This document shows positions 1 through 37,326 of a DNA stretch of 37,326 bases, piece after piece. Location of the stretch: the NCBI RefSeq assembly GCF_006385685.1, contig NZ_VFRP01000032.1, positions 1-37,326 of the forward strand. The letters run 5' to 3'. The translations under genes were made by a program, and so were the position numbers. The notes beneath the pieces were generated by a model. That model made no database searches, had not been told where the DNA came from, and was given only the letters and a program-made list of their open reading frames with translations. Every line of letters starts with the position of its first letter. Positions within the stretch are counted from its first letter, which is position 1. This DNA comes from Amaricoccus solimangrovi. Lineage in GTDB: Bacteria; Pseudomonadota; Alphaproteobacteria; Rhodobacterales; Rhodobacteraceae.

Positions 1-75
1 GCCGAGGCGTGGATATTCATCGCCCATATCCGCGTCCTGACCAGGCGCCTCGCAAGGTATTGGCACGGCGCGTAG
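1..75 (+). pseudogene. C-terminal fragment, possibly of an IS5-type transposase
   Basis: Frame 1 is open from the window edge to a TAG at 73-75 and ends with the residues IAHIRVLTRRLAR. This tail resembles the C-terminal helix of IS5-family DDE transposases, where a hydrophobic stretch leads into an R-rich end. A perfect 7-bp hairpin follows at 86-102, as expected near an IS end. The stretch is too short for a firm assignment, and the 5' part lies outside the window. Confidence 0.3.
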
Positions 76-85
76 AGTTTCGAGT

Positions 86-102
86 CCGGCTCTGAGAGCC
101 GG
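86..102. repeat. 7-bp hairpin after the edge ORF
   Basis: CCGGCTC (86-92), a 3-nt loop TGA, and GAGCCGG (96-102) form a perfect stem 10 nt after the TAG at 73-75. No T-run follows, so it is not a classical terminator. It may be part of the end of an insertion sequence. Confidence 0.4.
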
Positions 103-297
103 CGCGCGGGCCTAGACGCGCATGTCCCGCTTTGGATCATCGTCGACGAAGCAAACATAGATCTGTCGGAACAGAGCTACTACTTCGAGCCGGGCGCGAA
201 GATGGGAGCCTTCAGCGCTCGCTTCACGAAAGCCGTCCAGACCCTCATGATCCAAGCGATCAAGGAGCGGAGGCTCAGCCGTACTATGCGCCGATAG
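103..297 (+). pseudogene. 3' remnant of an unidentified gene
   Basis: Frame 1 encodes a protein-like stretch that includes HVPLWIIVDEANIDL and ends in an Arg-rich tail at a TAG (295-297). No start codon with a ribosome binding site precedes it, and its upstream side abuts the presumed IS remnant. The simplest reading is the 3' end of a gene truncated by an insertion. I do not recognise the family. It lies 135 bp before the TrlF-type gene and may once have belonged to the same module. Confidence 0.35.
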
Positions 298-432
298 AGT
301 TGGGTCAGGCGGGCGGAATGTGGTCGTTCGCGCAAGCATACTCGAATGGCCGGTTTGAAGGCGGGCCACAGATTACTGGTTGCATGACCGGCTTCCGAGT
401 AGGAGATCAGAAGAAGAGCATCCGGGGGACCC

Positions 433-3396
433 ATGATCAACCGCGGTTCGGAATGGCACCGTTGGGAGCCGCATATTCATGCGCCCGGCACCCTGTTCAA
501 CAACCAGTTCAAAGGCCCCAACGCTTGGGGCGACTATTTGACCAACCTCGAACAGGCGACGCCCGTTATCCGCGCAATCGCGGTGACCGACTATTATTGC
601 ACCGAAACCTATCGTCGCGTCGACCGAGAGATGAGAGAAAACGGCCGCCTGCCACAGGTTGCGCTTGTTTTCCCCAATGTCGAGCTACGGCTTGATGTGG
701 CGACGGTGAAAGAGCGCTGGACCAACATCCACCTGCTCGTCTGTCCTGACGATCCGGAGCATGTGGCGGAGGTGGAACGATTTCTCGGCCGGCTGAGATT
801 TGAGGCCTTTGGCGACAACTTCGCCTGCACGCGAGAAGACCTCATCAAGCTGGGACGAAAATCCAAGCCGGAGCTAAGCGATGAGCGGACCGCGTTCCGC
901 CACGGCGCTTCACAGTTCAAGGTCAACTTCGGAAAATTGCGCGAAGAATACGGCAAGAGCGATTGGGCGAAGGAGAACATCCTGGTCGCCGTCGCAGGCG
1001 CCGAAACCGATGGTACGTCCGGCATCCGCGATGCCAATGACGCAACGTTGCGCCAGGAAATCGAGAAGTTCGCGCACGTTATTTTTGCCAGCAGTTCGGC
1101 GCAGCGCGATTTCTGGCTGGGACGAAAAAGCGGTGTTGGAGAGGACGTGCTGCGCGAGCGATACGACGGCTGCAAGCCCTGCCTGCACGGCAGCGACGCA
1201 CATGAGCAAGCGACCGTCGCCAAGCCCGATGGCGACCGCTATTCCTGGATCAAGGGCGCGTTGGAATTCGATGCGCTGCGCCAAGCCCATATCGATCCCG
1301 CCGGTCGGGCCTGTGTTGGCCCCCATCCCCCGTTTAGAGCCACCCCTGCACGTGTCATTGCTGAAATAGAATTGACGGGCGCGGACTGGGCGCAGACGCC
1401 GAAGCTCGCCCTCAATTCTGGTCTGGTCGCCATCATCGGCGCGCGGGGCTCGGGCAAGACCGCTCTCGCGGATGCGATCGCGGCGGGATGCGACGCCACG
1501 GAAGGCCGCTTGAGCAACGCGTCGTTTATCGTGCGGGCGCGTGAGCATCTCGACGGCGTCGGCGTCCGGCTGACTTGGGAGACCGGGGATCCGTCGATGC
1601 GCCCGTTGCTCGACGATGCCTTCGATCCGTCGCTCTATCCGCGGGCGCGCTATCTCTCACAGAAGTTCGTCGAAGAACTGTGCTCGGCCGATGGGCTGAA
1701 GGACGAATTGCTGAGCGAGATCGAGTGGGTCATTTTTGAAGCCCACAGCACGCTCGAACGCGATGGCGCGACGGATTTCGGCGAGCTGCTGGAGCTGCGG
1801 ACGACGGTGTTGCGCGACAACCGCACTCGCGACGAGGAGGCCATCGCGGCTCTCTCCGATCAGGTCGGGCTCGAGCGCGAGAAGCAAAGCCAGATCGTCG
1901 GCCTGAAATCGCAAATCACTCAGAAGGAAGCGCTGATCGCCGGCTACATCAAAAGCCGAGACACGTTGGTGACTGCCGGAAGCGCGGAGCGTATCGCGCG
2001 GCTGAACGCGCTGATCGAAGCCGCCGATCATGTCCGGACCCAGATCCGGTTGTGGTCGCAGGAATGCCAAGTCCTGCGGTCTCTGCAGAACGACGTGTCG
2101 GATTTCCGAACCAATCGCGCGCCCATGGCTCTGCGCACGAGCAAGCAGACCTTCGTCGGCGCGCATCTGGATGACAAGGCGTGGCAGGCGTTCCAACAGA
2201 CTTACGCCGGCAACGTCGACGGGACGTTGACCGAGCGGCTGGCACGGGCCGAACGGCAGGCAGCTACATGGCGGGGTAGGGAGCACCCTCGTAAGGCGAG
2301 CGATCAGAACCCCTATGTGGCCGATGACGCCGAGCTGAAGCGATTGTCGCTGGGCGAACTGGAGGCCGAGATCGGTCGCATTCAGCGCCTGATCAACATC
2401 GATACGGACACCGCCAATCGCCTGAGAACGATCACCACCAAAATCGGAGATGAGAATGCCGCGCTGAAGCGCCTGAAGGACGCGCTGGCCGATTGTGAAG
2501 GCGCCGCAGCGCGGACCACCCAGCTCCAAACAGATCGAGAGCAGGCCTATTTGAGGGTCTTCGAATCCATCGTCGCGGAAGAACAAGTGCTGCACACGCT
2601 GTATCGCCCGCTCATGGATCGGCTCGCGCAGGCGTCCGGGACGTTGCGCAAATTGTCCTTCTCGGTATCTCGCCATGCGGACGTGCATCGCTGGGCGACG
2701 GAGGGCGAAAGCCTGTTCGACAAGCGGCGCACCGGCCCTTTCAAAGGCGTGGGCACGTTGGAGACCTGGGCCGACGCGTTGCTGAAGCCGGCGTGGGAAT
2801 CGGGCGATCCGAAAGCCGTCGCGGAGGCGATGGCGGGATTTCGTCAGGCCCATCAGGCCGAGTTGCTCGATCTCTCCGAGGTTCCCCGATCACAGCAAGC
2901 GGATTATCGCTCTTGGCTGAGACGGTTCGCCAAATGGCTCTACGGCACCAGCCATATCGAGATCAGCTACAGTATCGACTACGAAGCGGTCGATATCCGC
3001 AAGCTCTCTCCGGGCACGCGCGGCATCGTCCTGCTGCTGCTCTATCTCGCCTTGGACGACAGCGATGATCGCCCCCTGATCATCGACCAGCCGGAAGAGA
3101 ACCTCGATCCTAAGTCAATCTTCGACGAGTTGGTCGAGCTTTTCATCGCCGCGAAGAATGTGCGCCAGGTCATTATGGTGACGCACAACGCGAACCTCGT
3201 CGTCAACACGGACGCTGATCAGGTCATCGTCGCGTTTTCCGGCACGCACACGCCCGGCAAGCTGCCGCCCATTCGCTATCTGTCGGGCGGCCTCGAAAAC
3301 GCGGAGATGCGCAAACACGTCTGCGACATCCTCGAAGGTGGCGACCGGGCCTTCAAGGAGCGCGCACGGCGACTTCGCGTCCGCCTCGATCGATGA
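433..3396 (+). CDS. TrlF-type PHP-domain / SMC-like AAA ATPase (987 aa)
   Basis: The N-terminus carries the PHP phosphoesterase signature HIH (residues 14-16) in the WEPHIHAPGT context, and a second metal-ligand-like GSDAHE near residue 253. An ABC/SMC-type ATPase follows: Walker A GARGSGKT (about 336-343), a long coiled-coil-rich middle (about 450-700), a signature-like LSPGTRG (about 858), Walker B LIIDQPEENLD (D885), and a switch His in VTHN (about 918). This order and length fit the TrlF family of PHP-ATPase fusions, which occur in mobile and defence islands and are presumed nucleic-acid-processing enzymes. The start is the ATG at 433, behind GGGGGAC. The stop overlaps an ATG of the next gene (ATGA, 3393-3396), so the two are probably translationally coupled. 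The family call is firm; a defence role is inferred. Confidence 0.85.
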   Translation: MINRGSEWHRWEPHIHAPGTLFNNQFKGPNAWGDYLTNLEQATPVIRAIAVTDYYCTETYRRVDREMRENGRLPQVALVFPNVELRLDVATVKERWTNIHLLVCPDDPEHVAEVERFLGRLRFEAFGDNFACTREDLIKLGRKSKPELSDERTAFRHGASQFKVNFGKLREEYGKSDWAKENILVAVAGAETDGTSGIRDANDATLRQEIEKFAHVIFASSSAQRDFWLGRKSGVGEDVLRERYDGCKPCLHGSDAHEQATVAKPDGDRYSWIKGALEFDALRQAHIDPAGRACVGPHPPFRATPARVIAEIELTGADWAQTPKLALNSGLVAIIGARGSGKTALADAIAAGCDATEGRLSNASFIVRAREHLDGVGVRLTWETGDPSMRPLLDDAFDPSLYPRARYLSQKFVEELCSADGLKDELLSEIEWVIFEAHSTLERDGATDFGELLELRTTVLRDNRTRDEEAIAALSDQVGLEREKQSQIVGLKSQITQKEALIAGYIKSRDTLVTAGSAERIARLNALIEAADHVRTQIRLWSQECQVLRSLQNDVSDFRTNRAPMALRTSKQTFVGAHLDDKAWQAFQQTYAGNVDGTLTERLARAERQAATWRGREHPRKASDQNPYVADDAELKRLSLGELEAEIGRIQRLINIDTDTANRLRTITTKIGDENAALKRLKDALADCEGAAARTTQLQTDREQAYLRVFESIVAEEQVLHTLYRPLMDRLAQASGTLRKLSFSVSRHADVHRWATEGESLFDKRRTGPFKGVGTLETWADALLKPAWESGDPKAVAEAMAGFRQAHQAELLDLSEVPRSQQADYRSWLRRFAKWLYGTSHIEISYSIDYEAVDIRKLSPGTRGIVLLLLYLALDDSDDRPLIIDQPEENLDPKSIFDELVELFIAAKNVRQVIMVTHNANLVVNTDADQVIVAFSGTHTPGKLPPIRYLSGGLENAEMRKHVCDILEGGDRAFKERARRLRVRLDR

Positions 3397-4973
3397 GGAC
3401 GGACGACGACATGGACAGCGAATTAGATCCCGATCGCATTGGTCGCATCGGCGAACGGTAGTTCGAAGTGCTCTGCGAGCGCGCAGGCCTCTATTGCAAC
3501 AAGAGCGTCGTCGACGTGCTGGGCTGGGATTTCATCGTGGAGTTCCCGATGACGCCGGCCGGCCAAGCGGTGCCTCTCGATCAACGCCCCACCAACGCCG
3601 CCCGCGTTCAGCTGAAATCGACACTCGGCCGCACCGGCAATCGTATCCGCCTCAGCCTGTCCGCCATCGATCGCTTGGCCAAGGACCCTCGGCCGGCACT
3701 CATCGTCGTGTTTCGGCTGCGAGCCGACGGCGACCTCCAGTCCGCCTATCTTGTCCACCTAGTCGGGAATGAGCTCGCGCGCGTTCTGAGGCGATTGAGA
3801 CTGGCGGAGGCCCGCAAGGCCCACGACATCAACCACACCGATATCAGCTACGACTATGAGAAAGTCGGGGTGCGCTTCGAGCCGACTCCCGCCGGCTTAT
3901 TGGCAGCCCTGAGTGCGGCGTGCGGACAAAATCCTGGCGCCTACACGATCGAGAAGCAACGGCAGCTCGCCGAGCTTGGCTATGAGAACGGCCAGTTCGA
4001 GGCTGAGGCACTTATCCAGATTGAGGGTCCAGAGCATTTCAACAGTCTGTTGCTCGGCCTCGCGCCCTTGAAGCCGCACCGCCTCCGCGTGTTCGACAGC
4101 CGGTTCGGCATACGCCTTCCTTATCAAGGCACGCTGTTCGACGACATCGAGGAGCTACGGCTTACGCCTCCGACTCTGGGTTCCTGCGAGATTTCGATCC
4201 GCGGACCCGGCTTCGGACAAGCGGCGCGGTTCGACGGCGAAATGTTCATCGGGCCGCCAATAGCCGAGCCGTATGGAGCAGAGCTTCTCATCCGCACCGC
4301 CGACTTCATTATCCGGCTGACACTGCCGGCGCTCAAGTTCGAGAGCGTCGGATCGATCGATGACATGGCGCATTCCCTGGAGGAGTGGGCGGAGCTGCTT
4401 CGCGCGCTCACGCTCATGGCGACGGGGCAAGCGACCCTGACGATTGCCGGAAACGAACGCATCCCGTCGATCACCTTCCCGGTCGATCAACCCATCACCG
4501 GACCATACCTCGACGAGATTCGGCTGATCTCCGCATTCTTGGACGGGTGGCTTCAGCTTCTCACGAACGCAGGCCTTCGCTCCACCGCGAGATTCAAGTT
4601 CGATGCGTTTTGGGAGGCGAATGAAGCCCGTATGGCGGTGGACATTCTGCTCAATCCGAAATCCCAGGCTCGCTTCGAGTTCCAGACCTTCGATATTGAA
4701 GAACCGTCGTCGCCTCCCGAATGCTTGTATTTCAACAGCGCGTCGTTTGCCGACACCAGCATAACCTTCAGCGCGAAGGTCTTCTTCGAGCGCTCCGATG
4801 ATCCGGAATGGCAGTATTGGTCGACCCGCTTCGAAGCTCTCGATGTGCGACCGAAGGTCGACGACATCGAAGAATACGGAATGGACCAGGCGACCGCCTG
4901 CGACCTGAAGCTTCTCATCGACCCGACGAACGTGACATTGGCGCCTCGGCGGGACATCAGAGCGAGGACTTGA
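3393..4973 (+). pseudogene. DUF4365-like (PD-(D/E)XK-type) protein with an in-frame amber codon
   Basis: The frame opens at ATG 3393 (ATGA overlap with the TrlF-type gene) or ATG 3411 and reads into RIGRIGER, then meets TAG at 3459-3461. It continues in the same frame as FEVLCERAGL. The context GER-stop-FE matches the IGE..FE..C start typical of DUF4365 proteins, so the codon was probably CAG (Gln). Downstream lie GWD (D at about 3528), an acidic residue at about 3540 and VQLK (from about 3606), the spacing of a PD-(D/E)XK-type active site. About 350 further residues are unrecognised. Expression could restart at GTG 3468, but that removes the first helix. Intact, it would be about 526 aa. The pairing suggests it is the nuclease partner of the ATPase. 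The amber may be a true mutation or a sequence error. Confidence 0.65.
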
Positions 4974-4989
4974 AGGCGGGGCAAGGTAC

Positions 4990-5170
4990 AGCTTAGCCTC
5001 CACCATGACCGAACACAGCGCTCTCGGGCCATTGATGTGGCAGAGGAACGCGAGTTTTCGGGCTGCATGCTTGCCAACGCGGGAGATCGATCCGGGGCAC
5101 AGGCGGACGTTGACCTTAAGGTCTGCGAACGTCGGCTTTGGGCCGAGCGCCGTCATTCCCAGGCGGCGCG
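4990..5170 (-). repeat. Possible copy of a dispersed alphaproteobacterial intergenic repeat
   Basis: Read on the minus strand from 5156, this stretch gives a pseudo-peptide beginning MTALGPKPTFADLK. That is close to the start of a very common spurious ORF (MSALGQKQTF-type) found in many intergenic copies in rhizobial genomes. There is no ribosome binding site, and the segment fills the gap between two convergent genes. I read it as non-coding repeat DNA rather than a gene; the family link is from memory. Confidence 0.3.
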
Positions 5171-5207
5171 GCATTGGGCCCAAGCGCGCTCTGCCAAGTC
5201 GTCGACA

Positions 5208-6641
5208 TCAATCCCGGACGAGCTGCCAGAAGCCATGTTTGCGCGCATGCCTTTTCCGGAGAGCCGCGACGAAATCCGAATGCGTCGCGAACTCGTGGTA
5301 GTTTTCGATAGCGCGATCGTTCGCCTGGCATTCGGCGAGATGGCGCGCCGCATGCCGGTAGCGTTTGGATTTCGCTCCGTCGAGCGTGTCCTCGATCATC
5401 GCCCGCCGCGTGAGGCTCGCGGCCAGCGGATGTCTGGTATCCAGCGCGGCGGCGGCCGGCGTGAGGGTATAGTAGGCATTGCCGTCGAGTTCATTGAACC
5501 GGCTCATGACCATGTGCGCGGCGCGGTCGTACGCGGGCCAGTTGATCAGGAGGGCGATGGCGGCGCCGAGATGGGGGAAGGTTTCCGCGAAGCCGAGCGC
5601 GCGTTCCTCGGCTTCGATGTCCTCGAAATCCGGCAGGAGCCTGAGATATTTCCGAAGGCTGGATTCGCCGAGCGTCCGCTCGAACCCGAGCCACAGATGC
5701 CGCTTGAGCTCCTCGGTCCTGCCTTGCCTCTCGAGGCACTCCTCGAGGATCTGGTCGAGAGCGAAGCTGAAATGCCCCGCCCCAGCCTTCTCGGCGTCGC
5801 GAGCGCGTGTGATCAGATCGAAGGCTTCGTCGACACGTCCCGCGTCCAGGAGCCGCCGCGCGACATCCGGGGCGATCGTGCCGAAGGTCAGCTGCTCCGC
5901 CGAGTAACGCGCCATATAGGCGTCGACGTCGCCCTGGGCATCGGCCACATCGGCGAGGATGATCGACCGCGTCGTCTCCTTGTTGCGCCGGACGGCTTCC
6001 TCGGCGGGCGAGGACAACCCGTAGGATCGATATCGCGCGATCTCCCCCTCCGTCGGAGGCGCGTCCGCCCAGGCGTTGGTGATCCGCTTGAGGTGCTCCA
6101 ATCCGTCCCGGCCGAGCGCCGCCGCCATCGCCGGAATGATCCCGTCGAATTCGCCGTAACCGGCGTCGGCGACGGCGGGGAGGATCCGCTCCGCCTGCGC
6201 TTCGGGATCGACGGAAAGCCTGGGCGCAAGTCTGGCAACCGCTTCGATCACGTCGTCGAACACGCCGCCGATCGCGCCATTGCTGTCGTCGGCGCGTTCG
6301 TGGATCGACGGCGCCAGCTGCAGAAAGCTCCAGAGAAGCTCGAAAGCCGCCTCCGTGTCATGCGGCGCGACCACCTCCTCGATCAGGCGGACCAAACCCT
6401 CGAGGTCCTTCACCAGCGCCTTCTGCCCGTGCCAGTCCATGAAGCTGCTCGAGCGCCGGAGCGACGCGAACCGCTTCCGTATATCCGAAGCGACGTCCTC
6501 GGGTCCCTGCGCCGCGCTGAGTTCCATGCGCGCGCGGCGCTGGAGCGCGGCATTGCCCGCGACAAGCTCCATGACCAGAGCGGCGAGCTTTTCCGCGCCC
6601 AGTCGTTCCAGATTGGCTGCGTTCAGGGTCTTCTTGGACAT
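5208..6641 (-). CDS. DUF6880-family helical-repeat protein (477 aa)
   Basis: The protein starts MSKKTLNAANLERLGAEKL and is almost wholly alpha-helical, with repeated short hydrophobic helix pairs (ILADVADAQGD, ARRLLDAGRVDEAFDLI, RHLAECQANDRAIENY) like TPR/HEAT-type scaffolds. The N-terminal helix motif, the length and the C-terminal FVAALRKRHARKHGFW stretch match what I know as DUF6880. The function is unknown. The start at 6641 is preferred because the 25 residues before it are Pro/Arg-rich and unlike the family. It converges on the defence pair across a 234-bp gap and probably forms its own transcript. No catalytic motif is visible. Confidence 0.7.
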   Translation of the reverse strand: MSKKTLNAANLERLGAEKLAALVMELVAGNAALQRRARMELSAAQGPEDVASDIRKRFASLRRSSSFMDWHGQKALVKDLEGLVRLIEEVVAPHDTEAAFELLWSFLQLAPSIHERADDSNGAIGGVFDDVIEAVARLAPRLSVDPEAQAERILPAVADAGYGEFDGIIPAMAAALGRDGLEHLKRITNAWADAPPTEGEIARYRSYGLSSPAEEAVRRNKETTRSIILADVADAQGDVDAYMARYSAEQLTFGTIAPDVARRLLDAGRVDEAFDLITRARDAEKAGAGHFSFALDQILEECLERQGRTEELKRHLWLGFERTLGESSLRKYLRLLPDFEDIEAEERALGFAETFPHLGAAIALLINWPAYDRAAHMVMSRFNELDGNAYYTLTPAAAALDTRHPLAASLTRRAMIEDTLDGAKSKRYRHAARHLAECQANDRAIENYHEFATHSDFVAALRKRHARKHGFWQLVRD

Positions 6642-6913
6642 CGGGTTCCGGGCCGCGCTCAGGGCGTCGAGGATGACCGAGGGGAGGTGGCGCCGCAATC
6701 CGGGACGGCGGGGCACGCCGTGATTTCGAGACGAAACAGACCCTGGCGGCGCGCGGGCCAGCCACTTGAGCGCCGCTGACGACGCGCGGCGGTTGTCTGG
6801 AGTAGCAAGTACCTGATGGAAGCGGCTGTCAAAGCGCGAGCGGTTTCAGCGCAAGCTATTGACCCGACCAAGTCAACCTCGTCACTCTGATGACAGGCAA
6901 GGGAGGGTGAGAC

Positions 6914-7457
6914 ATGCGATACGGAGCCAGTCGTTCGGCTTGTCTGCTCGCGGCCGCCTGCGCGCCCGCGACTCCACCCGCGCCAAACCACACGCCGCTG
7001 ACCCTGGCCTATGCCGAGGCGGACAGCGAGAAGCTGTGGGAACCGCGGGCGACCACGACGGATTCGCTGCGACTCCTGATGGTCGAAGCGGAACTCGGCT
7101 CCCGCGGCCAGTTCGAGAGCGGCGATCGCTATCTCGGTCCCGCTCCAGGTCCTCGGTCGGTGCGTACCGATACGCGCGCTCAGGGCCCTCACTCCACGAT
7201 CGGAATTGTTCGGACTTCCCGTCGCCTCGGCGCAGCGCTTCTTCCTGTCGGCGGGGGGACCGAGCTTCGACCCGCATGGGCTTGATCGAGATGGCGACGG
7301 GAACGCCTGCGAGTGGGGAACCAAACCGCGCGAGATCCACGCGGCCAGAACGCCGGTCCAAGTGGCGCGGCGTGTCGAGAGCCGGTGCTACGTTGGCCCC
7401 AGAGGCGGGACATACACGATCACCGCGAGCGGATACAAAGACTACGATGGCTGTTGA
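6914..7457 (+). pseudogene. Excalibur-domain lipoprotein broken by two frameshifts
   Basis: A start with a good GGAGG site (about 6903) encodes a lipoprotein signal with lipobox LAAAC. The sequence then runs plausibly to GQFESGDRYLG near 7135 in frame 2. The homologous reading continues in frame 1 (SSVGAYRYARSGPS to NCSDFPS, about 7147-7220) and then in frame 3 (ASAQRFFLSAGGPS). Frame 3 contains the excalibur Ca-binding motif DRDGDGNACEWG and ends with the usual CYVGPRGGTYTITASG tail and a terminal Cys (stop 7455-7457). Intact, it would be a secreted lipid-anchored protein of about 180 aa. Two single-base changes near 7.14 and 7.22 kb explain the frame jumps. It is either a decayed gene or contains two sequence errors. 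Confidence 0.65.
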
Positions 7458-7526
7458 GCGTTTCGCCGGCGGCGCGGGATCTTATCCCGGCTCGGGCGGT
7501 CGCGTCACACCGATCGGTCCGAACCG

Positions 7527-7742
7527 ATGAAGCGCCTGAACGCGAACGGGGTGGCCTGCGTCGAGTACCTGCTGGCGAAACTCGACGCGATGATCGCCGA
7601 GCGGACCGCCGCGTCCGATCAACCGGATATCGTCCGGGCCTCGATCGCGGAAATGAGGGAGACGCGGGATTGGCTTCGAAGCCTGCTGCGAGGAGAGAAT
7701 GCCCCCTCCCATCGCGAACCCCCTCGGGATTGGCTCCACTAG
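7527..7742 (+). CDS. Small unknown protein (71 aa)
   Basis: The ORF has a plausible soluble composition: an amphipathic helix (VEYLLAKLDAMIAERTA), an acidic middle and a helix ending RDWLRSLLRG. It has no signal peptide, membrane segment or recognised motif. No strong ribosome binding site precedes ATG 7527. It lies between the broken lipoprotein and the convergent virB11. Alternative frames here are Pro/Arg-rich, which favours this one, but it could be spurious. Confidence 0.4.
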   Translation: MKRLNANGVACVEYLLAKLDAMIAERTAASDQPDIVRASIAEMRETRDWLRSLLRGENAPSHREPPRDWLH

Positions 7743-7778
7743 TTTCAACGGCGCGTCGCTTGACATCACGCCGCCGCT

Positions 7779-8810
7779 TCAGTCCGCCAGCGCCGGCAGG
7801 AAGACCTCGAGCACGCCGCGCCGTCCGTCGCGGCGTCCGACCTGGACGATGAGATCGAGGGTGCGGGTGGCGTAGTCGAGCACATCGGCGCGGGTCTGTC
7901 CGGCGCCGGCGCGCATCACCATGAGCGCGAGGCGTTCGAGCGCGAGCACCGGGCTGTCGGCGTGTATGGTCGAGATCGAGCCGGGATGGCCGGTGTTGAT
8001 CGCCTCGAGGAAGGCGAGGGCCTCGGGCCCGCGCATCTCGCCGAGGATGAGCCGGTCGGGCCGCATCCGGAGGGCGGAGACCAGGAGCTGCGCGGGCGAA
8101 CGCTCGGAGTCGCCGAGGCGTTCGGCGATGAGCGCGACGGCGTTCGGATGCGGCGGATGCAGCTCGCGCGCGTCCTCGATGGTGACGAGCCGCTCGGCGG
8201 GATCGGCGCGGGCGAGGAGCGCGCGGGCGACCGTGGTCTTGCCCGAGGAGGTGCCGCCGGAGACGAGGATGTTCATCCGCTCGCCGATGGCGCGGTCGAA
8301 GAGCTCGGCGAGCCGGCCCTCGCGCGCAAGCCGGGCGATCCCGGCGAGGCGGGCGCGGCGCTCGCCCTCGACGCTGACCTGGTGGCCGGCGAGAAAACCG
8401 ATCTCGCCGAGATCGAGCACGCGGGCGACGTATTTGCGGATCGACAGCGCGGCGCCGTCCTCGACCGCCGGCGGCACCACCACCTGTACGCGAAGCGCCT
8501 GGCCGAAGGCGCGCAGGCTGCCCGAGACCAGCGGATGCCTCGGCCCGATCCGGTTGCCGGTCTCGCCGGCGAGATGATCGGCGAGCCGGCGCAGCCGCTC
8601 GGGCGCGAAGCGGTGCGCGGTTGCGACCATGTGCTCGGCCTCGGCGCGCTCGATCCAGACCGCGCCGTCGGGATTCACCACGACTTCGTTGACCGCGTCG
8701 GAGACGAGCAGCTCGCGGAGGTCGCGCAGCTCGTGTTCGGCGTGGCTCGCAGAAGCGGGACTGGTCGAGGTCAGGGCAGGATGGCGAGGGGAGAGGGGCG
8801 TGTCGTACAT
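7779..8810 (-). CDS. virB11: VirB11 secretion ATPase (343 aa)
   Basis: This is a hexameric traffic ATPase of type IV secretion, acting on the cytoplasmic face. The N-terminal domain includes LRELLVSDAVNEVVVN, followed by Walker A GGTSSGKT (185-192), the Asp box VTIEDARELH, Walker B LILGEMRG and the His box INTGHPGSISTIHAD. The length is normal. The start chosen is the ATG at 8810, directly after the virB10 stop codon (TAG, then one base, then ATG), which implies coupled translation. The ORF could extend upstream, but only through low-complexity Ser/Pro/Arg sequence that is a shadow of virB10. It is the last gene of the operon. Confidence 0.93.
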   Translation of the reverse strand: MYDTPLSPRHPALTSTSPASASHAEHELRDLRELLVSDAVNEVVVNPDGAVWIERAEAEHMVATAHRFAPERLRRLADHLAGETGNRIGPRHPLVSGSLRAFGQALRVQVVVPPAVEDGAALSIRKYVARVLDLGEIGFLAGHQVSVEGERRARLAGIARLAREGRLAELFDRAIGERMNILVSGGTSSGKTTVARALLARADPAERLVTIEDARELHPPHPNAVALIAERLGDSERSPAQLLVSALRMRPDRLILGEMRGPEALAFLEAINTGHPGSISTIHADSPVLALERLALMVMRAGAGQTRADVLDYATRTLDLIVQVGRRDGRRGVLEVFLPALAD

Positions 8811-8811
8811 C

Positions 8812-10152
8812 CTAAAACACCAAATCCCTATTAACGAAGATGGTGAGCCGGTCGCCCTGGGAGACGTTGATCGTGGGCGCGATCCGGAGATAGGCGTCGA
8901 GCGCGCCGCTGGAGGCGGCGCGCAGATCATCGCCGATATCCTCGATCGCGTCGGCCGCGTCGCCATTGGTTTTGTCGTCGATGATCACCTGCGGCGCGAG
9001 GCCGAAGACAGAGATCAGCGCGGCCGAGCCGAAGCGCTCCCAGAAATGCGTGTCGACCTGACCCGGCTGGCCGGAGCGGCCGAGCGCGTCGGCGCCGAGC
9101 CCGCCGAGGGCCACGCTTGTGCCCTCGGGCGTGATCGCCCGGGTCCAGGCGATGAGCGCGCGGCGCTGCGCGATGCGGACCTCGGAATTGTAGCTGCCGA
9201 TCAGCCGGGTGCCGCGCGGCAAGAGCGTGGCGGAGCCGTCGTAGGAGAGCACGTCCTCGCTGAGGACGGCGCGGACCGCGCCGGGCAGGTCGGTCGAGAG
9301 CGCGGTTTCGAGCACGGCTTCGAGAATGGTGCCCTGGACGATCATCCGGTCGGGCGCGGCGAGCGCGGTGGCGCGCGCGGTCTCGACGCCGCCGGCGCCG
9401 GCCGAGGCGAGAAAGGCCTGGTCGCCCGAACGGCGCCCACCACCGCCAGCCGCGCCGCCGCCCGGAACCCCACCGGCGGCGCCATCGAGCACCAACCCGC
9501 GTGACTTCACCTGGGCCGCCTCGATCTCCGCCGCCCGCGCAAGCTCGGCCTGCTCTTGCTTCGCGCCCGGATCGATGCCGGCGGTGACCGGCTGCTGGCG
9601 CGACAGCAGCTGACGGGTGACGTCGGCGCGGATCGCGGCGGCGTTGGCGTCGAGCATCGACTGCAGCTCGGCGCGCGAGGGTCCGGGCTCGCGGCTCCGG
9701 AGCGTGGCGAGCTCGGTCTCGAGCGCGGCGAGCCGGGCCGCGTCGGCCTCGCTCAGGCCCGCGCGCGGCGGGGTGCGCGCCGGGATCGCGGTCTCGAGCG
9801 GCGGGGGTGCTGTCGGCGCCGCGCCGCGCGGGATCTCGGTCGAGATGCCGAGGCCGGGCGGGGTCTCGCGCTGCATCTTCTCGGCCTCGGAGGTGCCCAG
9901 CCCGAGCAGGCTCCGCGCCGGGCCGGGCGCGAGGGCCCAGACCGCCGCCCCGGCGAAGAGCAGCGCAAAGCCGGCGCCGGCGACGCGGCGTGGCGCGCGA
10001 CCGCGCGGCCGAGCGCCGACGCGCGCGCTGATCCGGTCGAGCCGCTCCATCTGGTCGGCCTTGTCGAGGCCGCCGCCACGGAGATCCGCTTGGTCGAGCT
10101 TCTCAGGGTCGCGTCTGTCTGGGCCGTGTTCCTCGTCGCGCGGCTCGGTCAT
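8812..10152 (-). CDS. virB10: VirB10 channel scaffold (446 aa)
   Basis: VirB10/TrbI spans inner membrane to outer membrane in the T4SS. Here there is a charged cytoplasmic N-terminus (1-55), one membrane helix (about 57-75), and a Pro/Ala-rich periplasmic linker with a coiled-coil stretch. The conserved C-terminal beta-barrel domain follows, with VQGTILEAVLETALSTDLPG, LLPRGTRLIGSY, a WERFG motif and the terminal GDRLTIFVNRDL. ATG 10152 overlaps the virB9 stop (ATGA). The Gly-rich stretch around residues 240-255 is unusually long but lies in the linker. Confidence 0.94.
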   Translation of the reverse strand: MTEPRDEEHGPDRRDPEKLDQADLRGGGLDKADQMERLDRISARVGARPRGRAPRRVAGAGFALLFAGAAVWALAPGPARSLLGLGTSEAEKMQRETPPGLGISTEIPRGAAPTAPPPLETAIPARTPPRAGLSEADAARLAALETELATLRSREPGPSRAELQSMLDANAAAIRADVTRQLLSRQQPVTAGIDPGAKQEQAELARAAEIEAAQVKSRGLVLDGAAGGVPGGGAAGGGGRRSGDQAFLASAGAGGVETARATALAAPDRMIVQGTILEAVLETALSTDLPGAVRAVLSEDVLSYDGSATLLPRGTRLIGSYNSEVRIAQRRALIAWTRAITPEGTSVALGGLGADALGRSGQPGQVDTHFWERFGSAALISVFGLAPQVIIDDKTNGDAADAIEDIGDDLRAASSGALDAYLRIAPTINVSQGDRLTIFVNRDLVF

Positions 10153-11021
10153 TTCGGGAGGCCCCGGGGTTGGGCGGAGGCGGGAGTGGCGCTGGCGCCG
10201 GAGACCCGGGCGTTGGCGAGCGCGCTCCTCGGCATCACCGGCGCGCGGCCGCCGGGGACGGTGGCGATCACGCGGGCATGGGCGACGCAGAGCTCCGCGT
10301 CGCCGATCCGGAGCGTCCAGCGATCCGAGGTGCCCATGATCACCGCGCCGTTCTCGAGCGCGCGGGTGTTGACGATGCTCTCGCGACCCTGGGCGTCGAC
10401 CTTGAAGATCGCGGGTCGCGGCGTGTCGGGGGCGAAGAGGAAGGTGGTGGTCCTGCCGTCGTCCCAGACCGAGACCGGTCGGAAATCCGCCTTCGGGCCC
10501 GCGACATAGTAGTTCGGATCGCGCGCCCGGCCGGCCTCGGCGCTCCGCCGCGCCGCCTTGGCCCGGTCCTGCTCGGGGTAGCGGAAGCCGACGCGGTAAT
10601 TGAGGCTCGCCGAGCCCGCGCGCGCCGGCACCGCGCGGAGCTCGAAGGTGTAGCTGCGCTCTCTGGTATAGACCGTCATGTTGGTGCGCGCGCCCGCGAT
10701 CAGCGGTTTGATCGCGAGCACGTCGCCCTGCTGGAGCCGGATCACCTCCCAGCTCTCGCTGTCGCCCATCAGGACCGAGTCGACGCTCTCGCCCGGCGCG
10801 AACTCGATCGAGGTGATGATCTTCAGCGCCACGTCGAGCCGGTACACCGTGGTCGGGGCATAGGTATAGGCCTTGATCCGGGGATCGGCGCCGATCGAAC
10901 GCGGCCCGGTCTCGGCGCGGGCGGGGCCAGCTCCAAACGTGGGTGAAAGCACGATGAGCGCGGCGAGCGCGGAGGCGGCGAGCCGGCAAACGGCGCGGAA
11001 CGGGCAGGGCAGGGGGCGCAT
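10149..11021 (-). CDS. virB9: VirB9 outer-membrane core protein (290 aa)
   Basis: The protein has a Sec signal peptide (cleavage after about ARAE, residue 37). It then has the VirB9 N-terminal beta domain (YRLDVALKIITSIEFAPGESV, WEVIRLQQGDVLAIKP) and the C-terminal domain that contacts VirB7 and VirB10 (NYYVAGP, WDDGRTTTFLFAP, RWTLRIGDAELCVAH). The length is typical. It lies 45 nt after virB8, and its stop overlaps the virB10 start. It is predicted to be periplasmic and outer-membrane associated. Confidence 0.94.
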   Translation of the reverse strand: MRPLPCPFRAVCRLAASALAALIVLSPTFGAGPARAETGPRSIGADPRIKAYTYAPTTVYRLDVALKIITSIEFAPGESVDSVLMGDSESWEVIRLQQGDVLAIKPLIAGARTNMTVYTRERSYTFELRAVPARAGSASLNYRVGFRYPEQDRAKAARRSAEAGRARDPNYYVAGPKADFRPVSVWDDGRTTTFLFAPDTPRPAIFKVDAQGRESIVNTRALENGAVIMGTSDRWTLRIGDAELCVAHARVIATVPGGRAPVMPRSALANARVSGASATPASAQPRGLPK

Positions 11022-11066
11022 GATGACTTACTTTCCGGGTGCGTCGAGCGTCTCGGCGTCGACGCG

Positions 11067-11699
11067 TTAGCTCGTGACGGTGAAGCCGAGCGGGTTCTGC
11101 CAGACCGCCTCGAGCGTGCGCTCGGTCCTCGGCCGGAAGGCGAATCCGACCGTGGCGACGAAGGCGCGGCTGACCGGGGGCAGGCCAGGCTGCTCGAGCT
11201 TGCGGGTGAAGCGGATCTGCGCGGTGGCGTCGTTCAAGACGGTGACCGAGCGCACGACGACGCGGATCAGCGTCTCGGCGCCGTAGAGCGCGGGCGGATA
11301 CTGGTCGGCGCCGCTGCTCCAGAGCCCTCGCAACGAGTCCGCCGCCTGGCCTTCTGAGCCCGCCAGCACCTCGGGGATGCGGGTCGCGTTGTCGGCGTTG
11401 TCGTAGGTCTCGCGCTCGGTGACGTAGCGCACCAGCTCGGCCTGGCGCACCGCGTCGCGCTCGGCGAGGTCGCCGGGCAGGGTGGAGACGACGAGCTCGG
11501 ACTCTCCGGTGGCGCGGTCGACCATCACCACATAGGGCCGCACTTCCTTCAAGGGCAGCGCGAGCAGGAGCGCGCCGGTGGCGCAGGCGGCGATGGCGAT
11601 CGAAGTTCCGGCCATCCAGCCCAGGAGCGTCGCGCGGCGGCGCAGGCCGAAGAACACCTCGTCCTCGAAACGGTGGATCGGATCGGCCTGGCTCGGCAT
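11067..11699 (-). CDS. virB8: VirB8 inner-membrane assembly factor (210 aa)
   Basis: A short cytoplasmic segment is followed by one membrane helix (about 26-48) and a periplasmic NTF2-like domain (RPYVVMVDRATGE, RYVTERETYDNADN, and a C-terminal RTLEAVWQNPLGF). This is the usual VirB8 order and length. The ATG at 11699 is chosen over the TTG at 11702 because AGGAG sits 8 nt before the ATG. It nucleates T4SS assembly with VirB9 and VirB10, which follow in the operon. Confidence 0.93.
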   Translation of the reverse strand: MPSQADPIHRFEDEVFFGLRRRATLLGWMAGTSIAIAACATGALLLALPLKEVRPYVVMVDRATGESELVVSTLPGDLAERDAVRQAELVRYVTERETYDNADNATRIPEVLAGSEGQAADSLRGLWSSGADQYPPALYGAETLIRVVVRSVTVLNDATAQIRFTRKLEQPGLPPVSRAFVATVGFAFRPRTERTLEAVWQNPLGFTVTS

Positions 11700-11773
11700 C
11701 AAGGGGACTCCTTTCCCGGGCCGCGCGGCTGGGGTGCGTCGCGCGGCGGATCGTGTGCGAGGTTGCGGGGAGG

Positions 11774-12988
11774 TCAGGGTTTGGAGGTCGGGGGCGTGGA
11801 GGAGCCGGCTCCGGCTCCGGAGCTGGTCCCGGTCCCGGTTGGCGACGGCGTCGGCGGCATGGCGGCGGCGACCCGCGCCGCCCGGGCGCGGCTGTCGCGG
11901 ACGTATTGCATCATCGCGGCCTGGCCGGCCTCGAACTCGCCGCCCATCGTCGATCGCTTGCCCAGGCTGGCGAGGCGCTGCTGGTAGCGCTGCTTGCCGA
12001 TCTGGGCCGCCTGGTAGCTCGCGATCAGCTCCTGGCCGAAGGCGGTGCCGCGCTGGCCGGCGGGCGCGGCGGCCCCGGCGCGCGCCGCCCCGGCCGTCGC
12101 CGCGACCATCGGCTTGCCGGCGCGATAGGCGGCGGCGCCGAGCCCACCCGTCGCGACCGCGCCGGCCGCCATCATCGAGGCTTCGCGAACGCCGCTCGCG
12201 GTCGCGACCACGGTCCCGGCGAGCCCGTTCACCATGCTCGGCACCTGGCTCATCAGGAAGATCGCCGCCATCGCCACGATCAGGAACCCAGCGGCCTCGG
12301 TCAGGGTGGAGGCCGTATCAACACTCAGCAAGAGATCCTCGCCGATCCTGACGATCGCTCCCATGACGCCAGCGAGCACGAGGGGGATCATCGCAAACCC
12401 CAAGGTGAACTTCGCCCAGGAAGAGAACAGGTCGCTGGTCGCCTTGAACAGCAGGGTGCCGATGAACACCGGCGCGAGCGAGATTGCCATCGCCAGCCCG
12501 ATCTTGCCGATTCCGGCGACCACGATGGCGACGCAGGCCATCAGGGCGCCGACGACTGCGAGCAGAACCGAGAGCAGGCTGATCGAGAAGTAGCCGCTTT
12601 CGTCGGCAGCCCGGTCCGAGAAGTCGAAGATCGAGGTCACCATCTCGTCCAGCGCCTCATTCAAGGTGACATCCCCGGAGGCGTCGAGTAGCCGCGCGCC
12701 GATCGACCCGGGCACGTTGGTGAGGATGTCGTAGATCGGCGCGAACTGCGCCCAACTCGTGGCGATGGCGAGCACCATCACGTAGCGCATGCCCCACTTG
12801 GCGAAGTCTGTGGCCCGGATCGGCGCCCACTGAAAGACGACATTGGCGCCGAGAAAGGCGAGGGCGACGATGCCGGCAAGTCGGATCGTCGTTGTGACCG
12901 CTCCGCCAAAGTCGACGAACACTGTCTCGGCGTAGGCGGCTACGGTCGCGTCGACCATCGCCAGCGTATCCACGATGAAGGTCGCCAT
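11774..12988 (-). CDS. virB6: VirB6 polytopic membrane protein (404 aa)
   Basis: At least five or six hydrophobic segments are visible, including IRLAGIVALAFLGANVV, a long LLSVLLAVVGALMACVAIVVAG stretch and AGFLIVAMAAIFLMSQVP. They are followed by a cytoplasmic, Ala/Gly-rich tail of about 130 residues ending in a Ser/Thr/Pro/Gly run. This is the VirB6/TrbL layout; the protein forms the inner-membrane channel base. It begins 14 nt after the stop of the small exported protein. The long low-complexity tail is longer than in classical VirB6. Confidence 0.9.
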   Translation of the reverse strand: MATFIVDTLAMVDATVAAYAETVFVDFGGAVTTTIRLAGIVALAFLGANVVFQWAPIRATDFAKWGMRYVMVLAIATSWAQFAPIYDILTNVPGSIGARLLDASGDVTLNEALDEMVTSIFDFSDRAADESGYFSISLLSVLLAVVGALMACVAIVVAGIGKIGLAMAISLAPVFIGTLLFKATSDLFSSWAKFTLGFAMIPLVLAGVMGAIVRIGEDLLLSVDTASTLTEAAGFLIVAMAAIFLMSQVPSMVNGLAGTVVATASGVREASMMAAGAVATGGLGAAAYRAGKPMVAATAGAARAGAAAPAGQRGTAFGQELIASYQAAQIGKQRYQQRLASLGKRSTMGGEFEAGQAAMMQYVRDSRARAARVAAAMPPTPSPTGTGTSSGAGAGSSTPPTSKP

Positions 12989-13002
12989 GCCTCATACATC
13001 CT

Positions 13003-13407
13003 TCACTTGATGGCGCCGACCGATCGGCAATAGGCAAGGGCCTCGCGCAGGCCGTTTCCTTTGCGCTTCTCTTCGCGCACTGTCGCGGCGAGGCTTTCGT
13101 TCGAGCGCCCGAAGTAGTCCTCCGGCACACTCGCCAAGATGGCTGGCCAGTCGCGGCGGCCGTTCATACATCCGATGTCGTAGGGACGACCGTCGGCGTA
13201 TGCCTGGCACTGTTCGGTCGCATTCCGTGCTTCCCACCGCACCAGGTATTGATTGACGATGCTCTGGAGGGCCGAACTTCCGTCGACCTGCTCCATCACC
13301 TCCATCATAGGCGGCCGATCGCAGTGAAACGACCCGCCCACAGCGAAGGCGGGCGCGGCGCCAATCAGGGTGAGGGCGATCCCCGTGGTGGCGGTCATAG
13401 TTTTCAT
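13003..13407 (-). CDS. Small exported T4SS-associated protein (134 aa)
   Basis: The protein has a Sec signal (cleavage after AFA, residue 22) and a mature region with Cys residues in FHCDRPP, TEQCQAY, DIGCMNG and LAYCRSV, which could form two disulfides. There are no membrane helices after the signal. ATG 13407 overlaps the virB5 stop (ATGA), so it is translated with the secretion genes. I do not recognise the family; its position between virB5 and virB6 is where entry-exclusion or pilus accessory proteins are often encoded. A role in conjugation is inferred from position alone. Confidence 0.8.
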   Translation of the reverse strand: MKTMTATTGIALTLIGAAPAFAVGGSFHCDRPPMMEVMEQVDGSSALQSIVNQYLVRWEARNATEQCQAYADGRPYDIGCMNGRRDWPAILASVPEDYFGRSNESLAATVREEKRKGNGLREALAYCRSVGAIK

Positions 13408-14135
13408 CGGGTCTCTCCCTCTCCGACGCCGCGCATGAAGGCGCGCGAGGCCATTTCCTGGCGGGTGTAGAACAACGACTGGGCGCCCTGCGCGTTGGCC
13501 TGGGCCGCGAGCACGCGCAGCAGTTCGTTGGTCATCTGGATCTGCTCGATCTGGACCCGGGTGTTGAAGTCGATCGCGGCCTTCACGTCGGTGTTGGCGT
13601 CGATCCGGGGCACGAGCGCGGTGACGCGGGCCATCGCCTCGTTGGCGCGGGCGTAGGAATCCTCGCCTGTCGCCATCGCCGCGAGCGAGGATCCGCCAAG
13701 CGTGGCGAGCGAGCGGTACTGCGCGAGATCGGAGGAGGCGAAGTCCCCCAATCCCCCAAGATCGAAGTTCGCCTTGATCCGGTTGATCGAGGCGACGATG
13801 CGGGTGGTGTTGCCGAGGATGTCGCGCCCGGTCGCCGCGCCCTCGACCAGATCGGGGAAGCTGTCGGCCGCGCCGCGCGCGGCGACGTCGGTCGCGGAAT
13901 TCATGAGCAGGCTCATGCCGCGCGGCCCGGTCAGCGCGTTGATCTGCTGCTGCGCGCGCTCGATCATCTCGACGCCCTGACGTACCTGCTCGATCGCCTG
14001 CGCGACGTTCGAGGCATCGAAGACGGGGACGCCCTGCGCCGAGGCGGGTCCGGAGATCGGCAAAGTGCCGACCAGCGTCGCGAGGACGGCGGCGGCGCGG
14101 AAAGTCGCCGCCCCACTTTTACTTTGACGCCTCAT
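13404..14135 (-). CDS. virB5: VirB5-like minor pilus protein (243 aa)
   Basis: A Sec signal (cleavage near ASAQG) is followed by a helical mature protein: IEQVRQGVEMIERAQQQINALTG, a middle helix pair, and a C-terminal TNELLRVLAAQANAQGAQS. This is the all-helical VirB5/TrbJ pattern of a pilus-tip or adhesin component. ATG 14135 overlaps the preceding lipoprotein stop (ATGA), which fixes this start over an upstream ATG at 14183 inside that gene. Confidence 0.88.
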   Translation of the reverse strand: MRRQSKSGAATFRAAAVLATLVGTLPISGPASAQGVPVFDASNVAQAIEQVRQGVEMIERAQQQINALTGPRGMSLLMNSATDVAARGAADSFPDLVEGAATGRDILGNTTRIVASINRIKANFDLGGLGDFASSDLAQYRSLATLGGSSLAAMATGEDSYARANEAMARVTALVPRIDANTDVKAAIDFNTRVQIEQIQMTNELLRVLAAQANAQGAQSLFYTRQEMASRAFMRGVGEGETR

Positions 14136-14281
14136 ACGACCGCCAGCTCCGCCGCGCGGACCGGGGTCCAGTCGCAGACGCAAGGAGAAGTCTTCCCGGT
14201 GGTGCTCGCGCAGCCGGCGAGAACGATCGCGGCCAAGGCGAGGGTGAGCGCGGGGACAAGCATGAGTTTGAGCCGGGGCAT
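14132..14281 (-). CDS. virB7: VirB7-like lipoprotein (49 aa)
   Basis: The ORF starts at ATG 14281, overlapping the virB4 stop by one base (TGATG), and ends in an ATGA overlap with virB5. It encodes a type II signal peptide with hydrophobic core LVPALTLALAAIVLAGC and then a very short mature part with two more Cys residues (PCVCDW) suited to a disulfide with VirB9. Size, lipobox and location fit VirB7, the lipoprotein that stabilises VirB9. Sequence conservation in this family is too low for certainty, and its place before virB5 differs from the A. tumefaciens order. Confidence 0.8.
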   Translation of the reverse strand: MPRLKLMLVPALTLALAAIVLAGCASTTGKTSPCVCDWTPVRAAELAVV

Positions 14282-16647
14282 CAGATCAGTTCCTTCCAGA
14301 AGTCGGGTCGATCGCGCCAGCCCTCGAGCAGCCAATCGCCGCCCGGGCCACCGCCGAGCACCTTGGCGAGCGGCCCGAGCGCGCCGAGGTCCATGTCGGC
14401 GATCACGCTCATGTCGCCGGAGCGGATCAGCGCGAGCCGACTCTCGAGCGCGCTGGCGCAGGCGAAGCCGAGCTCGCGATCGGTGAGCCCGAGGGGGGCG
14501 AGCTCCTCGGCGGTGTTGCGCGCGTTCGGATAGAGGATGGTGGTGGCGGCGGATTCGAGGATCGAGCCGCCGGCGCGGCTCTCGCGGATATGCGCGACAC
14601 GCTGGGTGAGCAGGACGACGGCGACGTTCTTCTTGCGCATCGTCAGCATCCAGTCCTTCAGCCGCCGCTCGAAGTATGCGTCGTCGAGCAGCTTCCAGGC
14701 CTCGTCGAGCACGAGCAGCGTCGGTCGCCCGTCCTCGACGAGCCGCTCGATCCGGCGGAACACGTAGGAGAGCCAGGCGGTGCGCACGGCGGGCGTGTCG
14801 AAGATCTCCGAAAGATCGAAGCCGGTGACCGTGGCGTCGAAGCCGAGCGTGTCGACGCCGTCGCCGGCGAAGAGCCAGCCGAAGGCGCCCTCGGCGTCCC
14901 ATTCGCCCATGCGCTCGAAGAGCGCGCCCTCGTCGTCGACGGCGCGGAACTGGCGGCGGAAGGCGCGCAGGCCGCGCAAGGCGGGATCGGTCTCGGCATT
15001 GACCCGGACCGCCTGCGCCAGCGCCTGGGCCTGGGTCGCGCTGAGCGGACCCTCGCGCGAGAGCAGCGCCGAGAGCCAGTCGGTGAGCCAGGCCTGGCCG
15101 CGCTCGTCGGTCTCGGCGGCGAAGGGATTGAAGCCGGTCGCCTCGCCGAGCCGCACGGCGGAATAGCTCCCGCCCATGGCGCGGAGCGGCGTCTCGAGGC
15201 CGCGGTCCTTGTCGAAGACGATGATCCGGGCGCCGGTGCGCCTCGCCTGAGCGATCAGGAACGCGGTGCCGAGCGTCTTGCCCGAGCCGGTGCGGCCCAG
15301 CACCAGCGTATGGCCGACACTCCGCTCGCCCGGCCGGCCGCGCAGGTGGAAGCTGAAGCGGAACGCGCCGCCGGCGGCGGTCGGCAGCGTGGTGATCGGC
15401 TGGCCCCAAGGGGTCTCGGAAGCCCCGAGCCCGCGCGGATTGGCGTGGAGCGCGGCGAGATGGGCGAAGTTCTTCGACGAGATCATCGCGGCGCGGGCGC
15501 GGAAGCCGGCATTGCCCGGATGCTGCGCGAAATACCCCGCCCGGGCGCCGATCTCCTCGCGCACCATCACGCAGCCGGCGCGGCTGCCGGCGGCGCGGGC
15601 CTGGCTCGCCGCCGCGTCGAGCTCGGCCGGGCTCCGGGCGAAGAGCACGACGGTCGCGTGATGCAGGCCGAAGGCGATCCGGCCCGAGGCGAGATCGTCG
15701 GCCGCGTCGATCAGCTGGGCGCGCAAGCTCGCCGCCGCGTCGTCGGCCGCGCCCATCTGGCGCACGGTGCGGCGGATCCGCGCCAGCGCCTCGACCTGCT
15801 CGATCGGCGTGAAGGAGTGGGTGACGACGCCGTCGCAATCGAGATCGAAGCCGTCGAAGATCCCGGGCGACGTCGCGGCGGGATAGGCCTTGAGCGAGAA
15901 CACCGCGCCGAAGCGCAGGTCGTCGGTCGAGGCGCCCGGCACCACGAACTGGTCGCCCTCGAAGCGGACGCTCGTGCTTGCGACGAGATCGGCGAGCGGC
16001 CGGAAGCCTCTCGCAGCCGGCATCGGTTCGGCGCGGCCGGTAACGAGCGCGCCGAGCAGTTCGAGCCAGTGGCCGCCCGAGAGCGTGAGCCGTTCGGGAC
16101 GAGTGACGGCGAGCGTTTCCATCAGGAAGGCCACGACCTCGTCGAGCCGCTCGATCCTGCGCGCGATCCGGTCGCGCTCGGCGGCGGGACCGGCACCCAT
16201 GCCGAAGAGCCTGGCCGCGACACCGGTGAGCTTCGCCGGCCGCAGCGTCACGGTGACGAAGCTCCGGCGCTCGCGCAGCTCCTTCGCGCCGAGCGCCGCC
16301 TGCCAGCGGGACTCGACCGCGTGCGAGAAGCCGTCGACCCAGAGCAGCGCGCGCGGCTGTGGCGCGGCGCGGCTCGAGACCCGGTGCAGCGTGAAGCCGA
16401 GATCGAGGCTCGCCTGGGCGATCACCGACTGGACCGCCTCGGCGACATCCTCGACCAGCGCGCTCTCGGCGGTGGCGGCGCCGAGCCCCGCCACCGCGAA
16501 GCTCGCCATCAGCTCGCCGTCGCGCAGCATCAGCACGTCGTCGCGCAAGGCTGTGACATAGGGCAGGTGCGCGGCGAGGCTCACGTCCTCGCCGATGTCG
16601 CGCGGCTCGAGCCGGCGGCGGCCGAGGCTCCGGACGGCGTCAGGCAC
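14281..16647 (-). CDS. virB4: VirB4 secretion ATPase (788 aa)
   Basis: This is the largest T4SS ATPase. An N-terminal VirB4 domain (ends about residue 380) leads into a RecA-like core with Walker A LGRTGSGKT (about 450-458), IIVFDKDRGLE, Walker B LLVLDEAWKLLDD (about 645) and the motor motif VVLLTQRVAHI. The length is normal for the family. The start is GTG 16647, which overlaps the virB3 stop by 8 nt; AAGGGGA precedes it. It energises pilin extraction and substrate transfer with VirB11. Confidence 0.94.
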   Translation of the reverse strand: MPDAVRSLGRRRLEPRDIGEDVSLAAHLPYVTALRDDVLMLRDGELMASFAVAGLGAATAESALVEDVAEAVQSVIAQASLDLGFTLHRVSSRAAPQPRALLWVDGFSHAVESRWQAALGAKELRERRSFVTVTLRPAKLTGVAARLFGMGAGPAAERDRIARRIERLDEVVAFLMETLAVTRPERLTLSGGHWLELLGALVTGRAEPMPAARGFRPLADLVASTSVRFEGDQFVVPGASTDDLRFGAVFSLKAYPAATSPGIFDGFDLDCDGVVTHSFTPIEQVEALARIRRTVRQMGAADDAAASLRAQLIDAADDLASGRIAFGLHHATVVLFARSPAELDAAASQARAAGSRAGCVMVREEIGARAGYFAQHPGNAGFRARAAMISSKNFAHLAALHANPRGLGASETPWGQPITTLPTAAGGAFRFSFHLRGRPGERSVGHTLVLGRTGSGKTLGTAFLIAQARRTGARIIVFDKDRGLETPLRAMGGSYSAVRLGEATGFNPFAAETDERGQAWLTDWLSALLSREGPLSATQAQALAQAVRVNAETDPALRGLRAFRRQFRAVDDEGALFERMGEWDAEGAFGWLFAGDGVDTLGFDATVTGFDLSEIFDTPAVRTAWLSYVFRRIERLVEDGRPTLLVLDEAWKLLDDAYFERRLKDWMLTMRKKNVAVVLLTQRVAHIRESRAGGSILESAATTILYPNARNTAEELAPLGLTDRELGFACASALESRLALIRSGDMSVIADMDLGALGPLAKVLGGGPGGDWLLEGWRDRPDFWKELI

Positions 16648-16927
16648 GGTAGATGATCCCCTTGCCCTTGAACCAGGCGGCGGGGAGCGGCGTCTTCGTC
16701 AAGCTGGTGAAGATCACGTCGAAGATCCGCGCGTCCCAGGCGGCGAGCGCGCGTAAGGAGGCGTAGCCCACCACCGCGCTGAGCCCGAACCAGAGGAATG
16801 ACAGCGTGGCGATGAAGCCGCCGAGCACCGTCATGCCGAGCACGATGACATAGGTGAGCGGCAGCCCCATCAGCGCCACCGGCCGGGTCAGCGCCTGGAA
16901 GCAGGGGGTCGGGGACCCGGGCGTCAC
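16640..16927 (-). CDS. virB3: VirB3 inner-membrane protein (95 aa)
   Basis: The start is GTG 16927, overlapping the virB2 stop as GTGA. The sequence contains FQALTRPVALMGLPLTYVIV and a second hydrophobic stretch FIATLSFLWFGLSAVVGYASL, then a soluble C-terminal part ending near the membrane. This is the VirB3/TrbD pattern of two membrane helices next to VirB4, to which VirB3 is fused in some systems. The longer in-frame ORF upstream is a shadow of virB2. Confidence 0.88.
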   Translation of the reverse strand: MTPGSPTPCFQALTRPVALMGLPLTYVIVLGMTVLGGFIATLSFLWFGLSAVVGYASLRALAAWDARIFDVIFTSLTKTPLPAAWFKGKGIIYRA

Positions 16928-17247
16928 GCGAAGCCGCCGAGGATCGTCGCCGAGCCGAACAGGATGACGAGGCCGACGCAGATCGAGACCGCGAGGCCGA
17001 GGTTCATCCGGCCGAACAGGAAGGCGATGCCGACGGCGGCGAGCGCCACGAGCCCGATCGCGCGGCCCGTCGTCCCGGTCAAGGCGGTGCCGAGCGTGGT
17101 GAAGAAGGTGTCGATCGGCGACAGGTCCTGGGCGCGGGCGGGCGCCGTCGTCAGCAGGGACATCGCCAGCGCGGCGAGCGCGCGCGGTGCGAAGGGGCGC
17201 AGGCACCGATGGAGGGACGCGCGGGCGGAGGTGATCAGTTTGGCCAT
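16924..17247 (-). CDS. virB2: VirB2 major pilin (107 aa)
   Basis: A long signal sequence (cleavage after about ARAQ, residue 40) is followed by a short mature pilin with two hydrophobic helices (IGLVALAAVGIAFLFG and LAVSICVGLVILFGSA) separated by a polar turn. This is the standard VirB2/TrbC plan. It overlaps the end of virB1 by 13 nt and the start of virB3 by 4 nt. Confidence 0.92.
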   Translation of the reverse strand: MAKLITSARASLHRCLRPFAPRALAALAMSLLTTAPARAQDLSPIDTFFTTLGTALTGTTGRAIGLVALAAVGIAFLFGRMNLGLAVSICVGLVILFGSATILGGFA

Positions 17248-18080
17248 TCGAGGACGGTTCCTTGTCGGGGGTGGGAAACGGGTGTGTCGGCGCGTTCGTC
17301 GAAGCTCTCGGCGCGGGTGAGAAGGATGGGCTCATCGCCGGCGCGGGACACGCGCGTGGGCTCCGGCGTATCGGCGGGCGCGTTCCGCGTGGAGAGAGTT
17401 ACGGAACTTTCGGGTGCGAGCCTGCCATCCGTCTCTGCGGAACCCGCTCGGCGGAGACCAGCGGCGGCGGTGATCCGGGCGACATACTCCCGGGTCTCGC
17501 GGAACGGCGGCACGCCGGCATAGCGGGTCACGCGATGCGGTCCGGCGTTATAGGCGGCGAGCGCGAGGTCGACGCGGCCGAAGGCCTCGAGCTGCGCGGT
17601 GAGATAGCGCGCGGCGCCGCGCAGGTTCGCCAGCGGCTCGAAGGCGTCGGCGACGCCGAGCGCGGTCGCCGTCTCGGGCATCAGCTGGCCCAAGCCCCGC
17701 GCGCCTTTCGGCGACACCGCGTCGGGATTGAAGCGCGACTCCTGGTCGATCAGCGCGACGAAGAGCCGGGCGAAGGCGTCGGTGTCGAGCCCGGCCACGA
17801 CCACGCCCGGGTGGCCCGCGAAGGCGCGCGCCACGCCCTCGGCCATCGGCCGGTAGACCGCCGCGAGACGCCCCGCGCCGCGCGTACGGTGCGTGCCCGG
17901 AAATTGTTCTACATCATAAGTTCTATTCTCGGCTAAACTCCGCGACGTCGCCCCGCGCGCCAGCATCATCCCGTTCCGGTCGAATTCCCACACCTCGGCG
18001 CGCGCCGAAGCCGTGCCTTGCGTGAGGAGCAGTCCCAGCGCCAGCAGACCCTTGGCGGCGATGTCGCGGCGCCGGTTCAT
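17235..18080 (-). CDS. virB1: VirB1 lytic transglycosylase (281 aa)
   Basis: After a Sec signal the protein has a linker and an SLT/GEWL-fold lytic transglycosylase domain. That domain shows the catalytic Glu in ALIDQESRFNPDAVS (E114), GARGLGQLMPETA and LALAAYNAGPHRV. It locally opens peptidoglycan for assembly of the channel. A Ser/Thr/Arg-rich tail of about 75 residues follows the domain. ATG 18080 overlaps the stop of the upstream membrane gene (ATGA), which selects this start over ATG 18092. Confidence 0.9.
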   Translation of the reverse strand: MNRRRDIAAKGLLALGLLLTQGTASARAEVWEFDRNGMMLARGATSRSLAENRTYDVEQFPGTHRTRGAGRLAAVYRPMAEGVARAFAGHPGVVVAGLDTDAFARLFVALIDQESRFNPDAVSPKGARGLGQLMPETATALGVADAFEPLANLRGAARYLTAQLEAFGRVDLALAAYNAGPHRVTRYAGVPPFRETREYVARITAAAGLRRAGSAETDGRLAPESSVTLSTRNAPADTPEPTRVSRAGDEPILLTRAESFDERADTPVSHPRQGTVLEWPN

Positions 18081-18460
18081 CGCAGGTCCCATTGGATCCA
18101 GGCGACGACTGCGAACAGCAGCGCCGAGGCCCGCGGCTCCGGCACGAACCAGGCGCCGAGGATCAGCGCCGCAAGCGCCATATGAGGCGCGAGGCGCCAG
18201 CGCGTCGACAACAGGCCGAGCGCCACCAGCGCGACGAAGCCGCCCAGCAGCGTCGCGACGGTGCCGGCGATGAGCCCACCGACCTCGAACGCGCCGCCGA
18301 TCCAGAGACGCGGCGTCGCCACCAGCGTGGCGAGCACCGCGGCCGCGATCAGGTCGAGATGCGAGAGTTTCCAGCGGAGGAAGACGTCGCCGCCGCCGAA
18401 CTCCGGGACTTCCCCCGTCCTCGGGAACGGGATGACCTGGCCGGTCCGCGCGGTCGCGCG
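18077..18460 (-). CDS. Four-helix membrane protein of the T4SS operon (about 127 aa)
   Basis: Four hydrophobic segments are clear: DLIAAAVLATLVATPRL, GLIAGTVATLLGGFVALVALGLL, MALAALILGAWFVP and ALLFAVVAWIQW. The stop overlaps the virB1 start. The start is unresolved: between the upstream stop codon (18462-18464) and the first helix this frame has no ATG, GTG or TTG, so initiation at a rare codon near 18.44-18.46 kb, or a sequence change, must be invoked. I do not recognise the family; its place at the head of the secretion genes suggests an accessory membrane component. Confidence 0.65.
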   Translation of the reverse strand, partial: RATARTGQVIPFPRTGEVPEFGGGDVFLRWKLSHLDLIAAAVLATLVATPRLWIGGAFEVGGLIAGTVATLLGGFVALVALGLLSTRWRLAPHMALAALILGAWFVPEPRASALLFAVVAWIQWDLR

Positions 18461-18461
18461 C

Positions 18462-18749
18462 TCAGAGCTTGCCGGCCCCGTCCGGGAGCACCGGGACCGG
18501 GACTTCGAGATCCTCGGGGTGGTAGATCCGCCAGTAGCCGACGATGCCCCGCGTGGACTTGACGACGCGGACCTCGCCGGTGCGTCCCTCGTAGACGGGT
18601 TGCTCCTCGCCATCGGGACCGATGCCATGCATCTCCCAGAACAGCTTGTCGTCGTCGCCGACGAAGGGCTTGAAGCGGAGTCGTCCTCCGTTCGCAATGA
18701 AGTTGCGCAAGCCGTCACTGGTCAATACCCGCGATTTTTTCTGATCCAT
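18462..18749 (-). CDS. Small soluble protein at the head of the T4SS operon (95 aa)
   Basis: The start is ATG 18749, behind a purine-rich GGGCAGGGC sequence; an upstream ATG at 18791 adds a less protein-like N-terminus. The protein is basic at the N-terminus (KKSRVLTSDGLRNF) with a beta-rich middle (RTGEVRVVKSTRGIVGYWRIYHPEDLEV). There is no signal or membrane helix. The family is unknown. As first gene of the operon it could be a small regulator or cytoplasmic accessory. Confidence 0.7.
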   Translation of the reverse strand: MDQKKSRVLTSDGLRNFIANGGRLRFKPFVGDDDKLFWEMHGIGPDGEEQPVYEGRTGEVRVVKSTRGIVGYWRIYHPEDLEVPVPVLPDGAGKL

Positions 18750-18839
18750 GCCCTGCCCTGATCCTCGTTGGCGGATCAGAACATTATCCAACGTGCCATC
18801 GTGGCGCTACATGGCCGATGGGTCACAACCCAACATTCT

Positions 18840-18950
18840 CGCGGCATCATCCTTGTTTCAATACGCGATACGAAAAAAAATCAAACATGCACAAAAATTC
18901 AGTTTAAGGCCGCTTTCGGGGTTGGCTCTATCGGATAGGTTGCGATAGCT
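18840..18950. promoter_or_regulatory. AT-rich divergent control region with dyad
   Basis: Between the leftward T4SS operon and the rightward repC-like gene (431 bp) lies the most AT-rich stretch of this part. It holds an 8-A run and ATACG-CG-ATACG near 18860-18880, followed by an inverted repeat CTATCG (18928-18933) / CGATAG (18943-18948). Divergent promoters and an operator are expected here. I cannot assign -35/-10 boxes with confidence, and the rest of the interval shows no gene. Confidence 0.4.
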
Positions 18951-19180
18951 ACCGCGTCAACCTCAACGACGGAGAGAATTGTGCATCGGCTGGCGATAAC
19001 GCCCGGCCAAAAGAGTAACCCCCCGGCGGCACGGGCCACCGAGGAGAAGCAGTCCAAAGTCTTGGAAGTGACAGCCCAAGCCTAGGATCTTCCCCATGAT
19101 ATGACAAGGAAAAACGCCGCTTCGGCGAACAGGACCGCCCTGTCCTTCCCGTCCCGCCGGTTTACCCGGAGAGAAGACCC

Positions 19181-20254
19181 ATGCCCGACGCGATATCAGG
19201 CGCGCCAAGCTCACACGCTGGGCGATACTCGCATAAGGAGTTGTTTCGACTCCTCGACGACGCCGTGCTCGCCCTTGGCTTGCCGGACGGCGTCCAGCGC
19301 ACCGCGCAGGTCCTGATCCGGTTCATCCCGTCGGACGCGCCGGTGCCGGTGAGCCCGATCCGGGTCCAGGACCTCGCCGAGCAGCGCGACGTCGATCCCC
19401 GCACGGTGCGCGCGCATATCCGCCGGCTGATCGCACTCGGTCTCGTCGAGGATACCTCGCTCGGCGGCGGGCATCGCGTGATCCACCGCCGGTCCGGCCG
19501 GATCGTCGCGCTGCGCGGCATCGACTTCGCGCCGATGCTGGCGCGCGCCGACGCGTTGCGCGCCGAAGCGGCGGCGATCCGGCTCGGACAGGAGGAGCGC
19601 CTCCGGCTCCGCGCCGAGATCTCCGCGCTGCGCCACCGCTTCCGGAAAAGCGCCGCGACCGCTTGCGCGCGCATCCTCGAGGCCTTCGCCGCGCTGCCCC
19701 GGCGCTACGGACACCTGCCCGGCGCCGCGCTCTCCGCGTTGCGCGATCGCCTGATTCAGTTGGTCGCGGCGGCCACTCCGATCGAATGCGACGAGGCGGT
19801 GCCGGGAGCGTCGCCAGTCGAGCCGCCGTGCCCGAAACCGTCCGACCAGTCGGACGAATACCGCCGACCTGACCTTCTCGAAGAGGGAAGAAAGCTTGTT
19901 ACGCCGGACCTCGACGTGGGCGCCGTCGCCGATACTCTTCCCCCTGCCTGGCACGCCGAACTGGCGCGCGGCGGTCCGTGGAGCTGGACCGGCTTCATTG
20001 CCACCGCCCATGCGCGGTCCATCGCGCTCGGCGTGCCCCGGGCGACCTGGGACGCGGCGGTCGCCACGCTGGGACGGCATAACGCGGCGCTGCTCACGCT
20101 CGCGGCCGGGGCCGAACACATCCGTTGCCCGGCCGCCTGGATGCGCGCGCTCGTCAGCCGCGCCGGCGAAGGATCGCTCGATCTCTCCGCCAATCTCCGT
20201 TCCCTGATCTCACGAAGGATTCGCGAATGCTCCGGTTCCTCTCTCCGCTGTTAG
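19181..20254 (+). CDS. RepC-like plasmid replication initiator (357 aa)
   Basis: An N-terminal winged-helix region (about 55-125) contains DLAEQRDVDPRTVRAHIRRL and ALGLVEDTSLGGG. A helical linker follows (about 125-200), then a divergent middle, and a C-terminal RepC-like module with ARSIALGVPRATWDAAVATLGRHN and CPAAWMRALVSRAGEGSLDL. This is the two-domain plan of RepC initiators of alphaproteobacterial repABC plasmids. No repA or repB is next to it, so it may be a stand-alone initiator or a mobile-element replication protein. ATG 19181 has GGAGAGA upstream. Its 3' end overlaps the next gene by 28 nt. Confidence 0.7.
   Translation: MPDAISGAPSSHAGRYSHKELFRLLDDAVLALGLPDGVQRTAQVLIRFIPSDAPVPVSPIRVQDLAEQRDVDPRTVRAHIRRLIALGLVEDTSLGGGHRVIHRRSGRIVALRGIDFAPMLARADALRAEAAAIRLGQEERLRLRAEISALRHRFRKSAATACARILEAFAALPRRYGHLPGAALSALRDRLIQLVAAATPIECDEAVPGASPVEPPCPKPSDQSDEYRRPDLLEEGRKLVTPDLDVGAVADTLPPAWHAELARGGPWSWTGFIATAHARSIALGVPRATWDAAVATLGRHNAALLTLAAGAEHIRCPAAWMRALVSRAGEGSLDLSANLRSLISRRIRECSGSSLRC
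19840..19855. repeat. Perfect dyad inside the repC-like gene (possible origin element)
   Basis: GTCCGAC (19840-19846), a 2-nt spacer CA, and GTCGGAC (19849-19855) form a perfect palindrome in the sequence between the two RepC domains. It is followed by a locally AT-richer stretch (19880-19905). In repABC plasmids the replication origin lies in the middle of repC, so this is the natural place to look. Function is inferred only. Confidence 0.4.
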
Positions 20255-21621
20255 CCCTCACCGCGCTGGCGTTTCCCGGTCCGCTCGCGCGTCCCGCCAC
20301 CGCGCAGGACGGAACCTACGACATGGACTGCGCGGTTATCCTCTGCATGGCCGGCGGCTTCCCGGCGGTCGCGGAATGCGACCGCGCCTATGACTACATG
20401 ATCGACCGGATCACCGATCATCCGCCGAAATCGCCATTCGGAGTCTGTTCGATGGCCGATGGCAGGAGCTATGACGGCTACGACCTCGACTACGCAATCG
20501 GATATCGCGGGGCGGCGAGCTCATACTCCTGCCCGGCCGGAACCCGGCTCCATCTCGAGGCCGGCGCGCCGGTCACCGCCTTCTGCTACCAGACCATCGC
20601 GCCGGTCATCCAGCCGAACGGGCTCTGCGTCGACAGCTATCGCGGCATCACCGCCGCCACGTTCCGCCAGTTCCGGGCCGAGCTGACCGTCGAGCCCGGC
20701 ACCGACGCCGAATGGGCCGCGCCCGAGACCGTCATCGAGACCGAGGTCGCGCCACCCGCGCGCTACGAGACGCCCTGCGGGGGCGGCGATGTCGCGGTGG
20801 TCGGCGGCGGGGACGAGGGCGTTCCCCCGGCGTTCGAAGACTGCGTCCCGGCCTGGAGCCCGCCCGCGACCGAGTTCTGCGACTTCGCCTTTCCGCTCGC
20901 CCGCGCCAACCTGCACGACTACGACCTGAGCGATCCCCGGATGGAGCGCGTCAGCTGCGGCCCCGGCCCGGATGGCGGGACCGCGATGGCGGTGCGTCAG
21001 TACGCCGGCGCCGAGGTCTCGCTGATGAGCATCGGCCGCCATGCCTTCCCCGAGGCGATGAAGGCGGCCGAGGTCGTCCGGCTCTCGGCGGAGTTCTACA
21101 TCCCGTCGAGCTACGACTGGACCTATGCCGGCCGGCTGCCGCTCGGCATCAACGTCGGCCCCTGGACCTCGGGCGGCAAGACCGGCGCCCGTCAGTCCGG
21201 CTCCAGCATCCGGCTCCATGTCTGGCCCGACAATGGCGGCACGCTCGGCATCTACAGCTACAACTTCGACCGCAGCTCGAGCGGCGCGGTCGATCGCGGC
21301 GTCACGAAGCAATGGGGCCAGGGCGCCGCGAAGGTGACCGCGCGGCTGCCGCGCGACCAGTGGATCACCGTGGTGCTCGAACTCGCGCTCGACAGCCCCG
21401 GCGCCGATCGCGACGCCGCCGGCATCAGCCTCTACGACGCCGCCGGCCGGCTGATCGGCGCGGACAGCAGCGGGCCCCGGCTGACCTACCGCCGCGCCGG
21501 CGACGACACCGGCTTCACCGGCGCGATCTTCGACGACAAGCTCAATTCCAGCGCCGCCCGGGCGGCGAGGAACCAGCAGTACTACGTCCGGAACTGGCAG
21601 GGGCAGGCCTGTGGGCGGTAG
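20227..21621 (+). CDS. Exported TrbM-like / lyase-like fusion protein (464 aa)
   Basis: ATG 20227 with GAAGGA 7 nt upstream overlaps the repC-like stop. A Sec signal ends near ATAQD (residue 27). The first mature domain has DMDCAVILCMAGGFP and conserved Cys residues (35, 40, 51, 74), the pattern of TrbM/KikA mating-pair proteins. A Cys-containing linker follows. The C-terminal half (about 230-460) has SAEFYIPSSYDWTYAG, LPLGINVG, SIRLHVWPDNGGTLGIYSYN and a basic RLPRDQWITVVLEL stretch. That resembles jelly-roll polysaccharide lyases of the PL14/PL20 kind. Both assignments are tentative. The combination suggests a periplasmic or surface protein that aids conjugation, perhaps by acting on envelope polysaccharide. 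Confidence 0.6.
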   Translation: MLRFLSPLLALTALAFPGPLARPATAQDGTYDMDCAVILCMAGGFPAVAECDRAYDYMIDRITDHPPKSPFGVCSMADGRSYDGYDLDYAIGYRGAASSYSCPAGTRLHLEAGAPVTAFCYQTIAPVIQPNGLCVDSYRGITAATFRQFRAELTVEPGTDAEWAAPETVIETEVAPPARYETPCGGGDVAVVGGGDEGVPPAFEDCVPAWSPPATEFCDFAFPLARANLHDYDLSDPRMERVSCGPGPDGGTAMAVRQYAGAEVSLMSIGRHAFPEAMKAAEVVRLSAEFYIPSSYDWTYAGRLPLGINVGPWTSGGKTGARQSGSSIRLHVWPDNGGTLGIYSYNFDRSSSGAVDRGVTKQWGQGAAKVTARLPRDQWITVVLELALDSPGADRDAAGISLYDAAGRLIGADSSGPRLTYRRAGDDTGFTGAIFDDKLNSSAARAARNQQYYVRNWQGQACGR

Positions 21622-21769
21622 GCCTGTTTCCCCCCTCCCGCGTCGCTCCGCCAATGGACGAGCTCCGGAAGGCCGGATCGCTCCGCGAGGCGAGGCGCTC
21701 CCGGATGGGGGCGAACCGGTCGAAGCGCATCCCGAGCGTGGACGGGATTGCGACCTCGCCGGAGGCGCG

Positions 21770-21867
21770 CGCTCCGCGTCGACGCCGGCCGGAGCCTCGG
21801 CCCGTCGACTCCATAGACCTCTCGGTGCGCGTCGATGAACGCCTTCATCGCTTCAAGCAACTGTCTT
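21770..21867 (-). pseudogene. Possible IS3-type orfB remnant
   Basis: On the minus strand one frame reads LLEAMKAFIDAHREVYGVDG, which resembles the N-terminus of IS3-family OrfB (FID.HR..YGVEPIC). It then degenerates, and other minus frames carry further fragments, so any transposase here is decayed. The rest of 21622-21867 shows no gene. The IS110 element lies immediately to the right. Confidence 0.3.
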
Positions 21868-22945
<1,078 letters not shown>

Positions 22946-22997
22946 AGGAACAGTATCGCAGATCACCAGGAGACAAGGGCGGGATTCTCTTCGTCAT

Positions 22998-23024
22998 GGC
23001 TCCAGTCTCTCAAGAGTTGGAGCC
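22998..23024. repeat. Hairpin between lysR-like gene and IS110
   Basis: GGCTCCA (22998-23004) pairs with TGGAGCC (23018-23024); a smaller CTC/GAG stem forms inside the loop. It lies 60 nt after the lysR-like stop codon on the minus strand and could slow transcription, but no T-run follows on either strand. It may also belong to the left end of IS110. Confidence 0.35.
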
Positions 23025-23085
23025 TCTGGGCAACCCGGGGCGGTGCAGACAAGCGTGATCCGTCGCGTCGAAATCGTCAAAGCGG

Positions 23086-24222
23086 TCACCCAGTCCCCCA
23101 ACCCCTGATTTCGGCGATGAGCGCCTCGGCGGCCAACGAGAGGCTGGCGCCCTCGCGGCGCACGAGGGCCACCTCGCGCTCGATCGAGAGCCGGCCTAGG
23201 TCGAGGGGGGCGAGAAGTCCGGCGTCGATTTCGAATTGGAAAAGCCTGAGCGAGATGAAGGCGACCATGTCGGATGCCGCGAGGAGCCCGCGGATCATGC
23301 TCAGGTCGGCGGCCTGCACCGCGGGTCGTGGTGGAGGCAACTTCTCCTCGATGAACCGTGCCTCGAAGAGCGCACGGTTCATCGAACTGCGCCAGGGCAG
23401 GATCCAGCGAAGCGCCGACACCTCGCGCAGGGTCAGCGGTCCAGCACTGGCCAGAGGGTGGCCCGCGCAGCCGAGCACCGCCATCTCGTCGCGCAGCAAG
23501 GGCTCGACCACGAGCCCCTTGGGCTCGAAGCCCGGGCCCGGCACCGTGACCACGGCGTCGATCTCGCCGGAGCGGAGCCGAGCGACAAGGATCTCGGCCG
23601 GGGCCTCGACCATCTGCGCCTGGATGCCGGGCGCGCGGGCGAGGCAGGTTCCGATCGCGCGCGGCAGGAGATCCGCCCGCGCCATCGGCAGCGTGCCGAT
23701 CACCGCCGCGCCGACGACGGCGCCCTCGGCGGAAGCGAGCTCGGAGGCCGCGTGCCGGAGTTCGGCGCGGATGCGGCGCGCGCGCAGGAGCAGCCGCGAC
23801 GCGGGATCGGTCGGTGTCATGCCCTGCAGACCGCGGTGAAACAGCCGGAAGCCGAGCGCCGCCTCGATCCGGGCGAGGGCCATACTGGCCCCGGCCTGGC
23901 CGATGCCGAGCGCCGCCGCGGCCGAGGAAACGGCGCGCGTGTCCGCGAGCGTGAGCAGGAGCAGGAGCTTGCGGCCGTCGTGGAGCAGGTGGCGCGGCGC
24001 GGTCGGTGAGCCCTGCCCGGATCGGGCGAGATCGGCAGTCGCGGCCGTCACCTCCTCCTCGATGCGAGCCAGGCGCGCGAGAAGCGTTCGCCCATAGGCA
24101 TTGGCGCGGAGGCCGCCGGCGGTACGCTCGAAAAGCGCGACGCCGGCCGCCGCTTCCGCCTCGGAGACCCCGCGGGTGACGGACGACACCAATTTGTAGA
24201 GGGTTCGTGCCGCGCCGGTCAT
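23086..24222 (-). CDS. LysR-family regulator with a duplicated, damaged first HTH (378 aa)
   Basis: The main LysR part begins with a second helix-turn-helix (TLADTRAVSSAAAALGIGQAGASMALARIEAALGFRLFHR, about 88-130) and continues into the effector-binding domain (VIGTLPMARADLLPRAI, RSGEIDAVVTVPG, LLRDEMAVLGCAGHPLA). Before it is another LysR-like HTH (GAARTLYKLVSSVTRGVSEAEAA, ALFERTAGGLRANAYG). ATG 24222 starts inside this first HTH. Homologous residues continue upstream without a start codon, and a one-base shift near 24253 joins them to a further LHLRALR stretch. Either the N-terminus is damaged or a short form is made. It is a likely regulator of the neighbouring sulfur genes. Confidence 0.75.
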   Translation of the reverse strand: MTGAARTLYKLVSSVTRGVSEAEAAAGVALFERTAGGLRANAYGRTLLARLARIEEEVTAATADLARSGQGSPTAPRHLLHDGRKLLLLLTLADTRAVSSAAAALGIGQAGASMALARIEAALGFRLFHRGLQGMTPTDPASRLLLRARRIRAELRHAASELASAEGAVVGAAVIGTLPMARADLLPRAIGTCLARAPGIQAQMVEAPAEILVARLRSGEIDAVVTVPGPGFEPKGLVVEPLLRDEMAVLGCAGHPLASAGPLTLREVSALRWILPWRSSMNRALFEARFIEEKLPPPRPAVQAADLSMIRGLLAASDMVAFISLRLFQFEIDAGLLAPLDLGRLSIEREVALVRREGASLSLAAEALIAEIRGWGTG

Positions 24223-24327
24223 CGCGCCATGCGCCGCGACACCCGCGACGATCGCAGCGCGCGCAGATGAAGAAAGAGCTGCTCCGCGACGTCCTAGGGC
24301 GAGGACTCGGCCCGGGCGGCGGGCGCG

Positions 24328-25227
24328 TCAGCCAAGCGCGGCGGCGACACGCGCGCCATCCTCCCCGGCTTCCCTGAGCCCGCCCCGGAATCCCGAGCGG
24401 ACGGAACCCGCCGCCCAGAGGCCGGGCAGCCCAAGCCGGCCGCCCTCCTCCGCGACGAGGCCGCCATCGGCGCCGCGTGGCAGCGACGGGGGTACGAGCC
24501 GCGTATCCGCCGCGCCGCCCGCGAGGATGAAGACACCGGCGCAGGCGCGCGTCGCGGGTCCGGACGGGGTGAGGAGCGTCGCGCCCGTCACGCCCTCCTC
24601 CGACGTGCCATGGATGGCGCCGAGGCGGCTCTCGCGCAGGAGGTGGACATTGGTGGCGGCGAGCACCGGCTCCACGAGCGCCGCGCGGGCGCGCGGGCGG
24701 GCTCCGCGCAGGACGATGGTGACCGAGCGGGCGAAGCGCGCGAGGATCGCGGCCTCCTGGAAGGCCGCGTCGCCGCCGCCGACCACGAGCGCGTCGCGGT
24801 CCCGGACTCGCGGGCCGTCGCAATCCGCGCAGCGGGAGACGCCGCTTCCCGCGAATTCCGCCTCGCCCGGAACACCAAGCGCGCGGGGGCGGGTGCCCGT
24901 CGCGAGGATGACGTGACGCGCGTGGTGGCTGCCGGAGGGCAGGCTCATCCGCCATCCGCCGCGCGGCTCGGGCGAGAGGTGGGTGGCGGCTTCGAAATAG
25001 GGGACGATGCCCCCATCCATGTTCTCCATCGCGACGATCGCGCCGAGATCGGGGCCGGAGCCGGTGAAGGGGACCGGCGAGGGGTCGAGCCGGAGCACGG
25101 TCGCGACCGCGCCGCCCGCCATCACCGCCTCGCAGGTCGCGACCGTGAGACCCCGGTCCCGTGCGGCCCGCGCCGCGCGGAGTCCGGCGTAGCCCTGGCC
25201 GATCACGATGAGATCGAAGTCGTGCAT
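24328..25227 (-). CDS. Thioredoxin-reductase-like flavoprotein (299 aa)
   Basis: An FAD-binding GxGxxG motif lies near the N-terminus (VIGQGYAGLRAA) and an NADPH-binding VVGGGDAAFQEAA at about 148. Between them is the redox pair CADC (C133, C136) in the position of TrxB CATC. The ATGTRP and C-terminal LWAAGSVRSGFRGGLREAGEDGARVA motifs are also typical. It is a two-domain pyridine-nucleotide disulfide oxidoreductase, predicted to reduce a thiol or disulfide partner with NAD(P)H. Its place beside a UGSC-family protein makes that the obvious candidate partner, by inference. A 56-nt gap follows the coiled-coil gene. Confidence 0.85.
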   Translation of the reverse strand: MHDFDLIVIGQGYAGLRAARAARDRGLTVATCEAVMAGGAVATVLRLDPSPVPFTGSGPDLGAIVAMENMDGGIVPYFEAATHLSPEPRGGWRMSLPSGSHHARHVILATGTRPRALGVPGEAEFAGSGVSRCADCDGPRVRDRDALVVGGGDAAFQEAAILARFARSVTIVLRGARPRARAALVEPVLAATNVHLLRESRLGAIHGTSEEGVTGATLLTPSGPATRACAGVFILAGGAADTRLVPPSLPRGADGGLVAEEGGRLGLPGLWAAGSVRSGFRGGLREAGEDGARVAAALG

Positions 25228-25283
25228 GGCGCTCTGGCACCGGCCGCCCCGGCGCGAGGCCCAGGCGCGCGCGGCGTCCTCTC

Positions 25284-25667
25284 TCAGGCGTCGGCGCTCT
25301 CGAGCGCGCTGAGGCGCTCGCGGGCGGCGTCGAGCTGCGCGGCCAGCTGCTCCTTGGCGAGCGCGATCGCGCTGTCCTTGGCAGCGGCGAGCAGTTCCTC
25401 CTTGGCGTGGCTCTCGTGGAACTGCCAGACCTGCGCCTCGCCGCGATCGACGCGGGCATGGACGCTGCCCGGCGCGTCGCCGGACTCGACCCAGACCTGC
25501 CAGAAGACCGGCCCCACCCAGCCGGTGATCGAACCCGCGGGCTTGCCGACATGGACGATGACATTGTCGCGAGAGAGATCCTTCACGAGACCGTGCTCAC
25601 CCAGGATCTGGATGTCGAGCCGCTGGTCGTTCCTCAGGGCCTCAATGGCCGCCGCGTCGTATTGCAT
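25284..25667 (-). CDS. Small coiled-coil protein of the sulfur island (127 aa)
   Basis: The gene has an excellent AAGGAGGAAA site just before ATG 25667. The first 85 residues are beta-rich (RLDIQILGEHGLVKDLSRDNVIVHVGKP, then WVGPVFWQVWVESGD); the last 40 form a charged, Ala-rich coiled coil (EELLAAAKDSAIALAKEQL). There are no Cys residues, signal or membrane segment. The family is not recognised. It heads the leftward flavoprotein-lysR transcript and is divergent from the UGSC gene, so it probably shares their control region. Confidence 0.75.
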   Translation of the reverse strand: MQYDAAAIEALRNDQRLDIQILGEHGLVKDLSRDNVIVHVGKPAGSITGWVGPVFWQVWVESGDAPGSVHARVDRGEAQVWQFHESHAKEELLAAAKDSAIALAKEQLAAQLDAARERLSALESADA

Positions 25668-26160
25668 GGGTTTCCTCCTTGGTGAACGCGCTTGATGCTG
25701 GCGCGGGCTCGTTCGGCACCGCCGTCCATATCGGGGTCGCGGAGTGCGCCCCATGCCTCGACCCATAGGGCAAAGGTCGCCGCTGGCCTATCTCGCATCA
25801 CCAAATCGCAAGGTCCGGCGACAGAGATGGACCGTCGATACCAGCCACGAAGGCTAGGTCGCTGGGCTTGGCAGCGCCGCCGCGACGATAAATTCGTCGC
25901 CATCTCAGATGGTTATTCGACGTGTCGCGGTTCCGTCTCACCACGGCGCGGCCCGTGGGCGATGGATGCCAGAACCTTGGGCATCACAACAATGCAAGAC
26001 CGAGCGACATCGCAGGCATTGTGACGAACGGACCACCCAGACTAACTGAGGCCCAGCGAGACAAATAACCCCAGTCCGCTGAAAAAATGGGAAGACAGGC
26101 ATGCACTGTTCTCGTCAATCCATATTATTTTTCTTGTTTTCTGAAATAATGGAGGAAATT
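25668..26160. promoter_or_regulatory. Divergent control region with two adjacent palindromes
   Basis: This 493-bp interval has no convincing gene; short ORFs in it are Arg-rich and lack ribosome sites. It contains two abutting dyads: GCGACGA / TCGTCGC (25882-25888 and 25894-25900) and CCATCT-C-AGATGG (25900-25912). The last 60 bp before the UGSC gene are strikingly AT-rich (26118-26160) and end in GGAGGAAATT directly before ATG 26161. The dyads are candidate sites for the neighbouring LysR-type regulator; promoter boxes are not assigned. Confidence 0.45.
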
Positions 26161-27876
26161 ATGGATCTTAATAGCTATGAAGTTGTCTGGCCGCGCGGCC
26201 GTCAGTTCAAGGACGGATCCCGCCTCGCACGGCGCCTCCAGACGCTCGAAGGCAAGACGATCGCCCAGCTCTGGGACTGGATCTTCAAGGGCGACAAGAT
26301 GTTCGAGGTCTGGGAGCGCGAACTGAAAAAGCGCTACCCGGGGGTGAGCTTCGTCGACTGGCGGGAGTTCGGCGAGATCCACGGGCATAACGAGCGCAAG
26401 GTGCTCGAGTCGCTTCCGGAGAAATTCGCCCGCTTCGGCGTCGATGCGGCGCTGGTCGGCGTCGGCTGCTGCGGAAGCTGCACCGCCGGCGTGACGCCCG
26501 CGGCGATCCATATCGAGAAGATGGGCATTCCCACGGTCTCGATGATCTGCTCGGGCTTCGAGATGCAGGGCAAGATGACGGCCAAGGGCCTCCAGATGCC
26601 GAACCTGCCCTATACGGTTCATCCGGGCCATGTGAACTTCGCCACCGACGAGGAGCTTGATCGCATCGCGGCGGGCGTCATGCTCGACCAGGTGATCCGC
26701 GGCCTGACCGTCCAACCCACCGAGGAGGCGCTGAGCACCGAACCCGGCGCGACCGATGTCGTCTTCCGCGGCAACTACAACGCGGTGCAGCAGGAGTTCC
26801 TGAAGAACGAATGGAGCGAGGGCCTGCCGGTGGTGCCGCCGACGCGCGAGGCCGTCGAGGAATTCCTGCGGTTCACCGATCGCGACCCGGACGAGGTTCT
26901 CGGACTGGTGCTGCCCGACAACCGCGAGGCGACGGTCTGGAACATCGCGGTGAACGGCGTGATCTCCGGCTGCCGGCCGGAATACATGCCGGTTCTCCTC
27001 GCCCTCGTCGACGCGATGGTCGATCCGACCTTCGGCGTGGAGCACCTCGGCCAGACGCCCGGCACCGAGACGCTGATCATCGTCTTGGGCAAGATAATCA
27101 AGGATCTGAAGTTCAACCACGGTCAGGGCCTCCTGCGTCCGGGCTTCCAAGCCAATACCTCGATCGCGCGGTTCTGGCGGATGTACCTGCGCAACATCGG
27201 CGGCTTCCTGCCCGGCAAGGCGGACAAGGGCTGCTATGGCGGCAACTTCCGCATCGTCGTCGCCGAGGACGAGGCCGCCTGCGCGGAAGTGAGCTGGCCG
27301 ACCCACGGCGAGGACGAGGGGCTGAGGCGCGGCGAGAACGCGGTCACGATCACCGCCTGCACCGAGATGACCCAAGCGATCGAGGTGGGCGACCCGGAGC
27401 CCGAGCAGATCCTGAAGAACATCGAGGCCCGCATGGCCGACAACAACATGTTCATCCAGTTCTTCTTCCGGGGCATGGTGACGCGGCCGACCGTGATCCT
27501 GACGCCGCTCATCATGCGCCAGCTGGCCGCGAAGGGCTGGACCAAGGAAGCGGTGCGCCGCCACCTCTACGAAAACGCCAAGCTCCGGGTCTCGCGGCTC
27601 TCGGGGATGATCCTCAACCGCTTCTACAAGGGCATCAACGACAGGAACTGGCCCGAGCAGCTCGGCACCTCGATGGATGTGGAGCGCGACATCCAGATGG
27701 TCTCGAAACCCGAGGATTTCCTCATCGTCATCGCGGGAGACCCGGCGCGCGACCATGTGATGATCGGCTCGAGCAATGGCTACATCGGCTTCCCGGTAAC
27801 GAAGCGCGTGACCCTGCCGGCCGATTGGGACCGGCTTCTGTCGGGCGAGACGGAGAAGATCGCCGAGCTCGCCTGA
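26161..27876 (+). CDS. UGSC-family protein, cysteine form (571 aa)
   Basis: The signature is GVGCCGSCTAG (C103, C104, C107). In the UGSC family of (seleno)proteins this site reads U-G-S-C with selenocysteine first; here the U position is TGC-encoded Cys104 (26470-26472), preceded by an extra Cys103. The N-terminal domain (1-190) carries this redox site. The C-terminal domain (200-560) begins WSEGLPVVPPTREAVEEFL and includes NIAVNGVISGCRPEYMPV, GQGLLRPGFQANTSIARFWRM and GKADKGCYGG, which I know only as the usual UGSC companion domain. Family members are thought to be thiol redox enzymes, but their reaction is not established to my knowledge. Start 26161 is set by GGAGGAAATT; an upstream ATG at 26101 lacks a site. 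It is cytoplasmic. The neighbours are sulfur-transfer genes and a TrxR-like protein. Confidence 0.75.
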   Translation: MDLNSYEVVWPRGRQFKDGSRLARRLQTLEGKTIAQLWDWIFKGDKMFEVWERELKKRYPGVSFVDWREFGEIHGHNERKVLESLPEKFARFGVDAALVGVGCCGSCTAGVTPAAIHIEKMGIPTVSMICSGFEMQGKMTAKGLQMPNLPYTVHPGHVNFATDEELDRIAAGVMLDQVIRGLTVQPTEEALSTEPGATDVVFRGNYNAVQQEFLKNEWSEGLPVVPPTREAVEEFLRFTDRDPDEVLGLVLPDNREATVWNIAVNGVISGCRPEYMPVLLALVDAMVDPTFGVEHLGQTPGTETLIIVLGKIIKDLKFNHGQGLLRPGFQANTSIARFWRMYLRNIGGFLPGKADKGCYGGNFRIVVAEDEAACAEVSWPTHGEDEGLRRGENAVTITACTEMTQAIEVGDPEPEQILKNIEARMADNNMFIQFFFRGMVTRPTVILTPLIMRQLAAKGWTKEAVRRHLYENAKLRVSRLSGMILNRFYKGINDRNWPEQLGTSMDVERDIQMVSKPEDFLIVIAGDPARDHVMIGSSNGYIGFPVTKRVTLPADWDRLLSGETEKIAELA

Positions 27877-27898
27877 GAAGCGGGGCAGTCACGGGACG

Positions 27899-27914
27899 GG
27901 CGCGCTCGCGCGCC
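27899..27914. repeat. GC palindrome after the UGSC gene
   Basis: GGCGCGC (27899-27905), TC, GCGCGCC (27908-27914) form a perfect dyad 20 nt after the UGSC stop codon. It has no following T-run. With the next hairpin it may make a two-part transcription stop between convergent genes. Confidence 0.4.
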
Positions 27915-27935
27915 GGTCTCCCGAACGAGGAAGCC

Positions 27936-27960
27936 GCCGCGGTCCCGCGGCAGTCTTCTT
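27936..27960 (+). terminator. Probable rho-independent terminator of the UGSC gene
   Basis: GCCGCGG (27936-27942), TC, CCGCGGC (27945-27951) form a strong stem followed by AGTCTTCTT, which is T-rich on the plus strand. It sits about 60 nt after the UGSC stop and before the convergent desulfurase gene. The T-run is imperfect. Confidence 0.55.
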
Positions 27961-28009
27961 GATACCGGCCTCCACCGGACTGACTGACGGGGCGGCGCGG
28001 AGCGGCCCG

Positions 28010-29254
28010 TTATACGGAGCCTCCGGGCAGCGCCTCGCGGGCGACCGCCGCCCGCGCGAGATCCCTGACCGCGTCGCAGAAGAGCTCGACCTCCGCCTGG
28101 GTCGTGTAGAGGCCGAAGCTCGCGCGGCAGAGCGCCCCCACGCCAAGCGTCCGCAGGAGCGGGCGCGAGCAGAAGCTCCCAGCGCGCGTCGCGATGCCGA
28201 GGCGGTCGAGTTCGACCGCGATCTTCCGGGCATCCAGTCCGGCGATCTCGAAGGAGAGGATCGGGCCGGAATCGTCGGCACCCCACACGCTGACGCCCTC
28301 GATCCCGGAGAGCCGGCGCCGGGCATGGGCGCGCAGCCCCCGCTCGTGCGCGGCCACCTGCTCCATTCCCAGCCGCGTGAGGTATCGCAGCGCCACGCCG
28401 AGGCCGATCTGCGGGACGATGGCCGGCGTGCCGGCCTCGAACCGGAGCGGGAGGCCGGCATAGACTACGCCCTCGCGCGTGACGTCGCGGATCATGTCGC
28501 CGCCGCCCCGGAACGGCCGCGTTTCCGCCATCCGCTCCCGCCGCGCGTAGAGGGCGCCCGATCCGCTCGGGCCATAGAGCTTGTGGCCGGTGATCGCATA
28601 GAAATCGCACCCGATCGCCGCGACATCGACGGATGTATGCGCGGCCGTCTGCGAGCCGTCGACCAGCACCGGCACCCCGCGCTCCGCCGCGCCCCGGCAG
28701 ATCGCCGCGACATCGACGAGACCTCCGAGCACGTTCGACATGTGCGAGACCGCCACCAGCCGGGTGCGCGGCCCGATCGCGTCGAGCACCGCGCCCGGGT
28801 CGAGCGTGCCGCCCTCCCCGAGATCGACCCACCGCAGCCTCACCCCCTGACGTTCGCGCAGGAAGTGCCAGGGAACGATGTTCGCGTGATGCTCCAGGGC
28901 CGAGAGCACGATCTCGTCGCCCTCCCGAAGCCGGGGCGCCGCCCAGGCGTAGGAAACGAGATTGATCGCGTCGGTCGCCCCGGAGGTGAAGATGATCTCC
29001 TCCTCCGAAGCGGCTCCGAGGAAGCGGGCGACGATCTCGCGGGTCGATTCGTATCGTTCCGTCGCAAGACTGGACAGGTAGTGAAGGCCGCGATGGACAT
29101 TCGCGTATTCGTTTTCATAGGTCTCCGCGATCGCCTCGATCACCGCGCGGGGCTTCTGCGCCGAGGAGGCGGTGTCGAGATAGACGAGCGGATGGCCGTC
29201 CACCTCGCGCGACAGGATGGGAAAATCAGCGCGCACCGCCTCGACGTCGTACAT
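28010..29254 (-). CDS. SufS/CsdA-type cysteine desulfurase (414 aa)
   Basis: This is a PLP enzyme that removes sulfur (or selenium) from cysteine to form a persulfide. Visible are YLDTASSAQKP, the HHANIVPW motif, VSHMSNVLGG, VLVDGSQTAAH, the PLP lysine in ITGHKLYGPSG (K225) and the active-site loop TRAGSFCSRPLL (C362). In classical SufS the loop reads RAGHHCAQP, so the residue before the Cys and the following two differ. Start 29254 follows AAAGGAGG. No sufBCD genes are near, so Fe-S assembly is less likely than feeding the TusA/DsrE-like carriers encoded divergently. Confidence 0.9.
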   Translation of the reverse strand: MYDVEAVRADFPILSREVDGHPLVYLDTASSAQKPRAVIEAIAETYENEYANVHRGLHYLSSLATERYESTREIVARFLGAASEEEIIFTSGATDAINLVSYAWAAPRLREGDEIVLSALEHHANIVPWHFLRERQGVRLRWVDLGEGGTLDPGAVLDAIGPRTRLVAVSHMSNVLGGLVDVAAICRGAAERGVPVLVDGSQTAAHTSVDVAAIGCDFYAITGHKLYGPSGSGALYARRERMAETRPFRGGGDMIRDVTREGVVYAGLPLRFEAGTPAIVPQIGLGVALRYLTRLGMEQVAAHERGLRAHARRRLSGIEGVSVWGADDSGPILSFEIAGLDARKIAVELDRLGIATRAGSFCSRPLLRTLGVGALCRASFGLYTTQAEVELFCDAVRDLARAAVAREALPGGSV

Positions 29255-29439
29255 TTGGAACCTCCTTTCAGGCTCGGGTGTGTCATAGCCCGGTCTCTCC
29301 CGCCGCGCCCTGCCGAGTTGTTGTCCGGCCCTCACCTGGCGTGACCCCCCTCAGCTTTTCTCACGGCTGTGTAACAGCGTTCGATCGCACGGCGGCGAGA
29401 ATACCGCCTATGGTCCCGGCCAAGGACTTCCTCCCCGGA

Positions 29440-29509
29440 CTGGGCTGCCCGGCGCCTGCCGGGCGGCCGCTTCTTTTCGCGGGCGGACGCGCCGGACAGC
29501 CCAGGGGAG
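29440..29509 (+). promoter_or_regulatory. Structured leader before the tusA-like gene
   Basis: CTGGGCTG (29440-29447) can pair with CAGCCCAG (29497-29504), enclosing a hairpin GCCCGGC / GCCGGGC (29447-29453 and 29458-29464) that is followed by TTCTTTTC. The outer 3' arm runs into the ribosome site AGGGGAG (29503-29509) of the gene starting at 29516. Such a fold could hide the ribosome site or act as an attenuator. It is seen as sequence only; the rest of the divergent interval 29255-29515 shows no gene. Confidence 0.4.
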
Positions 29510-29515
29510 CCGCGG

Positions 29516-29752
29516 ATGAACGGGGAGAGTGAGGAGCGCTGGGACGCGGGGGAGCTTGGCTGCGGCGAGCTCGTCGTGCTGCTCCGGATGCGCCTGCGGC
29601 GGATGCCGGGCCGGATACTCCACCTGATCGCCCGGGACACCGGGGCCGCCGAGGACCTGCCTGCCTGGTGCCGGATGACCGCCAACACGCTCGAACGTCA
29701 CGACCCGGCGACTGCGAGCTTCTGGATCCGCTCGAAGTCTGACTGGAACTGA
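29516..29752 (+). CDS. TusA-like sulfur carrier (78 aa)
   Basis: The small protein has the TusA fold: strand-Cys-helix DAGELGCGELVVLLRMRLRRM, then a strand and DLPAWCRMTANTL. The carrier Cys is C16, but the canonical CPxP motif reads CGEL, so both prolines are lost. A second Cys (C52) lies in the conserved DLPAWCR segment. It is predicted to hold a persulfide and pass it on, receiving it from the divergent desulfurase. The same altered motif occurs in the TusA domain at 32242. It is the first gene of a rightward operon with dsrE-like and later genes. Confidence 0.8.
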   Translation: MNGESEERWDAGELGCGELVVLLRMRLRRMPGRILHLIARDTGAAEDLPAWCRMTANTLERHDPATASFWIRSKSDWN

Positions 29753-29778
29753 GAACAACACTGGTACCGGAGGGAAGA

Positions 29779-30141
29779 ATGCCCGGAAAATTCGTCGTCT
29801 CGATCACCTGCGCCAAGGACGACACTGACAAGGCGACGGTGGGCTTCGTCGTCGCGAACGCCGCCGCCGCCTCGGACAAGGACACGGTCGTCTTCCTCTC
29901 GACCGAGGGCACGCGCCTGTCACAGAAGGGGTACGCCGATGACATCCACGAGGAAGGCTTCGCGCCGCTCGGCGAGCTGATGGCGAGCTTCGCCGAGGCG
30001 GGCGGCGTCATCTATGTGTGCTCGCCCTGCTTCAAGAAGCGCGGGCTCGACGAGGACAATCTCGTCTCGGGCGCGAAGGTGGTCGGCGGCGCGAAACTGG
30101 TCGAGTTCATGAGCGACGGCGTCTCCTCGGTCAGCTACTGA
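29779..30141 (+). CDS. DsrE-like sulfur-transfer protein (120 aa)
   Basis: This is a Rossmann-like DsrE/DsrF fold: KFVVSITCAKDD with Cys11, a KATVGFVVANAAAASDKDTVVFLSTEG segment, and the Cys pair VYVCSPC-type IYVCSPCFKKRG (C81, C84). The region before that pair matches the conserved active-site position of DsrE. A GGAGGGAAGA ribosome site precedes ATG 29779. Partnership with TusA in sulfur relay is established for the families and fits the 26-nt spacing here. It is cytoplasmic. Confidence 0.85.
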   Translation: MPGKFVVSITCAKDDTDKATVGFVVANAAAASDKDTVVFLSTEGTRLSQKGYADDIHEEGFAPLGELMASFAEAGGVIYVCSPCFKKRGLDEDNLVSGAKVVGGAKLVEFMSDGVSSVSY

Positions 30142-30149
30142 GGCGCGCG

Positions 30150-30659
30150 ATGATCCCGGTCCGCCTGATGCTCGCGACCTTCCTGCTCGTTGCCCTCAGC
30201 TATGTCGCGCTCTCCTTCGCGCTCTTCGAGATGCCCGCGACCGAGACCGCGGCCGCGGATTGCGGCTTCCTCCCCGGCGAGTTCGTCTCGGCGGGCGAGC
30301 TCACCTTCGGCAGGACCGAGGCCTTCGCGGTGAGCTTCGTTCGCAAGCAGGAATATCTCACCGCCGCGTCGCTCGGCCTCGCCGGGGCCTTCCTCGCCTT
30401 CGCGCTCACCGCCGGCCGGCGCGGCGGCGCGGCCTCCGCGGGGGCGGCGGCCGGAGGCGGGCTGATGGCGCTCGGCGCGGTCTGCGTCGGCTGCCTCGCG
30501 CCGGCGCTCTCGGTCGTCGGGCTCGGCGTGCTCGGGAGCCTCTTCGCCGGGGTGCCCAAGGCGCTCCTCTTCCTCAACACGCTCGCGCTCACCGGCTGGG
30601 GCACGCTCTACCTCTCCCGCCGCCTCGCCACCTGCTCCCCCGCCGCATCGAGGGCCTGA
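30150..30659 (+). CDS. Membrane protein with a Cys pair in a membrane helix (169 aa)
   Basis: Four or five hydrophobic segments are seen: LMLATFLLVALSYVALSFAL, YLTAASLGLAGAFLAFAL, LMALGAVCVGCLAPALSVVGLGVLG and ALLFLNTLALTGWGTLYL. The CVGC pair followed by APALSVVG resembles the Cys-containing first helix of MerT-type carriers, though overall similarity is not evident. A polar stretch after the first helix contains a further Cys. It lies 8 nt after the dsrE-like stop and 3 nt before the next gene, so it is in the same operon. It may move a sulfur compound or electrons across the membrane. Confidence 0.75.
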   Translation: MIPVRLMLATFLLVALSYVALSFALFEMPATETAAADCGFLPGEFVSAGELTFGRTEAFAVSFVRKQEYLTAASLGLAGAFLAFALTAGRRGGAASAGAAAGGGLMALGAVCVGCLAPALSVVGLGVLGSLFAGVPKALLFLNTLALTGWGTLYLSRRLATCSPAASRA

Positions 30660-30662
30660 CCG

Positions 30663-32234
30663 ATGAAATCGCTGCTGCTCGCCTGCGCCGCGCTCCTCGC
30701 GGGCCCCGCTTTCGCCCCCGCCTACGCGGATGACGCGGCGCTGCTCACCCCGGCGAAGCCCGGCTGGCCGCTCGCCCATCCGATCGCGACCGCCGACATT
30801 CCCACCCCGCCCTTCTCGCTCCCGACGGAGCGCGGCGTGAAGCCGGCCTATGTCGCCTCCCTGCCCGGCCTGCCGCAGGGGCGCAAGATGACCGACGACT
30901 TCGGCCGCGAGACGCTCAAGTACGATGGCGTCTTCATCCGCGGCAGCCGGGTCGAGAATGGCGAGGTGGTGATCCCGCCGGGCGGCCTCGCCTATCTCGA
31001 GGACACCTGGGGCGGCGAGGTGGCGCTGCGCGGCGAGAAGGTGCCGATGCTCGGCCGCGACGTGACCTATGTCGATTACGACATGTCGATCGTGGTGAAG
31101 CATGACGTGACGATCCCCGCCGGCCAGGCGGTCGCGGTCGGAGGCACGGTCTATCAGTACTACGCCACCGTGGGCCACGAGCAGATGGCCAACAACACGC
31201 TGCATGTGAAGACGATCGCGGGCACAGACTGGGAATGGGCCTTCGGTTCCCCGGTGCTCTCGGCGGGCGAGACCGGCTGGTGGGGCGACCGCTTCGCCCA
31301 GCTCTACAACCAGGGTCAGGCGCGCGAGATCAAGCGCGAGGCGATCACTTTCGACTGGCTCTCGGGCGTGCGCATGGACCGGATGCTCTACGCGACCGAC
31401 CCGCTCTTCGCCGGGCTCGCGGGTGCGGGTGACAGCTGGAAGGTCGGCGGCCGCGAGCTCCGGGTCGCGGCGGTGGACGAGACCGCGGGAACCGTGACGC
31501 TGGAGCTTCTCGCGGACAGCAAGGTGACGGTGACCCGCGTGCTCGGGCCGGTCCAGGCCGACCGACTGATCGAGGACGACACGGCGCGCAAGGCGCTGGT
31601 CTTCGAGGATGGCGACATGGTCGCCTTCCTGTCGCCCTGGCCGAAGGGCTTCGACGGTGGCAAGGCGAGCCTCAAGGTCTACGGCGGCGCCTTCGCGCTC
31701 GGCTACGGCGCGGATTACGCGCGCGATCCCCGGTTCGCGAGCTGGCCCGTCGGCTGCCCGACCGGCCATTCCTTCGGCTACATGCTCACCAACAAGGACG
31801 AGATCCGCCTCCGCCCGGGAGAGGCCTACGCGGGTCCGGAAGGCTATTTCAAGGTCGTGGTCGACGCCGCCGACGGCGCGGCCGTCACCGCCTGGCATGT
31901 CGAGGACCGCGACGGGAACCGCTCGATCAATCTCGGCGGGCCGGAAGTCGCCAATGTCGATCTCGTGCTCGGTCAGGGCCGGGTCGCGGGTCAGGCGATC
32001 CTGAAGGACATCGGCCGCGCCATGCTCACCCGCGCCTATGGCGCCGAGGTCGCGCTTCAGAACGCGGCCGCGCCCGAAGGTGCGCCGGCCGCGGCGCCGG
32101 TCTCGGAGCCGCCGGTCTCGGAGGCCGCGGTCGCGCCCGCGGCCGGACTGACCCCCGCGCTCGGCCTCGCCTGCGCGGTTCTCGCGCTGGCCTCGGGCGC
32201 GGTCGGCTACGAAGTCGCCCGGCGCGGGAAGTGA
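30663..32234 (+). CDS. Large exported, C-terminally anchored protein of unknown family (523 aa)
   Basis: The protein has a Sec signal (cleavage near PAYADD, residue 22) and an extracytoplasmic beta-rich body of about 435 residues (for example GVFIRGSRVENGEVVIPPGG, VTYVDYDMSIVVKHDV, QADRLIEDDTARKALVFEDGD). A Pro/Ala/Glu linker and a final membrane helix (LGLACAVLALASGAVGYEV) end in RRGK. The body has almost no Cys residues and many aromatic residues and acids. This is a signal/stalk/anchor design, as in S-layer-like or surface binding proteins. I do not recognise it. In a sulfur operon it may bind a substrate in the periplasm or at the surface. Confidence 0.8.
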   Translation: MKSLLLACAALLAGPAFAPAYADDAALLTPAKPGWPLAHPIATADIPTPPFSLPTERGVKPAYVASLPGLPQGRKMTDDFGRETLKYDGVFIRGSRVENGEVVIPPGGLAYLEDTWGGEVALRGEKVPMLGRDVTYVDYDMSIVVKHDVTIPAGQAVAVGGTVYQYYATVGHEQMANNTLHVKTIAGTDWEWAFGSPVLSAGETGWWGDRFAQLYNQGQAREIKREAITFDWLSGVRMDRMLYATDPLFAGLAGAGDSWKVGGRELRVAAVDETAGTVTLELLADSKVTVTRVLGPVQADRLIEDDTARKALVFEDGDMVAFLSPWPKGFDGGKASLKVYGGAFALGYGADYARDPRFASWPVGCPTGHSFGYMLTNKDEIRLRPGEAYAGPEGYFKVVVDAADGAAVTAWHVEDRDGNRSINLGGPEVANVDLVLGQGRVAGQAILKDIGRAMLTRAYGAEVALQNAAAPEGAPAAAPVSEPPVSEAAVAPAAGLTPALGLACAVLALASGAVGYEVARRGK

Positions 32235-32241
32235 GGCGGCG

Positions 32242-33741
32242 ATGGATCCCGTCGCCCGCCACGACCACCAGCCCGATGTGTCCTTCGACGGCGGCGATCT
32301 CGATTGCGGCAACGGGCTGCTCCTGCTGATCCGCCGTCACATCGACCCGCTGCCGCGCGGCGGGCTCCTCGAGATCCGCTCGACCGAGATCTCTGTCGAC
32401 GAGGACCTGCCCGCCTGGTGCCGGCTGACCGGCAACGAGCTCGTCTCCTGGACCAAGGTGGCGAAGCAGCGCGCCTTCCTCGTCTGCAAGGGGCGGCTGG
32501 ACGAGCGCGAGGCGCGGCGACCCCCCACCGCTCGCGCGCCCGAGCCGGTTCCGGCCGAGGCGCCGCGCGCCCGCGTGCCGGTGGCCCCGCCGCCGGTCCC
32601 GCCGCTCGCTGTGACCGGCATGGGCTCTTGGCCGCGGCCGCGCTGGATGATCGAGGCCATGCACGCCCATGTCGAGGGGCGGCTCGGCGAGGCGGAATTC
32701 CAGGAGACCGCGAACGACGCCGTTCGCCTCGCCATCGCGGCGCAGGAACGCGCGGGCGTCGATCTCGTGACCGATGGCGAGCAGCGGCGCGACAGCTACG
32801 CGAGCTTCGTCGCGAGCCGGCTCGACAATTGCCAGCTCATCCCGCTGACCGATCTGCTGCCCCTCGTCGATCACGCCGAGGAATTCGAGGCTGAGCTACG
32901 CGCGCTCGACATCCCGGCGGGCGATGTAAGGCATCCGGCGGTCTTCGGCCCGCTCCGCCGGTCGCGGCCCTTGGTGGCGCACGAGGTCGACTTCGCGCGC
33001 ACGGTGACGCGCGCGCCGGTCAAGGTCGCCCTGCCCGGCCCCTATCTGCTCACGCGGACGATGTGGATGGAATGCATCTCCGACCACGCCTATCCGAGCC
33101 GCGAAGCCCTCGCCGAGGACATCGTCCGGGTGCTGCGCGAGGAACTCGCGGAGCTCATGGACGCGGGCGCGGCGATTGTCCAGTTCGACGAGCCGGTGCT
33201 CTCGGAAGTCGTCTTCTCCGGCCCGAAGAGCAAGCGCTCCTTCATGTGCGGCGCGCTATCGGAATCGCTCGGGCCGGAGCATGAGCTCGGCTTCGCGCGC
33301 GATCTACTGAACGCCGTGCTCGACGGCGCGTCGCGCGACCGGACGGCGCTGCATGTCTGCCGCGGAAACTGGACGCCCGACGAGGCGGTTGCGCTCGCCG
33401 GCGGCTACGCGCCGCTTGTTGAGACGCTCGCGGCGGTGCGGACCGGCGCCTATCTCCTCGAGATGTGCACGCCCCGCGCGGGCGAGATGGAGGTGCTCGC
33501 CGCGCTTCCGGAGGAGGCGCGGATCGGCGTCGGGGTCGTCAACCAGAAGATCCAGACCGCCGAGGCCGTCGAGGCGGTGGCGGCGCGGATCTCCCGGGCG
33601 ATCGACCTTTTCGGGCGCGAGCGGGTGCTCCTCCACCCCGACTGCGGTTTCGCGACCTTCGCGGACAACCCGATCTGCGGTGGCGGACTGGCCGAGGAGA
33701 AGCTCACGGTAATCGCAAGGGCCGTGGAGCGCTTCCGCTAG
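32242..33741 (+). CDS. TusA-MetE fusion: sulfur carrier joined to a zinc methyltransferase (499 aa)
   Basis: Residues 1-85 form a TusA-like domain (GGDLDCGNGLLLLIRR with C22, DLPAWCRLTGNEL with C60), close to the separate TusA at 29516. A Pro/Ala/Arg linker (about 90-120) joins the MetE-type catalytic barrel (125-499). That barrel starts TGMGSWPRP and has QFDEPVL (about 314-320) and all zinc ligands: H371 and C373 (LHVCRGNW), E407 (LLEMCTP) and C468 (LHPDCGF). The MetE N-terminal domain is absent, so it is a core-MetE enzyme. Methyl transfer to or from a thiol is the family chemistry; the fused carrier suggests the thiol or persulfide is on TusA. It is the last gene of the operon. Confidence 0.85.
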   Translation: MDPVARHDHQPDVSFDGGDLDCGNGLLLLIRRHIDPLPRGGLLEIRSTEISVDEDLPAWCRLTGNELVSWTKVAKQRAFLVCKGRLDEREARRPPTARAPEPVPAEAPRARVPVAPPPVPPLAVTGMGSWPRPRWMIEAMHAHVEGRLGEAEFQETANDAVRLAIAAQERAGVDLVTDGEQRRDSYASFVASRLDNCQLIPLTDLLPLVDHAEEFEAELRALDIPAGDVRHPAVFGPLRRSRPLVAHEVDFARTVTRAPVKVALPGPYLLTRTMWMECISDHAYPSREALAEDIVRVLREELAELMDAGAAIVQFDEPVLSEVVFSGPKSKRSFMCGALSESLGPEHELGFARDLLNAVLDGASRDRTALHVCRGNWTPDEAVALAGGYAPLVETLAAVRTGAYLLEMCTPRAGEMEVLAALPEEARIGVGVVNQKIQTAEAVEAVAARISRAIDLFGRERVLLHPDCGFATFADNPICGGGLAEEKLTVIARAVERFR

Positions 33742-34800
33742 AGCGGCGCCCTTTCGGTTTGAATCGATTGGGGATTCCCAAGGCGGCCCGTTTCTGACTC
33801 TTTGCTTCGCGAGGCAGGTGTCGGAGCGGCGGGATGAGCAAAACACTGTCGATGGATCTGAGGCGACGGGCGCTGGCGGCGGTTGACGCCGGGGTGAGCC
33901 GTCGGGCGGCGGCGGGTCGCTTCGGGGTTTCGGTTTCCTCGGTGATCCGCTGGGACGCGCAACGACGCACGACGGGGAGCTTTGAGCCGAAGCAGCGGGG
34001 TGGGGATACGCGGTCACGGCGGATCGAGGCGCGGCACGCGGATGTCATGGCGGCGTTCGAGGAGGAGCGCGACCAGAGCCTCGAGGAACTGCGTGCCCGC
34101 CTGGCCGAGCGCGGCATCGCCGCGTCGAGCTCAGCCCTGTCGCGCTTCTTCCAACGTCATGGGCTGACGAGGAAAAAAGACCGGGCACGCGGTCGAGCAG
34201 GAGCGCGCGGACTTGCCTCGAGCAAGTGCCGCGCCTGGTTCGAGGCGCAGCCCGATCTCGATCCCGGCAAGCTCGTGTTCATCGACGAGACCTGGACGGC
34301 GACGAACATGGCCCGCACCCATGGGCGCTGCCGTCGGGGCGAACGACTGCGGATGGGGTTTCCTCACGGCCATTGAAAGACCACGACGCTCATCGCCGGC
34401 CTCCGCCTCGACGGCATGGTCGCCCCGATGGTTCTCGACGGTCCGGTCAACGGCGACTGGTTCGAGGCCTATGTCGCGAAGGTGCTGGCGCCGACGCTTC
34501 GCCCCGGCGACATCGTCGTCATGGACAATCTTTCCAGCCACAAGCGCGCCTCGGTCAGGGCGGCGATCGAGGCCAAGGGTGCGCGGCTCACTTTCCTTCC
34601 TCCCTACAGTCCCGACTTCAACCCCATCGAAATGGCCTTCGCGAAGCTGAAGGCGTTGCTGCGCAAGGCGGCCGAGCGAACCGTCGACGGCCTCTGGAAC
34701 ACCATCGGCCGCCTCGTCGACGTCTTCTCTCCCCAGGAATGCGCCAACTACTTCGCCGCAGCGGGGTATGATGCAGATTGATCGGGAAATGCTTGTCTTA
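33742..34800 (+). mobile_element. IS630-type element
   Basis: The transposase reading frame (33834-34781) marks an IS630-family element. Its left flank begins immediately after the TusA-MetE stop; TA at 33740-33741 fits the TA target of this family. I could not find a matching inverted repeat after 34781, so the right end is uncertain or lost. The left edge is an estimate. Confidence 0.5.
33834..34781 (+). pseudogene. IS630-family transposase split by an in-frame TGA
   Basis: One frame runs from ATG 33834 to 34781, broken by TGA at 34374-34376. The residues around it read FPHGH-stop-KTTTLIAGLRL. IS630 relatives have Trp here (GHWKTT), so TGG changed to TGA. The first half holds an HTH (DAGVSRRAAAGRFGVS) and the first catalytic Asp (VFIDETW). 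The second half holds Asp (VVMDNLSSHK) and Glu (NPIEMAFAKLK). The two pieces share a frame, so this is a nonsense change, not the usual IS630 frameshift. The element is probably unable to transpose on its own. Confidence 0.85.
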
Positions 34801-34831
34801 TGGTTTTCGACGGCTTCGAGTGAAAACGAGG

Positions 34832-34866
34832 CCGCTGGAGATCTGTTTACTGCAGGTCTCCAGCGG
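34832..34866. repeat. 14-bp hairpin between IS630 and IS5 elements
   Basis: Bases 34832-34845 pair with 34853-34866 around a 7-nt loop TTTACTG, with a single T-G wobble; the arms begin CCGCTGGAGA and end TCTCCAGCGG. There is no T-run. It could be part of the old IS630 right end, a terminator that blocks read-through into the IS, or a recombination site. The interval 34782-34907 holds nothing else. Confidence 0.5.
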
Positions 34867-34979
34867 CGGGTGCGGGTCGTAAAAATGCAGGCCGTCGCAG
34901 GGCCGTGCTAGGTTCTGTTGAGATTCAGGATTCCCATGCGGTTTCGGTTCTGATTCAAGCTCCCAAAAGGGAGCGGTGA

Positions 34980-35302
34980 ATGACGCGAATGATCCTGACG
35001 GACGCGCAATGGTCGCGGATCGAGCCGCATTGCCTGGGGAAGGCTTCGGACCCGGGTAGGACGGGAGGGGATGCGCGGCTTTTCCTCGAGGCTGTGCTGT
35101 GGATCGCGCGGACGGGAAGCCCGTGGCGTGACCTGCCGGAGATCTTCGGGAACTGGAACACGGTGTTCAAGCGGTTCCGGCACTGGGTAAAGGCCGACGT
35201 ATTCAAGCGGATTTTCGATGCGCTCTCTGGTGATCCCGACCTGGAGTTCGCCATGATCGACGGCACAATCGTCAAGGTCCACCGCCACGGCCAGGGCGCA
35301 AA
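34980..35302 (+). pseudogene. IS5/IS427 transposase OrfA, 5' part
   Basis: The sequence encodes MTRMILTDAQW, a DUF4096-like RTGSPWRDLPEIFGNWNTVFKRF helix-turn region and the first catalytic Asp (AMIDGT), then VKVHRHGQGA. At 35302 the frame runs into the inserted element, which adds unrelated residues and a stop at 35348. The frame is restored across the insert if the ends are joined with a 2-nt AA overlap. Confidence 0.85.
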
Positions 35303-35317
35303 CGTATGGCCCGCCCC

Positions 35318-35555
35318 GGTTGCAAGCGGCGATTGGGTGAGGACGTGAGCAGTCTGCACAAACGTATCCGGCATGTCGGCACGATGGCCTCCGCCAAGAT
35401 GGAGATCCGCGCGTTCCGATCCTCATAAAGGGGCCGGCCTCGGGGGGCCATTTTGCGCCGGAGGCTTTCGAAACACCGATCGACTGTCAGGCCATCTTTC
35501 TTTCACCACTCGCAGCTTGGCGCGTCCGGCAAGGTGTTCGCCGGCCGCGTATTCG
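35318..35555 (-). ncRNA. Non-coding 3' end of the IS1111-type element (possible bridge-RNA locus)
   Basis: The 238 bp between the transposase stop and the inverted repeat contain no gene. In the IS1111 group the guide RNA is encoded after the transposase, at this end. GC-rich runs near 35430-35450 (GGGGCCGGCC and GGGGGGCC) could form stems, but I did not find one long hairpin. The call rests on the family pattern, not on a seen structure. Confidence 0.3.
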
Positions 35556-36581
35556 TCATGCCGGCATCGACACGGTCTCATAAATCCGTTCGTGGCGAAG
35601 CAGCGCCCACACCGTGCGGGCCATCTTCGCCGCCAAGGCGACGACGGCGACGTTGGGATGGGTTCGGGCGAGAAGTGCTCGCAGCCAGGAGCCGACCGCC
35701 GTGTCGCTCCTGGCCAGCGACGGCATGGCGGACCGAGCCCCCTGGATCAGCATCTTGCGAAGATACCGGCTGCCGCGCTTCGTGATTCCGAGAAGCTTCG
35801 GCCTGCCCCCGGTGGTGGCCTGGCGCGGCACGAGACCCAACCACGCGGCGAGGTCGCGCCCCTTGTCGAAGGTCGCCGCGTCGCCGACCGCCGCCACCAG
35901 CGCGGTGGCATTCAGCGCGCCGATGCCGGGAATGCTTGTCAGTCGCCGAGCGCGGTCGTCAGTTCTTGCCATGGTTGCAAACTCGGCATCAAAGGCGGCG
36001 ATACGGCGGTCCAGTTCCTCCCAGCGGATCCGCATATCCGCGAGCAGAAACGCCATGCGCGGGCTCAAGGCGCCCGCGCCGGGCTCCAGCAATTCGCCGA
36101 GCAGGCGGCGCAGGCGGGCGTGCCCCTGCGCCACAACATGCCCGCGCTCCAGCAGAAGGCTCCTGATCTGGTTGGTCAGGGAAGTGCGCTCGCCGACCAG
36201 ACGGTCGCGCACCCGATGCAGCGTCTGCACGTCGAGTTGCTCCTCGCTCTTGAGTTCGACGAAGCGCATGGTGGGCCGGGTCGCCGCTTCGGCGATCGCC
36301 TCGGCATCGCGGTCATCGTTCTTCTGGGCCTTCACATAGGGCCGCACATATTCCGGCGACATAAGCCGAACCTCGTGACCCAGCGCCGCCAGCGACCGCC
36401 CCATGTGATGGGCGCCGCGGCACGCTTCCATCGCCATCGTGCAGGGTGGCAGCTTCGCGGCGAAGGCGATCACGCCGTCGCGGCGCATCCGCCGCCGCAC
36501 GATCACCGACCCATTCGTATTGAGACCGACGATGCTACAGCTGTTCTTGCCCAGATCGATGCCAAGGATCACTATGCTCAT
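35556..36581 (-). CDS. IS110/IS1111-family transposase (341 aa)
   Basis: The DEDD domain is visible: Asp9 in ILGIDLGKNS, Glu in TMAMEACRGAHH, and the pair in NDDRDAEAIAEAA. The middle is helical, and the C-terminal Tnp20 domain has LTSIPGIGALNATALVAAVGD, LAAWLGLVPRQ and GRPKLLGITKRGSRYLRKMLIQGARSA. The length is full and no damage is seen, so the insert may be active. It starts at ATG 36581. Confidence 0.9.
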   Translation of the reverse strand: MSIVILGIDLGKNSCSIVGLNTNGSVIVRRRMRRDGVIAFAAKLPPCTMAMEACRGAHHMGRSLAALGHEVRLMSPEYVRPYVKAQKNDDRDAEAIAEAATRPTMRFVELKSEEQLDVQTLHRVRDRLVGERTSLTNQIRSLLLERGHVVAQGHARLRRLLGELLEPGAGALSPRMAFLLADMRIRWEELDRRIAAFDAEFATMARTDDRARRLTSIPGIGALNATALVAAVGDAATFDKGRDLAAWLGLVPRQATTGGRPKLLGITKRGSRYLRKMLIQGARSAMPSLARSDTAVGSWLRALLARTHPNVAVVALAAKMARTVWALLRHERIYETVSMPA

Positions 36582-36650
36582 GGTCCGCTCCTTCTTCCTT
36601 TGAACACCGACATCCTACACAGACGTCGGCGGGAGGGGCGGGCCATCCAT

Positions 36651-37081
36651 AAAGGGGGACTCAAAGCCAGGCAATCGGCAAGTCCCGAGGCGGCTGGACC
36701 ACCAAGATCCTCGCGCTGACCGACGCCCTCGGCAACCTGGTGCGCTTCGAACTGCTCCCCGGCCAGCGCTACGACACGGTGGGCGTGGCGCCGCTGATCG
36801 AGGGCATCGCTTTCGAGGGTCTGATCGCCGACAAGGCCTTCGACGCCAACTGGATCATCGCCGAGCTCGACGCTCGTGGCGCGCAGGTAGTGATCTCACA
36901 GCGTCCGCACCGGCTCGAACCCCGTCAGATCGACACCGAAATCTACAAATGGCGTCACCTCATCGAGAACTTCTTCGGCAAGCTCAAGGAGTTCAAGCGC
37001 ATCGCCCTACGCGCCTGCAAGACCGACGAAAGCTTCGCCGCCATGATCTACGTCGCGGCAACAATCATAGCCTCGCGATGA
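36651..37081 (+). pseudogene. IS5/IS427 transposase OrfB, 3' part
   Basis: After the insert the sequence reads SQAIGKSRGGWTTKILALTDALGN in the OrfB frame. The second Asp follows (GLIADKAFD), then the Glu helix HLIENFFGKLKEFKRIALR, and the protein ends at 37081. The first bases also continue OrfA in the -1 register (KGGLKARQS and onward, to a TGA near 36720), so an A4G5 run at the junction looks like the frameshift site used by this IS group. Confidence 0.8.
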
Positions 37082-37099
37082 ATCTCAACAGGCCCTAGA

Positions 37100-37174
37100 G
37101 TGTGATCGCATCCGTCTTTCGCTTTGACCCGAACGGATACCCGAGGAGCGAGCCTCGGACGACAAGCATGGGGT
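37100..37174. repeat. Inverted repeats upstream of the edge IS110 gene
   Basis: ATCCGT (about 37110) can pair with ACGGAT (about 37134), and CCGAGG pairs with CCTCGG around AGCGAG (about 37141-37158). Such structure directly before an IS110-group transposase is where its bridge RNA is expected. The element continues beyond the window. Confidence 0.35.
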
Positions 37175-37326
37175 ATGCGAAAGATGACCGAAGTTACCAT
37201 CGGGATCGACGTCTCGAAAGACCGTCTGGACGCCCACCGTCTGCCGGATGGAGAGACGGCTGCTTTTGGCAACGACAAAGCTGGATTGAAACGGCTGATA
37301 CGCTGGCTGGGAACCAACGTGCGCCG
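37175..37326 (+). CDS. IS110-family transposase, 5' part (runs off the window)
   Basis: The reading frame MTEVTIGIDVSKDRLDAHRLP begins the RuvC-like domain with the first catalytic Asp, followed by GNDKAGLKRLIRWLG. Two in-frame ATGs, 37175 and 37184, are possible starts; 37184 fits the family better. The frame stays open to the last base. It differs in sequence from the other two IS110-type transposases in the window. Confidence 0.75.
   Translation, partial: MRKMTEVTIGIDVSKDRLDAHRLPDGETAAFGNDKAGLKRLIRWLGTNVR

Follow-up and report, generated by a model that had tools for sequence, protein, structure and literature searches.

What the region at positions 23086 to 33741 of this Amaricoccus solimangrovi DNA does, and whether its genes belong together, are the questions raised by this locus, which was originally predicted to be a sulfur or selenium island built around a UGSC-family protein. 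The window (the whole stretch analysed, 37,326 nucleotides) contains the ten genes named in that prediction as intact frames within the region, identified from the open reading frame list and from profile matches or conserved homologs, and the gene list was thereby confirmed. The features of the region and its edges were as follows.

21868 to 22857, minus strand: IS110-family transposase bounding the island on the side away from the IS630 frames
23086 to 24222, minus strand: LysR-type regulator with two HTH_1 stretches (113 and 63 bits)
24328 to 25227, minus strand: TrxR-like flavoprotein with a CADC pair (Pyr_redox_2, 95 bits; NCBIfam TRX_reduct, 140 bits, below its cut-off)
25284 to 25667, minus strand: small protein without a known family, with a 53% homolog in the P. 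aminovorans locus L053
26161 to 27876, plus strand: fusion of a UGSC domain and an 'Unknown_1' domain, Cys form (PF24696)
28010 to 29254, minus strand: SufS-family PLP enzyme, a cysteine desulfurase or possible selenocysteine lyase (TIGR01979)
29516 to 29752, plus strand: TusA-like carrier, CG replacing CP (28.3 bits, slightly missing the cut-off of 28.6)
29779 to 30141, plus strand: DsrE-like protein with a CSPC motif (61.6 bits)
30150 to 30659, plus strand: membrane protein with a Cys pair, C-x-x-C (conserved homologs)
30663 to 32234, plus strand: exported beta-rich protein with a membrane helix at the C-terminus (conserved homologs; Foldseek)
32242 to 33741, plus strand: fusion protein of a TusA domain and a single MetE barrel (TusA, 21.1 bits, below cut-off; MetE, 100 bits)
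33834 to 34781, plus strand: IS630-type transposase frames, beginning 92 bp past the TusA::MetE stop

The likely start of the UGSC gene is the ATG at 26161, which is preceded by GGAGG, and the SufS gene and the small minus-strand frame likely start at 29254 and 25667, respectively. For the membrane and exported proteins, searches of Pfam and NCBIfam at E 0.1 gave no match. The ten window genes include none of selA, selB, selD or tRNA-Sec, the window as a whole contains no tRNA and an Rfam search of the window and of loci L002, L008 and L009 returned no RNA families. The region had also been described as lying under a LysR regulator; the regulator is present, but only by position, being located at the far end and on the opposite strand.

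The cluster is a composite of two modules. Module A comprises the LysR regulator, the TrxR-like flavoprotein and the UGSC enzyme, and module B comprises SufS and a tight run of genes for TusA, DsrE, the membrane protein, the exported protein and TusA::MetE, which are separated by 26, 8, 3 and 7 bp and therefore likely form one operon. From 146 confirmed TusA::MetE relatives, 80 loci chosen by likeness to the window protein were kept, and the arrangement TusA-DsrE-TusA::MetE was found again in these across several phyla. A family clustering of 82 stretches (the 80 loci, the Paracoccus ferrooxidans locus L031 and the window) placed DsrE beside TusA::MetE in 72 and TusA beside it in 54, a recurrence that indicates that the module B set is beyond chance. 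No UGSC match occurred in any of the 80 fetched operon loci, and UGSC relatives also occur in catabolic clusters that contain none of the remaining island genes. An island built around UGSC is therefore half right as a description, and the scattering in relatives that would have counted against the original prediction was seen between UGSC and module B in the 80 loci, while the two were together on the Paracoccus plasmids L004 and L031, where the UGSC protein belongs to a different subfamily (30% identity) and lies within a Sec island. The region is flanked by IS110 and IS630 elements, and a search for plasmids near-identical to positions 19000 to 25700 returned short IS matches only. The IS630 frames begin roughly at the position that is occupied by the start of selA in Paracoccus.

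The window UGSC protein is a member of PF24696 (131.9 bits, cut-off 25) and reached only 49 bits against NCBIfam NF041046 (cut-off 125). Its motif is CGSC, with TGC at 26470-26472 where a paralog encoded on host contig C61 carries an in-frame TGA at the UGSC position. This paralog is 69% identical and adjoins selA, selB, selD and tRNA-Sec in the same genome, and an in-frame TGA at UGSC is also present in Paracoccus. Judged from the sequence, the window UGSC is the cysteine isozyme of the C61 selenoprotein, and the window is hence readable as a low-selenium set. The C61 Sec island also has a paralog of the window LysR (48% identity), and homologs of the window flavoprotein were found on C61 (47%) and in P. 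aminovorans (45%), P. ferrooxidans (41%) and Neorhizobium (36%). No distinct SECIS-like hairpin followed the C61 TGA (fold z 0.73) and none was found via Rfam; UGSC relatives were not found in viral and phage collections. A profile search against solved structures gave UGSC weak matches to FtsZ (E 1.8e-4), which were judged to be a chance likeness of glycine-rich motifs. The portion of PMC2398784 considered here describes a UGSC selenoprotein family abundant in aquatic metagenomes and a (seleno)protein in which UGSC is fused to Unknown_1. Both the window protein and the paralog on C61 resemble this fusion, with 'Unknown_1' matched by description, and the window copy differs in lying near a TrxR-like flavoprotein and a selenium island.

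Linkage of module B to selenocysteine genes was seen directly in relatives. Locus L031 of P. ferrooxidans and locus L067 of P. versutus both have the operon running on one strand from TusA through DsrE, the membrane protein, the exported protein and TusA::MetE to selA, 77 bp further on, and trxB, and L031 contains selB and tRNA-Sec as well. In the Bradyrhizobiaceae MAG locus L049, selD follows TusA::MetE after 127 bp, with selB, selA and tRNA-Sec further along. The P. aminovorans locus L053 carries in one stretch SufS, the operon, a 137-aa gene, selA, trxB, an MFS gene, a flavoprotein gene, tRNA-Sec and CapA, so combining window genes with several Sec genes of contig C61; the homolog of the small window protein sits there between TusA::MetE and selA, and UGSC and SelB were absent from the 21 kb of this locus. 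In Mangrovicoccus L063, homologs of the LUD and GntR genes of C61 lie beside SufS and the operon. SelA, SelB, SelD or tRNA-Sec occurred in 4 of the 80 loci (L049, L053, L058 and L067; three lineages; 1.43 Mb) against about 0.6 expected by our own estimate (Poisson probability 0.003 if four are counted and 0.02 if three are). The fetched flanks of the other 76 loci contained no clear Sec gene, and L072 had a 92-aa partial SelB-like match at its contig end that was left unassigned. The prediction had left sulfur and selenium side by side, and selenium is favoured where linkage exists, namely to selA/trxB, to selD and through the C61 Sec twin of UGSC.

At the genome level, SelB was found in 65 of the 78 carrier genomes searched, including all 30 with non-MAG titles. 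In an even draw of Burkholderiales, in which only three candidates were scored per genome, 4/10 carriers had SelB compared with 95/349 genomes overall (p 0.28). SelD is common in this order (201/279 genomes), so its presence in 8/10 carriers says little. All five Duganella carriers had SelB, compared with 50/74 overall (p 0.13). The Alphaproteobacteria draw gave 3/3 carriers against 38/286 (p 0.0027), an association that is confounded because SelB is likewise frequent in genomes that lack the fusion but carry a plain MetE-core relative (21/41, the rest 17/245), and the carriers showed no excess over these 41 (p 0.15). Both the Burkholderiales draw and the MetE-core control thus lessen the case for SelB co-occurrence as a general rule.

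The proteins of module B retain their candidate functional residues. In TusA::MetE, Cys22 and Cys60 of the TusA domain and H371, C373, E407, C468, D316 and E317 of the MetE barrel, which we take to be zinc and homocysteine sites, were invariant in 77/77 sequences. The protein has the single barrel of a core-MetE enzyme; the best Foldseek matches of its model were 3rpd and MetE, followed by weaker matches to UroD-type enzymes. The SufS protein is a SufS-type cysteine desulfurase by TIGR01979 (477.5 bits, curated cut-off 475.1), the DsrE-like protein was 68-87% identical in the loci where it was found, the C-x-x-C pair of the membrane protein was retained in 24 listed homologs and Cys365 of the exported protein was invariant across 20 sequences. 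The best Foldseek match of the exported protein, a DUF1608 S-layer domain, is a hint only (TM-scores 0.20/0.30). One locus, L084, carries an ABC variant of the operon, in which PhnE and PhnC exceed the phosphonate-transporter cut-offs and the binding protein scores 66.5 bits against the cut-off of 250 of a putative selenate family; its PhnD-like binding protein and PhnE permease are of the importer type.

The closest known kind of system is the methyl-selenide (mlp) clusters of anaerobes. Type 1 mlp clusters, in the part of Kountz and Balskus (PMC10418091) used here, are linked to Sec use, are proposed to free selenium from methyl-selenides, contain a UroD-type methyltransferase, a corrinoid protein and an activase and are said to be limited to anaerobes; M. 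voltae sdmABC is cited there as a related system. The window shares with these a methyltransferase of MetE-related fold and a tie to Sec use but has a TusA-fused MetE barrel plus TusA and DsrE carriers, and no UroD-family Mlp, corrinoid protein or corrinoid activase was matched among its ten proteins. According to sections of PMC11097638, Methanococcus maripaludis without selenium raises TusA/TusD, ABC transporters, methyl-selenide methyltransferases and Cys isozymes, and HrsM, a LysR-type regulator, acts on Cys isozymes in Methanococcus (PMC5322559, in part). This regulon parallels the window in TusA-type carriers, a Cys isozyme and, putatively, a methyl-selenide methyltransferase, and differs in being archaeal, in separate operons and with another methyltransferase family. 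YedE/YedF/SirA-like genes are selenium-linked in the text drawn from PMC5322559 and PMC2432076. YedF is there a single TusA-DsrE fusion with CPxP and CGxC, whereas the window encodes TusA (CG) and DsrE (CSPC) in separate frames plus TusA::MetE, and its membrane protein, lacking a Pfam or NCBIfam match, does not identify it as this trait. The core-MetE of D. mccartyi, which uses methylcobalamin in the excerpt of PMC7005905, likewise has a single MetE barrel and no folate domain, unlike the window protein in having no TusA domain in front. Hdr-like proteins, DsrAB, rhodanese and lipoate-binding proteins of Dsr/sHdr sulfur oxidation were absent among the ten window proteins.

Our tentative reading, held at a little under even chances, is that the region represents one part of a mobile selenium island in which module B supplies selenium to SelD and module A holds the Cys isozyme. 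The gene content, the Sec/Cys paralog pair, the operon-like linkage to selA/trxB and selD and the conserved residues were observed directly, and the direction of flow, the substrate, the demethylation and the regulation are inferred. Module B would import a selenium compound, and the methylated organoselenium substrate suggested in the original prediction may be considered, as it fits the MetE fusion. The fused MetE barrel would probably transfer the methyl group of TusA-held methyl-selenium to homocysteine, yielding methionine and free selenium, which would pass via protein-bound thiols to SelD, with SelA using the SelD product. In module A, the UGSC::Unknown_1 enzyme would be served by its own TrxR-like reductase. 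The window would then be a low-selenium set of a selenium-free isozyme and selenium-gathering genes, regulated by LysR.

The same operon could instead serve sulfur, module B importing and demethylating a methyl-sulfur compound (methanethiol, methanesulfinate etc.) and sending sulfur via TusA and DsrE to cysteine or cofactor synthesis, with Sec genes joining only through shared sulfur chemistry. TusA, DsrE and SufS are sulfur-relay families, SelB was not found in 6/10 Burkholderiales carriers and the L084 transporter is phosphonate-like by its cut-offs, its binding protein being far below the selenate one. The direct operon-like linkage seen is nonetheless to selA/trxB and selD, none of the ten window genes is a sulfur-oxidation gene and SelB was present in all 30 non-MAG carriers, and we regard the sulfur alternative as unlikely, if a serious contender. 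MetE enzymes ordinarily methylate a thiol, which together with the conserved presumed zinc and homocysteine residues would suit disposal of selenium or sulfur, TusA::MetE methylating TusA-held selenide to a volatile or exportable form expelled by the membrane/exported pair or transporter. The importer type of the ABC version argues against this, a supply role accords better with the linkage to selA and selD, and such disposal seems improbable.

It is also conceivable that there is no functional unity, the catabolic module (UGSC, flavoprotein, LysR) and the operon having been joined by IS elements as accidental neighbours. The IS110 and IS630 elements on both sides, the UGSC relatives in other clusters and the 0/80 operon loci with UGSC are consistent with this, but an equivalent pairing recurs on Paracoccus plasmids with another UGSC subfamily in a Sec island, and we consider an accidental neighbourhood distinctly unlikely.

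In our view, anaerobes apart, little is known of how bacteria supply SelD with selenium, above all when the element is methylated. Beyond the selenium-supply reading of this region, a broader and more doubtful proposal is that TusA-DsrE-(transporter or membrane/exported pair)-TusA::MetE, covering Proteobacteria, Planctomycetota, Binatota and others, is an unrecognised widespread form of selenium scavenging, in which methyl-selenium on a TusA thiol would be demethylated onto homocysteine, the window being a compact low-selenium response on a mobile second Sec-decoding island. A marker of three genes, colinear in certain bacteria with selA or selD, would open this question to simple deletion tests. 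The host genome also encodes UGSC as a Sec/Cys pair whose members are each accompanied by a LysR and a flavoprotein of their own, and this pair offers a natural handle on the role of UGSC.

The ten genes that the original prediction had placed in the island (23086-33741) were genuine reading frames, and profile matches or conserved homologs supported the families expected. The features of the island and its edges are as follows.

21868-22857: IS110 transposase at one island edge
Left of UGSC::Unknown_1, minus strand: small unknown protein, TrxR-like flavoprotein and LysR regulator
26161-27876, plus strand: UGSC::Unknown_1, a UGSC protein fused to the Unknown_1 domain, ahead of the plus strand block
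28010-29254, minus strand: SufS, ahead of the plus strand block
29516-33741, plus strand: TusA, DsrE, membrane protein, exported protein and TusA::MetE (a TusA domain fused to a single MetE barrel)
33834-34781: IS630 transposase at the other island edge

Outside the island, the window from 34908 to the contig end at 37326 was crowded with IS5- and IS110-type transposase frames, while 20227-21621 encoded an exported protein whose likeness to polysaccharide lyase 14 was weak (23.4 bits, under the cut-off). The five genes of the plus strand block, hereafter the operon, were separated by gaps of 26, 8, 3 and 7 bases. The IS630 element began 92 bp past TusA::MetE, at about the place where selA is found in Paracoccus. 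VirB-type secretion or transfer genes and a RepC-like replication gene occupied 7779-20254 upstream of the island and, together with the flanking IS110 and IS630 elements, point to a contig that probably belongs to a plasmid or a comparable mobile element.

The sole other UGSC match in the host was on contig C61 (C61:26503-28194) and was 69% identical to the window copy (388/564 aligned positions, with TGA counted as Cys). It contained a single in-frame TGA, located exactly at the position of a TGC in the window gene, and came after selD on a stretch also including selB (342.6 bits), selA, trxB and tRNA-Sec. The window UGSC is thus the cysteine isozyme of a selenoprotein in the C61 set. Paralogs of the window LysR (48%) and flavoprotein (47%) were present on C61, as were CapA-like, transporter, LUD and CitE-like genes named from a reading of their translations. 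No clear SECIS was identified behind the C61 UGSC TGA using Rfam families and a SECIS-like hairpin fold. A further set on contig C59 consisted of selA, selB, tRNA-Sec, selD and a formate-dehydrogenase-like frame with an Rfam SECIS_3 match at its start, and the host therefore has two Sec-decoding sets. Two SelB genes over the cut-off were also found in five genomes carrying TusA::MetE (G498, G504, G511, G518 and G521).

Relatives of UGSC::Unknown_1 belonged to catabolic clusters that also encode CoA-transferases, TTT/TRAP transporters and hydratases, and the Sporomusa relative neighboured acyl-CoA dehydrogenase and MFS genes. A flavoprotein related to that of the window (36%) came after the Neorhizobium match, and in Variovorax an annotated oxidoreductase without a match to the window flavoprotein was located two genes ahead. 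It is plausible that the TrxR-like reductase is dedicated to the predicted Sec/Cys UGSC enzyme. In plasmid records H15-H23 the best place aligned to the window protein only in its C-terminal Unknown_1 region.

Scanning named genomes with TusA::MetE yielded 146 relatives, and the best 80 were retained; record titles place them in the Alpha- and Betaproteobacteria, Planctomycetota, Binatota, Rokubacteriota, Obscuribacterales and further groups. In most loci TusA::MetE was directly preceded by TusA and DsrE, and family clustering of 82 stretches, some on cut contigs, placed DsrE in 72 and TusA in 54. The slot between DsrE and TusA::MetE held the membrane/exported pair, or a PhnD-like binding protein, PhnE-like permease and PhnC-like ATPase, or was empty; the permease and ATPase of one tested ABC-variant locus exceeded phosphonate cut-offs. 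That these alternatives occupy one slot suggests that the membrane/exported pair performs a transporter's work. In Betaproteobacteria, a protein of roughly 130 aa that matched no NCBIfam family recurred close to the operon (L079:5841-6221 and 13 other loci). A transglutaminase-like protein recurred on Sec-gene contigs, including C59 (L169:13457-14482), C61 (L170:1104-2204), Paracoccus ferrooxidans pFER4 (L031:15897-17003, so annotated there) and P. aminovorans (L053:4666-5763). A distant form (25-29%) adjoined TusA-DsrE-TusA::MetE in Planctomycetota and Rokubacteriota, and loci L081, L087 and L098 were also among the transglutaminase-like loci.

Sec genes adjoined the operon in several bacteria. 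On pFER4 the operon was followed after 77 bp by selA and an overlapping trxB, with SufS, UGSC (TGA), Unknown_1, LysR and selB on the opposite side and tRNA-Sec also there. P. versutus had a like arrangement, one locus (L067) with selA and trxB and another (L004) cut within selA. A single 21-kb stretch of P. aminovorans included SufS, the operon, a 137-aa gene, selA, trxB, MFS, flavoprotein, tRNA-Sec and CapA genes, and neither UGSC nor SelB was found on it. In a Bradyrhizobiaceae MAG (L049) selD came 127 bp after the operon with selB, tRNA-Sec and selA farther along; selB and tRNA-Sec lay about 1 kb beyond the operon in locus L058, and selD was 2.4 kb off on the opposite strand in genome G670. 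Overall, a Sec gene was present in 4 of the 80 loci (three lineages) within 1.43 Mb of sequence, an unassigned partial match in L072 being kept outside this count. Under our assumption of 2.2 Sec loci per 5.2-Mb genome, about 0.6 Sec-bearing loci would be expected by chance, with probabilities of about 0.003 for four loci and 0.02 for three lineages.

SelB (TIGR00475, over the cut-off) was found in 42/49 and 23/29 genomes carrying TusA::MetE, a count leaving out L078 and L069 (the same MAG as L058). Counted from titles, all 13 carriers without SelB were MAGs and all 30 non-MAG carriers had it; SelD was found in 10 of those 13. In an even draw of 289 Alphaproteobacteria, the host's class, SelB was present in 3/3 carriers versus 38/286 others (p 0.0027), one of the three being the host and the remaining two belonging also to the 80-locus set. 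The class of the draw was deduced from two of its genomes, G473 and G476, which coincide with L051 and L094. However, this signal is weakened because genomes with a non-fusion MetE-core relative were likewise SelB-rich (21/41 versus 17/245 without), and carriers had no significant excess of SelB over those 41 (p 0.15). The MetE-core enrichment may reflect lineage, genome size or a wider tie between MetE-core proteins and selenium. Among 349 Burkholderiales, the order of Duganella levis, no significant excess was seen (4/10 carriers versus 95/349 overall, p 0.28, three candidates scored per genome), nor within the genus of D. levis (5/5 versus 50/74, p 0.13). SelD was present in 5/6 Burkholderiales carriers without SelB against an order background of 201/279, while one carrier (G528) had SelB with SelD not found; in this order the operon may be used for selenouridine, or for sulfur. 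Co-occurrence with SelB is suggestive at best, and the selenium case therefore rests on gene linkage.

TusA Cys22 and Cys60 and MetE H371, C373, E407, C468, D316 and E317 were invariant in 77/77 TusA::MetE sequences, the MetE residues being what we take, after work on MetE, to be the Zn and homocysteine sites. The TusA::MetE model (pLDDT 83) best matched B12-independent methionine synthases (3rpd, E 1.5e-19), with weaker matches to UroD-type enzymes and a methanogen methyltransferase. Since a carrier thiol is fused to a thiol-methylating barrel, a methyl group might be transferred onto or off a sulfur or selenium atom carried on TusA. The exported protein model (pLDDT 80) had a weak likeness to archaeal S-layer DUF1608 and a C-terminal membrane helix.

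No description of a TusA-MetE fusion or of this operon was recognised among the matches listed in the open-licence PMC literature; known relatives in kind are the mlp clusters and YedE/YedF genes. The low-selenium response of Methanococcus (PMC11097638) joins TusA/TusD and ABC transporters with methyl-selenide methyltransferases and Cys isozymes. If the membrane/exported pair acts as a transporter, each of these kinds is matched in the window. This parallel is an analogy and no test, but it is the reason that a role in selenium scavenging is favoured for the island.
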